From NCBI GenBank assembly GCA_025174535.1, contig JALBUN010000004.1:186001-250000 (forward strand): a stretch of 64,000 bases of DNA. The letters are read 5' to 3'. Made by a program: the position numbers and the translations under genes. Below the pieces are notes generated by a model. That model saw only the letters and a program-made list of their open reading frames with translations, made no database searches and was not told the DNA's origin. Every line of letters begins with the position of its first letter. Within the stretch, counting starts at the first letter, position 1. Source of the stretch: Cantharellus purpuraceus (Eukaryota; Basidiomycota; Agaricomycetes; Cantharellales; Hydnaceae). This document shows, piece by piece, positions 1-64,000 of the stretch.

Positions 1-101
1 CGGAGGGAAATCTGATCATTGAACCAAGGTGCTTTGCCTCAGTGTAGAGAAGATGGATTGTGATATAGAGTGTAGAGCATAGACTTAGAGCATGGACTTT
101 G
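1..101 (-). mobile_element. G1 LTR-like unit, part 1
   Basis: This stretch is one end of a G-type unit that continues at 8,613. It matches the inner part of G2 (about 36,150-36,248) almost base for base up to the CTTTG at 97-101, where element A is inserted. The outer end of the unit lies left of the window. Nothing coding is visible here. Confidence 0.8.
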
Positions 102-685
102 TGTTATGACTATATTCATTAACGTCCAGATCCCCATCCGATCCACTCAGATCCCCACGCATATGAAATCTATACTCCATTTGGAAACCGCCATCTCCAT
201 CTACCTGTCCAATTGTCACCGCTGATTCCACCCATCCGTCTCCGGTTCCGATTGATGCATCAGTATCACCATAGGAACCTGGACACCCGTCCCCATTGGA
301 CTCAGACATACTCATGTAAGGCCGTCGGCCTTGGAGACCCATCACCAGAGTAATTATTATTAGATTTCAAAAATGTATTAAAGTTGCCTGACTGGGGACT
401 TCATTCCCCAGTTCGAATATCGAATCATGCCTAGTTCCTAAGTCTGATCCTAACTCTCTAAGTCATACTCCATCTCCAAAATCTCAGACACCGGTATTAG
501 TGAGGGCGCAGCACATAAGCTGAAGCCAAGTCTGTCCCGACCCATGACGTGCTCCGACTCCGACTCGACCTCCAACCCAACCTCCAACCCAACCTCCAAC
601 CCAACCTCCAACCCAACCTCCAACCCAACCTCCAACCCAAACTCTGACCCAAACTCTGACCCCCAATCGGACCTAGTGCATAACA
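102..685 (+). repeat. 5' LTR of element A
   Basis: This 584-bp direct repeat starts TGTTATG and ends TAACA; its partner is 8,061-8,612. The length difference comes mainly from a 12-bp tandem repeat near the 3' end. The target duplication CTTTG precedes it. The same LTR family recurs at 33,492-34,011, 42,439-42,965, 23,238-24,866 (split) and as relics at 24,868-25,061 and 29,068-29,551. Confidence 0.93.
568..639 (+). repeat. 12-bp tandem repeat in the LTR
   Basis: About six copies of ACCTCCAACCCA are followed by two degenerate copies. The 3' LTR of the same element (8,531-8,578) has about four copies, and the LTRs of B have fewer and more diverged ones. The 12-bp unit is read in frame as Thr-Ser-Asn-Pro in the frame that leads into gag. 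It is a fast-evolving minisatellite inside a regulatory repeat. Confidence 0.85.
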
Positions 686-717
686 GTATATTCAAACTAC
701 CATACTCACTCCTACCA

Positions 718-1860
718 ATGCCACGATCCACTGCCAATTCTGAACATGCACGAACCGTCGAGGTGCCCCCTCCCAGCATCAACACCATCCCTGAGGTCAT
801 CGAAGAACCAACGGACCACATAGAGGCCGTCAATGAAGAAGATGACACCCTGCCCTCTCCAAATCTGGCACAAGCCATCTCCCTGCTCACCAGCAGCATC
901 CATAACCCACAAGCCCCTAAGTCCCAGACCAAGGTCTGAGAACCTGACCCCTTCGACGGCTCCAATCCGCAAAAGCTCCAGCTGTTCTTGGTGCAATGCT
1001 GGTTGAACTTCTGCGACCGCCCCGACGCATTCACATCCAATCAGGCGAAGGTCACCTTCGCCATGTCCTATCTCAAGGGCACTGCACTGGACTACTTTGA
1101 GCCAGTGCTCATGGACGACTCCAATGACCCAATATGGTCAGAGGACTACTCCGACTTCATCTCCAAACTTCAGACCAATTTTGGTCCTTACAACCCTGAG
1201 GCCGATGCCAAGAATGAACTCAATCGACTTTGGATGAAGGAAAATCACAAAATCGCAAAATACATTGTGAGTTTCCAGCAGCTAGCCCCGAAAATCCAAT
1301 GGGGCGACGCTGCACTCCAACGCCAATTTTACGTTGGACTCCCATCCTGCATCAAGGACGAGATATCACACGTCGGTAAACCAGATACTTTGGTTAACCT
1401 CCGCAAGCTCACCCAATCCATCGATGCCCGTTATTGGGAATGTCAATCCGAGGTCTCCCATGAAAATTTGGCTAACAACAAATCGGACAAATCATCGGAC
1501 AAGACCCCAAAGTCCAACAAAGGGTCCGATAAGAGGACCACCGCCAACTCAGGCCAGAAGTCGAACACTGGTAATGCTGCCGCTTCCAGTTCTGGTCAGA
1601 ACAATTCCGGCACCAGCAATAACTCCGGAGCTTGCAAGAGTACTCCAGACCTCTCCACCAAGCTGGGGAAGGATGGAAAACTTACCCAGCAGGAACGCCA
1701 GCGCCGCATGGACAACAACCTCTGTCTGTTCTGTGGAAAGCCTGGCCACCAAGCCAAGGATTGCAACAAGGCAACCTCATCTGCAGCAAAGGCAAAAGGC
1801 CGTGCCACCAATGCCACGACGGACAAGTCCAACACAAAAACAATGGACCCAAAAAAATAG
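718..1860 (+). pseudogene. gag: gag of element A (one internal stop)
   Basis: This encodes the capsid/nucleocapsid protein of the element. The likely start is ATG 718, which opens MPRSTANSE; B has the matching ATG, though followed there by a stop. The frame is broken by TGA at 937-939, then runs open to TAG 1,858-1,860. The middle is a retrotransposon capsid region, followed by a Ser/Asn/Lys-rich linker. Near the C-terminus a CCHC zinc knuckle reads CLFCGKPGHQAKDC (CX2CX4HX4C), which binds RNA. The stop at 937 lies where B has an arginine codon (CGA to TGA), so the protein is split here but recognisable throughout. Confidence 0.88.
1851..1857 (+). promoter_or_regulatory. Candidate -1 ribosomal frameshift site
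   Basis: Seven A residues (A-AAA-AAA in the gag frame) stand directly before the gag stop TAG. The pol frame lies at -1 relative to gag and continues through this point as KKIVSSP. The same arrangement occurs in B (41,291-41,298, eight bases) and H (20,936-20,942). A slip of one base back on this heptamer would produce Gag-Pol. No stimulatory structure was assessed. Confidence 0.6.
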
Positions 1861-4800
1861 TAAGCAGTCCTATAGCCTCCGTACAGGCTGAGGGCTGCGT
1901 TGGTACTCCCCGTACGACAAACAAGGTCCACCTGAACGCATCTGCTCTTTCCCACTCTGACTCCCTTACCCTCCTCGTCTACTCCGACTCCATTTCCAAT
2001 ACCGCTATTCAAGTGTTAATTGACTCCAGTTCTACTCACTGTTTCCTCAATTCCTCTTTTTCTGATTTACATAAACTCCATACATACACCATAACTCTGA
2101 TACCACTCTGATTATTTGATGGCACTACTAATGCTGTTATTTCATGAGCTATAGATCTGTCTATCCGTTTTTCTGTTGGAGAAATCCAGAACCTTACATT
2201 CTATGTTACTCCGCTTGACTCCAGCTGTTCTGTGGTTCTCGGACATAACTGGCTCACCCGCTACAATCTGTTGATTGACTGGGCACTGGGCCATATCACA
2301 TTCCGTTCCCCAGTACAGGCTGTGTCATCCCTGACGTCACCAGCAACTTCAGGTGTGAAATTATCTTCTGCCTCCACTGACTCCACTCCGATAGATACTC
2401 CGTCTGCCCCGCCGTTTATATCACTGGTGGATGCTATGGTCTTTGCCAGACTAAGCAAACTGGATGGTTCCCACACATTCCAGGTCCACCTCTCCGATCT
2501 GATATTCCTCGCTGCTCGTTCTGCCGATCAACTCCACTGGATCTATCTATGGTCCCTAATGTGTTCAGCAAGTCTAAAGCTGACTCCCTAGCAGAACACC
2601 GACCATATGATCTCAAGATCGAACTAGATGACAACTCCACCCCTCCGCTTGGCCCTATCTACTCGCTATCCCAAAAAGAGCTACTGGCTCTCCGAACATT
2701 CATAGATGAGAACTTGGCTACGGGCTTCATCCGCCCATCCCTATCTCCTCATGGAGCACCGGTCCTATTTGTCTGTAAAAAGGACGGATCACTCCATCTA
2801 TGTGTTGACTTCCGTGGACTCAACAAGATCACCAAGAAAGACCAATACCCAATACCCTGCACCGCGGACCTACTTGAGAGTCCTCGAAAGGCTAAGATCT
2901 ATTCCAAAATAGATCTCCGACATGCCTACCATCTAGTCCACATCTGAGAAGGCAACGAATGGAAAATGACCTTCCGCACATGATATGGATCTTTCGAGTG
3001 GTGTGTCATGCCCTTCGGTCTAACCAATGCTCTGGCTGCCTTCCAGAGGTTCATGAATGATACCTTCGCCAACCTCCTCGATGTGACTGTCCTCGTTTAC
3101 TTAGACGACATTTTGGTATATTTGGACAATGAAGAAGAACATTGGACACATGTCCGAGAGGTACTCCGACGCCTCTGAAAACATGGCCTCTTCGCCTGCA
3201 CTGACAAATGCGAATTCCACTCCGACTTGGTTGAATACCTAGGCTATATCCTCTCCCTGGCAGGACTGACAATGTCCAATGACAAAATCAAAGCTATACA
3301 GGAATGGCCGGAACCCTGGAAAGTCAAGGACATACAGTCCTTCCTAGGGTTTGCCAACTTCTACCGCCGCTTCATTCACGGCTACTCTGATATCACCGTT
3401 CCACTCACCCAACTCACTAGGAAGGACGCTTGTTCGGAATCATGTCAGTATACAATATTCTGATGTATAGGAGATATACATCAGGATTTCAATGATACAT
3501 AAAGCTAGGGAGTTACAATTTGGATATCTTAAAAGATTTCGGATGTGTGAAATTTTCATAAATATAAACATATTTTCTATATTTTAATAAACTTTAAAAG
3601 ATAAGATATTTGGTTGAGATGAACATAATTATTTACATGGATATAATAGGAATGTATATATGAATATAATTGGTATTATATAGGGTATTTAGATATACAA
3701 ATACCAGGTGGGGATTAAAGATAGTTCAAATTATGTTACAAGTATTGTATAAGAAAGAATCAATGATATTTGGATGTTCCCTCAAGAGAGTTGCCACCAC
3801 TAAATCAGGAGAAAAAGAATTATTTTTGAGAATTATGCCAAAATATCAAAATATGTTTTAATCTAGTATATTGTGTAAAATTTGAGAATCATGTTGAAAT
3901 ATGAAAATAAGTTTGAATTGAAGTGTATTGTATAAAATTTGAGGAAAATAGGTTGTACATACGTATTTGTTGTATTTCTGAACAAGCGTCAAGGGTATCC
4001 AATGGAATTTCACTGATGAATGTAGACAGAGCTTTGAGACCTTGAAAAAGGCCTTTACTTCCGCTCCGATACTGACTCATTGGGTTTCAGATGTTCCTAT
4101 CCTATTAGAGACTGACGCCTCTGACTATGCACTAGCTGCGATCCTGTCCATCATCTCTTTGGACGATGGACAAGTCCATCCAATCGCTTTTCACTCGTGT
4201 ACATTTACGCCCCCCGAACTGAACTATGACGTCCATGACAAAGAGCTCCTTGCCATATATGAAGCCTTCCGGATATGGAGACACTACCTCGAAGGTCCCT
4301 CCGATCCGGTGGATGTCATAACTGACTACAAGAACTTGGAATACTTCTCCACAATGAAACTGCTCACCTGGAGACAAGTCCGATGGTCCGAATACCTATC
4401 TCAGTTCAATCTCATTATCTGTTTCTGTCCAGGTCGACTGGGAGCAAAGCCTGACACTTTAACTAGATGATGGGACGTCTACCCTAAAGAGGGAAATAGC
4501 GACTATGCCACTGTAAACCCACACAACTTTTGACCTGTGTTTACTAACGAGCAGCTGGCATCATCCCTACGAGCATCCACCCTCATAACTCCCACCCTCT
4601 GAGCTGTCACCATTATGGACATCGACCAACTCCGCTCTGACATCCGCTCATCACTCCGATCCGATCCTGTTGCAGTTAAACACTTGGATGACCCTTCCGA
4701 TCCGAAATGGTCACTTGACCCCAAAGGACACCTCTGACACAACAACCGGATATACGTCCCCGATGCCAACGGTCTCCAACTCCAAGTTTTGCAGTATTAT

Positions 4801-6087
4801 CATGATCACCTGATCTCGGGCCATTTTGGGCAAAATTGCACACAAGGATTAATCTGATGAGACTATGTATGGCCAAAAATGCGGGAATACATTCAACACT
4901 ACTGTAACTCCTGCACCACATGTATGCACTCAAAATTGCAAAGGCACAAACCCTACGGAACACTTAAGCAACTTCCGGTCCCGGAGCAACCATGGAACTC
5001 CATCTCCATGAATTTCATAGAGAAGCTCCCCCCATCGCTCAGATATGATACCATACTCGTGATTGTCGACAGGTTCACCAAACAGTCACTATTCATTCCG
5101 ACGCATGACACCATCACCTCTGCCTTGCTAGCTAAATTGTTCGTTCTCCATGTATTCTCTAAACACGGAGTCCCATTGCATGTCACATCCAATCGGGGCT
5201 TGGAGTTCATGTCCTCCTTCTTCTGCACATTAGGAAAGGCTCTCGACATGAAGCTTCATTTCACCTCCGGATACCACCCTGAAGGAGACAGACAAACAGA
5301 ACGAATGAATCAGTCCCTGGAACAATATCTCTGAATCTATTGTAACTATCAACAAGACAACTGGGCTGATCTACTTCCAATAGCAGAGTTTGCCTACAAC
5401 AATGCTCTGAACGCGACTACTGGAGTCTCTCCGTTCTTTGCTAATAAAGGCTACCATCCAAACATCTCTGTCCACCCTGAGAAAGAACTTGCCTCCACCA
5501 AAGCCCACCAATTTGTAACTGACCTCGATCAACTACACCAACATCTCCAAGAAACCATCTCCAATGCCCAGAAACAATATCAAGTCTCTGCAGACCGACA
5601 CCACATTCCGGCTCCAGACCTGCAAATCAGAGACAAAGTATTCGTTAAGGCCGAACACTTCCAGACCACCCGTCCATCAAAGAAACTCTCCGAGAAATAC
5701 TTAGGTCCTTATGAGGTCATTGCTCATGCAGGCAGCAGGCCCTTCACCCTCCGCCTCCCGGACCACTTCCGAGCAGTTCATCCAGTCTTCCATATATCAA
5801 TGCTTGAACCTGCTACTACGAACAAGATCTCCAGTCGCACGCAACCCCCACCTCCCCCAATCATCATCAAAGGAGACAATGAATATGAGATATCTGAGAT
5901 CCTGGACTTGAAGATTGACCATCAATACAAGTGCAAGCTCCAGTACTTAGTCAAATGGGCTGGATATGAAGGCACCGATGAAGAATCCTCATGGATCTCC
6001 ACATCTGAACTCAATCATGCATCCGAATCCATCTCTGACTTTCACTCCACTTATCCAGACAAACCTGGCCCCCTTATGAATCTTTAA
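1861..6087 (+). pseudogene. pol: pol of element A: PR-RT-RH-IN-chromodomain
   Basis: This is the polyprotein of a chromovirus, read in pieces. The protease motif is at about 2,010-2,045, where catalytic DSG is changed to DSS. The reverse transcriptase (about 2,640-3,420) has YLDD in [14 protein letters not shown] interrupts at 3,425-3,990. RNase H (about 3,994-4,470) has ETDASDYA. The integrase (about 4,800-5,750) has a CNSCTTC zinc-finger half. Its first catalytic Asp is Asn (MNFIEK) and the second is Asn (TSNRG); only the Glu remains (QTERMNQ). The chromodomain (about 5,870-6,060) has YLVKWAGY and a matching C-terminal helix; in other chromoviruses it guides integration to heterochromatin. 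TGA stops at 2,945, 2,981, 3,176, about 4,854-4,859 and 5,332 stand where B or H has CGA. Confidence 0.9.
3425..3990. mobile_element. 566-bp MITE inside element A pol
   Basis: This very AT-rich insertion has terminal inverted repeats beginning GACGCTTGTTC on the left and its complement on the right. It is flanked by AAG on both sides (3,422-3,424 and 3,991-3,993). B (about 39,710-39,725) and H (about 19,360-19,375) show the uninterrupted target. It contains no credible coding region, so it is a non-autonomous DNA element. The 3-bp duplication (4 bp if the boundary is drawn one base inward) leaves the superfamily undecided; PIF/Harbinger-like is possible. Confidence 0.85.
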
Positions 6088-6235
6088 GTTTGATTACTAA
6101 TGCTAATTCTATTATTTTGCATCATCATTTTATTACAAGTCAAGGGAAATTACAAGCCTGCCCAAAAAGCTCCAAAGGAATCACTCTGCCTCATTTTTCT
6201 CTGCTCTGAAATTTATAATCATTTTCATTTCTATT

Positions 6236-7944
6236 TTATACATCGTGTTTCCTTTTTCCCTTCCCCTTATCTACCTCAGGCTCCGTCTCCGACGCCATCT
6301 CTGACTCATCATCACTCTCTACATCTGACACCCAATCTTTCTCATCCCCCATGTCTGAATCCTCGTCCAAAGGGGCCATGAACTTCCGCAACTGATGTAA
6401 CTTGGCTGTCCGCCGACCCTCCAGAACCTCCTTCCGTTTCATCATCTTCACCAAGTCCACTAGCAACCCCTCCGTCTGCCAGAGGTGCTCCAACTGCAGG
6501 TTAACCAGCCGGATAAGCTGGCCCATGGTACTATTGGGCGCAGAGACATGCCCCATACCTGCACCAGTCATTGCCCCTTCCGATCCAACACCGCTATCCC
6601 TGGCTGCCACAGCACCTGTCTCTGTCTGCCACTTTTTGGTCGGACGACCTTCCAACTCTTTCTCTGCCCCTCCTTGTACCACTAGTCGGGGCTTGACGCT
6701 CCGACTCTGGGGATCAAACTTTCCATCAATCCTACACCCTCCTTTCCGACCCCAACAATGATCACAGGACCAAAGGCGATGAGTGGGGCCAGTAGGCCAC
6801 ATGCACTCCACACCCGCATCATGACACAAGTCGCAAGTTACACTGGGCCTGCCAAATGGCTCCATTGGAGCCAGAGCCTTGGGTGGTCCACCCCTTCTTG
6901 CTGCAGCCTCCAAATGTTCCCTCTCCTCCTCCTTGTCCTGCTGTTCCACTGCTGCCTTCTCCATCTCACGCTTGTGAAGCTGGATCGCCGACCTAGCGAC
7001 ACACAGCTCCTTCTTACAGGTCGCCAAAAAATGCGACTCTCCACCTTGCACCATATGACCCTCCGGTCCACCTCCCACTTCTCCATATCAGCACTCGGGT
7101 ATGCCTTCAATGAAAAGACCACAACGTCGAGATTCTTCTTGGTGGTAGCGGCATAGAGCTCCGCTCTTTTGCGAGCCTCGACCATGGCTACCCAAGCCAC
7201 CTCTTCGTAACGATTTGAAGTTGGATCCGGCTCCACATCCGTCCCGACGTCCATACCCACCTCGGGCTCCGCATTTGCGTTGAGCTCCATATTGGCATCT
7301 GGATCCGCCTCCACCTCCGCTCTCTCTGCCTCCGCCGCTTCATCTTCCTCAGCTGCACCCAACCCAAATAATGGCCGTACCCGTGGACGTAACGGCGAGT
7401 CAACTGCAGTGACAGTTGTTGGGCGAGTTGTCTCCATCCACGTAATGGAGATGATGGCGACCTCAGGGGTCCCTGTCCATATTGGCACACTCGGACTTCC
7501 TGGGTGGCTGGTTCCCCCTGCCCCGGTCACCTCCTCCTCTACCTCCATGGCGGCCTCTAGCTCATGCGCCTGCTCCTCCACTTCCTTCAGTCTCGCGGCC
7601 TCCATTGCGGCCGCAAGTTCCTTTACCCTGCAAGCTCTCTCGGCCTTTGCCTCCTCCTCCTTCCGTCTCCGTTCCGTCTCCACCACCTCTTTCCGCCTCT
7701 GCTCCTCCTCCTTCGGTCTCTATTCCGCCTCCTCCTCCTCCTTGTGTCTCCGTTCCACCTCCTCCTCCTCCTTCCGTCTCCATTCCACCTCCTCCTCCTC
7801 CTTCCATCTCCACTCCGCTTCCTCCTCTTTCCGTTTCCGCTCCTCTTCCTCTTCCTTCTGTTGGGTCAAGAGCAACTGCTCAAGCTTGGCCATGCTCATG
7901 CTTGCCAAAGGGTTTGACATCGTTGAGGATAAGACCTCAATCAT
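6236..7944 (-). pseudogene. Antisense accessory ORF of element A, Zn2Cys6-like
   Basis: The coding strand is opposite to gag-pol, between the pol stop and the 3' LTR. The N-terminus starts MIEVLSSTMSNPLASM at 7,944. It is followed by a long Glu/Lys/Arg-rich heptad-like stretch (likely coiled coil), acidic and Pro/Thr-rich parts, a second charged helix, then six cysteines spaced CX2CX6CX12CX2CX6C. After a second helical segment near LVNLQLEHLW comes an acidic tail ending in a basic cluster (GKGKRKHDV), a possible nuclear signal. The cysteine spacing fits the fungal Zn2Cys6 pattern, but basic residues between the cysteines are fewer than in Gal4-type factors. The reading frame shifts at least once (7,686-6,838 and 7,078-6,236 overlap) and there is a stop near 7,720. 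The copy in B is at 34,131-35,682. The function is unknown; a DNA-binding or nucleoprotein role is inference. Confidence 0.7.
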
Positions 7945-8046
7945 GCCCTCCTTTTATATGTCTCCAGACCCCCAATATAACTCCGACTGTGCCCAACCAT
8001 CTCACCTATTCAATCCATGGACATGAGGTCTCAGGGGCTCAGCCTT

Positions 8047-8060
8047 AAATGGGGAGATAC
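8047..8060 (+). other. Polypurine tract of element A
   Basis: A purine-rich run (AAATGGGGAGATAC) directly precedes the 3' LTR and is conserved, inverted, beside the 3' LTR of B (34,012-34,025). It is the expected plus-strand primer site. The primer-binding site after the 5' LTR could not be matched to a tRNA by eye. Confidence 0.6.
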
Positions 8061-8612
8061 TGTTATGACTATATTCATTAACGTCCAGATCCCCATCCGA
8101 TCCACTCAGATCCCCATGCATATGAAATCTATACTCCATTTGGAAACCGCCGTCTCCATCTACCTGTCCAATTGTCACCGCCGATTCCGCCCATCCGTCT
8201 CTGGTTCCGATTGATGCATCAGTATCACCATAGGAACCCAGACACCTGTCCCTGTTGGACTCAGACATACTCATGTAAGGCCGTCGGCCTTGGAGACCCA
8301 TCACCAGAGTAATTATTATTAGATTTCAAAAATATGTATTTAAGTTGCCTGACTGGGGACTTCATTCCCCAGTTCGAATATCGAATCATGCCTAGTTCCT
8401 AAGTCCAATCCTAATTCTCTAAGTCGTACTCCATCTCCGAAATCTCGGACACCGGTATTAGTGAGGGCGCAGCACATAAGCTGAAGCCAAGTCCATCCCA
8501 ACCCCCACGACATGCTCTGACTCCGACTCGACCTCCAACCCAACCTCCAACCCAACCTCCAACCCAACCTCCAACCCAACCTCCGACCCCCAATTGGACC
8601 TAGTGCGTAACA
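8061..8612 (+). repeat. 3' LTR of element A
   Basis: This 552-bp LTR runs TGTTATGAC to GCGTAACA and is followed by the target duplication CTTTG (8,613-8,617). It differs from the 5' LTR by scattered substitutions and by about two fewer copies of the 12-bp repeat, so the element is not recent. Confidence 0.93.
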
Positions 8613-9652
8613 CTTTGACTTTAGAGCATTGGCTGAAAACTTGTTGATTGATTCCAAAGGTGAAAACTAGCACCCTTTTATATACAAATCCCCAGGGCAC
8701 AACAACACAATATGAGGAGCAAATGATGTGATATGATGCAAGAAATGCTGATCAAGCCAGCTGAGAAAGCATGTGAAGTTGAACTACTAATGGGGAAATC
8801 ATGGAGAAATGAAACAACAGATAGGGGTAATCTTTGTAAGAATAGGAGGTGATGAGTAATAAAAGAACCAAAAATAGAACAAGGATGAGTAAGTCATGTA
8901 TGAATGAATTAAAAGATGAAACAGGGGTGAGTCATATAAAAGAACAATAGAAACATCCACCAATACCATCTTCCCTATGGCTCCGAAGGTAAATCGACCC
9001 TGAGTCACATGAGGACTTCAGTCAGCATCCACAACAAATACTCCTCATTGTCTTAGTGATCTGTCTTCATATGGTATCCCATTCCAAGGGTATTTGGTCC
9101 CTTTGCCTGACATGAGTCGTATTGAAGTGGGAGGATAGGTTGGCGACGGTGACTGAAATTCTACCTCATGTTCAACTCTTCTATCCGTGTTACGATATAG
9201 AGGCAAAATGCTGAGGAATGTATATGGTTCAATGGAATCGTGAAAGAATATAGGATTGCCAATGGCATAAGAGAGACATGGTGGGGATCTTGGATGTTGA
9301 AAGAGTTTTGGAAGTATTTTGACACGTGGAGGTGGCTTAACATGCCTGTGGAGCTCGGCGTATTTTTGATAGTCCTCTGTGTCCAGAGACCAGTGTGACA
9401 TATTATTAGAAGAGATGTTGGAGAGGGGAATAGAATTGGAAGCCATATGAATGATGATGAAAGGATCGGTGTGAATAGAAGGCTGATAATGATCGATGGC
9501 GATGAAACACAAGTGATGATCGATGGCTAGAATTAGAGACTGAGGTGGAGAGGGAGTTGTGGCGCTATTTAAAAGTTTGATACAAAAAGACGCTGGCGGA
9601 GTTGGACTGTCAGAGTTGTTTGTTATACGTCCTTGATGTGTCCTGGCCCGTC
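8613..9652 (-). mobile_element. G1 LTR-like unit, part 2
   Basis: This is the continuation of the unit begun at 1-101, interrupted by element A. It aligns with G2 (35,872-37,286) throughout and ends ...CCCGTCA at 9,652, after which the integrase region of H resumes with GCATG. Read on the minus strand it starts TGACGGG, has a TATA-like tttaaata about 115 bp upstream of a small ORF (9,045-9,446), and then a long AT-rich part. It inserted into the chromodomain region of H. Confidence 0.82.
9045..9446 (-). CDS. Small accessory ORF in G1
   Basis: A 133-residue ORF starts at ATG 9,446 (MASNSIPLSN); a further ATG upstream is not conserved in G2, so this start is preferred. It has no signal peptide or membrane segment. 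Recognisable parts are WSLDTED near residue 22, a PPPRV segment, and YAIGNPIFF followed by PYTF near residues 60-75. These line up, in order, with the accessory ORF of chromovirus E (16,193-16,630). G2 carries a 109-residue version and 30,480-30,578 a fragment. No function is known to me. The conserved order of motifs across different element families suggests selection at some time. Confidence 0.5.
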   Translation of the reverse strand: MASNSIPLSNISSNNMSHWSLDTEDYQKYAELHRHVKPPPRVKILPKLFQHPRSPPCLSYAIGNPIFFHDSIEPYTFLSILPLYRNTDRRVEHEVEFQSPSPTYPPTSIRLMSGKGTKYPWNGIPYEDRSLRQ

Positions 9653-10010
9653 AGCATGCGACTGGAGATCTCGTTTGTAGTAGCAGGTTTGAGCATTGAT
9701 ATATGGAAGACCAGGTGAACTGCTCAGAAGTGGTCTGGGAGGCAGAGGGTGAAGGACCTGCTGCCTGTGCAAGCAATGACCTCATAAGGACCTAAGTATT
9801 TCTCAGAGAGTTTCTTTGATGGACAGGTGGTCCGGAAGTGTTTGGCCTTAATGAATACTTTGTCTCCGATTTGCAGGTCTGGAGCCAGAATGCGGTGTCA
9901 GTCCGCAGAGACTTGGTATTGTTTCTGAGCATCAGAGATGGTTTCTTGGAGATGTTGGTGTAGTTGGTTGAGGTCGGTTGTGAATTGGCAGGCTTTGGTG
10001 GAGGCAAGTT
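9653..10010 (-). pseudogene. H integrase C-terminal region
   Basis: The minus strand reads the integrase C-terminus (LHQHLQETISDAQKQYQVSAD, then the region matching GDKVFVKAKHF). It corresponds to 37,500-37,850 in B. The chromodomain that should follow is cut off by G1. On the upstream side it joins 17,876 across the inserted F1. Confidence 0.8.
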
Positions 10011-10617
10011 TGTATGGGAACCACCTTTTCCCTATCAAATTCCATTTATGCAGCACCAATGTGCTATTCTTTGCTTTTTCATTCCTAAATATCAGCATAT
10101 ATTTGATGCTTGTACCTGGAATGGACTTATTCAAATATTCTCTATTTTTCCATATTTTTTCGGGAATATTCCATGCAGAACTCGGCTCAGAATCATTTAT
10201 TTCTGCTGTGCTACAGTTGTGGACCCATAGGTGCCCACAAACCTTCACGCAGCCGGCTCTCCCCTTTTGGACCAGGCATTTGGCCTGAATTCAAGCTCAG
10301 ATGTCTCTGATCAATAAATATTCTGTAACTTAACAACCACAGCCTCTCAGGGCACTATTTTCCATGCAGATCATCACCTGAGATCTGGCTATCCATGGCT
10401 GTCCAAACCAGTGCAGAAAACAGGGTGGACACCCTTCTTTTTGCCTGATCAGTGCCTAGTTCAGGGATCAGATCAGCTGATGGGTGATCAAATCAGGTGA
10501 TTGCCTTGGAATATTCTACCCCTTTCCATAACATTCTAGCTGTTTCCCTCTATTATTAGATAGAACTTTCCAGAACCATTATTCAGCTCCTGATCAGTGT
10601 TAGTGCTGTGATCAGAT

Positions 10618-10979
10618 TGTCAGGGTTCAAATAAGTCATATTCTATTTTTAGTATTTTCTCTTGACACCCCTATCAGCGCAGCCTGTCAGGGTGCGTCTC
10701 CCCTATTTCATTGCCCCTATCACTTCCCCTATCTTTCCTCCCCTATCTTGGTTCTCCTATCCGTCTCCATCATTTAGTATAAAGACTCGCCTTGGTGCAG
10801 TGTGATCCCCTCAGCTTGATCTCTGAGGATATCCGCTGTACCAGGTAAGTCCCATGTATTTATCAGAAACAGCTGTATAGACTGAGGATATCCGCTGTAC
10901 CAGCTGGCATTATTTCTTATCGGCTCTCACTTATTGAGTATCTTGTTGTTGTGGCCTCGTCATCAGCGTCGCCCTCACA
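10618..10979 (+). repeat. 5' LTR of element E
   Basis: This 362-bp LTR runs TGTCAGGG...CCCTCACA. It contains a TATA box (TATAAAG, 10,788-10,794). Downstream of it, a 22-bp sequence occurs twice about 60 bp apart, each copy ending in GCTGTACCAG; the first copy is followed by GTAAGT, a perfect 5' splice-donor consensus (about 10,844-10,849). C/T-rich CCCCTAT repeats lie upstream of the TATA box. Confidence 0.95.
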
Positions 10980-11047
10980 GAAGATCAAGCTCATAAGACG
11001 ACCCCACACCTCATAACACTTTCCCTATTAACTACTTCACCGATACC

Positions 11048-12190
11048 ATGACCGATCAGCTCCCTGAAGCCTATTGGGACACTCTAGGTGAAAGTGGTGG
11101 CTTTCTGCGAGCGTTGTTCAACACCCAGGCGCAGCAGCTCCAGCAGCTGCAACTCCAGAACCAGCACCTCCAAAGCCAGTTCGCCAATGTCCAGAACAAC
11201 CTAGCAGATGCTGCCACTGCTGCTGCCATCGCTGCAGCACAGACCATCTCTCAGACCACCTCATTTCCCACACCTTCTCCTACATCGTCATCCGTTCGCC
11301 CAATAAGGGCAGCTGAACCAGCCAAATTCAATGGAGATCGTGCAGAGACGGAAGGTTTCATTCGCTCTATCAGGCTTGCCATTGCAGTCCAGCCTACATC
11401 TTTCCCAGATGAGCGGACCAAGATCCTCTATGCCCTCTCTTTTATGACAGGAGGTTCTGCTGAAGTATGGGCGCACAATGAGACACAGGCAGTCATTGAC
11501 AGGACCTCACCGCTCTCCACCTTGGAGGAATTCATTAAGCAAGTGGAGAACGCTTTTGGGGACCCTGACTGCTCTCGAACAGCACGAACAAAGCTACACG
11601 ATCTTAGGATGACACCTGGCATGTCAGCGGATGAATACACGGCACAGTTTGAGATACTAGCAGGAAGGACTGGGTTTAATGATGCAGCACTGGAAGATGC
11701 CTATGCCCGAGGGCTCCCTGCAATGATTCTTGACAAGATCCATGCACAGCCATCCCTCCCATCCGATCTCAAGGCATGGAAGGAAGCGGCCTGTCAAATT
11801 GACCGCAACCACCGTCGTCTTCTAGAAGTGAGACGTGCTCAGACTTCCCTCACTCCTGCCCGCTCTACCCCATCCCGCCCTCACAGCACTCCAGTCATCT
11901 CTGTACCAACTACCTTGGCAACCTCTAATGGTGCTGCACCTATGGATATTGACTCCAACCGCCATCGCATTGAGACTCGGACGTGCTATAACTGTGGAAA
12001 GCGTGGCCATATATCCCCAGCATGCCCTGAACCACGCAAGGAACGTATCCGAGCTGATCTCACACAAACAGCAATTGCAGGCATGATATCAGAGTCAGTA
12101 GCAGCTGCACTGAAGGCCAAGGAAGAAGCGCAGAAGGCAGTAATTCCAAAGCAAGAGGAGAAGCAGGATTTTCAGGCCAGTCAGCAGTGA
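11048..12190 (+). CDS. gag: gag of element E
   Basis: An intact 380-residue capsid/nucleocapsid protein. Residues about 20-60 are Gln/Leu-rich and probably coiled. The central part is the retrotransposon capsid domain (FNGDRAETEGFIRSI through about residue 270). The C-terminal zinc knuckle is CYNCGKRGHISPAC (CX2CX4HX4C), followed by a charged Ala/Lys/Glu tail. It assembles the virus-like particle and packages element RNA. The stop TGA at 12,188-12,190 overlaps the start of the pol frame, which lies at -1; unlike A, no obvious slippery heptamer is seen at the overlap. Confidence 0.92.
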   Translation: MTDQLPEAYWDTLGESGGFLRALFNTQAQQLQQLQLQNQHLQSQFANVQNNLADAATAAAIAAAQTISQTTSFPTPSPTSSSVRPIRAAEPAKFNGDRAETEGFIRSIRLAIAVQPTSFPDERTKILYALSFMTGGSAEVWAHNETQAVIDRTSPLSTLEEFIKQVENAFGDPDCSRTARTKLHDLRMTPGMSADEYTAQFEILAGRTGFNDAALEDAYARGLPAMILDKIHAQPSLPSDLKAWKEAACQIDRNHRRLLEVRRAQTSLTPARSTPSRPHSTPVISVPTTLATSNGAAPMDIDSNRHRIETRTCYNCGKRGHISPACPEPRKERIRADLTQTAIAGMISESVAAALKAKEEAQKAVIPKQEEKQDFQASQQ

Positions 12191-15100
12191 AGAGCATGCC
12201 CTGCCTGACAAACCGGTTTTCAGTTCTTGAATCATGTACTGTAGGGCTCACAAGCGATATGTTACACGCACACTCCCTTGTCCATCAGACTGAAACCAAA
12301 ACAGCCATGCCTGAAAACCCTTCTCAACTTTCAGCTAAACATGATGACCCTCCTCGTCTCTACCTTCGATCTGCAGACATCCGTCGATGTACAAGAATTC
12401 CCATGAAAATCCACTCGGTAGACACTGGATACCCTCTAGCTGTGGATGCACTCCTCGATAGTGGTGCTACAGGAATGTTCATTGATGCAGAATATGTCAA
12501 AGCAGAGAAACTTCGAACACGCCCTCTACCACGTGCCATACCTGTTTATAACATTGATGGGACCCCAAATGAAGCAGGTTCAATCAAGGAACAAGTCGAT
12601 CTCATCTGCACATATGGGACCCATACTGAACGTGCCACATTTTCAGTCACAAGCCTGGGAACCTTTGGCATAATTGTTGGGCACACCTGGCTTGTGAAGC
12701 ACAACCCAGAGGTAGACTGGCGTACAGGAAAGGTACAGATGACTCGCTGCCCTGATTCATGTGGAGAAGTACCAGAACACAAAGAGCATTCGCTTGGTAC
12801 AACTCCTTCAAATGGCAAGAACTCACACGGGCAACCCCAATATGAGGGAGACCGAACATTTGTTATCTTTGTAGAAGAAGACTTGGAGAATATCTATGCT
12901 GGTTCAACAGTTTCTCAACAGCTCGCACAGAAGGCTGCAGAATCCACTCCAGTCAAAACCTTTGAGGAGATTGTCCCAAAGGCGTACTGGGGATTTAAGG
13001 ATGTTTTTGCAAAGGAGTCCTTTGACCAACTTCCACCTCGAAAACTGTGGGACCACGCTATTGAACTCACTCCAGGAGCACAACCCTTCAGCACAAAGGT
13101 CTATCCAATGTCCCCAAATGAGCAGAAGGAGTTGGACGCATTCCTTGAGGAGAACCTACGGAATCATCGTATACGTCCTTCCAAGTCACCCATGGCATCC
13201 CCTGTCTTTTTTGTGAAGAAGAAGGATGGTAATCTTCGTTTTGTGCAAGACTACCGCAAGCTGAATGATATCACAATCAAGAACGCCTACCCACTACCCC
13301 TGGTACCAGACATCATGAATAAAATTGCCGCAGCCAATGCCAAGTACTTTACCAAGCTTGACATCCGATGGGGATATAACAATGTGCGTATTAAAGAGGG
13401 CGATGAGTGGAAGGCAGCCTTTCGAACCAATCGTGGTCTATTTGAACCCCTGGTCATGTTCTTTGGTCTCACAAACAGCCCAGCAACCTTTCAGACGATG
13501 ATGAATGGCATTTTCAAGGAGCTCATTGACGATGGCACTATGGTAGTGTTCATGGACGACATCCTCATTTTCACTGAATCCCTAGAACAACACCACACGA
13601 TCGTGCAATCTGTCCTTGAAATTCTTCGGGCCAACCACCTGTACCTCAAACCAGAGAAATGCCTTTTCTCGCAACAGAAGGTAGATTATCTTGGATTGAT
13701 TCTCTCACAGGGACAGGTAGCTATGGACCCAGTTAAGGTGGCTGGAGTCAGGGACTGGCCCACACCGCGCAATGTGACAGAAGTCAAATCCTTCCTGGGT
13801 TTCATCAATTTCTATCGTCGCTTCATTGAGGACTTCTCACATATCGCAAAGCCTCTGAATCGGTTAACAAAGGCAGATACACAGTGGTCTTGGATACCTG
13901 ATGGCCCAGAACAAGAAGCCTTTGATAAACTCAAGCAGCTTGTCACGTCAACTCCAATCCTTGTCCTCCCAGATCAAACCAAGCATTTTCGACTAGAGAC
14001 AGATGCTTCAGCATATGCAACAGGTGCTGTTCTATCTCAACTCTGTGACGATGAGAAATGGAGGCCGGTAGGTTTTGTATCCAAGAGCCTTTCAGATGCA
14101 GAGCGCAACTATGCCATCCATGATAAGGAATTGCTCTCAGTCATCCGTGGACTAGAAGAATGGCGCCACATCTTGGAAGGGACCAAATACAAGATTGAAA
14201 TCCTTAACGACCATCAAAACCTCACATATTTCCGTACAGCTCAAAATCTCAATCGTCGACAAGCTCGCTGGTCACTATACCTTTCTCGTTTTGACTTTGA
14301 ACTGATCCACCGTCCTGGACGACATTCAGCCAAACCTGATGCCCTCTCACGACGTGTAGATCATAAGCGGGGGGAGGAAGATAACCAGAACCAGATTCTT
14401 CTTGGCCCTGAGCTGTTCCACATCGATGCGACATCCACCTATCCAGGGCCAGAAGCTCAAATGATCACAGGAGAAGGAGATATATTCCTGGAACGTGTGC
14501 GGAATTGCACCAACAGAGATGAAAAGGTTGTAAAGGCTCTTAAGGAACTTGGCCCCTCTCGGAATTTATGAGGACAGGAATGGACCGAGGAGAATGGACT
14601 CGTCCTCTATCGTGGCAAGGTATATGTCCCTCTTGACCCAAAATTGCGCCATGACATTGTAAGGGCACACCACGATACTCACATTACAGGTCACCCTGGT
14701 CGCTGGAGAACAACAGAACTTGTATCCCGCAGCTACTGGTGGCCTGGATTTGGACGATACATTGCCAAATACGTCAAGGGATGTGACCTCTGCAATCGGA
14801 CAAAAACTTTCCCTGCTCCTCCTATGGGTAAACTCCTGCCTAATCGTGTCCCAGATCGGAGGTGGCAAGTGATATCTGTTGACCTTATTGTAGAACTACC
14901 CATCAGCCATGGCTATGATGCACTCCTTGTCGTTGTGGACCGTCTTTCCAAACGAGCACATGTTATCCCTACCACCTCTGACATCAACTCCATAGGAGTT
15001 GCACGACTTTTCCGAGACCATGTGTGGAAACACCACGGCCTTCCTGAGGAGATCATCAGTGACCGTGGCACCCAGTTTGTCTCTCAATTTATGTGCGAGC

Positions 15101-16086
15101 TCAATAAGCTTTTGGGGATCAAGGTTGCAGCATCCACAGCATATCATCCACAAACCGATGGTCAGACGGAAAGGGTCAATCAAGAAATTGAACAATACTT
15201 GAGGCTTTTCGTCAATCAGCGCCAGGATGACTGGATTGAGTGGGTTCCTCTTGCCGAATTCACATACAACAACTGCATCCACTCCTCCACGCAATCAACC
15301 CCCTTCATGCTTGATACAGGCCAACACCCAAGGCTTGGGTTAGAGCCAATCCGAGAGACACGACTTGAAGCACTGGAAGAATTCACTGAGCGTATGGAGA
15401 CAGCCACCACTGAGGCTCGCTCCGCCCTGGAAAAGGCAGCAGATGATATGGCACGATTCTATGATGCCCATCGGCAAGCAGCCCCAGTATACAAACTTGG
15501 TGACAAGGTCTGGCTCAATGCACAAAATATCACCACCACCCGTCCAACCAAGAAACTTGATCACAAATGGTTAGGACCGTATGTGATTAATAAAGTGGTC
15601 TCACGAAATGCCTATGGCCTACGACTTCCCCAAATCTTTGGCCGCACTCATCCAGTGTTCTCTGTTGTCTTACTCCGTCCTTATGAAAAGGATCCCATCC
15701 CTGAACGCCAGTCATCTCCTCCACCACCTCCAGTCATTCGAGATGGAGTACAGGAATATGAAGTTGAGAAGATCCTTGACAGCAGAGTTTTCCGAGGAAG
15801 ACTGGAATACCTGGTGCGTTGGAAGGGCTATGGAGCTGCTGACGACCTCTGGATCCCAGCTAAGGATGCCAGTGGGGCTAGAAGGCGCATTGCAGACTTC
15901 CATCAGGAAAATCCTGAAGCCCCAAGGCGTATTTCGGCAGCCACCTATGCGGCTCTTCCCTTCAGACGCTTTGAGAACTTCACAGAACCTCCCAAACAGG
16001 TCCTCTTTGATTGGACAGCTGGCAGGAACCCAACACGTGGTATTGGACACATTTCAGAGCCGCAGAATAGGCACAGTGAAGCTTAG
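12187..16086 (+). CDS. pol: pol of element E, one in-frame TGA
   Basis: The frame is open from before 12,187 (GTG; first ATG 12,196) to 16,086 apart from TGA at 14,569-14,571, between RNase H and integrase. Order: protease (LLDSGATGMF); reverse transcriptase with KLDIRWGY and the catalytic box FMDD in place of the commoner YxDD; RNase H (ETDASAYATG); integrase with an HHCC zinc finger (HITGH...CDLCNRTK), catalytic Asp in SVDLIVE, Asp in SDRGTQF and Glu in QTERVNQ; and a chromodomain (EYEVEKIL...YLVRWKGYG). All catalytic residues are present. The TGA could be a CGA lost by C-to-T change, or read through; the first is more likely given the decay of neighbours. ATG 14,644 downstream need not be a start. 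Confidence 0.92.
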
Positions 16087-16125
16087 CGCTCACCAAATTC
16101 ATCCATGCCGAAATTCCACTAACTG

Positions 16126-16133
16126 TATATAAG
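16126..16133 (+). promoter_or_regulatory. TATA box upstream of the E accessory ORF
   Basis: TATATAAG lies 60 bp before the ATG of the third ORF and 40 bp after the pol stop. The stretch between is C/T-rich with CTACCCAACCC-like sequence before the ATG, typical of a fungal 5' leader. It suggests a separate internal transcript. A start site cannot be seen directly. Confidence 0.5.
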
Positions 16134-16192
16134 CCAGTGAATCCACTTCCCCTTCCTCAGTAAAACCATCATCGTTCACTACCCAACCCACC

Positions 16193-16630
16193 ATGCCTTA
16201 CCAGTCTGAATCCACCCCTCTACGCTCACTCCGTTCCTACCCCTCAATCACTTGGTCAGTTGACTCAAGGGATACTGCACATGCTGTAGAGGATTATAAC
16301 CTCCCATCTCCACCTCCACAAGTTCATTTCCCCTTCTGGCATCATAATCCATCCAGACGCCAGACATACTACATCGGGGACCCTCTATTCATCGGCAACT
16401 ATGACATACCATATGCCTTCCAAGGGCTCGCCGGTAAAGTCACCTATGAGGGAGGGGAGATGATACTTGGGGCAGTTTTCAGCACGAACAATCCCATATC
16501 CCCTGGAGAGTTCACCATCCCACTTTACCCCAAGGCAGAGAAGAGTCACCATCAACACTCGTCATGGGCTCTACTTTGGCAGAGAGTGAGAAGGGACCTT
16601 GCAGAGTGCTTCAGGGTGTGTCTCTCTTGA
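16193..16630 (+). CDS. Accessory ORF of element E
   Basis: A 145-residue ORF between pol and the polypurine tract, sense strand, starting MPYQSESTP. It has no membrane segment or signal peptide, so it is not a typical envelope gene. Motifs in order: TWSVDSRD (about residue 20), SPPPQV, YIGDPLFIG (about residue 61) and IPYAF. The ORFs of G1 and G2 show WSLDTED, PPPRV, YAIGNPIFF and PYTF in the same order. It has its own TATA box. The function is unknown. Intactness in a young element suggests that it is, or recently was, functional. Confidence 0.65.
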   Translation: MPYQSESTPLRSLRSYPSITWSVDSRDTAHAVEDYNLPSPPPQVHFPFWHHNPSRRQTYYIGDPLFIGNYDIPYAFQGLAGKVTYEGGEMILGAVFSTNNPISPGEFTIPLYPKAEKSHHQHSSWALLWQRVRRDLAECFRVCLS

Positions 16631-16670
16631 GATGGATGGGACGATAGTGCATATCGAGACGACATGCATT

Positions 16671-16683
16671 AAGAGGGAGGTGA
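16671..16683 (+). other. Polypurine tract of element E
   Basis: The purine-rich run AAGAGGGAGGTGA sits immediately before the 3' LTR (16,684), where the plus-strand primer is expected. It lies 40 bp after the accessory ORF stop. Confidence 0.65.
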
Positions 16684-17045
16684 TGTCAGGGTTCAAATAA
16701 GTCATATTCTATTTTTAGTATTTTCTCTTGACACCCCTATCAGCGCAGCCTGTCAGGGTGCATCTCCCCTATTTCATTGCCCCTATCACTTCCCCTATCT
16801 TTCCTCCCCTATCTTGGTTCTCCTATCCGTCTCCATCATTTAGTATAAAGACTCGCCTTGGTGCAGTGTGATCCCCTCAGCTTGATCTCTGAGGATATCC
16901 GCTGTACCAGGTAAGTCCCATGTATTTATCAGAAACAGCTGTATAGACTGAGGATATCCGCTGTACCAGCTGGCATTATTTCTTATCGGCTCTCACTTAT
17001 TGAGTATCTTGTTGTTGTGGCCTCGTCATCAGCGTCGCCCTCACA
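16684..17045 (+). repeat. 3' LTR of element E
   Basis: A 362-bp LTR with one difference from the 5' copy (GCATC against GCGTC, a CpG change). It is followed by the target duplication CAGAT (17,046-17,050), after which F1 resumes. Confidence 0.95.
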
Positions 17046-17875
17046 CAGATCCTGTGATTGGCTTGGAATATTCTACCCCTTTCTTCCACCTTCCACAACC
17101 TTCCAGTAGTTTCCATCTATTAATAGGTAGAATATTCCAGAACCATTACTCAGCTCCTGTAAATACAATATATAAGGAGGCCATTCTGCCTCTGAAAGAA
17201 TAACATATCATCATATTCTACCCATCTTCTGCACACCAGTGTGACTAGAGTGACATACAGTGTCATCCTCTATCTCAGTAACTGTTGATTACCAGTTCAA
17301 GGATCTTTTACAGTTGTGTAACTGTACTTGATTGCACTCGAAGTAGTGATATTCCTGCTTTGGGCGTGAGTGTAGTATCTGCCTCACGTGACTATGAATC
17401 TACAGGGTGAGATTGTCTGTCGATAGTCCTGCCATTAGTGCTCTTGTTTAAGTAACTAGTGTGTACTGCCTTTGCAGAGCATTAGAAGCTTGAACTTGTG
17501 TGAAGCAGTTGCTAGACTACTTCACACATTGCTGTTACCCGCTTCTGAGTGCCACTGGTTGGACGGTTGGATTCATCCACCTACTTCCTTTAGCCTCTAA
17601 GTGCATTCCCCTCTTTTTGGAATATCTGGACCCCTAAGCGTCTGTGAACTCTAGACTCTGGAAGTCTTATTCATTTCTTGCTGCTAAGAAACATATTACC
17701 TTTCTGTGTATAGTCTGCATTGACCAATATAAAGGATTGTAACCAAAGTACAAACGTTAAATCGTTTCTGGAGTTGTGCTGCAGCAGGGTTTGATATTCT
17801 TCTCAGCTGTTCATTCACGGAATTGTGGTGATTTAGAGTTTGCCCTAACACCATAATTTTGCGGGTTCCAAAACA

Positions 17876-20800
17876 AAGTTCCTTCTCAGGGTGGACGGAG
17901 ATGTTCAGATGGTAGCCTTTATTAGCAAAGAATGGAGAGACGCCATAGTCGTGTTCAGAGTGTTGTTGTAGGCAAACTCTGCGATTGGAAGTAGATCAGC
18001 CCAGTTGTCCTGTTGATAGTTACAATAGACTTGGAGATATTGTTCCAGGGACTGATTCATTCATTCCATTTGTCCATCTCCTTCAGGATGGTATCCAGAG
18101 GTGAAATGAAGCTTCATGTTGAGAGCCTTTCCTAATGTGTGGAAGAAGGAGGAGATGAACTCCGAGCCCCAATTGGATGTGACAGGCAATGGGACTCCAT
18201 GTTTAGAGGATATGTGGAGAATGAACAACTTAGCTAGTAAGGTGGAGGTGATGGTGTCATGCGTCGAGATGAATAGTGACTGTTTAGTGAACCTGTCAAC
18301 AATCACAAGTATGGTGTCATATCCGAGCGATGGGGGGAGTTTCTCTATGAAATCCATGGAGATGGAGTTCCATGGGTGCTCTGGGACCGGAAGTTGCTTA
18401 AGCATTCTGTAGGGTTTGTGCCTTTGCGATTTTGAGCACATACACATGGTACAAGAGTTACAGTAGTGTTGAATGTATTCTCGCATTTTTGGCCATACAT
18501 AGTCTCGTCAGATTAACCCTTGTGTGTGATTTTGCCCAAAATGGCCAGAGATTGGGTGATCATGGTAATACTGCAAAACTCGGAGTTGGAGTCCATTGAT
18601 GTCAGGGATGTACTGGTCATTGTGTTGGAGGTGTCCTTTGGGGTCAAGTGACCACTTTGGATTGGAAGGGTTGTCCAAGTGTTTAACTGCAACAGGATCA
18701 GATCAGAGAGATGAGTGGATGTCAGAGCGGAGTTGGTCGATATCCATAATGGTGACAGCTCGGAGGGTAGGAGTCATGAGGGTGGATGCCCATAGGGATG
18801 GTGCCAGCTGCTCATTAGTGAACACAGGACGAAAGCTGTGTGGGTTTACAGTGGCATAGTCACTACTCCCCTCTTTAGGGTAGACGTCCCAGTAGTTAAC
18901 ACATTGGGCTTTGCTCTGAGTCGACCAGGACGGAAGCAGATCACAAGGTTGAACTGAGACAGGTATTCAGACCATCAGACTTGTCTCCACGTGAGTTTTG
19001 TTGTGGAGAAGTATTCCAATTTCTTGTCGTCCATTATGATGTCCACCAGATCGGAGGGGCCTTCGAGGTAGTGTCTCCATATCTGGAAGGCTTCATATAT
19101 GGCAAGGAGCTCTTTGTCATGGACATCATAGTTCAGTTTGGGGGGCATAAATGTATGCAAGTGAAAAGCGATTGGGTGGACTTGTCCATCATCCAGAGAG
19201 ATGATGGACAGGATTGCAGCAAGTGCATAGTCAGAGGCATTGGTCTCTAATAGGATAGGAATGTCTGGAACCCAATGAGTCAGTATCGGAGCGGAAGTAA
19301 AGGCCTTCTTCAAGGTCTCAAAGCTCTGTCTACATTCATCAGTGAAATTCCATTGGATACCCTTCCTAGTAAGTCGGGTGAGCGGAACGGTGATATCAGA
19401 GTAGCCGTAAATGAAGCGGTGGTAGAAGTTGGTGAACCCCAGGAAGGACTGTACATCTTTGACTTTCTGCAGTTCTGGCCATTCCTGTATGGCTTTGATT
19501 TTGTCATCAGACATTGTCAGTCCTGCAGGGGAGAGGATATAGCCTAGATACTCGACTGAGTTGGAGTGGAATTTGCATTTGTTGGCATGGGTGAAGAGGC
19601 CATGTTTTCAGAGACGTCAGAGTACCTCTCAGACATGTGTCCAATGCTCTTCTTTGTTATCCAAATATACCAAAATGTCATCTAAGTAGACAAGGATGGT
19701 CACATTGAGGAGGTTGGCGAAGGTATTGTTCATGAACCTCTGGAAGGTGGCCAGAGCATTGGTTAGTCCGAAGGGCATGACACACCATTCAAAAGATCCA
19801 TATCGAGTGTGGAAAGTCATTTTCCACTCATCGCCTTCTTGGATGTGGACTAGATGGTAGGCATGTCGGAGATCTATTTTGGAATAGATCTTAGCCTTTC
19901 GCAGGCTCTCAAGTAGGTCCGTGGTGTGGGGTATTGGGTATCAGTCTTTCTTGGTGATCTTGTTGAGTCCATGGAAGTCGATGCATAGATGGAGTGATTT
20001 GTCCTTTTTACAGACAAATAGGACCGGAGCTCCATGGGGGGATAGGGATGGGCAGATGAAGCCCGTGGCCAAGTTCCTGTCTATGAATGTTCAGAGAGCC
20101 AGTAGCTCTTTTTGGGATAGTGAGTAGATAGGGCCAAGCAGAGGGGTGGAGTTGTCATCCAACTCAATCTTGAGATCATATGGTCAGTGTCCTGCTAGGG
20201 AGTCAGCTTTAGACTTGCTGAACACGTCGGTGAACTCATGATACTCCTTAGGAACCATAGATAGGTCTGGTGGAGTTGATCAGGTGGAATGGACAGCGAG
20301 GAACATTGGATTGGAGAGGTGAATCTGGAATGTGTGAGAGCCATCCAGTTTGCTTAGTCTGGTGAAGACCATAGTGTCCACCATCAATATAGATGGAGGG
20401 ATAGATGGAGTATCTATCAGAGTGGAGTCAGTGGAGGCAGAAGATAATTTTGCACCTAAAGTTGCTGGTGATGTTGGGAATGACACAGCCTGCACTGGGG
20501 AATGGAATGTGATATGGCCCAATGCCCAGTCAATCAATGGATTGTAGCAGGTGAGCCAATTATGTCTGAGAACCACAGAACAGCTGGAATCAAGCAGTAA
20601 GGTTCTGGATTTCTCTGACAGAAAAACAGATAGACAGATCTATAGCTCATGAAATAACAGCATTAGTAGTGCCATCAAATAATTGGAGCGATATCGGATT
20701 ATGGTGTATGTATGGAGTTTATGTAAATTGGAAAAAGAGGAATCAAGGAAACAGTGAGTAGAACTGGAGTCAATTAATGCTTGGATGGCGGTATTGGGAA

Positions 20801-20930
20801 TGGAGTCAGAGTAGATGCGGAGGGTAAGGGAGTCAGAGTGGGAAAGAGTGGATGCATTCAGGTGGACCTCGTTTGTCATATGGGGAGTACCAATGCAGCC
20901 CTCAGCCTGTACGGAGGCTAGAGGACTGCT
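17876..20930 (-). pseudogene. H pol: integrase to protease
   Basis: On the minus strand this reads, from right to left, protease (about 20,700-20,800, catalytic motif DSS), a linker, reverse transcriptase (about 19,600-20,200, YLDD in VYLDDILVY), RNase H (18,980-19,514, ETNASDYA with Asp replaced by Asn) and integrase (17,876-18,486). In the integrase the first Asp is kept (SMDFIEK) and the second is Asn (TSNWGSEF). Several stops interrupt it. The sequence aligns with B and A without large gaps; the MITE of A is absent, which shows the empty target. Confidence 0.85.
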
Positions 20931-20932
20931 TA

Positions 20933-23237
20933 CTATTTTTTTGGGTCTGTCACCTTGACGTTGGACTTGTCTGTCACGGCATTGGCGGCATGGCCTTTTG
21001 CCTTTGCTGCTGATGAGGTTGCCTTGTTGCAATCCTTGGCTTGGTGGCCAGGTTTTCTGCAGAACAGGTAGAGGTTGTTGTCCATGCGGTGCTGGCATTC
21101 CTGCTGGGTAAGTTTTCCATCTTTCCCCAGATTGGTGGAGAGGTCCAGAGGGCTCTTGTGAGCTCTGGAGCTATTGGCAGTTCCAGAGTTGTTCTGACCG
21201 GAACCAGAACCGGTGGCATTACCAGTGTTTGACTTCTGGCCTGAGTTGGTGGTGGTCTTCTTATTGGACCCCTTGTTGGACTTTGGGGTCTTGTCTGATG
21301 ATTTGTCCAATTTGTTGTTAGCTGAATTTTCATGGGAGACCTCAGATTGACATTCCCAATAACAGGCATCGATGGATTGGGTGAGCTTGTGAAGGTTTAC
21401 CAAAGTATCTGGCTTACTGATGCATGATATCTTGTCCTTGATGTGGGATGGGAGACCAATGTAAAATTGGCATCAGAGTGCGGTGTTGCCCCATTGGACC
21501 TTCAGGGCTAGCTGCTGGAAACTCACAATGTATTTTGCGATTTTGTGATTTTCCTTCATCCAAAGTCAATTGAGTTCATTCTTGGCATTGGCCTTGGGGT
21601 TGTAAGGACAAAAATTGGTCTGAAGTTTGGAGATGAAGTCAGAGTAGTCTTCTGACCATATCAGGTCATTGGAGTCATCCATGAGTGCTGGCTCAAAGTA
21701 GTCCAGTGCAGTGCCCTTGAGATAGGACATGGTGAAGGTGACCCTTATCCAATTGGATGTGAACATGTTAGGGCAGTCACAGAAATTCAACTGGCATTGC
21801 ACCAAGAATGGCTGGAGCTTGCACGGATTGGAGCCATCGAATGGGTTGGGTTCCTGGACCTTGGTCTGGGACTTAGGGGCTTGTGGGGTACAGATGCTGC
21901 TGGCAAGCAGGGAGATGGCTTGCGCCAGATTTGGGGAGGGTGGAGTGTCATCCTCTTCATTGATGGCCTTGTATGAGAACTGGTTTTCCCTTAAAAGATC
22001 TTGTTTAAAGCCCCGAAACTGTACAATTTCACTTCATGGCCTTAAAATATCAGCATATATGTGCTGCTTTCTCTTGATTCAGGGCCATTAAAATATTCTC
22101 TATTTTTTCATATTTTTTCAGGAATTTTCCATGCAGAAATGAGTCTACAAACTTATTGTTCTGCTGGGCGAAGTTTTGGGACCCACATGGACCCACAAAC
22201 CTTCGCAGATGTCAGCAGCCCCAAAGTCAGCCGGAGTCACCCGGACAACTGACTCATTTTCGATCACATGACTCATTTCAATCTCCGACTCAATCTGGTC
22301 ACCACTGCCAGTAAATGCTCAATATCTTCACAACCACTGCACCTCCTGACTCCATTTTCAGTGGAGAGTTCAATAGAGCTCCTGTAAATACAATATAAAA
22401 GGAGCCCATTCTGCCTCTGAATAAATAACCATTTCTACCCCATCATCTGCACATCAGTGTGACTAGAGTGACATACAGTGTCATCCTCTATATCTCAGTA
22501 ACTGTTGATTGTCCAGTTCAAGGGTCACTTACAGTTGTGTAACTGTATTCGATTGCACTCGAAGTAGTGATTGTCCTGCTTTGGGCGTGAGTGTAGTATC
22601 TACCTCGCGTGACTATGAATTTATAGGGTGAGATTGTTTGTCGATAGTCCTGCCATTAGTGCTCTTTGTTTAAGTTACTAGTGTGTACTGCCTTTGCAGA
22701 GCATTAGGATCTTGAACTTGTGTGAAGCAGTTGCTAGACTACTTCACACATCACTGTTACCCGCTTCAGAGTGCCACTGGTTGGACGGTTGGATTCATCC
22801 ACCTACTTCCTCTAGCCTCTAAGTGCATTCCCCTCTTTTTGGAATATCTGGACCCCTAAGCGTCCGTGAACTCTAGACTCTGGAAGTCTTATTCATTCCC
22901 TACTACTAAGAAACGTATTACCTTCCTACATATTATCTACATTGACCATTACAAGGGATTGTAACCAAAGTACAAATGTTAAATTGTTTCTGGAGTTGTG
23001 CTGCAGTAGGATTTGATATTCTTCTCAGCTGTTCATTCATGGAATTGTGGTGATTTAGAGTTTGCCCTAACACCATAATTTTGCGGGTTCCAAAACAGGC
23101 CTCTATGTGGTCTGGTTCTTTGACAACCTCAGGGATGGTGTCTATGCTGGGAGCAGGCACCTCGACGGTTCGTGCATGTTTGGAATTGGTGGTGGATCAT
23201 GGCATTGGTAGGAGTGAGTATGACAGTTCAAATATAC
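20933..23237 (-). pseudogene. H gag, split by F3
   Basis: The minus strand carries the N-terminal part at 23,098-23,237 and the capsid and zinc-knuckle part at 20,933-21,969. F3 separates them after the codons for NEED. The zinc knuckle reads LFCRKPGHQAKDC; the first of the four ligand cysteines is replaced (YLFC in place of CLFC). The end is the same A-run before TAG as in A and B (20,933-20,942). The leader side holds several changes relative to B. Confidence 0.82.
21970..23097 (+). mobile_element. F3: solo LTR, shorter subtype
   Basis: F3 starts TGTATGAGAAC and ends CCAAAACA, flanked by GGCCT (21,965-21,969 and 23,098-23,102), and is 1,128 bp long. The right 700 bp closely match F1 and F2; the left part is diverged and about 300 bp shorter. 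It splits the gag of H, so it inserted after H. Confidence 0.85.
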
Positions 23238-24866
23238 TGTTACACACTAGGTCCAATTGGGCGTCGGAGATTGGGTTGGAGTCAGAGCGGGAATCAGGGT
23301 GCATCGTGGGGGTCAGAATGGACTTGGCTTCAGCTTATGTGCTGCGCCTTCACTAATACCGGTGTCCGAGATTTCAGAGACAGAGTACGACTTAGATAGT
23401 TAGGATCAGACTTAGGAACTAGGCATGATTCGATATTCAAACTGGGGATGAAGTCCCCAGTTGGGCAACTTAAATACATATTTGAAATCTAATAATAATT
23501 ACTCTGGTGATGGGTCTCCAAGGCTGATGGCCTTACATGAGTACGTCCGAGTCCGATGGGGACAGATGTCCGGGTTCCTATGGTGATGCTGATGCCTTGA
23601 AGAAACAAACATGCATTTCACGATCATCGATGGAATCCAAACTGATTGCAGGATTGTTTGCTTCAGCAGAGGGGATATGGTTGATAAGATTGGGACAAGA
23701 TTTCACGCACGTTTTTGCTCCAATCCCAGTCTTCACTGACAACCAGTCTTTCCTCATGTTTGCCAACAATGACATCAGTAATAATCAAACCAAGCACATC
23801 AATATGCACTATCACTATGCACGTGATCAAGTTTCGAAAGGAAACATCGTATTACATTATATTCCCACACACATCAATCCTGCCGACATCTTGACTAAGC
23901 CACTATCTCCACACAAGCATCAGCAATTACTCGCTTTGCTTGGCATCTGCTGTGCTTGAGGGGGCATGTTATTTGGAAGACCGGACTTCTGGGGAGAAAA
24001 GGAGAGGGGGGAATAGAGGGGATAGGAGGGATAGGAGCATATAGGAGGCTCAGGAGCTTAGGAGGGGATAAGGAGATGAGGGGAAATGACTGATAGGGGA
24101 AAGGAGGAGTCCCTGTAAGCTCCACAATGATCTGAACATTCACCCTAATTTTTCTTTTGATTTATTTCGTCATTTTTTCCCTATTTGACATCACCCCCCC
24201 ATTCTTTTTATCATAAATCACTTTCCCTTTATTCACATGACACAGAACTTTTATCATGAGTTATTAGCATGCATATCTTGTATAAAACACGCCTAACTAG
24301 ATATGCAATGGACTAGAGAATTTGCTCTCACCTGTTTTTGTTGACTGTGTCTGAACTATTCGTTTCTGGAATAACTCCAGAACGAACGCGTATTTCTACA
24401 ATCTTTTGCATACTCTTCCAGAGTATTGCAACATATATTCGAATCCCAGTTTCCGAAGCCTAAGCTCCACTGGTTGATTGTCTATTAAGCATTTACTCTT
24501 GTTTGAGTCATCTGCTCCTGATCCCTGCTCAAATTGTCAATATCTAGATGAAGATCACACCAAATCTCATCAAACATTGTAGGAAGATACTACTCAAGTA
24601 TATCTTCAATTCGACTATGCATACATCCAGTTCCCATCACTCCCTCTGTCTCTATTCGAAATCTACTCTCCACACACCCCCAGCAAGGCGAAAATTTTTT
24701 CAACAAACCATCAATCGGAACCGGACATGGATGGGTGAGATTCGGCAGTGACAATCAGACAGATAAATGGAGATGTGATGGTTTCCAAATGGAGTATAGA
24801 TTTCATATGCGCAGGGATCTGAGTGGATCAGATGGGGATCTGGGTGTTAATGAATATAGTCATAAC
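23238..24866 (-). repeat. 5' LTR of element H, interrupted
   Basis: The LTR is in two parts, 23,238-23,595 and 24,709-24,866, which join at a GATGC/ATCAATCGGAA boundary matching the continuous LTRs of B. The intervening 1.1 kb is a Copia 3' fragment. The outer end is ...CATAACA at 24,866. Confidence 0.82.
23596..24708 (+). mobile_element. Copia 3' end fragment inside the H LTR
   Basis: The plus-strand frame 23,599-23,959 encodes the C-terminus of a Copia RNase H (SRSSMESKLIAG, a Asp-Asn box in FTDNQSFLMF, KHINMHYHYARD, ADILTKPL). It is followed by a polypurine run GAGGGGGCA and the start of an LTR (TGTTATTTGG, 23,967), whose end I cannot place exactly. It is a different subfamily from D. Upstream parts of the element are missing. 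Confidence 0.75.
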
Positions 24867-24867
24867 A

Positions 24868-25061
24868 GCTCCTAAATCTGATCTGAACTATCTAAGTCAT
24901 ACTCCATCTCCGAAATCTCAGACACAGGTATTAGTGAGGGTGCAGCACATAAGCTGAAGCCAAGTCTTTTCTGACCCCCATGATGCACCCCAATTCCTGC
25001 TCCAACTCCAACCCAATCTCCAACCCAATCCCTGACCCCCAATCAGACCTAGTGTGTAACA
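24868..25061 (+). repeat. LTR fragment of the A family, plus orientation
   Basis: This matches the last 200 bp of the A LTR (from CCTAAATCTGAT to TAGTGTGTAACA), including a short degenerate 12-bp repeat. It abuts the H LTR in opposite orientation, so the two form an inverted pair. Confidence 0.78.
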
Positions 25062-25109
25062 CTATCCCCACAAGCTCCACCCCTTTGATCCATCACCTCC
25101 TGGAGCATG

Positions 25110-25450
25110 AGTGCTCAAATTATACAGGTTGCTCCCATGGTGCTCTTGCAGCATCCTCACACAGCCCCACACCAGTCACATCAGCTTGAATCCCTTCCTG
25201 GCATGCATCTGCATAACAGATACACAGCTCTGCAGATGTCAAGTACCCAAAATGATGGGACACTATCTATTACAATGCAAAAGATACCTGGTAGAAAGAG
25301 ACCTCATGTACATATGGCTTCAACAACCCCTCACCCTGAACCACATCCTCAACAACCCCTCCAACCTTGGGCCAGTGTTAGCCTACATCCACAGTAATCA
25401 ACAATTCCCCAACTACCAGGACAACCCCCTACACCTCCCAGAGGCATGCA
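25110..25450 (+). pseudogene. LINE (non-LTR) ORF2 C-terminal relic
   Basis: The plus frame contains LNPFLACICITDTQLCRCQ, then GHYLLQCKRYLVERDLM, then ILNNPSNLGPVLAYIHS. This resembles the cysteine/histidine segment and helical end that follow the RNase H of fungal non-LTR retrotransposons (CxxC, HxLxxC, R, LL.....LLxYI). The reverse transcriptase itself is not present. It is short and degenerate, so the assignment rests on this one pattern. Confidence 0.5.
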
Positions 25451-25690
25451 CACAAGCGGAGAGCCCTCAGAACCAGTGCGGCCAAAGCACCAACCAACCA
25501 GACGTCGTCAAAACCCAATGACAATGGGGCCATACATGACCCCATTACCTCCTAGGGGGCACGCACACTTCCCCATCCCCTCCATGCCCATACACGTCAG
25601 AAAAATATAAATACTTAACCACATGTACATATACACGGGTAGTCCGACATCGGCCACACATCAATGGCCTAAAGTGACTATAATGGAACT

Positions 25691-25706
25691 TATCTATCTA
25701 TCTATC
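25691..25706 (+). repeat. TATC microsatellite
   Basis: Four copies of TATC lie downstream of the LINE relic. They could be the end of its 3' tail, but no target duplication was found. Confidence 0.6.
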
Positions 25707-26401
25707 ACTGACCCTAACTATGTCGGCTGTCATAAGCTCTGGCTCTACGATTGCCCTTCTTTTCTATATCACGGGCATTAGGGTTGCTGTGTCTGCAGAC
25801 CTGTCTGTGGGCCGGTCCGCCGAGGGTCTCCCAGCGGTTGGGTCTTTCTGGGTCCCGGGAAAGCCGTTCTTAATGATTCCGGCCGGCGTCGATCAGGGGG
25901 TGGTTAGGGTGTGACTCCCGAATTCGTCGTGTTTGCTGATTCAAAACTGTGGTAGGCTCCGTCATATGCTGTGCATCGGGCTCCAGCTACATGGCCAAGA
26001 AGGCCGTCCCTAATGTACATCACTACACCTATGAACGACGGTGCACCTCCGCTCGAGTCTGCCTCCGCGATCCTTTGGCTCTCCACAACACCCTGAATGA
26101 CCTTGGTCGCCTGCGACTAGCAATGCTTGGCATGCAGCTTACTATTGGATACGAGGACCAGTCTGGAATGACACAGTCGCATGGGAAATGACGTGGTGTA
26201 GCACAGATCTTATACATAACCCTAGTTATGCATCTGAACAGGGACCCACCAAGAAGGTGAGCAAATTGCACGGTGAGCGGGCCCAAATTCACAATTAGTT
26301 TCGGGTACGGTCTGATCACTGGCCCTTACTACTGTCGGCTTTTAAGCTCTGGCTCTACGATCTCCCTTCTTTTCTATCCACACTACGTTACATCTATCTG
26401 C
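25707..26401. other. Upstream region of the dehydrogenase gene, with a duplicated block
   Basis: No gene is supported here. A block of about 45 bp containing AAGCTCTGGCTCTACGAT is present twice, at about 25,727-25,773 and 26,333-26,377, with about six differences. The second copy lies directly before the gene start at 26,402, so it may be promoter or leader sequence duplicated upstream. Confidence 0.5.
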
Positions 26402-28591
26402 ATGTCTACCAATAACGCGGTCAGCAGTACTACCCAAATTGTCAGGGAATCCGATAACTCAAGTATCATTTTGCTTCTAGTTCTCCATTCTCAGAGATCC
26501 CAGTCTTTTCAAGACCAAAGGGCTTATTGACGGCAAATGGACTGATGCCATAGATGGGAAAACCTTCACAGTGTCCAGTAAACGTCTCGAATGAAAGCTG
26601 TATAGCTGCATCTCACAATTGTTGTGACAGATCCCGCCAACGATGAAGTCTTGGGAACCGTCCCTGATATGGGTGTCGCTGACACGAAACTTGCTATTGA
26701 AGCAGCGGGCGCAGCGTTCAAGACATGGAGCAATGGCACAGCCAAAGTATGTGTCTTGGGCTATTACAATTCATTCACTATGTTGAAAAATGACACGAAA
26801 AGGTCCGTCATGATATTCTGAAGAAGTTGTTTGACCTTATGAATGAAAATGCGGATGACTTGGCTCGAATAATTGTAATCCTTTCCTCTCTACAATCTGT
26901 CACTTCATTTCGACACCTTACATTATAGACGCTGGAGCATGGCAAAATCTTTTCCGAAGCTAAGGCAAGTTTTCAGGTTCATCTCCAGGACACCTCCTTA
27001 TGCAGGGCTTGTAGTGGGAGGTTGAGTATGCAGGTTCTTTCATTGAGGTTAGTGTTCTTCCATAATCTCCTGCCAATCAATTGACGCTCCTTCAGTGGTT
27101 TGGTATGCCCCCTATTCTGCAGTGAGTTAGAAGCTGCTCAATCGATCTTGATAGCCGAGGAGGCGGTGCGGACATATGGAGGTGACAAGATTGCAATAAT
27201 CGAATTTAGATACATGTCTGAGCTTTGCAATCCAGAGACTATCCCGGCACCACTCCCGAACACTCGCTTTGTTGTCATCAAGCAACCAATTGGTAAAATC
27301 TTCACATGTGCCTCAGGTCGTGGTGAATCTCACCTATGTTGTCACAGGTGTGGTGTTAGTACCCAATTTTCTTTCTCGCGTATAGTTGTACTATCCCGCT
27401 CACACCTTGTTATGAAAGTGGAGCGATAACTCCCTGGAACTTCCCGTTGGCTATGATAACGCGTACGCTTGGCCCCGCATTGGCGGCTGGTTGTACCGTG
27501 GTGCTTAAGCCTTCCCCGGAGACCCCATACTCAGCCCTCGCGCTCACAGAGTTGGCCCGACGCGCCGGTGTCCCTGACGGCGTGCTTAACCTTGTTACTA
27601 CCTTCGAACATGTGAAAGATGTTGGTACAGAGCTGTGCGAAAACAAGACCGTCAAGAAAATTACATTCACCGGCTCCACGCCTGTTGCCAAGCTCTTGTA
27701 TAAGCAGGCGGCAGGAACAATGAAAAAGTAAGTAAAGTTGATTACATGAGAGCGTTCTCACTTATTGGATCAGGGTGTCCTTCGAAGCAGGCGGCAATGC
27801 TCCCGTCATAGTCTTCGACGATGCAGACATTGACGCAGCTGTCACAGGTCGGTGCCTTCCAATAGATCATGAATTGCGTCGCCCACGCAAAGCCTCATTA
27901 TCCATCTATCCACAGGTATTACTTGGATCAAGTTCCTCGGTAGTGGTCAAGTGTGCGTCAGCCCTAACCGGATTTTCGTACACTCGTCTATATACGATGA
28001 CTTTGCTGCTCGGCTGACTGCACACGTGCGCTCATTCAAGATGGGAGACGGCCTGCAGGAAGGAATGTAAGAGAAGCGTGTGAGTTGATCACTTGACGGC
28101 TCACTGTGACCTATTGCAGCACACATGGACCCCTCATTCATTCGGGCGCTGTAAATAAGGTAGAGCGACATGTGAATGATGCCATCCAGCGAGGCGCGAA
28201 GGTACTCATAGGTGGTTCCCGTCTCAACCGACCTGGCTCCTTCTTCGAGCCGACCGTACTCGCCGACGTTCCTAGCACCGCACAGCTTACTAGGGAAGAG
28301 ACTTTCGGCCCTCTGGCCGCGCTAATCAAATTCGAAAAGGAGGAAGAAGTGATCAAAGTAGCAAACAACTCGGACGCGGGTCTTGCAGGTTATTTTTTCT
28401 CAAAGGATGTGAGTCGCGTGTGGAGAGTTGCTGAGGCACTGGAAGTCGGTGTGGTTGGCGTTAACGGAATGGCGGTCGCACTGGCTAACATTCCGTTTGG
28501 AGGGACCAAGGACAGTGGAATAGGATCGGAAGGATCGCACGGTATTGAAGAGTATATGAATACGAAGACAATTTCACTGGGTAACCTGTAA
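26402..28591 (+). CDS. Succinate-semialdehyde dehydrogenase-like (ALDH), 14 exons
   Basis: An NAD(P)-dependent aldehyde dehydrogenase, closest by motif to SSADH, which oxidises succinate semialdehyde in GABA catabolism. My exon model: 26402-26419, 26481-26577, 26631-26746, 26803-26874, 26929-26964, 27015-27047, 27096-27102, 27155-27181, 27236-27292, 27348-27354, 27419-27727, 27774-27847, 27916-28066, 28120-28591. It totals 1,476 nt, 491 residues, with no stop, the usual family length. Visible motifs are ITPWNFP, KPSPETPYSA, FTGSTPVAK, the general-base Glu in SFEAGGNAP, the catalytic Cys in SGQVCVSPNR, and EETFGPLA. One intron (26,965-27,014) is GC-AG with donor AG|GCAAGT. The exons at 27,096 and 27,348 are only 7 nt. 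The first exon and its intron are the least certain. The gene seems intact although transposons surround it. Confidence 0.88.
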
Positions 28592-29067
28592 TTAGTTTAT
28601 CTTCATTGCTCCACATATAGTAGAGCAAAAGTATAAGATTCTGTTGAAAGAGAGGAAGGGTCGAGGTTAACTATTCTTGAATCCAATATTGCTTTTTCTA
28701 AATAACGAAAATGCGGAATGGGTGCAGCAGTGCGAGGAAGAGCGCTAGCACACTTCGAAATTACAAGATCGGGGAGGTAGCATGCGCACCGCCATGTTGA
28801 TAGTTTAGGATTATTCAGGTAGAACATGATAGGAGGGAAAGAATGTTAGCAGAGTTGGTGAGCTAATGGAGGACAGGGGATATGATAGCCAAATGAGTGC
28901 TCAGGGCGCACATATGGAGGAAGGGGAGTGGTTGAAGAGGGAGGAAAGCAAGAAGCTGAAGTGGAGGGGAGTGGGGCAAGATAAGGAATAAATTCAGATG
29001 CAGGTATTTGAGAGGCAACATCTGGAGGTAGTACATCAGTTCCCCCCTCATCAGGGCTGTGTAGAAT
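28592..29067. other. No gene recognised
   Basis: This stretch lies downstream of the dehydrogenase gene. It holds only short ORFs without recognisable motifs; a Ser/Pro-rich ORF on the minus strand looks like low-complexity sequence leading into the LTR relic. Confidence 0.5.
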
Positions 29068-29551
29068 TGTTATGCACCAGGTCCAATGGAAGGTCTGAGT
29101 TGAGGTTGGGTTTGGGTCAGAGTGGGAGTCAGAGTGGGTCATGGTGATCAGGGCAGACTTGGCTTCAGCTTATGTGCTGTACCCTCACTAATACTGGTGT
29201 CTGAGATTTTGGAGATGGAGTAGGACATTAACTAGTTCTGGACTGGACTTAGGACCTGGACATGATTCAATTTTTGAAATCCCCAATAGTATGACTTAAT
29301 TATATATTTGAAATCTAATAATAATTACTCCAGTGATGGATCTCAAAGGCCAACAGCCTTACATGAGTCCAACAGGGATGGATGTCCAGTTCCTATGGCG
29401 ATACTGATGCATCAATGGAACCAGAGATGGATGGGTGGAGTTGTGATGATGATCAGATGGACTAAGGGAGATGTAACAGTTTCCAAATGGAGTATAGATT
29501 TCATATGTGTGGGGATCTGGGTGGATCAATGATGAGCCAGGATGTTAAGGG
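29068..29551 (-). repeat. Diverged LTR relic, A family
   Basis: This matches the A/B LTR in reverse orientation, from TGTTATGCACCAGG through the GGCTTCAGCTTATGTGCTG block to GGATCTGGGTGGATCA. It is much more diverged than the other copies. The following 29,552-30,060 repeats part of the same LTR (GGACTTGGCTTCAACTTGTG) in even poorer form. Confidence 0.7.
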
Positions 29552-30065
29552 CTGGAAAACTCGGGGGTCAAGGGGAATAACCAGAGTTTGGCTGCTAGTG
29601 GTAAAGGAAGGGGACTTTACTGTTCCAGTTCAACCAGAGACAGAGTGGGGAAAATAACTATTGAGTCAGATCGAGTGGACTTGGCTTCAACTTGTGTGTT
29701 GCACCCCCTTGGATCATCAGTCCAATATTTCAGAGTTTGGAGTATGGAGTTGGATCAAGGATCCAGAGTTTGACTTGTCAAGAAGGTACTTGTCAAGAAG
29801 CTAGCAACCAAGAAGTTGATGGGGCAAATCTTAGTCAATATACAAACCACTGTAATAGACAGAGAGTAGCCTGTATAAGTATATGGAGAATTGAATGCTA
29901 AAACTAAAATGAGAAGACAATAAAGTGGATATGGAGTACAACATGGAAAGGAGTTTGGAGTTTGGACCCAACTCCAAACTAAAACTAAACAATAATAAAG
30001 AAGGAGGTTTGTTGTAACCCATAAGAAGAAACTACTTATAAAGAGAACAATAATGAAGTTCAGGG

Positions 30066-30260
30066 TTGATGGAGGTGGAGTTGATGGAGGTGGAGTTGAT
30101 GGAGGTGGAGTTGATGGAGGTGGAGTTGATGGAGGTGGAGTTGATGGAGGTGGAGTTGACAGGGATGGAGATGAAGGAGATGGAGATGAAGGAGATGGAG
30201 ATGAAGGAGATGGAGATGAAGGAGATGGAGATGAAGGAGATGGAGATGAAGGAGATGGAG
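30066..30260 (+). repeat. 15-bp minisatellite, two unit types
   Basis: There are thirteen 15-bp units: six of TTGATGGAGGTGGAG, one transitional, then six of ATGAAGGAGATGGAG. The two types appear to derive from one ancestral unit and then to have expanded separately. The array is open in several frames on both strands because the unit is five codons long; these ORFs are not taken as genes. Confidence 0.9.
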
Positions 30261-30300
30261 GTCTGGAGTTTGGACTTGGTGTTACAGGATGTAACACAGG

Positions 30301-30578
30301 ATGCATTGAGGATGTATATCAAACCACTTTGACAGTCAAACTCTGCCAATGTCTTTTGTATCAAACTTTTAAATAGTGCCACAACTCCCTCTCCACCTCA
30401 GTCTCTATTTCTAGCCATCAATCATCACTCATGTTTCATTGCCATCAATCATTATCACCCTTCTATTCACACCAATCCTTTCATCATCATTCACATGGCT
30501 TCCAATTTGATTCCTCTCTCCAACATCTCTTCTAATAATACATCACACTGGTCTCTGGACATGGAGGACTATCAAAAA
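30301..30578 (+). mobile_element. G3: fragment of the G unit
   Basis: This matches the beginning of G (read in its own orientation): the promoter-like part, the leader, and the first 30 or so codons of the small ORF (MASNLIPLSN...HWSLDMEDYQKY). It breaks off into a Copia gag fragment at about 30,580. It is a truncated third copy. Confidence 0.75.
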
Positions 30579-30581
30579 TAC

Positions 30582-31167
30582 TGTGCAGGAGGAGAAATGC
30601 AAGGAATTCATCATCAATCCCCTTCTCCACCACAGTGAGTTGATGGTTTGCTGATCAGATTGTGGCTATGTGTGCGTCTATCTGGGATGTCCCATCCCAT
30701 TGTGCATTCATTAACTTGACATAGGTATAGAAAGCATTTATTCCAACATTGGTCTTTTCATGGGGTTTAATGATGCAGTTCAGAAGCTTGTTGGATGTAT
30801 CTTCACTGTGGACTTCAAGGAGTATCTGGTTGCAGATGTGTTCAGTGATGATGCCATGTGCTTTCGCATCATGTAATTCCCAGCTATCACCTGTGGAGGG
30901 CGAGGGAGTGGCTGTTTCCACTGTTGCTGCTGCTTTCAGCTTCTGTTCAGATCCATCAGCTATGCCATAGACTTTCTCCCTTTGGAGTTTTGCTTTGATT
31001 CGCAATTTCCATATTTGATAATTTTCTGGACCTTGTAGGACCAGGCAGTTTGTGGTGGTATGGTCAGGCATCATCATGTTTCGCAAGAGTATGCCGCCTG
31101 TTTTCTTTTGAGTGATTCTAAGTGCCACTGGGGCCCATAACCTAACAGGATTCAGGTAGCAACTCAT
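30582..31167 (-). pseudogene. Copia gag fragment
   Basis: The minus strand encodes the N-terminal half of a Copia Gag starting near MMMPDHTTTNCLVL, with NYQIWKLRIKAKL and DGTSQIDAHIATI. From DGSEQ on it is nearly identical to D (48,656 downward), and it supplies the N-terminus that D lacks. It ends at about 30,582 without zinc finger or protease. Confidence 0.8.
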
Positions 31168-32574
31168 TCAATTAGATGTGGTTCACAAGTGAATTTGCAA
31201 GGGTAGTACATGGAGTGAGCACAAAAGCAGCATATGGTTGAGTCTTAAAGCTCTTGGAAAACTTCTTACTTCTTACTAATGCTATTATGTAATACCACAG
31301 CCTGCCAGTGGGAAGACTGACTTGATAGTACAGCTAGATGGTGGTTGTGTTCGTATCCTCTATGGAAGGCGTGCTCAACTTCAGTTTCTGTCATGTTCCA
31401 TATCGCAACAGTTGCAAGGTGCAATCAAGTGCACAAGATGTGAAGGGTGCAGTAACATTAATGGTCCATATTCTGGAGTTTACCTATGATCCTTAGTGGC
31501 CAAGAGTATACACCAGTGTTAGATTATCTCAGGCCCATACATGTGCTTCTCTCCCAAATCAAGTGCTCAACAATCAAGTGCTCAAAAATTCATTGTAACA
31601 AAGCCAAAAACATGGGTATATATGAAGTAATGAAAATTTCTGTCCAAAACAAGGCACACACACAAATATCATCATGAATCCAATCACTCACTTCTCTCCA
31701 TCAGTATATGGTGAGATTTCTTGTCTTCAACTCTTTATAGGCATTGCAACCATTGCTCATGGGCTTGATAGCAGGGCTCTCCCTCATATTCATCATTATG
31801 GATATGACGAAGATCCATCCCATCCCTACCCCTCCATTGACTTGGATTGGTTCCTGGAGCATGATAATGAGCCGGTAGGGCTCCCTGTCAGTGGACCCTT
31901 AGCAGCTGGCCCAAGCTTGTATTCTCCACCTTACCTACCTTCAACCACCACAGATGAGGAATTATACCAATACCCTGTCTTTAGTTAGTTCAGTTACAAT
32001 GGTGTCTCCACTGGAAATCTCTGTGGTTCTCTTTATATAAACATCCACTCCATTGTGTGAGGTTTTGATGGAGATAGGTGTGTGTTCCCTGGGCCAGTGG
32101 GTGGGTGCTATACTACTGTGTATGATTAAGAAGTTGGTGTGGTAAGGTTTGCACAATTCAAAGGAGCACAGGGCCAGATAATACCTCCATATGATGGTGC
32201 CCTCAACTGTCACAACTGCACAACTGCACCAAGTAGCTATGGCTTACCCCATCCCTCCACTCCCTGTCTTCCTTCATTAAAGGATGCAGACTTGCATGCA
32301 GACAGTTGGCTAATGCCTGGTGCATCAAAGGTCTTTCATTGTTAGCACCCCTCCACTGGCTATGTATTGTGTCATAAAAGGGAAGCAATTTGATCTGAAT
32401 GAGGGCACTTCTGTACATAAAGGAATGCAAGGGATGCAACTATATGATATTAGGGGTAATGCCCAAACTGCTCATGGTTCTATACGTGCCACTTGCTTGT
32501 GTCTATTCTGTAAAAGTAATTACATGGCTATGGAGATACTCAGTGTCTGATAAGAACACTGTGGAATGATATTG
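31168..32574. other. Unassigned AT-rich stretch
   Basis: I recognise no domain here. It carries one moderate ORF (31,674-31,988) and several short ones. The right end meets C at about 32,575 in a GGGGGGCGTAAATG context. Confidence 0.4.
31674..31988 (+). CDS. Hypothetical 104-residue ORF
   Basis: The ORF starts MNPITHFSPSVYGE and is rich in Pro, Tyr, His and Asp, with no membrane segment. A TATA-like GGTATATATGAAG lies about 60 bp upstream and the leader before the ATG is A/C-rich. The size and spacing are like those of the accessory ORF of E, but I find no convincing sequence similarity. It may be a chance ORF in old repeat sequence. Confidence 0.25.
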   Translation: MNPITHFSPSVYGEISCLQLFIGIATIAHGLDSRALPHIHHYGYDEDPSHPYPSIDLDWFLEHDNEPVGLPVSGPLAAGPSLYSPPYLPSTTTDEELYQYPVFS

Positions 32575-33491
32575 GGGGGCGTAAATGTATGCAAGTGAAA
32601 AGTGATCGGATGGACTTGTCCATCATCTCTCCAGATGATGGACAGGATCGCAGCAAGTGCATAGTCGGAGGCATCAGTTTCTAATAGGATAGGAATGTCT
32701 GGAACCCAATGAGTCAGTATCGGAGCGGAAGTAAGGCCTTTTAGGTCTCAAAACTCTGTCTACATTCATCAGTGAAATTCCATTGGGTACCCTTCCTAGT
32801 AAGTCAGGTGAGTGGGATGGTGATATTGGAGTAGCCATAAATGAAATGGTGGTAGAAGTTGGTGAACCCCAGGAAGGACTGTACGTCTTTGACTTTCTGC
32901 AGTTCTGGCCATTCCTGTATGGCTTTGATTTTGTCATCGGACATTGTCAGTCCTGCCAGGGAGAGGATATAGCCTAGATACTCGACTGAGTTGGAGTGGA
33001 ATTCACATTTGTTGGTGCAGGCGAAGAGGTCATGTTTTTGGAGACGTCAGAGTACCTCTCAGACATGTGTCCAATGCTCTTCTTTGTTATCCAAATATAC
33101 CAAAATGTCATCTAAGTAGACAAGGATGGTCACATTGAGGAGGTTGGCGAAGGTATCATTCATGAACCTCTGGAAGGTGGCCAGAGTATTGGTTAGTCCA
33201 AAGGGCATGACACACCATTCAAAAGATCCATATCAAGTGCGGAAAGTCGTTTTCCACTCGTCGCCTTCTCAGATGCAGACTAGATGGTAGGCATGTCGGA
33301 GATCTATTTTGGAATAGATCTTAGCCTTTTGAGGACTCTTGAGTAGGTCCGCAGTGCAGGGTATTGGGTATCAGTCTTTCTTGATGATCTTGTTAAGTCC
33401 ACAGAAGTCGACACATAGATGGAGTGATCCATCCTTTTTGCAGACAAATAGGACTGGAGCTCCATGGGGGGATAGGGATGGGCAGATGAAG
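32575..33491 (-). mobile_element. Element C: pol relic (RT and start of RNase H), left part
   Basis: On the minus strand this reads the reverse transcriptase (including the YLDD region near 33,080-33,110) and the beginning of RNase H (about 32,575-32,760). It is interrupted at TGAAG (33,487-33,491) by element B; the rest continues at 42,966. Stops are frequent. It belongs to the same family as A, B and H. Confidence 0.82.
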
Positions 33492-34011
33492 TGTTATGCA
33501 CTAGGTCCGATTGGGGGTCAGAGATTGGGTTGGAGATTGGGTTGGAGGTTGGGTTGGAGTCGGAGCACATTGTGGGGTCGGGACGGACTTGGCTTCAGCT
33601 TATGTGCTGCGCCCTCACTAATACCAGTGTCCGAGATTTCGGAGATGGAGTATGACTTAGAGAGTTAGGATCGGACTTAGGAACTAGGTGTGATTCGGTA
33701 TTCAAACTGGGGAATGAAGTCCCCAGTTGGGCAACTTAAATACATATTTTGAAATCTAATAATAATTACTCCAGTGATGGGTCTCTGAGGCCGACGGCCT
33801 TACATGAGTATGTCTGAGTCCAACGGGGACAGATGTCTGGGTTCCTATGGTGATGCTGATGCATCAATCGGAACTGGAGACGGATGGGCAGAATCAGTGG
33901 TGACGATCAGACAGGGAGATGGCGGTTTCCAAATGGAGTATAGATTTCATATGCGCGGGGATCTGAGTGGATTGGATGGGGATCTGGACGTTAATGAATA
34001 TAGTCATAACA
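33492..34011 (-). repeat. 3' LTR of element B
   Basis: A 520-bp LTR, plus-strand ends TGTTATGCAC and GTCATAACA. The polypurine tract is at 34,012-34,025 (complement of GGGGAGATAC). It contains about three degenerate copies of the 12-bp repeat. Confidence 0.9.
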
Positions 34012-34130
34012 GTATCTCTCCCCATTTAAGGCCGAGCCCCTGAGGCCTCATGTCTGTGGATTGAATAGGTGAGATGGTTGGGCGCAGTTGGAGTTATACT
34101 GGGGGTCTGGAGACATATGAAAGGAGGGGC

Positions 34131-35682
34131 ATGATTGAGGTCTTATCCTCAACGATGTCAAACCCTTTGGCAAGCATGAGCGTGGCCAAGCTTGAGCAGC
34201 TGCTCTTGGCCCAACAGAAAGAAGAGGAGGAGGAGTGGAAACGGAAAGAGGAAGAGGAAGCAGAACGGAGACAGAAGGAGGAGGAGGCAAAAGCCGAGAG
34301 AGCTCGCAGGGTAAAAGAACTTGTGGCAGCGATGGAGGCCGCAAGACTGAAGGAAGTGGATGGAGGAGCAGGTGCACGAGCTAGAGGCCACCATGGAGGT
34401 AGAGGAGGAGGTGACCGGGGCAGGGGGAACCAGCCACCCAGGAAGTCCGAGTGTGCCAATACGGACAGGGACCCTGGAAGTCACCATTATTTCCATTACG
34501 TGGTTGGAGACAACTCGCCCGACAACTGTCACTGTGGTTGACTTGCCATTACGTCCGTGGGTATGGCCATTGTTTGGGTTGGGTGTGGCTGAGGAAGATG
34601 AAGCGGCGGAGGCAGAGAGCGGAGGTGGAGGTGGACCCTGATGCCAATATGGAGCTCAATGCAAATGCGGAACCCAAGGTGGGTGTGGATGTCAGAACGG
34701 ATGCAGAGCCGGATCCGACTTTGAATTGTTACAAGGAAATGGCTTGGGTAGCTGCAGTCGAGGCTCGCAAAAGGGTGGAGCTCTATGCCACGACCACCAA
34801 GAAAAACCTCGACATCGTGGTCTTTTCATTGAAGGTGTACCCGAGTGCTGATATGGAGAAGCGGATCGGAGGGTCATATGGTGTAAGGCAGAGAGCCGCG
34901 TTTTGGCAACCCGTAAGAAGGAGCTGCGTGTTGCTAGGTCGGTGATCCAGCTTCACAAGCGCGAGATGGAGAAGGCAGCAGCAGAACAGCAGGACAAGGA
35001 GGAGGAGAGGGAACGCTTGGAGGCCACAGCGAGAAGGGGCGGACCACCCAAGGCTCTGGCTGCAACGGAGCCATTTGGCAGACCCAGCGTAACTTGTGAC
35101 TTATGTCGTGATGTGGGTGTGGAGTGCATGTGGCCTACCGGCCCAACTCACCGACTTCGGTCCTGCGATCGTTGTCGGGGTCGGAAAGGAGGGTGTAGGA
35201 TCAATGGAAAGTTTGAACCCCAGAGTCGGAGCGTCAAGCCCCGACTAGTGGTACAAGGAGGGGCAGAGAAAGAATTGGAAGGTTGTCCGACCAAAAAGAG
35301 GCAGACGGAGACGGGTGCTGTGGCAGCCGGGGGTAGTGGCATCGGATCAGAAGGGGCAATGACTGGTGCAGGTACTGGGTGTGTCTCTGTGCCCAATAGC
35401 ACCGTGGGCCAGCTTATCAGGCTGGTTAACCTGCAGTTGGAGCACCTCTGGCGGAAGGAGGGGTTGCTAGTGGACTTGGTGAAAATGATGAAACGGAAGG
35501 AGGTTCTGGAGGGCCGTCGGACAGCCAAGTTACGTCGGTTGTGGAAGTTCATGGCCCCATTGGACGAGGATTTGGACATGGGAGATGAGAAGGATTGGGT
35601 GTCAGATGTAGAGAGTGATGAGGAGTCGGAGACAGAGCCTGAGGTAGATAAGGGAAAGGGGAAAAGGAAACGTGATGTATAA
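34131..35682 (+). pseudogene. Antisense accessory ORF of element B, Zn2Cys6-like
   Basis: This is the B counterpart of 6,236-7,944, again on the strand opposite to gag-pol and between pol and the 3' LTR. It starts MIEVLSSTMSNPLASM at 34,131. Order: Glu/Arg-rich coiled region, acidic stretch with repeated DAEPD-like runs, a second charged helix, six cysteines as CDLCRDVGVEC...CDRCRGRKGGC (CX2CX6CX12CX2CX6C), a helix with LVNLQLEHLW, an acidic segment and a terminal basic cluster KGKGKRKRDV. Two shifts (near 34,350 and 34,630) and one near 34,900 break the frame; the last part (34,903-35,682, 259 residues) is open and includes the whole cysteine cluster. Of the two copies it has the better basic context. 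Zn2Cys6 is inferred from spacing alone. Confidence 0.72.
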
Positions 35683-35871
35683 AATAAAAATGAAAATGAT
35701 TATAAATTTTGGAGCGGAGAAAAATGAGGCGGAGTGATTCCTTTGGAGCTTTTTGGGCAGGCATGTAGTTTCCCTTGACTTGTAATAAAATGGTGATGCG
35801 AAATAATAGAATTAGCATTAGTAATCGAACTTAAAGATTCATAAGGGGGCCAGGTTTGTCTGGATAAGCGG

Positions 35872-37286
35872 TGTCAGTTTGCTTATGGAATAGATCCTAT
35901 AAGCCTGCGCGCAACAGTCCTAGCAAACAGATGGTGTGTAACGCAGTTGTTCAGCACTCCAAAGATCAATCAGGTGTAGGGGGCGGCACTGAGTAACAGG
36001 GAAGTGGGATAGTGCTCTGTGGTTGGATGAGGATGGGAGCTAAAGGTCGGTCCCGATGGCTGATCGTGCTCTGTGACTGGATGACAATGCGGAGCCCGGT
36101 TGGGAGGTACGCGAAAGCTGGTTTCAGGAGAAGCAACCTCTCGGTGGCAGAGGGAAATCTGATCGTTGAACCAAGGTGTTTTACCTCAGTGTAGAGATGA
36201 TGGATTGTGATGTAGAGCGTAGTGCGTAGACTTAGAGCGTGGACTTTGACTTTAGAGCGTTGGCTGAAAACTTGTTGATTGATTCCAAAGGCGAAAACTA
36301 GCGCCCTTTTATATACAAATTCCCAGGGCACAACAACACAATATGAGGAGCAAATGATGTGATATGATGCAAGAAATGCTGATCAAGCCAGCTGACGAAG
36401 CGTGTGAAGTTGAACTACTAATGGGGAAATCATGGAGAAATGAAACAACAGATAGGGGTAATCTTTGTAAGAATAGGGGGTGATGAGTAATAAAAGAACC
36501 AAAAATAGAACAAGGATGAGTAAGTGAATGAATTAAAAGATGAAACAGGGGTGAGTCATATAAAAGAACAATAGAAACATCCACCAATACCATCTTCCAT
36601 ACGGCTCCGAAGGTTAATTGACCCTGAGTCACATGAGGACTTCAGTCAGCATCCACAACAAATACTCCTTATTGTCTTAGTGATCCATCTCCATATGGTA
36701 TCCCATTCCAAGAGTATTCGGTCCCTTTGCCTGACACGATGTAACCTGAGTCAGATTGAAGTGGGAGGATAGGTCAGCGATGGCGACTGAAATTCTACCT
36801 CACATTCAACTCTTCTATCCGTGTTATGATATAGAGGTGAAATGTCGAGGAATGTATATGGTTCAACGGAATTGTGAAAGAATATGGGATCGCCAATGGC
36901 ATAAGAGAGACATGGTGGGGATCTTGGACGTTGAAAGAGTTTTGGAAGTATTTTGACACGTGGAGGTGGCTTAACATGCCTGTGGAGCTCGGCATATTTT
37001 TGATAGTCCTCTGTGTCCAGAGACCAGTGTGATGTATTATTAGAAGTGATATTGGAGAGAGGAATAGAATGGGAAGCCATGTGAATGATGATGAAAGGAT
37101 TGGTGTGAATAGAAGGCTGATAATGATTGATGGCGATGAAACACGAGTGACGATCGATGGCTAGAATTAGAGACTGAGGTGGAGAGGGAGTTGCAGCGCT
37201 ATTGAAAAGTTGATATGAAAAGACGCTGGCGGAGTTGGACTGTCAGAGTGGTTCGATATGCATCCTCGATGCGTCCTGGCTCGTCA
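35872..37286 (-). mobile_element. G2: complete 1.4-kb LTR-like unit
   Basis: G2 is a 1,415-bp unit with plus-strand ends TGTCAG...CTCGTCA, inserted in the chromodomain of B with GCGG on both sides (35,868-35,871 and 37,287-37,290). Element A gives the uninterrupted protein sequence. TG...CA ends with a 4-bp duplication suggest a solo LTR or a small non-autonomous retroelement. Read on the minus strand it contains a promoter-like region, a leader and the small ORF 36,751-37,080. G1 carries the same unit, and 36,244-36,248 shows the empty site of A. Confidence 0.83.
36751..37080 (-). CDS. Small accessory ORF in G2
   Basis: A 109-residue ORF starting MASHSIPLSN, colinear with the G1 ORF but ending earlier at TGA where G1 has a CGA codon. 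Motifs HWSLDTED, PPPRVKILPK, YAIGDPIFF and EPYTF are kept. It has no membrane segment. For its relation to the ORF of E see 16,193-16,630. The longer G1 form is probably closer to the ancestral protein. Confidence 0.5.
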   Translation of the reverse strand: MASHSIPLSNITSNNTSHWSLDTEDYQKYAELHRHVKPPPRVKILPKLFQRPRSPPCLSYAIGDPIFFHNSVEPYTFLDISPLYHNTDRRVECEVEFQSPSLTYPPTSI

Positions 37287-38344
37287 GCGGAGTGAAAGTT
37301 GGAGACAGATTCAGATGCATGATAGAGTTTGGACGTGGAGATCCATGAGGACTCTTCATCGGTGCCTTCGTACCCAGTCCATTTGACTAAGTACTGGAGC
37401 TTGCACTTGTATCAACGGTCGATCTTCAAGTCCAGGATCTCAGAGATCTCATATTCGTTGTCTCCTTTGATGATGATCAGGGGAGGTGGGGGTTGCGTGC
37501 GACCAGAGATCTTGTTCATAGTAGCAGGTTCAAGCATTGATATATGGAAGACTGGATGAACTGCTCAGAAGTGGTCCGGGAGGCAGAGGGTGAAGGACCT
37601 GCTGCCTGCGCGAGCAATGACCTCATAAGGACCTAAGTACTTCTCGGAGAGTTTCTTCGATGGATGGGTGGTCCGGAAGTGTTTGGCCTTAACGAATACT
37701 TTGTCTCCGATTTGCAGGTCCAGAGCCGGAATGTGGCGTCGGTCTGTGGAGACTTGATATTGTTTCTGGGCATCGGAAATGGTCTCTCGGAGATGTTGGT
37801 GTAGTTGATTGAGGTCAGTTATGAATTGGCGGGCTTTGGTGGAGGCAAGTTCTTTCTCAGGGTGGATGGAGATGTTTGGATGGTAGTCTTTATTAGCAAA
37901 GAACAGAGAGATGCCGGTAGTCGTGTTCGGAGCGTTGTTGTAGGCAAACTCTGCAATCGGAAGTAGATCAGCCCAGTTGTCTTGTTGATAGTTACAATAG
38001 ATTCGGAGATATTGTTCCAGGGACTGATTCATTTGTTCCGTTTGTCCGTCTCCTTCAGGATGGTATCCAGAGGTGAAGTGAAGTTTCATGTCAAGAGCCT
38101 TTCCTAGTGTGCAGAAGAAGGAGGACACAAACTCCAAGCCCTGATCGGATGTGACATGTGATGGGACTCCATGTTTAGAGAATACGTGGAGAACGAACCA
38201 ATTTGGCTAGCGAGGCAGAGGTGATGGTGTCATGCGTCGGAATGAATAGTGACTGTTTGGTGAACCTGTCCACAATCACAAGTATGGTGTTGTATCCGAG
38301 TGATGGGGGGAGCTTCTCTATGAAATCCATGGAGATGGAGTTCC

Positions 38345-38706
38345 TGTGAGGGCGACGCTGATGACAAGGCCACAACAACAAGATACTCAATAAGTGAGAG
38401 CCGATAAGAAATAATGCCAGCTGGTACAGCGGATATCCTCAGTCTATACAGCTGTTTCTGATAAATACATGGGACTTACCTGGTACAGCGGATATCCTCA
38501 GAGATCAAGCTGAGGGGATCACACTGCACCAAGGCGAGTCTTTATACTAAATGATGGAGACAGATAGGAGAACCAAGATAGGGGAGGAAGGATAGGGAAA
38601 GTGATAGGGGCAATGAAATAGGGGAGATGCACCCTGACAGGCTGTGCTGATAGGGGTGTCAAGAGAAAATACTAAAAATAGAATATGACTTATTTGAACC
38701 CTGACA
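38345..38706 (-). mobile_element. Solo LTR of the E family
   Basis: This is a 362-bp reverse-oriented copy of the E LTR, flanked by GTTCC (38,340-38,344 and 38,707-38,711). It interrupts the integrase of B. Compared with E it has a handful of differences, mostly at CpG. Recombination between two LTRs evidently removed the internal region. Confidence 0.95.
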
Positions 38707-41287
38707 GTTCCATGGTTGCTCTGGGATCAGAAGTTGCTTAAGCGTTCTGTAGGGTTTGTGCCTTTGTGATTTTTGAGTGCATACATGTGGTGCAGGAGTT
38801 ACAGTAGTGTTGAATGTATTCCCGCATTTTTGGCCATACATAGTCTCATTGGATTAATCCTTGTGTGCGATTTTGCCCGAAGTGGCCAGAGATTGGGTGA
38901 TCATGATAATACTGCAAAACTCGGAGTCGGAGGTTGTTGGCATCGGGGATGTATATCCAGTTGTTGTGTCGGAGGTGTCCTTTGGGGTCAAGTGACCACT
39001 TCGGATCAGAAGGGTTGTCCAAGTGTTTAACTGCAACAGGATCAGATTGGAGTGATGAGCAGATGTCGGAGTGGAGTTGGTTGATGTCCATAATGGTGAC
39101 AGCTCGGAGAGTGGGAGTCATGAGGGTGGATGCTCATAGGGACAATGCCAGCTGCTCATTAGTGAACACAGGATGAAAGTTGTGTGGGTTTACAGTGGTG
39201 TAGTCGCTATTCCCCTCTTTAGGGTAGACGTCCCAGCATCTAGTTAACACATCAGGCTTTGCTCTGAGTTGACCAGGACGGAAACGGATAATGAGATTGA
39301 ACTGAGATAGGTATTCGGACCATCGGACTTGTCTCTGGGTGAGTAGTTTCGTTGTGGAGAAGTATTCCAAGTTCTTGTGGTCAGTTATGACATCCACCGG
39401 ATTGGAGGGACCTTCAAGGTAGTGTCTCCATATCCGGAAGGCTTCATATATGGCAAGGAGTTCTTTGTCATGGACGTCATAGTTCAGTTTGGGGGGTGTA
39501 AATGTATGCGAGTGAAAAGCAATCGGGTGGACTTGTCCGTTGTCCGGAGAGATGATGGACAGGATCGCAGCAAGTGCATAGTCAGAGGTGTCGGTCTCTA
39601 ATAGGATAGGAACGTCTGGAACCCAATGAGTCAGTATTGGAGCAGAAGTAAAGGCCTTCTTCAAGGTCTCAAAGCTCTGTCTACATTCATCAGTGAAATT
39701 CCATTGGGTACCCTTCCTAGTGAGTCGGGTGAGCAGAATGGTGATATCGGAGTAGCCATGAATGAAGTGGCAGTAGAAGTTGGCAAACCCTAGGAAGGAC
39801 TGTACGTCCTTGATTTTCTGGGGTTCCGGCCATTCCTGTATGGCTTTGATTTTGTCATCAGACATTGTCAATCCTGCTGGGGAGAGGATATAGCCTAGGT
39901 ATTCAACTGAGTCGGAGTGGAATTCACATTTGTCAGCGCGGGCGAAGAGGCCATGCTTTCGGAGACGTCAGAGTACCTCTTGGACATGTGTCCAATGTTC
40001 TTCTTCATTGTCCAAATATACCAGAATGTCGTCTAAGTAAATGAGGACAGTCACATCGAGGAGGTCGGCAAAGGTATCATTCATGAACCTCTGGAAGGTG
40101 GCCAGCGCATTGGTTAGTCCGAAGGGCATGACGCACCACTCGAAAGATCCATATCGTGTGTGGAAGGTCATTTTCCATTCATCACCTTCTCGGATGTGGA
40201 CTAGATGGTAGGCATGTTGGAGATCTATTTTGGAATAGATCTTAGCCTTTCGAGGACTCTCGAGTAGGTCTGCGGTGCGGGGTATCAGGTATCGGTCTTT
40301 CTTGGTGATCTTGTTGAGTCCATGGAAGTCAACACATAGATGGAGTGATCCGTCTTTTTTTCAGACAAATAGGACCAGAGCTCCATGAGGAGATAGGGAT
40401 GGGCAGATGAAGCCCGTGGCCAAGTTCTCGTCTATGAATGTTCGGAGAGCCAGTAGCTCTTTTTGGGATAGCAAGTAAATAGGGCCAAGCAGAGGGGTGG
40501 AGTTGTCATCCAGTTCGATCTTGAGATTGTATGGTCGGTGTTCTGCTAGAGAGTTGGCTTTAGACTTGCTGAACACGTCAGCGAACTCATGATACTCCTT
40601 GGGAACCATAGAGAGGTCCGGTGGAGTTGATTGGGCAGAACAAGCAGCGAGGAATATCGGATTGGAGAGGTGGACCTGGAATGTGTGAGAACCATCCAGT
40701 TTGCTTAGTCTGGTGAAGACCATAGTGTCCACCATCGATATAAACAGAGGGGTAGACGGAGTATCTATTGGAGCGGAGTCAGCGGAGGCGGAAGATAATT
40801 TCACACCTATAGTTGCTGGTGACGTCGGGGATGACACAGCCTGTGCTGGAGAACGGAATGTGATATGGCCCAATGCCCAGTCAATCAACGGATTGTAGCG
40901 GGTGAGCCAGTTATGTCCGAGAACCACAGAACAGCTGGAGTCAAGTGGAGTAACATAGAATGTAAGGGTCTGGATTTCTCCAACAGAAAAACGGATAGAC
41001 AGATCTATAGCTCGTGAAATAACAGCATTAGTAGTGCCATCAAATAATCAGAGTGGTATCGGAGTTATGGTGTATGTATGGAGTTTATGTAAATCGGAAA
41101 AAAAGGAATCGAGGAAACAGTGAGTAGAACCAGAGTCAATTAACACTCGAATAGCACTATTGGGAATGGACGAGGAGGGTAAGGGAGTCGGAGTGGGAAA
41201 GAGCGGATGCATTCAGGCAGACCTCGTTTGTCGTATGGGGAGTACCAATGCAGCCCTCAGCCCGTATGGAGGCTATAGGACTGCTTA

Positions 41288-42361
41288 CTATTTTTTTTGG
41301 TCCATCGTGGCGTTGGCGGCACAGCCCTTTGCCTTTGCTGCAGACAAGGTTGCCTTGTTGCAATCCTTGGCTTGGTGACCAGGCTTTCCACAGAACAGAC
41401 AGAGGTTGTTGTCCATGTGGCGCTGGCGTTCCTGCTGGGTGATTTTTCTGTCCTTTCCCAGCTTGGTGGAGAGGTCCAGAGTACCCTTGCAAGCTCCAGA
41501 GTTATTGCTGGTGCCGGAATTGTTCTGACCGGAACTGGAAGCGGCAGCATTACCAGTGTTTGACTTCTGGCCTGAGTTGGTGGTGGCTCGCTTATCGGAC
41601 CCCTTGTTGGACTTTGGGGTCTTGTCCAATGATTTGTCCGATTTGTTGTTAGCCGAGTTCTCACAGGAGACCTCGGATTGACGTTCCCAATAATGGGCAT
41701 TGATGGATTGGGTGAGCTTGCGGAGGGTAGCCAAAGTATCCAGCTTACCGACGCGTGATATCTCGTCCTTGATGCGGGATGGGAGTCCGACGTAAAATTG
41801 GCGTTGGAGTGCAGCATCACCCCATTGAACTTTCGGAGCTAGCTGCTGGAAACTCACAATGTATTTTGCAATTTTGTGATTTTCCTTCATCCGAAGTCGA
41901 TCGAGTTCATTCTTGGCATCAGCCTCGGGGTTATAAGGACCAAAATTGGTCCAAAGTTTGGAGATGAAGTTGGAGTAGTCCTCTGACCATATCGGGTCAT
42001 CAGAGTCGTCCATGAGTGCTGGCTCAAAGTAGTCCAGTGTGGTGCCCTTGAGATAGGCCATGGTGAAGGTGACCTTTGCCTGATTGGATGTGAATGCATC
42101 GGGGCGGTTGTGGAAATTCAACTGGCATTGCACCAAGAACGGCTGGAGCCTTCGCGGATTGGAGCCATCGAATGGGTTGGGTTCTCGGACCTTGGTCCGG
42201 GCCTTAGGGGCTTGTGGGTTACGGATGCTGCTAGCGAGCAGGGAGATGGCTTGCACCAGATTTGGAGAGGGTGGGGTGTTGTCTTCTTCATTGACGGCCT
42301 CTATGTGGTCCATTGGTTCTTTGACGACCTCAGGAATGGTGTCGATGCTGGGGGCAGGCAC
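41288..42361 (-). CDS. gag: gag of element B
   Basis: A 357-residue open frame beginning MPAPSIDTIPE; the natural start is probably the upstream ATG matching A 718, now cut off by a CGA-to-TGA stop. It contains the capsid region (DPFDGSNP-like segment, YLKGTTLDYFEPAL) and the zinc knuckle CLFCGKPGHQAKDC. It ends at TAG (41,288-41,290), directly after the run of eight A on the coding strand. It is the best-preserved Gag of this family here. Confidence 0.85.
   Translation of the reverse strand: MPAPSIDTIPEVVKEPMDHIEAVNEEDNTPPSPNLVQAISLLASSIRNPQAPKARTKVREPNPFDGSNPRRLQPFLVQCQLNFHNRPDAFTSNQAKVTFTMAYLKGTTLDYFEPALMDDSDDPIWSEDYSNFISKLWTNFGPYNPEADAKNELDRLRMKENHKIAKYIVSFQQLAPKVQWGDAALQRQFYVGLPSRIKDEISRVGKLDTLATLRKLTQSINAHYWERQSEVSCENSANNKSDKSLDKTPKSNKGSDKRATTNSGQKSNTGNAAASSSGQNNSGTSNNSGACKGTLDLSTKLGKDRKITQQERQRHMDNNLCLFCGKPGHQAKDCNKATLSAAKAKGCAANATMDQKK
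41291..41298 (-). promoter_or_regulatory. Slippery A-run before the gag stop of B
   Basis: Eight A residues on the coding strand precede TAG, as at 1,851-1,857 in A. The pol frame is -1. The extra A compared with A and H adds one base to the run. Confidence 0.55.
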
Positions 42362-42438
42362 CTCGATGGTTCATGCATGTTCAGAATTGGCAGTGGATCG
42401 TGGCATTGGTAGGAGTGAGTGTGGCAGTTCGAATATAC

Positions 42439-42965
42439 TGTTATGCACTAGGTCCGATTGGGGGTCGGAGATTGGGTCAGAGTTCGGGTCAGAGGTTGGG
42501 TCAGAGTCAGAGCACGTCATGGGGGTCAGGACAGACTTGGCTTCACCTTATGTGCTGCGCCCTCACTAATACCAGTGTCCAAGATTTCGGAGACAGAGTA
42601 TGACTTAGAGAGTTAGGATCGGACTTAGGAACTAGGCGTGATTCGACATTCGAACTGGGGAATGAAGTCCCCAGTTGGGCAACTTAAATACATATTTTGA
42701 AATCTAATAATAATTACTCCGGTGATGGGTCTCTGAGGCCGACGGCCTCACATGAGTATGTCCGAGTCCAACGGGGACGGATGTCTGGGTTCCTATGGTG
42801 ATGATGATGCATCAATCAGAACCGGAGACAGATGGGTGGAATCAGCAGTGACGATCGGACAGGGAGATGGAGACGGCGGTTTCCAAATGGAGTATAGATT
42901 TCATATGTGCGGGGATCTGAGTGGATCGGACAGGGATCTGGATGTTAATGAATATAGTCATAACA
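42439..42965 (-). repeat. 5' LTR of element B
   Basis: A 527-bp LTR with plus-strand ends TGTTATGCAC and GTCATAACA, followed by the target duplication TGAAG. It is very similar to the 3' LTR but not identical; a tandem repeat and several CpG positions differ. Confidence 0.9.
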
Positions 42966-43053
42966 TGAAGCCTGTGGTCAAGTTTATGAATGTTTGGAGA
43001 GCCAGTAGCTCTTTTTGGGATAGCAAGTAGATAGGGCCAAGCAGAGGGGTGGA
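42966..43053 (-). mobile_element. Element C: right part
   Basis: This short remainder of the C reverse-transcriptase region continues from 33,491 across B. It breaks off at GGGGTGGAG (about 43,053) and is joined directly to the Copia relic D. Confidence 0.8.
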
Positions 43054-43060
43054 GGTATTT

Positions 43061-44945
43061 TCATTGTATGTGCTTCATTTGGGCGCGGTGTTGTGCATTT
43101 TTACTTAACACTATCGCAGCTTGATTATCACATGACAAGACCGTTGCCCCCAATTCTGCAAAGAAGGTGCGTAGCCAGGCAATGTGTTGGCCAGCATTGC
43201 TGAGGCCTATATACTCAGATTTGATGGTGGAAAGGGCTACCATTGATTGATGTTTGCTCACCCACCCGATTGCCCCTCTATTGCTGATGAATACATAGCC
43301 AGAAGTGGATCATGAAGTGTCTGGGTCACCAGACCAGTCTGCATCAGTGTACCCATGGAAATTCATGTCAATAGATATGTTGGACCCATCGAATCTGAGT
43401 TCCATGTCATGTGTGCCTTTAAGGTATCTCAGACCTTGCTTCACCAGTTCCCAATGGCATGCCTTGGGGCTTGCGCTGTAATGTCCAAGTACTCCTACGA
43501 GAAACGTGATATCAGGGCGAGCCCCTTGCATCATGTACATGAGTGAGCCCACCATGCTTGCATACGAGACTGTTCTTCCCCCAATCTCCATCTCCATCAT
43601 TACGGAGTCCTCTTCTGTGCCACTTGCTGACAGCTTCACTGCAGTCCTCATTGGTGTCCACACGAGTTTGCACTCACTCATGCCACATCATTCCAGAACT
43701 GAGTCAATGTACTGGCGCTGTGTCAGGGAGATGGTGTGTAGTCTTCTGTCCCTTTTGATTTTGATTCCAAGTATGTACAAAGCTGGCCCTAGGTCACACA
43801 TTTTTAAAGCTGCCAACAGCTTTATCTTCATTTCTTTCATGAAACAATGCATTGATGTCACCAACAATAGGTCATTGACGTAAACCACAAGGAAGCATGT
43901 GCTCCCTGCCTCATCTTGAACACATATAGGCATGTCTCTGCATTCAACCTTGTGAAGCCTATGTCGCTGAGCTTGGCATCCAGCATTCAGTTCCATGTCC
44001 TTCCAGCTTGTTTCAGGCCATACAGAGACCGCTTGAGTCGCCAACAGTGTCCTGATGGGATTGGCATGCCATCTGGAGGCTTCAGGTAGATCTCTTCCTC
44101 TAGTTTTCCATTTAGGTAGGCTGTGGCCACATCCATCTGATCTAGTTCTAAATTGTACTTTGCAGCAAGTGCGATGATTATGTGGATTGATTCCAAGTTT
44201 GCTACGGGGGTGAAGACCTCCTGGTAGTCTATTCCTTCTCTGTGTGAAGCCTTGGGCGACAATTCAGAGCTTGTGCCAATCAATGTTTCCATTTCCATCC
44301 AATTTGACACACATTACTGGTTTGGAGGTAATTGGTGTCACCCCTTTAGGTATAGGTACGATGTCATACACATCGTTGTCGGCCAGGCTTTGCAGTTCCT
44401 CATTGAGTGCAGGTTTCCAAAACTTTGCACATGGACCTGACAGCGCTTCTTTCAGCATTGAGGGGATTCTGACCCCTCGCAGTCCAGTGTTTGCAATATC
44501 AACAAAGTGGATTTCATCGTTGTCTGCACCGCTGAGTTGCTCTGGTTGAGGATTTGGTTCGTCCTGCTCATTTTCTGCTTCATTGGCTGCAGAGGTCCTC
44601 AATTGATGCCTTTCCTGCAGTTGCTGTTCATGTGCTTCTCACGCCCTCTCATAATCTCTGTTGTGGTCTGCCCAGTGTGATACTCTGGTGGACCTGCAGG
44701 CTCCTTCAACTCGCGATGTAGGTTGAGAATGTGGGGTGCCAGCATCTGCGCTTCCTGGCAAGATATCTTGGGCATGTGAGCTTGGTATGGAGTCCTCTGC
44801 AAGGTTTGTGCTTCCACTGCCTCTGATGCTCGGTCACATTCAGCTGTGCCTCCTACTGCCATTATATGGTGGTTCACATGTTGTTCACGGGCCATGGTGG
44901 TTTTGACTGCCATGTTGCTGGGGTGGTTTGGCCAGAGCATGTGCT
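43061..44945 (-). pseudogene. D: Copia reverse transcriptase and RNase H
   Basis: Minus strand: a linker, then reverse transcriptase (VDVxxAYLNG-type motif present as MDVATAYLNGKLEEE; LKRSLYGLKQAGRTWN), with the catalytic YVDD changed to YVND, then RNase H (GYTDADWSGD, STIKSEYIGLSNA, CDNQAAIVLSKN). Frame changes occur near 44,000, 43,690 and 43,300. The Asp-to-Asn change alone would abolish activity. Confidence 0.85.
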
Positions 44946-44957
44946 CCCACTTGCTCT

Positions 44958-46384
44958 TGTATGGGAACCACCTTTTCCCTATCAAATTCCATTTATGCAG
45001 CACCAATGTGCTATTCTTTGCTTTTCCATTCCTAAATATCAGCATATATTTGGTGCTTGTACCTGGAATGGACTTATTCAAATATTCTCTATTTTTCCAT
45101 ATTTTTCCGGGAATATTCCATGCAGAACTCGGCCCAGAATGATTTATTTCTGCTGTGCTACAGTTGTGGACCCATAGGTGCCCACAAACCTTTGCACAGC
45201 CGGCTATCCACCTTTGGACCAGGCATTTGGCCTGAATTCAAGCTCAGATGTCTCTGATCAATAAATATTCTCTAACTTGACAACCACAGCCTCTCAGGGC
45301 ACTATTTTCCATGCAGATCATCACATGAGATGAGGCTATCCATGGCTGTCCAAACCAGTGCAGAAAACAGGGTGGACACCCTTCTTTTTGCCTGATCAGT
45401 GCCTAGTTCAGGGATCAAATCAGCTGATGGGTGATCAAATCAGCTGATTGCCTTGGAATATTCTACCCCTTTCCATAACATTCTAGCTGTTTCCTTCTAT
45501 TATTAGATAGAATTTTCCAGAACCATTATTCAGCTCCTGATCAGTGTTAGTCCAGTGATCAGAACCTGTGATTGGCTTGGAATATTCTACCCCTTTCTTC
45601 CACCTTCCACAACCTTCCAGTAGTTTCCATCTATTAATAGGTAGAATATTCCAGAACCATTAGTCAGCCCCTGTAAATACAATATATAAGGAGGCCATTC
45701 TGCCTCTGAAATAGTAACATATCCTACCCATCTTCTGCACACCAGTGTGACTAGAGTGACATACAGTGTCATCCTCTATATCTCAGTAACTGTTGATTGT
45801 CCACTTCAAGGGTCGCTTACAGTTGTGTAACTGTACTTGATTGCACTCGAAGTAGTGATATTCCTGCTTTGGGCATGAGTGTAGTATCTGCCTCATGTGA
45901 CTATGAATCTACAGGGTGAGATTGTCTGTCGATAGTCCTGCCATTAGTGCTCTTGTTTAAGTAACTAGTGTGTACTGCCTTTGCAGAGCATTAGAAGCTT
46001 GAACTTGTGTGAAGCAGTTGCTAGACTACTTCACACATCACTGTTACCTGCTTCTGAGTGCCACTGGTTGGACGGTTGGATTCATCCACCTACTTCCTTT
46101 AGCCTCTAAGTGCATTCCCCTCTTTTTGGAATATCTGGACCCCTAAGCATCCGTGAACTCTAGACTCTGGAAGTCTCATTCATTTCTTGCTGCTAAGAAA
46201 CGTATTACTTTTCTGCATATAGTCTGCATTGACCAATATAAAGGATTGTAACCAAAGTACAAACGTTAAATCGTTTCTGGAGTTGTGCTGCAGCAGGGTT
46301 TGATATTCTTCTCAGCTGTTCATTCATGGAATTGTGGTGATTTAGAGTTTGCCCTAACACCATAATTTTGCAGGTTCTAAAACA
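44958..46384 (+). mobile_element. F2: solo LTR inside the Copia relic
   Basis: F2 is a 1,427-bp copy of the F LTR, TGTATGGGAACC...TTCTAAAACA, flanked by GCTCT (44,953-44,957 and 46,385-46,389). It shows the uninterrupted form of F1, without E, so the sequence around 45,550-45,560 is the E target. A TATA-like AATATATAAGGAGG is at about 45,681-45,694. There is no convincing ORF. Confidence 0.9.
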
Positions 46385-46389
46385 GCTCT

Positions 46390-47500
46390 TGTACTCCTCC
46401 TTTTGGTCTTGGAGGCTTTCAGGTGGTAACCCTTCTTCGTCAAATGTCACGTGTCGGCTATGGAATATCCTGTGGGTCTCAAGGTCCAGTAGTTTATAGG
46501 CTTTCTTCCTGAGTGTGTAGCCGAGCATTACACTCTTCCTGCCTCTTCTGCTGAACTTCCCAACCTGTTTCTCTTTAGGAATCAGTGCATATGCTATGCA
46601 GCCAAATGGGCGGAAGAAGGTACAATCAACTTTCCATTTGAAGAGTTTCTCATATGGGGATTTTCCATGTATTCCAGATGCTGGGCTTCGGCCAATTAGG
46701 TAACACGCTGTCAGCATGGCTTCTGGCCAGAAGTCTTTTTGGAGCTTTGATTCAATCAATATAGTGATACCTTGTTCACCAGTGATGAGTTCATGTGCTC
46801 TGCAAGTCCATTTGACTCAGGTGCTGCACCTCACTAATACCAGTGTCTGAGATTTTGGAGACAGAGTATGACTTAGATAGTTAGGATCGGACTTAGGGAC
46901 TAGGCATGATTCATTACACCTTCAGTGCATAAATGCCTTTCAAATTCATGGCTGCAGTATTCACCTCCACCATCTGTGTGTAGGAAGTCAACAAAGTTTT
47001 GTGAGAAGTGAACCTGACTGATCTCTTGGTTGAAGAATGCCTGTACGTCATTTTTCCATCAGTTGTAGATGACTTGTGCCTCAGCTTTTCTTTTCATGAA
47101 GTAGACCCATGGGAAGCGACTGTATTTGCAGATGAAGGTGATCCAGTATCGGTGCCCACTTTGGGATGCAGGTGTGATGGGTCCGCCAACATCAGAGTGT
47201 ATGATCTGGAGTGGGCGCTTTGCATTCCTGTGTGTTGAGGGTTTGAACAGCAGCTTTTTGGCCTTTCCAAGAGCATATGGCTCACAGAATTCAACATCTC
47301 CAGTGATTGCTTTTACGTCTCATAGTTGGCCTTGTTTCACCATGCATTTCAGCCATCCAATCCCAATGTGTCCCATGCATCTGTGTAGGACATTTATGTC
47401 AATTGAGAGATTTGCATGCTCTGCATGAATTACTGGGGTCACATTGAGGTGATAGAGTCCTCATCTGTGTGATGCATTCATTACCGAAGTTTGCCCTCTT
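46390..47500 (-). pseudogene. D: Copia integrase
   Basis: Minus strand: the finger region (HRCMGHIGIGWLK), catalytic Asp in IIHSDVGGP (about 47,190), Asp in LHTDGGGEYCS (about 46,960), then Glu in PESNGLAEHMN (about 46,800). It continues with a downstream segment typical of Copia (SPASGIHGKSPYEKLF, FRPFGCIAYALIP, KSVMLGYTLRKKAYKLLD). A 100-bp piece of Gypsy LTR interrupts it between the second Asp and the Glu. Stops are present. Confidence 0.82.
46814..46912 (-). repeat. Gypsy LTR fragment inside the Copia integrase
   Basis: About 100 bp match the middle of the A/B LTR (CTCACTAATACCAGTGTC through GGACTAGGCATGATTC), in the same plus-strand orientation as the B LTRs. No LTR ends and no clear target duplication are seen, so it is a piece rather than a full insertion. 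Confidence 0.75.
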
Positions 47501-47501
47501 T

Positions 47502-48656
47502 TTACATGGCACACTTGGTGCATTTGACTGAGAGGCCAGCATGATCTAGTTTGTTGACAGAGACCAGTGATAGGGAGAAGCTTGGAACTAGGAGAACATT
47601 AGACAGAAAGATATTGTATGTCTCCCCATGGACTTTGCTTGTGAGTTGCACATTTCCAGTTCTGATGGCTTTGACTGAGGAATTATCACTGAAGTACACC
47701 GTGCGTGGCGGTTGGATAGGCTTGTAGTTGCCTGGGATGATCCATTCTCGGTGAGGTACCATGTGTGCAGATGCTCCTGAGTCTATCAGAATGTCTCGTT
47801 TAGTGTGCACAGGTTCAGATGCAAAGTAAGTGAGAATACATTTCTTTTGGCTTCTGGACATGTTTACATTTGCAAGCTGCGCATGCTCATCATCTGAGCT
47901 GTCTGAGGAGGATGAAGAGGGGTGAGAACTGTCACTACCGTCAGTGGTCTCTTCTGCCTTGTGCACCTTCTCACACTTGCTTTTCTTTCCCCCTTTTTTC
48001 TTCTCCTTTTTACTCTTCTTTTCTTTTCTTGTCTTTTCTTGGCCTTTTAAGGTCCTGCATTTGCTCATTGAGTGTGTGCAGTCACCATGCAGACTGCAGT
48101 GTTTGCTCTTGCTGGCCTTTTGGGCCTTGAGGGCAGATTTGGAGTTTGTTGATGCGAGGCTGCTGCCCAGACATGTCACCTCAGCAGTGAGACGTGATTC
48201 TACTGTGGTGAACGAGAGTTTCGTGTCAGGTGCCAGGGAGTTCAGTACTGATGATTTGAACATTTCCCATGTCACATTGGATGGGAGGGAGTGCAGGAGG
48301 AGAAATGCAAGGAATTCATCGTCGATCCCCTTCTTCATCGCGGTGAGTTGATGGTTTGCTGATCGGATTGTGGCTATGTGTGCGTCTATCTGGGATGTCC
48401 CATCCCGTCGTGCATTCATTAACTTGACATAGGTATAGAAAGCATTTATTCCAACATTGGTCTTTTCATGGGGTTCAATGATGCAGTTCAGAAGCTTGTT
48501 GGATGTATCTTCACTGTGGACTTCAAGGTGGTCGCAGGTGTGTTCAGTGATGATGCCATGTGCTTTTGCATCACATAATTCCCAGCTATCACCTGTGGAG
48601 GGTGAGGGAGTGGCTGTTTCCACTGTTGCTGCTGCTTTCAGCTTCTGTTCAGATCT
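47502..48656 (-). pseudogene. D: Copia gag and protease
   Basis: Minus strand, one long open frame of about 385 residues. It contains the Gag region (FYTYVKLMNARRDGTSQID, LLLHSLPSNVTWEMF), a cysteine/histidine finger HCSLHGDCTHSMSKC, a Lys-rich then Ser/Asp-rich linker, and a protease with ILIDSGASAHM followed by the Gag-pre-integrase segment. It lacks the first 35 or so codons, which can be seen in the fragment at 30,582-31,167. The apparent start MFMER belongs to the adjoining sequence. Confidence 0.82.
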
Positions 48657-48671
48657 TTCCATAAACATGTC

Positions 48672-50150
48672 CTGACGCCAGACTATGAAGGGAGACCATT
48701 GCTCTTCTCAACGCCGAAAGTATAACGATTTGTTTACTGTTACACACATACTGACTACATAACATATTCCCAGTTATCCTTATACTTCGGGTGATTATCT
48801 CCTCGTGGATCTGTGGTCACCGTCTACAGCCTTATATTTCGCAGATATATGCAGTTTATGACCGACATCGAGGACTGCTTCTCGGATTAATCACCCTCCT
48901 GCTGACGTCGGCCATGAGCTCTCTGATTATTGCTATTAGAGGGATCCCAGCTCTTCAGAGTAAAACACACACACGTTATATTGACTTCAGAATCTGACAC
49001 AAGAGAATTAGTGACACTGGCGGTAACCGGTTTGTTGGGATGCCAATACAGTTTGCATCCACCCCGTTACTTTCTCCTTTGGATCCCCCCACTTATCTTG
49101 GAGACAATTCTTATGTATCTCATGATGTACAAGTGCTGGGAGATTTACAGGTACAAGTCAGGCTCCAAGCCGTTGCATTTGATGCTTAGAGACAGGTATG
49201 TTCGGTCGAGTGCTTGAGTCACTAGCACTGACACTGCATAGTGTTTACTACTTTTTGATGTAGGAGCCCGTGTCTTCATTCCTCCGTCCTTAATCAGTAT
49301 TAACAGTATATTCCTAGCTCTACTAGCGAACTGTATTCTTTGGGCTCTGCCGGCCAAACTACATATAGCATCCGAAATCGGTCTGGGGTGAGTGTACCGT
49401 TTGATGCGTTATGTGCTCGTTCAGCGGATTAATGCACGCTACTCTAGCTGGACAATTGCTGTACCTTGTACGGTGGGGAGCCGTCTGCTTCTCAACATGC
49501 GTGAGAGATATTTCGAGGAAAGAACAATAGTCCTGTTAATAAGCAGCGGAGAATATCAACAAGAGATGCAATCATGAGTGCTGTTTGTAATACATAAAAA
49601 TACCATCATTTTATTGGGCGTAGCACGATACTTCGTATGTACGCTTCGTAAGCTATGGCTGAGTGCGCATGGCTTGTTATGCCACTTTGACACGAGTCTC
49701 CGAAGAGAGCGTCGCAGAGAAGAAGTGGTACGCTGTGTCCCAGGAAGTGGGTGGGTGGAGCTGAACGAGAGCGGCTGATAGAACTATTCAGGTCTCAATT
49801 CCACTATAAGCCATTTGACTGATTAACGAGCTTTTGATTTATCATTAATTCATCCTGCGTTTACGCCTCGGTGCCCATCCAAGCTGCATCCAATTCATAA
49901 CGTCATTGAGTCGGTGGTAGTAATTGCTTCAACTGGGAGCGGCCTGGTCATTGTTCTCTATGGTCATAAAGTCCTCGAGCATACGTAGATCGAAAGTACG
50001 AAGACACCAGGTTTGCATGCGGCGCAGGTGCATATTTCTAAAGACGTAAGAAATGCCTCAATGTATGACGTCACCCCCTCATGCCATGACACATTAACCG
50101 ATTGCCGTCAGTGTCTGCCATATTCCTGGAAACTGACGGGGATGGTCAAG
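48672..50150 (+). repeat. Segmental duplication, copy 1
   Basis: From CTGACGCCA at 48,672 this stretch matches 52,746-54,775 across exons, introns and 3' flank (for example ACTTCGGGTGATTA, GACACGAGTCTCCGAAGAGAGC, and the block around 50,030-50,130 against 54,645-54,760). Copy 2 holds about 500 bp not found in copy 1. Divergence is moderate, so the duplication is not very recent. Confidence 0.8.
48787..49577 (+). pseudogene. DUF6533-family membrane protein, 5'-truncated copy
   Basis: This is the 3' part of a gene like that at 52,005. It contains SQIYAVYDRHRGLLLGLITLLL (a transmembrane helix), WIPPLILETILMYLMMYKC (a second helix), LHLMLRDR, then LISINSIFLALLANCILWALP (a third helix), and at the end GSRLLLNMRERYFEE, the typical C-terminal motif. 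It lacks the N-terminal exons with the WxxLxTFDxE region; the Copia relic D directly precedes it. A frame step at the intron near 49,200 is unresolved, as in copy 2. Confidence 0.68.
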
Positions 50151-52004
50151 AGAGATGTGCTCAAGATGTGCGCACCTGGAGTGGGGGCGATGGGTTTCAT
50201 CCGTATGGCTGAGATTCAACAGTGTATAGGACGACAGCAATCTTCACCTTGAAGAATAAGATGTACTGAGAGTGAAGAGAGGGGCTGCGCGGTTACTTAT
50301 TGCTACCTCATCACGAGACAGGGCATATTGATGGCATTTTGGGAGAGCCTGCACCTGCACGACGTTGACTGTGAGGAACACTGACCTAGACACATCATCG
50401 ACCATAGGGCCTGGCATGTATCACGTGCAGGTACGTCCGTACATCCGTACACGCATCGAGAGTAAACACAAGCGTTCAGACCCGCGCGTGATGGTTCTTC
50501 AACACTGCCAGCATCCTCCGCTTCCAACGTCAACTCTCCTTCGGACATTAAGAAAGGCGGCGGTAGAAAATACTGTTACTTAGATCACCTGCACCCTCGC
50601 AAAGAAAGAACATTGCTAATGGGTCAATCGGATTATCAAGACAAGTAACCAAGCAAACTGGCGGAGTGAATACAACACCGGGACTACGTCATGGCGGGAC
50701 CTGAGCTGAGCATTGATGTTGCTTGTTCGATTGATTGAATTTCTCCGTTCTTCCTGTTGAAAGCAATGAGATTTGAACAGGTATCAGTCTTGACGAGACT
50801 TGGGAACGACACATGGGGAGTGAATTGGATTGAACATTGCCCAAGAAATGTATGAGAAAGACCGATTAGTGCGTCGTCGGTAGGAGTGAAAAAGACTACC
50901 ATTTATTACTAATAACTTGAAAGCCTCAGTGGCAAGGTCCATGCGGTGGCGGCTACGCTCATGCTTTGTTGAAGTGTTATGACCCACTTCGGTTTTCGTC
51001 AAGTCTCGGTTGTGGTAGAAACACTGTACAAACACCGCTGTGGGCGCATATGTACCACTCGTTAGAGCGTATACGAACAGAAACTCGACTTGATTCTCTA
51101 CACATCTTCTTATAGAATGATCACATAAAATATCAGATGAAGAATTCCCCCCGGATATTATCACGGTGAGTGATACTCCGTTCAATAGGATCTACTCCTC
51201 TCCTCCTTTCGATTCCTCTATTTATTCTCTGGCCAATAATAGAGTTTGGGAGGGATGATATACATTCCAAGCTATATTTTACAATAAAGGTGTGCACATT
51301 GGTTTGAAAAATGTCAGGGGTCGAGTAGATCAGCATGTGATTATTGAATGTAGGGATGTTAATAACATTCTTGGTATGTGCAGGTGGATTATGGATACTG
51401 TGAAGCTGGAAACACAAATTAAAACCCTCCGCTAGCTTCCGTGAATCACTATGGATGGTCAGGGAAAGAAACCATGCGGATGGTAAGTGACGTGGATCAC
51501 AAATGCAGAGCGTTCTTCGATTCTTGGTACACCCTGAGGAAAAGTGATGAGCGTCTATATACCGCCTGGTGTCTAACTCACCACTTTGCATCGGCATTGG
51601 GAGTGCAGACGTGATTAAAGGGTCACTTCAACTGGGATCAGTATGGTCATGATCTCAGTCATCATCCAAGAAAGGGTGCCACAGCACTTGCCTCAACCTG
51701 CAATCTGGTCTCGGATCATAGTTTCCATGGGACAAGAGACAACCTCCGGATAACGTTTTGGAAATCTTGAAATCAATCAGTCGATCATCGCATGTTTGCT
51801 GCATCTGATATTCTATAATCGATGAAATTTTTCTTTACTCATGATGCTGGTAGCAAATGGGAACCTTCCGCACTCCATAACGAATCTTTATTGAGCTGCC
51901 TTGCCAACTGCGCAGCGACGATCACTCCTGGCAAGTGTTATATATCATGAGCAGCTAGTCAAGAATGTTTTCTCGACCTTCCGAAACCCAATCCCCTCTC
52001 GAAA
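49578..52004. other. No gene recognised between the DUF6533 copies
   Basis: Up to about 50,150 this is the 3' flank of the duplication. Beyond it I see only short ORFs; a 154-residue frame on the minus strand (51,133-51,597) has no recognisable motif and unremarkable composition. Confidence 0.45.
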
Positions 52005-53655
52005 ATGGATTCCAATATACCTTATGTCGCCAGCTGTGAGTGTCCATTTCAACCTCTCCTTAATACTACTACATGCCTACAGATGAATCCACAAAGTATG
52101 GAATGATAGCGACGCTTGTGGTGGTTCTATATGACTACGGTAAGCTTTCAATGAGCATTATGTTTGATGTTTTAGCTGACGAGGACTCTTCCGGAAGCAC
52201 TTACCTTTGATACCGAGGCATGTGCCCTCTCGACTGACGAAGCAATGACGTTGACATGCCTCGCCACAGGTTGAATTCGTATGGACACGCCGTTGGTCCT
52301 TCGGAAAGGCCCTTTTCTTATTCGTATGTACCGCGTCTGATCATCTTAATTTGATGATACCGATTACATCTCAGAATCGCTATTTTGGAATATTTTCACT
52401 TATTTCACTCACGATCGGTATGTTCTAATCTTTCTTCCACAGACCTGTGGCTCATAGAATACTAACGTTACTGTAACAATGGTCCTACAATTAGTGTGGG
52501 CGCTGCAGTATCCTCTATCATTCGAGGTGAGACTCAGATCATTGTATAGAGTTTGTCTAATATTTTTCAAGTTGTATGTATTGCAGTTATTTCAGAGATC
52601 ACATATGTGCTTAGACGGCTTTATGCACAAGTTGCTGGAGGTTTGGCCACTGGGAAGCTGTATTGTATGTCAGAAGAGCTCCTTAGAAGACTGGGGAAAA
52701 CCTCATGGCTTTGGCCGAGGTTTCCCCCAGTCTATTTCAGAACCATAACCTGACGCCATAATATGAAGGGAGACCATTGCTATTTCTAATGCCGAAAGTA
52801 TCACGATTTGTTGATGATACATATATGCACTGATTACATGATATGCTCTAGTTATTCTTATACTTCGGGTGATTACCTCCTCATGGATCGCTGGTGACGG
52901 TCTGCAGTCTTACTCTCTTTCTCAGATCCACGCAGTTTATAACCGACACCGAGGGCTGCTTCTCGTATTAATCGTCCTCCTACTGGCGGAAATCCTGAAC
53001 TCTCTGGTTATTGCAATCAGAGGAATTTCAAACACATACCCTGTATCGACTTCGGAATCTGACACAAGACAATCAGAGAAACTGGAGAACATGACTGGTT
53101 TATTGGGATGCCAATACCGCTCACTTCCACATGATTACTTTTTCATTTGGATCCCCCCACTTATCTTAGAGACAATTCTTATGTCTCTCATGATGTACGA
53201 AGGCTGGAAGATTTACAAGAGCAAAACAGGCTCCAAACTATTACATTTGATCATTAGAGACAGGTATGTTTAGTGCAGCGCCTGCTGGCACTAGTGTTGA
53301 TATTGCATAGTCTGTATTATTTTTTGGTGTAGGACGTCGTATCCCCACCGCTCCGTCCTTGCTAACTTTTATCAGCATGATTCTAGCTCTATTAGCCAAT
53401 AGCATTGTTTGGGCTCTGCCCGCCGAACTACATGTACCGTACGGAATTGCTATAGGGTGAGTTTACCGTTTGATGTGTTCTGTGTTCGCTTAATAGATTA
53501 ACGCATGCTACTCTAGCTGGACAGTTGCTATACCTTGTGCAGCGGGAAGTCGTCTTCTTCTCAACATTCGAGAGAGATATTTCAAGGAAAGGACAATAGT
53601 CCTGTCAATAAGCAGTGGAGAATATTACCAAGGGATGCAAGAGATGCAATTATGA
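52005..53655 (+). CDS. DUF6533-family membrane protein
   Basis: A multi-pass membrane protein family of unknown function that is expanded in mushroom-forming fungi. Exons I can support: 52005-52035, 52083-52139, 52198-52217, 52270-52323, from 52375, then a long exon around 52,869-53,266, and 3' exons to the stop at 53,653-53,655. The first five encode MDSNIPYVASYESTKYG, then the signature YALTFDTEVEFVW..RWSFGKALFLFNRYFG. The long exon has AVYNRHRGLLLVLIVLLLAE and IPPLILETILMSLMMYEG (helices). The last has GSRLLLNIRERYFKE. The intron 52,218-52,269 is GC-AG. Between about 52,418 and 52,860 the structure is unclear, and the junction after LIIRDR is off by one base in my model, in both copies. 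It may be a working gene with an unusual splice or a decaying one. Confidence 0.62.
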
Positions 53656-54775
53656 GTGCTTTTTTGTAATACATAAAATATTACATTGGTCGTAGTACGA
53701 TACTTCGTATGTACGCTTTGTAAGCTATGGATGAGTGCGCATACAGGGGCTTGCAGTTATGCCACTTTGACACGAGTCTCCGAAGAGAGCATCGCGTAAG
53801 AGAGGACGTGGTACACTGTGTGCCAGGAAGTGCGTGGGGCTTGTGAAGCTGAATGCGAGCCGTGGCTGCTGTTCGGCTTCGGGCTCTGCCTTCCGCCTCC
53901 ATTCCACTATGCCATTTGACTGATTGACGAGCTTCGGATTCATCATTGATTCATCCTGCGTCTACGTCTCGGTGCCCATCCAGGTTGCGTCCAATTCACG
54001 ATGTCACTGAATCGGTGGTAGTAGTTGCTTCAACTGGGAGCAGCCTGGTCATTGTGCTTGGTCATATATTCCACGAGTCCATCAGCCCGCTCACTGCTGT
54101 GAGTATGTGCACCACGCACGCCTTAGTTAAGTAGGTGAAGAAGGACGGGTAAAATCCCCTCGAATAGCGGATGGACGTCAATATCGAGTCAGCGTACCGT
54201 TGCATCCAGCATGACTCACAAGAGAACAAGATAGATCTCAGGATCTCGAGGGCTGACAATTTTCATCACCATGGAGGTCGATCATTTTCGACATGGTAGG
54301 ATCAGTAGCATATGGAATGATTACCAGCGTAGTGGACCTTACGACAGTGAGAACGTGTAACACTTAAATTTAAAACAGCAACTGAGATACACCATTTCAT
54401 GGTTGGATAAAAAATATAGAAGAAATCAAAATGATTTTATCACTAAGCTGGGGAATTTCTTCGGAGGTCTCAGCTCAGCGAGCCTATGATTGAAATTTCA
54501 GTAGTCGATCGAACTCGTGAAAATGATTCTCGTTTCACTCGCCGCCCCACCATGAAGTGAATCTCCAATTGGCAGTTTATTTATATCGTTAAAATGGTAC
54601 ATCAGAGAGTCTAGTGGCATACGTACAAAGTACGAAGAGATGCGGCGCAGATGTATATTCCTAAACGCGTCGAAACAAATGCCTCAATGTATGACATCAC
54701 CTCACGCCATGGCACGTTAATCGGTTACCGTCAATGTCCGCCATATCCCTGGAAACTGACCGATAACAGGCTGGG
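52746..54775 (+). repeat. Segmental duplication, copy 2
   Basis: Partner of 48,672-50,150. It begins CTGACGCCATAATATG, two bases from the same point as copy 1, and includes the DUF6533 3' exons and 3' flank. The extra 54,070-54,600 is unique to this copy and holds no recognisable gene. Confidence 0.78.
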
Positions 54776-54862
54776 TGATCTCACGCCGAAATGCTGATGC
54801 ACTCTACTTAGTTGTTGTGTCTAGGAATGCGTGAAATGTGACATACTGTGCAGTCTTCCAGT

Positions 54863-56530
54863 TCATGGGAAATGCTTGATACGATTGTTGAATTCCTGTA
54901 TCCCTTTCTCCTGAGCCTCCTTCTGGGCAGCAGCGCACTGTGCTAAATATCCCTCATCCTGTCTAATACCCCTCCATTCCGTTCTCTCAAGCACGTCCCA
55001 CCACTCGGCGCTGAAGGGATTTCCGGGAGCTCCAGCATACCCCCAAGGCTTGCTCGTCCACGGCTGGACATACTCGTTCAATATACTGGACATAGTGGGA
55101 TGCACCGGTCCTGTGAAATGCACGATGGCTGGGTCAGAATGCAACACCTTGAGCTCGTCGCCCATCCATACAACGTCTCTGTCATGGGAGGGCCAGGCAG
55201 CATAAGTTCCTAGGCCACCTGCGTTCCATTGAAGATCCAACTCGTGCCAGCCTCCACGTTTCTCTTGTGCGAAAAAGGCATTCAGGACGTCTTGATCCTT
55301 GTAGGCGGTATCCCCCCGCTCGCGTGCCATCTGTGCAAGAGCCGGTTTCTGCTCTCTGATGCGAGCGAGGTCGAGAAGCAACACTCCGGCGTTGAAGTGT
55401 GGTCGTCCTCGTTCCTCAGCAGGGAGCCCGGCGTATCCGAGGGGATGTCCGATGTCTCTGGCTGCGCCGAGAGACTTGCCTTGAAGATCGGTGTTCCATA
55501 GGCCGGTCAGGTCACGTCGGACGAGGACATCCGCGTCGAGAAATAAGACACGTTCGACTGGAAGAACGGGAGGTACTATCAGCATGTCGACTTTCGCCCA
55601 CGTGGGATCGTGATTCCCTCTGCTGCCTTCTGGCAGGTTACGAAATTGTAACGTGATGGTTTCTTCACGAGATGGTGGGATGGACTCGATGATTTTTAGT
55701 CTGTCTTGCTCCTGCAGCCCGCAATCGATGATATAAAACGTGATTCTCTTCCTCGGGGTCCTCTCGATCGCGGAACGAATTGCCACTGTGGCAGGCATCG
55801 CATAGGCAGTGTTTGCACACAAGACAATGTTGATACCGTAGTCCAGTCCTCGAATAGAATCGTTCTCAAGCGTCTGGATATGAGAGGGTTTGGTGAGGAA
55901 GCCTATACGCATGTCGACAGTCTTGCGCAGTATGACCTGGTAACCTTTGTGGAGTAACCTAAATTGGCCAGCATGCAATGAGAGGAATGTATCAATCCCT
56001 CGTGCGGGGTGGTGTATACTTGTAATGGGCTCTTTGTTCCATTCATAGTCGTCGAGAATGAGCAGCGCGCCATTTCTTGCAAGACGCCAGGCGAGCTCGG
56101 CATCAAGCAACGTATCGTCCGCCTCGTGCGAGCCGTCGATGTAAATAAAGTCAAAGCCTGCTTCGGCCGGAGGCGCCGCCACCTCCTCCTGCAATACGGT
56201 CACGAGCCCCGGAACGCTGAATTCGTCAATAATGCGAAAGGGCGACCCAGTGAGGCGGAGGTTGTGCTGTACCTTGGCGTGGCGTGCGCGGCCTGCAGGA
56301 GTGTTGAGGAGGTCAAAGTGGTCGATGCAGACGAGGAGGGAGGAGGGGGAGGTGCAGAGTTTGGAGAGGAGGTAGACGGCGGAGCGGCCTTCCCAGGAGC
56401 CGACTTCGAGGGCGCGCGGCGCACGAGTGGGGGGGAGGGAGGAAAGAAGGGACGTTATGAAGGGGTCCCAAGTGGGGATGTTGTGGGTGAACCAGTCTTG
56501 GGAGGGTGTGAAGAGATAATTTTTGTCCAT
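54863..56530 (-). CDS. Methyltransferase / GT8 glycosyltransferase fusion protein
   Basis: A single open frame of 555 residues, intronless in my reading, starting MDKNYLFTPS at 56,530. Residues about 35-200 form a class I SAM-dependent methyltransferase of the Methyltransf_24 type: motif I ALEVGSWEGRSAVYL, an acidic residue after LLVCIDHFD, FDFIYIDGSHEADD (about 125-138) and ALLILDDYEW. Residues about 225-510 are a GT8-like GT-A glycosyltransferase: NIVLCANTAYAMPATVAIRS, the metal-binding DxD in RVLFLDADVLVRRDL (about 331), HFNAGVLLLDL, KDQDVLNAFF, and IVHFTGPVHP with the second metal ligand His. There is no signal peptide or membrane helix. The methyltransferase could modify the sugar added by the transferase; that is inference. 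It lies 2 kb from the epimerase gene, in divergent orientation. Confidence 0.85.
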   Translation of the reverse strand: MDKNYLFTPSQDWFTHNIPTWDPFITSLLSSLPPTRAPRALEVGSWEGRSAVYLLSKLCTSPSSLLVCIDHFDLLNTPAGRARHAKVQHNLRLTGSPFRIIDEFSVPGLVTVLQEEVAAPPAEAGFDFIYIDGSHEADDTLLDAELAWRLARNGALLILDDYEWNKEPITSIHHPARGIDTFLSLHAGQFRLLHKGYQVILRKTVDMRIGFLTKPSHIQTLENDSIRGLDYGINIVLCANTAYAMPATVAIRSAIERTPRKRITFYIIDCGLQEQDRLKIIESIPPSREETITLQFRNLPEGSRGNHDPTWAKVDMLIVPPVLPVERVLFLDADVLVRRDLTGLWNTDLQGKSLGAARDIGHPLGYAGLPAEERGRPHFNAGVLLLDLARIREQKPALAQMARERGDTAYKDQDVLNAFFAQEKRGGWHELDLQWNAGGLGTYAAWPSHDRDVVWMGDELKVLHSDPAIVHFTGPVHPTMSSILNEYVQPWTSKPWGYAGAPGNPFSAEWWDVLERTEWRGIRQDEGYLAQCAAAQKEAQEKGIQEFNNRIKHFP

Positions 56531-58489
56531 GGGTTTGGAGACGGGTAATGAGAGACTTCAGGACTGACGGCTCGTGTAATGGAACTGAGAAATATTGCAC
56601 GGGTTTTATACCGTCAGTGGTCTGACTATCTTCAAACTTCGAAGGACGTCACATGCTCTTTGGAGAGAGCGGATCAGTTCATAGATCTCGCCCCCTAGGA
56701 ACGTGGTTGAAATTGGAGTAACCCTCAAGAGCAAAATTAAATGGGGATGGCACTATGCTGTACGATCTTTCAACAACATGTAATTGAACATGCCACGATA
56801 AGCTTCCATGAGCACGTTCCTGTCGTGTCCTGTTCCTGGAATTCCGATCTGCGGAAGTTGAGAGCTTCTGGGATCCTGTCGTTTTGGAATGGAAATAGAG
56901 ATGCATGATAAAGTATCTGATAAGACAGACAGATATGCTCGTCTGGAGTGAGGGCGAGGGGTTTCGTCCTTATGGCTAGGATTCGACATTGTCCAGTATT
57001 CAGTTGCAGAGTAAGAGGATCAAAGACGCAAATACATGGTTAAACATAACTGACAGTCAATTGCTGCATCGTATTGCTCACATGATGCCTGGCCGAAGAT
57101 TGCCTGAACTGCACACCCTATAGCCATTCAGTACCAGCGCCAGGCCATGTCACGCGCGGCAAAAAAAAAATCCAGTTCTATCGTGCGATCGTCAGCTAGG
57201 TGAAGTGCCAATCAGTGCCACGGTGGTGGTCATTTCGAACGTCGCGGGCCGCGAGCGTCTATATGTCTCAGATTTGGAGTGATTTGCCGGTAATACAAAG
57301 CGGGGCTCGCTTGCATCTTACCGCCGGTCTTCGTATTTGGACATATGATGCTCAAGTGAGCAGAAAGTTTGGCAACTCGCGATAGCCCGTACGGTATGAA
57401 GGCGGACTGAGATGTGGCGGTGCAGGTAAGCAAGCCTCGCCATGGCCAAACCTCAGGCCTCAATGGAGAGCCTTACTAGGGCGGTGCCACCCACCAGTAG
57501 ATTGCGCCGTATTCTCCAGAAAATGGCAGGGTCGTCGCAAGTTTCTATATCATTAGTAAGCACGTTGCTGTATCTGGTCACCTGCCACTTCTAGTCTTGC
57601 GACGGACCTGCATGGAAACGCTGAGTTTGTTCGTATCGACTAGAAAAGACAAATAATCGACTATCCTGATCCATGGGACTACTGCGGGCCTCTTTATATT
57701 TATTCGCCGCATGTGCTGATAAATCTATACAAATGTTTTCATCCGTGCGGTCGTAGGCTGCCGAAGTTAGATGGGCGCACAGTGCTTCTTGGTGAGCTTT
57801 CCTCTCGTCATTAGAAACGCAATTTGAACCAGATTACAACACTGCCCGTATCTTTAGGCGACACCCGGTATTTCGCGGATATCATTTTCACGTTGCCTTG
57901 CGGCGATGATTGTGAGAAGGGAGGGAGTGCGGTGGGAACCGCTGAATACATCGGTTGTAACCGACAGAGTGTAGAGAGAGCTACAGTTCACCATTGTGTA
58001 CAAAGTGGGTCACTTCTGTCTTTTATTAACGGGCGACTAACACGAATAGGATGTCTCACCGTCAGCAGGTGATAGATTACCCTAACACAATGATTATCCA
58101 GGACGTCAATACTTTCAGACAACCTCTCAAGTTTTCCCAAAAGATACTCCTTTGATCTAGATGATTGACAGGTGTTGGAAGGCTCCCCCCATGCCCCAAA
58201 GGTGTCAGGGTTGCGAAGGACCCTATCTTCTTTCCTTATCGTTGCAAATCTAAATTGATATTCTGACATTCATAAGAAGACTACAAGCCATGGCACGAAA
58301 TTTACACCAGTTCTGGGGGCGGTTGTCACATCTCTCCGCTATTTTGCTTTTTTGCGGTCCCTCTTAAAAGCCAGACACAGTCCCTCCGCCCCTGCAGCCC
58401 AACAGCCTCAACAGCATTGAACAACAATATCTCAAGGTGCGAACCCATTCTTTCAGTCAGATCGCTCAGCCTCACCCCGCATTGCAGCC
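56531..58489. other. Intergenic region between divergent sugar genes
   Basis: No gene is recognised; ORFs here are short and without motifs. As the 5' ends of the fusion protein and the epimerase both face this stretch, their promoters must lie in it. C/T-rich sequence occurs just before the epimerase start (58,370-58,488). Confidence 0.5.
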
Positions 58490-59698
58490 ATGAACGCTGA
58501 AAACGTGCATAACAAAACAATTTATCTCATCACCGGGGGTGCTGGCTTCATCGTATGTTTGAGCCTCTGTCTCACGATATAACCTAACAATACGCGTTAT
58601 ACACAGGGCTCCCATGTAGCAAAACACCTCCACTCCCTCGGCGCATATGTACGAATAGCAGACATTGCTCCACCACCAGGTGGACTCGAAGCAAGCGGCT
58701 GCCCCCAGTATTTCCGCGGGAATATATGTGACGTCGCCTTCTGCTCCATGGTCATGCAAAACGTTCATACCGTCATCCACCTGGCAGCAAACATGGGTGG
58801 GATGGGGGCCATACACGAGAAAAACGATTACATTATTTATCGCGAAAATCACGCAATGACCGTCAACGTCCTCGAAACGGCCCTCAAGTCCGGGGTGCAC
58901 TGCTTCTTGTACGCCTCATCTGCCTGTGTTTACCCCGAAAGTCTACAATCGGATGCAGAAAATGTAGTACGGCTCAAAGAGGACGATGTGTGGAATAACC
59001 TTCCGCCGGCCCCTCAAGGTCTTTATGGATTCGAAAAATTACAAGGCGAAATGCTGCTCCGTCAGTTCCATGACAAAATTGACATCAGGATCGCCCGCTT
59101 CCATAATGTTTATGGAGTCGGGGGTACATGGCATGGGGGGCGTGAAAAGGCTCCTGCAGCGATGGCTCGCAAGGCCGTGGCCATCAAACTCACTCCTGAT
59201 CAAAAACCTGTCTTCGAGCTCTGGGGTAACGGCACCCAGAAACGGAGCTTTATTTATATCGACGACGCCGTGGAAGCCGTGGTCCGCTTCTTGGAAGTGA
59301 GCGGCGTCTCGACGGTGAACATTGGTTCCGAGGACGACATTACAATTGGAGAACTGGGGCGTATTGCTATCGTCAGTGCAGATATTGACCCCAACAACGT
59401 GGCGGTCGAGTGCGATCTCTCCAAGCCGCAAGGAGTAAAAGCTCGAACATCAAATAATGATTTGGTCACGAAAGTCTTGAATGGCTGGAAACCACGCATT
59501 TCTCTGGATGAAGGGATGAAGCTGACGACAGCGTGGATTGAAGATGAAATCAGAAAGGAAGTTTCCAAGTTACCCGAGACCCATCGCTCCAAGTATTTGT
59601 CAGGCCTGAAGAACAGTGTTGTAGTCGATCTGGAGCATGAAGCAGTGACATTTGGCATTCTCCTTCCAATCACTTCGCGTGGCGCGGTCGCAGACTGA
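58490..59698 (+). CDS. GDP-mannose 3,5-epimerase-like, extended SDR
   Basis: Two exons, 58490-58552 and 58607-59698 (54-nt intron within the GxxGxxG loop), give 384 residues if it ends at TGA 59,696. The Rossmann motif is LITGGAGFIGSHV (about residues 13-25). Further motifs resemble plant GME: AANMGGMGAI, FLYASSACVYPES with the catalytic Cys (about 127), the YxxxK pair in YGFEK (about 160), RFHNVYGVGGTWHGGREKAPAA, and WGNGTQKRSFIYIDD. The enzyme class inverts C3 and C5 of GDP-mannose to give GDP-L-galactose or GDP-L-gulose. After about residue 345 the frame continues into VTFGILLPITSRG, which looks like the first strand of a glycosyltransferase domain. The next gene overlaps this end in another frame, so this may be the N-terminal part of a fusion (see 59,649-61,601). 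Confidence 0.85.
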
Positions 59699-61601
59699 TT
59701 GTCTCGAGAATCTCAAAAGTTTTGCGGCGTCCTTGCAGCGTACAACATGGAGGGATACGCATGCTCTGGGGGGCACGTTGTTCCACCTGAAGGTTTACCT
59801 GGCCCTCGACCACGATGATGACTTCCTGCTTGAGGGGACTCCGGCGGAAAGTATACTACGAACAGCGGGAATCGTTGACATCACCCGAATGGTCTGTGCC
59901 TATCCCAAGGGGCACGTGTGTAGCCTTTGGCGTGAATGCGCCAAACGTGCATGGAACGACGGATGTGATTATATGATGCTCCTTGGGGATGACACGGAGT
60001 TGTTGGACGAAGGGTGGATGAGAGACATTTCCCAGGAGTTCTCACAACTTTCGGACAAGACTAGGGCACCCCTGGGCTTTGGCTGTGTAGCATTCACGGA
60101 CGTAACGTTCCCCGGGATGCCTACTTTCCCTGTGCTTCACCGTACTCACATGGACATCTTTGCTGAAGTCGTTCCCCACTGTTTTCTCAATCAGGATGGA
60201 GATCCGTACCTGTTCCAACTGTATCGCCGTTTCGGATGTTCTCGGATGTTTTCATCTCGCATTCGAAACAGGGTAGGAGGCGAGTCCCCCCCGCGATACA
60301 AAAAAGAACATGCTGTTGATTGGACATATGAGCCCTTGACAGACGGAACCAGGACGATCGTTGAATGGCTTAAGGTGCACAACCATCATGTCGAAAGGAA
60401 GCTCACTTTGGATGTCGTGATCCCTTCCTACCGCGTTCAGATGCAGTTTCTAAGGCCCATCTTGGAACTCAGAACTACTTCTACATGTAGTGTCATGTGG
60501 ATCATCATCGTCGATGACCCTCACTCGCCCACCATTTCTGAATTACAACGCGAGTACGGCGCTCGGCCAGACGTACGAATTCGCATCCACAGCAGTAACT
60601 TGGGCGCAAGTGCGTCCCGTAATCGTGGCATGGCGGAATCAGCAGGAGAGTGGGTGCACTTTTTGGATGACGACGTGACGCCGCATCCAGACTTATTGAT
60701 CGAAGCAGAGGCGGCCATCCGTGCTCACCCGGATGCTGCTGGATTCGTCGGGAATGCGCTCTTTCCTCGCGCGGACTCTATATTCAAAACGGCTGTCCAT
60801 CTCGCTGGAGTCACATATTTTTGGAACATAGCCACGAAGCTTCACAAGGATCTCCCATGGGGGGTGACGGCGAATTTAATCGTCAGACGAGATGTGAAAG
60901 ACGATGTCCGCTTCGATCACCGTTTCCCGAAGACCGGCGGTGGGGAAGACATAGACTTGTGCATTCGAAAACGGGACTGGTTTATTGCGTACAATAAAGA
61001 AGGCTTCAGAGCGGCACCAAAAGTGATTGTCACCCATCCGTGGTGGAATGACGGAAGCCGGAGCTATCGAAGATTCTACATGTGGGGTAAGGGTGATGGT
61101 GCCCTCGTATCGATGTTTCCCCAGCATTGTTTTCAAGATCCTCTCCCTAACTCGGCGGAGCTGATACTATATTGTCTTGCCTTTGGCTCTCTTAGTCTTG
61201 TCTTGTCGTTTAGGTGGCTTGCAGCCTTAGGATACCTCGGGATTATCGCCATTCTGCTCGCCAACAATTTACACGACCTATACTACCACCTTTCTGGACA
61301 TACTCCCAAGGATCCTCGCACGACACTCTCCGGGTTGCCGTGGACTTTGGCGGTCGTGGAGGGAGGACTCATCAGGATCATCAGTGAAGGTGGACGGCTC
61401 GTAGGCCAAATAGAACGAGGGGAATTCAAGTTCCTGAGACCGAGGGAAAGGTTTGACTGGTTTGTGGGGAGAGTAGGGAGGGATCCGATTGAAAATGAGA
61501 GGAGAAACAGTCGAGAAAGATTCGTCATTTGGCTTTTTCTTATTACAAGAGCTTCCTTTTGGCGTAAGTGTCACTTTTGCATCAACAGAAAGCGGAGCTG
61601 A
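59649..61601 (+). CDS. Two-domain membrane glycosyltransferase, probably fused to the epimerase
   Basis: The frame is open from 59,649 (just after a TGA at 59,646) to 61,601; its first in-frame ATG is only at 59,889, inside the first domain. Counting from 59,652: residues 1-240 form a glycosyltransferase-like domain with HLKVYLALDHDDD and MMLLGDDTELLDEGW. Residues about 250-500 form a GT2 domain with LDVVIPSYR, SNLGASASRNRG, the DxD in HFLDDDVTPHPD (about 336) and TGGGEDIDLCIR (about 430). About 500-545 carry two hydrophobic helices (LILYCLAFGSLSLVL; LAALGYLGIIAILL). A start at ATG 59,889 would remove the first strand. So I think it is joined to the epimerase, by an intron 59,618-59,693 (donor GTTGTA, phase 0, giving 993 residues) or by a one-base frameshift. 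GT2 enzymes with such helices act at membranes. The substrate is unknown; GDP-L-sugar is inference. Confidence 0.78.
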   Translation, partial: HLAFSFQSLRVARSQTDCLENLKSFAASLQRTTWRDTHALGGTLFHLKVYLALDHDDDFLLEGTPAESILRTAGIVDITRMVCAYPKGHVCSLWRECAKRAWNDGCDYMMLLGDDTELLDEGWMRDISQEFSQLSDKTRAPLGFGCVAFTDVTFPGMPTFPVLHRTHMDIFAEVVPHCFLNQDGDPYLFQLYRRFGCSRMFSSRIRNRVGGESPPRYKKEHAVDWTYEPLTDGTRTIVEWLKVHNHHVERKLTLDVVIPSYRVQMQFLRPILELRTTSTCSVMWIIIVDDPHSPTISELQREYGARPDVRIRIHSSNLGASASRNRGMAESAGEWVHFLDDDVTPHPDLLIEAEAAIRAHPDAAGFVGNALFPRADSIFKTAVHLAGVTYFWNIATKLHKDLPWGVTANLIVRRDVKDDVRFDHRFPKTGGGEDIDLCIRKRDWFIAYNKEGFRAAPKVIVTHPWWNDGSRSYRRFYMWGKGDGALVSMFPQHCFQDPLPNSAELILYCLAFGSLSLVLSFRWLAALGYLGIIAILLANNLHDLYYHLSGHTPKDPRTTLSGLPWTLAVVEGGLIRIISEGGRLVGQIERGEFKFLRPRERFDWFVGRVGRDPIENERRNSRERFVIWLFLITRASFWRKCHFCINRKRS

Positions 61602-63222
61602 CCTATTACTAGTGAACGGGATGTAGGGAAAGCACAGACAGTCGATGTTTAGGGAAAGACATGCGAGAAAGCCGTAGAGTATTGATGTTCATCAAGGATC
61701 ACTTAGCTTAGTATGAAGACGAGCATTTGACTAGGTGATGGAGAAATGAGGCTGATTGGTTGGAGGAGAATAAAATATGCTGTCAATCAGATTTCCGCGA
61801 TGGAGTTGCCCTTTTTGGAACAGTTGACAACCTGCCAACTCTTGCGGGTATGGGGCAGCAGTGGCTCGCAAACGTCTAGAAGATCCAAAATGAAACTTGG
61901 CTACACTGAAGGTGTAAATGTGATCAAAAGCATAAGGGATTGAAGATCCGACCAACGCGATGTAGTTGCTTTGAGGCACCGGAGAATTACCTATCTTGAA
62001 GTGAGTTTACGGCCGTTTCAGCGACGTAAGGTTCCGGGGTCGATCAATACTTCATGATCCTCTGTAATCTACAGACTCGACTTCCTAAGCAAATATGCCT
62101 ACCCACGTCTCTTTTCGCCTCTTCTGCTCATTTCCGTTCGTCTTCACCATGCTCTTCCGACGCGTACACCTGGTGAGCAAACAAAAACGCCTTCTGTATT
62201 AGGTGTACTTACATGGGCGGGGCCAGTTAGTGGTGAAACAGGTGTATCCTTGCGCACATAGACCAGGAACGCAAATCATTTCCAGCGGTCACAAGTATTC
62301 ATTGAGTGCTGAGTATATACGCGATAATGCGTGCAGCCATGTTTCAGATCTAGATGTCTGTCAGTTGGGTGATGGCTGGGAAGTAACTCCTCAAGCGGAT
62401 GCAAAGGGAAGTGTTCAGTATTGCCTTGAATGCTCTTAGTTTCTACGGAAGCCAGCAGATTATGGGTTCAATACTTGACAGAGGACAAAACGGAATTGAC
62501 CTATGTTCAAGATGAACATGAAAACTGTCGGCTTGCGGCTTGAAAGCCGGCTAGGAGCCGAGCCGAGCCAAGTGTTACTGGCTCGGCTTGACTGGATATA
62601 GTTCGGCGGGGGTTACTTGCGGCTTGGCTCGGCCAGGAACCAAAGCCGAGCCGCGGCAACACTAGACTGATATTATTACCTTGACAATTTCATTATGCGC
62701 CAATGAAGATGGACAACCGACGAGTGTGTCACGCCGCATCACGTCACGTCACACTCAGCACTCTGGTCAACACTGAACTTTGGCAATATTCACCGTGTCG
62801 CATAAGCTACCTGCTGCATCTGACTAAAGATTTGCAGGCAGCGAATACTGGGATTCCACCCAACTAGACCGGTTATGAGAAGATTATCAGGGCCCTTCCC
62901 TGACCTTCAACGTTCAACCCTTCACGTGCCAGAAACTAAAAATAATGGTCAGATATGTTCTGAAATGCATGTACTTGGGTCGAATATAGCTATGGGGAAA
63001 CGAAGTATGCCTCATGAAAGACGATTACATAAACACAGATTATATATCCCAACGAAGAAATAAATGATTTTCGCTTGACGCAAGGAACTTTGTAGTGATG
63101 AGGTTCATTATCTCCATATCCCAACAAAATTCAAATGTAGATGACCATGATATCTGGGAGTTGCCCTCGCAGAAGACTCTCCTCGGTAAGGTCGCACGCG
63201 CACTGTTTCGCTGATCACGGTT
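61602..63222. other. No gene recognised
   Basis: This region holds only short ORFs without motifs. A GC-rich block around 62,530-62,660 repeats GGCTCGGC and its complement several times. The rest is unremarkable. Confidence 0.5.
62562..62587. repeat. Inverted repeat GCCGAGCCA / TGGCTCGGC
   Basis: Nine-base arms are separated by an 8-base loop; one more pair can be added at the outer end. Further GGCTTGGCTCGGCC-like words follow up to about 62,660. It could fold as a hairpin. It looks like a small repeat family rather than a terminator, but no second copy is present here. Confidence 0.6.
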
Positions 63223-63844
63223 TCACGAGTCACGAGTTACCTCCTCCACTTTCTTCCAGCTCTTCAGAAGCGTCCGTCTGACGTGGTCCATACCATGCGG
63301 CTGTGCGTGGTATTCGTGGTTTACATCAGATATGATCTCTTCGGCACTTTTGTCTTCTCCCGGTGCGAAAGGTTTGTTGAAGGAACTGAAGATGTATGCT
63401 TGCGGTTCGAGTATCGGATGCTTTTCGGATGATATTGTCAAATGAGCAATCAAGTGCTGAATACCATAAGATGAGGAAACATACCGCGGTGATTTCGTGC
63501 AGCTCCCTCTGGATCGCCAGGCAGAATGAGTCCATGTCTGTAATTGAATTTGTCATCTAATCTTTTGAGTGAGGAAAAGGAAATAAACGAACCTAGATCG
63601 TTCTCATCGTAGTTAAAAGGGTTTTCACTAAAAAAAACATGATTTACAGTTGAGTAAACGACACAAATTCAAAGGCCAATTGGGGGTATACTCACATCTC
63701 CTGACCGATCTCAAGGAATCCCAAAAGAAGGAAAGAAGCGAAGCAAGAAGCGCTATTGACGAAACAATGAATCACAAATGACAAAAGCCACTAGCTGGAT
63801 GCATACGGGATGGTAAACCAATGCATCGCTTGCACAATTTGAAA
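63223..63844 (-). CDS. Bestrophin-like (UPF0187) channel, 3' exons
   Basis: Minus-strand exons that join in frame: 63807-63844 (FQIVQAMHWFTIP), 63696-63752 (ASCFASFLLLGFLEIGQEI), 63593-63627 (ENPFNYDENDL), 63485-63537 (DMDSFCLAIQRELHEITA) and 63223-63420 (HPILEPQAYIFSSF to the stop). The segment GFLEIGQEIENPF...DLDMDSFC is the hallmark of fungal and bacterial bestrophin-like anion channels, with the acidic N-P-F-x-Y-D-x-N-D motif near the cytosolic gate. The introns are 48-68 nt. The upstream exons run past the window edge; more coding sequence seems to lie at about 63,920-63,990 but I could not fix its frame. Confidence 0.82.
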
Positions 63845-64000
63845 CTGAGGATGTTCAGTCAGTCGTCAGTTTGATAGACAATGAGAAGAGCGACACACAG
63901 GCAAGAACAAGAGATACAACCTGTACATGGTTCACCAATGATCAGCGCCCCGAACCAGCAAAAACCGTGAGATAGCTGCTGTCTGTAAAACTCACCACAA

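Follow-up and report, generated by a model that had tools for sequence, protein, structure and literature searches.

An antisense accessory gene under purifying selection in a chromovirus family of Cantharellus purpuraceus encodes a six-cysteine protein without a named family

The window, a stretch of 64,000 nucleotides analysed here as part of the 40.15-Mb genome (50 contigs) of Cantharellus purpuraceus, holds two chromovirus insertions, A and B, that carry an antisense accessory gene; this gene is real, selected and of a known kind, and its product is a six-cysteine protein without a named family. Both elements were assigned to the chromoviruses because Pfam domains above the cut-off identified a gag (PF03732) with a zinc knuckle, an RNase H of the Ty3 type (PF17917) and, closing pol, a chromodomain (PF00385). 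Their parts are as follows.

102..8612, plus strand: element A, a chromovirus (Ty3/Gypsy) with an LTR pair and the target duplication CTTTG
988..1860, plus strand: gag of A with a zinc knuckle (PF03732, 36.4 bits; PF00098, 21.2 bits; both above the cut-off)
5338..6087, plus strand: C-terminal end of pol of A with a chromodomain (PF00385, 30.2 bits, cut-off 25.1)
6236..7944, minus strand: antisense gene of A with broken frames (open pieces 6236-7078 and 6838-7686)
6734..6835, minus strand: six-cysteine box of A, CX2CX6CX12CX2CX6C
7651..7858, minus strand: 30-nt tandem array coding for charged repeats of the KEEEEAERRR type, seen as protein repeats in open copies
8061..8612, plus strand: 3' LTR of A
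33492..42965, minus strand: element B, of the same family as A, with an LTR pair and the target duplication CTTCA
33492..34011, minus strand: 3' LTR of B
34131..35682, plus strand: antisense gene of B with an open C-terminal part, 34903-35682 (259 aa)
35095..35196, plus strand: six-cysteine box of B, CX2CX6CX12CX2CX6C

The two LTRs of an element are 94.7% identical in A (529 aligned bases) and 90.9% in B, the target duplications are 5 bp long (CTTTG for A, CTTCA for B), and the LTRs start with TGTTATGAC and end with TAACA where the end was read (3' LTR of A, both LTRs of B). The C-terminal end of pol of A (5338..6087) also matched PF24626 with 63.9 bits (cut-off 30). The locus of B (L001) gave no pol-end match; its antisense gene is apparently separated from pol by other DNA. 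The sequence-only reading had placed an antisense gene with decayed frames and the spacing CX2CX6CX12CX2CX6C between pol and the 3' LTR of A and B, and start codons, stops, LTRs, broken frames and cysteine boxes were confirmed in both copies. The gene is about 1.7 kb long and convergent with gag-pol; its start codon (7944 on the minus strand in A, 34131 on the plus strand in B; stops at 6236 and 35682) lies 117-120 bases from the 3' LTR, towards the interior of the element, and the C-terminal part of the gene of A (locus L005) is 86% identical to that of B. The LTR adjoining the gene was read directly in A, B and a further locus, L033, and because all three have in-frame stops between the LTR and the start codon, translation starts at this codon unless the transcript is spliced.

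Other repeats were also seen in the window. A second LTR element at 10618-17045, with LTRs 99.7% identical over 362 bases, encodes a gag (PF03732) with a zinc knuckle, has sense frames 794 aa and 480 aa long, and has no antisense frame of at least 250 aa among the frames listed; it is probably a young insertion, from a family that lacks the antisense gene. Repeat fragments are common to the 9-10 kb region, the interior of B and the region at 45 kb (9110-10309, 36744-37794 and 44957-45256), with a pol-like peptide inside the frame at 9898-10248, and a different repetitive stretch at 30032-30382, translated in several of its frames, yields repeats rich in serine, proline or glycine/aspartate.

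The antisense gene is a trait of the family and is present in most copies of this chromovirus. A six-frame genome search gave at least 147 scored matches from 758 candidates, a lower bound; counted from a table transcribed by hand, 90 of the 147 are stop-free in the matched part, and 49 are stop-free and also belong to an open frame that reaches 500 aa or more, which does not in every case begin at the proper start. Two sets of loci were sampled, the 30 best matches to the pol end and the 30 best to the gene, so that the fetched copies, chosen by their similarity to the window's own proteins, are skewed to well-kept ones. The pol-sampled loci, among them A (L034) and the two near-duplicates L037 and L038 of a single copy, had an antisense-gene match in the same place on the opposite strand in 29 of 30 cases, several of them fragmented and one (L045) a remnant only. 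Conversely, the pol end or parts of it adjoin the gene on the other strand in 29 of the 30 gene-sampled loci, B being the exception. In five gene-sampled loci (L002, L003, L008, L025, L027) the frame stays open between the start region and the C-terminal part, and in four of the 30 it is unbroken from the start to the usual stop (557, 574, 585 and 565 aa); in L003 it continues beyond the usual stop. Gene and pol distances across 31 copies were correlated (Mantel r 0.533; 0 of 2000 shuffles as high); the gene has therefore been inherited with the element, together with its pol. The sequence-only reading had assigned the gene to the family as a once selected one and had named three findings that would speak against this view. 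Two of them do not hold, as the ORF is not restricted to the two window copies and the codon ratios given below are far from 1; as to the third, intact copies lacking the gene, the pol-sampled loci leave L055 as the only one with no match. At this locus the antisense-gene match is absent beside a stop-free pol end, possibly a loss variant or a later deletion.

The sequence of the antisense protein, above all its six-cysteine cluster, is under purifying selection, which agrees with the earlier proposal that the gene was once selected. When the 60 loci were restricted to those aligning as a single piece over at least 93%, 47 remained for the gene and 46 for pol, and 45 and 43 after two and three near-duplicates, respectively, were dropped. 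The pN/pS ratio of the gene was 0.305 over all changes, far from 1 (0.559 for transitions, 0.115 for transversions), and that of the pol end was close to it, at 0.212 (0.385 and 0.080, respectively). Transitions dominate the differences among copies, an excess that would fit cytosine-driven decay after insertion, and since this is expected of such decay the transversion ratio was taken as the cleaner figure. Overall, the coding frame had 0.27 stops per copy in the 45 copies compared to 2.9-14.0 in the other five frames, and was the lowest of the six by both ratios, the others ranging from 0.397 to 0.897 for all changes and from 0.42 to 4.65 for transversions; a chance open frame is rejected by these stop counts and codon ratios. 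It is barely conceivable that the antisense frame is the shadow of a gene on the sense strand: one opposite frame does have a lowish ratio (0.397 for all changes, 0.424 for transversions), but it contains 2.91 stops per copy against 0.27, and the mirror frame of pol itself, for all its 12.65 stops per copy, is equally lowered (0.246 and 0.226), which marks the lowish ratio as a mirror effect. Such a shadow is refuted by the sense strand itself, whose three frames hold 2.91, 5.51 and 6.60 stops per copy.

Similar evidence came from individual copies and from the spread of codon forms. The six pairs among four of the five start-open copies (L003, which passes the usual stop, was left out) differed by 94, 67, 86, 98, 96 and 94 amino-acid changes, fewer in every pair than the 123, 79, 125, 135, 109 and 130 changes of a neutral simulation. 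Stop-free outcomes occurred in 9, 61, 1, 10, 4 and 0 of 1000 simulations per pair, a rarity that is partly a matter of choice because the copies were picked as open; the amino-acid comparison is less affected by this. Among codons with two forms that differ at one site, forms seen once comprised 19 silent and 14 changing ones in the gene and 14 and 22 in pol, and forms seen in at least three copies comprised 29 and 10 in the gene and 33 and 19 in pol (forms seen twice were left out). All six cysteines were present in each of the 45 copies, compared to only 9 and 6 of the 45 for two other cysteines of the B sequence. It has been raised for plant elements (PMC7264820, section 8) that the RNA may have a role, and here too the antisense RNA could be the product, acting in silencing or anti-silencing with the frame incidental; given the strong constraint on amino acids and cysteines, and disfavoured as it is by the codon ratios, this explanation is very unlikely.

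At its N-terminus, the protein has a conserved start (MIEVLSSTMSNPLASM in most of the five open copies). A charged stretch and an acidic middle part come next and lead to a helix and the six-cysteine box; behind the box lie a stretch rich in Gly/Ser, another long helix and a tail that is first acidic and then basic. The charged stretch is the product of the 30-nt tandem array and varies from 62 to 101 aa across L002, L003, L008, L025 and L027 with the frame kept. In these five copies it contains 40-46% E, 29-38% K+R and 1-6% I/L/V/M/F, and E-K/R pairs at i,i+4 are in excess over shuffles. By this composition it looks more like a single alpha-helix, presumably of the ER/K class, than a coiled coil. 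The coiled-coil protein of the sequence-only reading therefore needs a different location: structure prediction gave two fairly confident helices, residues 2-45 and 167-224 of P0001, which flank the cysteines and are the better coiled-coil candidates, whereas the charged stretch resembles the ER/K type. The basic C-terminal tail (KGKGKRKR), also part of that reading, is present in the proteins of this genome but is not common to the distant homologs. A PDB sequence search to E 10 returned five matches, all on the charged stretch, the best to eIF3a (E 0.0052). The protein, judged by its sequence, matches no named family, as Pfam scans of the gene's proteins found no family above the cut-off.

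Relatives outside this genome were few. A protein search with the full-length protein found one (P0005) and an alignment search five (P0005, P0007, P0008, P0009 and P0010; 32-45% identity), while the protein search with the 259-aa piece of B found no relative. The distant relatives are JGI metagenome proteins only; none was found in viral contigs or in prokaryote contigs. In the window's genome, P0007 matched this family at 37-43% identity, with nothing closer among the 90 matches scored from 711 candidates, and because of this level of identity the metagenome relatives very probably come from other genomes. The six-cysteine box has identical spacing in four of the five; P0010 ends before the box.

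The pattern of the Zn2Cys6 zinc cluster is CX2CX6CX5-12CX2CX6-8C, and its spacing occurs in 45 of 45 copies and in all four homologs that reach the region. Beyond spacing, which was the basis on which the sequence-only reading had proposed it, the Zn2Cys6 identity found no support. The Gal4-type profile of fungal transcription factors (PF00172) gave 10.8 bits with the 259-residue part of B (cut-off 21), no match up to E 10 for A, P0003 and P0005, and no match up to E 0.01 for P0007 and P0008. Elsewhere in the window's genome the profile matches 19 places, whose translations are other sequences without the box of this gene, and the residues around the cysteines differ from those of the Gal4 type. 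We therefore use the label six-cysteine domain, because the PF00172 score is below the cut-off and the model of the cysteine region is unreliable (pLDDT below 50; a separate model of the region averages 43.9); the domain is probably metal-binding.

The order of the two halves of the domain was compared using position scores from real domains (9 first and 16 second halves, 15 of the latter distinct) taken from the 19 PF00172 places, the rest being cut or irregular. This comparison has limited power, as left-out real halves scored from 7.9 to 25.7 (first) and from -1.3 to 15.9 (second). The scores leaned to the swapped order in five of five own-genome sequences, themselves closely related, and the distant homologs leaned to the direct order in three of four cases and were level in one. 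Capture of a host zinc-cluster transcription factor would be consistent with the cysteine spacing and with the seemingly swapped halves in the own-genome sequences. However, the profile score stays at 10.8 against 21 bits in a genome where the same profile finds its 19 other places, the distant homologs do not lean to the swapped order, and every direct or swapped sum is below zero, which makes such a capture unlikely.

Botrytis cinerea is an ascomycete, and this host distinguishes its element Boty from the elements described here. By description, which is the level at which the two were compared, Boty and Boty-like elements are similar to them as fungal LTR elements with a chromodomain in gag-pol (PMC4227169, which mentions brtn) and an antisense gene, brtn, between pol and the 3' LTR (PMC7264820); the source for brtn is Zhao et al. 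2011, Virology, as cited in PMC7264820, PMC8365987 and PMC4227169. The sequence-only reading had named no described role of such Cys-rich proteins in retrotransposons; as a correction, antisense genes in LTR elements, including brtn, are in print (PMC7264820, PMC4227169). Accessory genes in this position are already known from Grande, RIRE2, Retand and Boty. Maize Grande, rice RIRE2 and Phaseolus PvRetro13 are plant elements whose antisense genes share their place and orientation with the one described here (PMC7264820), and for gene23 of Grande a nuclear location and a promoter of its own are described (PMC7264820, section 8). Retand, a plant element that is not a chromovirus, has antisense ORFs with a TRP28 domain (PF04195) in 97% of clusters and tandem repeats in about half, and DNA binding and a regulatory role have been proposed for its antisense proteins (PMC11963269); PF04195 had no match up to E 10 in the piece of B, A, P0003 or P0005, nor any in the other Pfam scans. 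Besides brtn, the titles and abstract openings listed from the open-licence literature gave no antisense or zinc-cluster gene for fungal, mushroom or basidiomycete LTR elements.

HBZ of HTLV-1 is a bZIP protein. It resembles the protein described here, by analogy, as an antisense protein of an LTR element, and its location is nuclear (PMC11963269). We propose, as a reading that could equally well prove right or wrong, that the fungal chromovirus uses its accessory gene as a nuclear regulator of the element. Antisense transcription would begin in or beside the 3' LTR, the protein would fold a metal-binding cluster, probably with two zincs, and the long helices flanking it would join the protein into dimers or larger assemblies. 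In the nucleus, it may bind nucleic acid and regulate LTR transcription or the handling of the element's RNA or DNA, in a manner perhaps similar to HBZ or to gene23 of Grande. A TATA-like site was found in A, not in B. In six LTR stretches, of which two were ended by position and not at the LTR end and one was truncated, we counted 15-21 CGG/CCG triplets where shuffles averaged 9.9-14.3; this is a weak excess, about 1 to 2.7 s.d. in LTR sequences that are related to each other, and CGG-N0-12-CCG occurred 0 or 1 times compared to 0.4-0.9 in shuffles.

An alternative explanation, possible but rather improbable, is that the selected protein is not a transcription regulator and acts inside the particle or as part of the pre-integration complex, as a chaperone, in nuclear import or as a target-site tether. 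Selection and the predicted helices are compatible with such a role, and, for proteins of this sort, PMC7264820 considers how the pre-integration complex enters the nucleus; however, the gag zinc knuckle and the chromodomain of the element could already serve these functions, and an antisense gene would be expressed separately from gag-pol. The proposal of a nuclear regulator can also be drawn more widely, though here we would be doubtful: fungal chromoviruses may encode an antisense, dimeric zinc-cluster DNA-binding protein, kept across species, that governs the element as HBZ governs HTLV, with a cluster that arose either independently of the Gal4 family or from that family, its halves swapped. 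For the biology of these elements, the finding provides a family within one genome, with at least 147 scored matches, a measured level of purifying selection and a six-cysteine box that does not vary, and with a defined cysteine domain in hand, the zinc content, DNA binding and location of the protein become questions for the bench.
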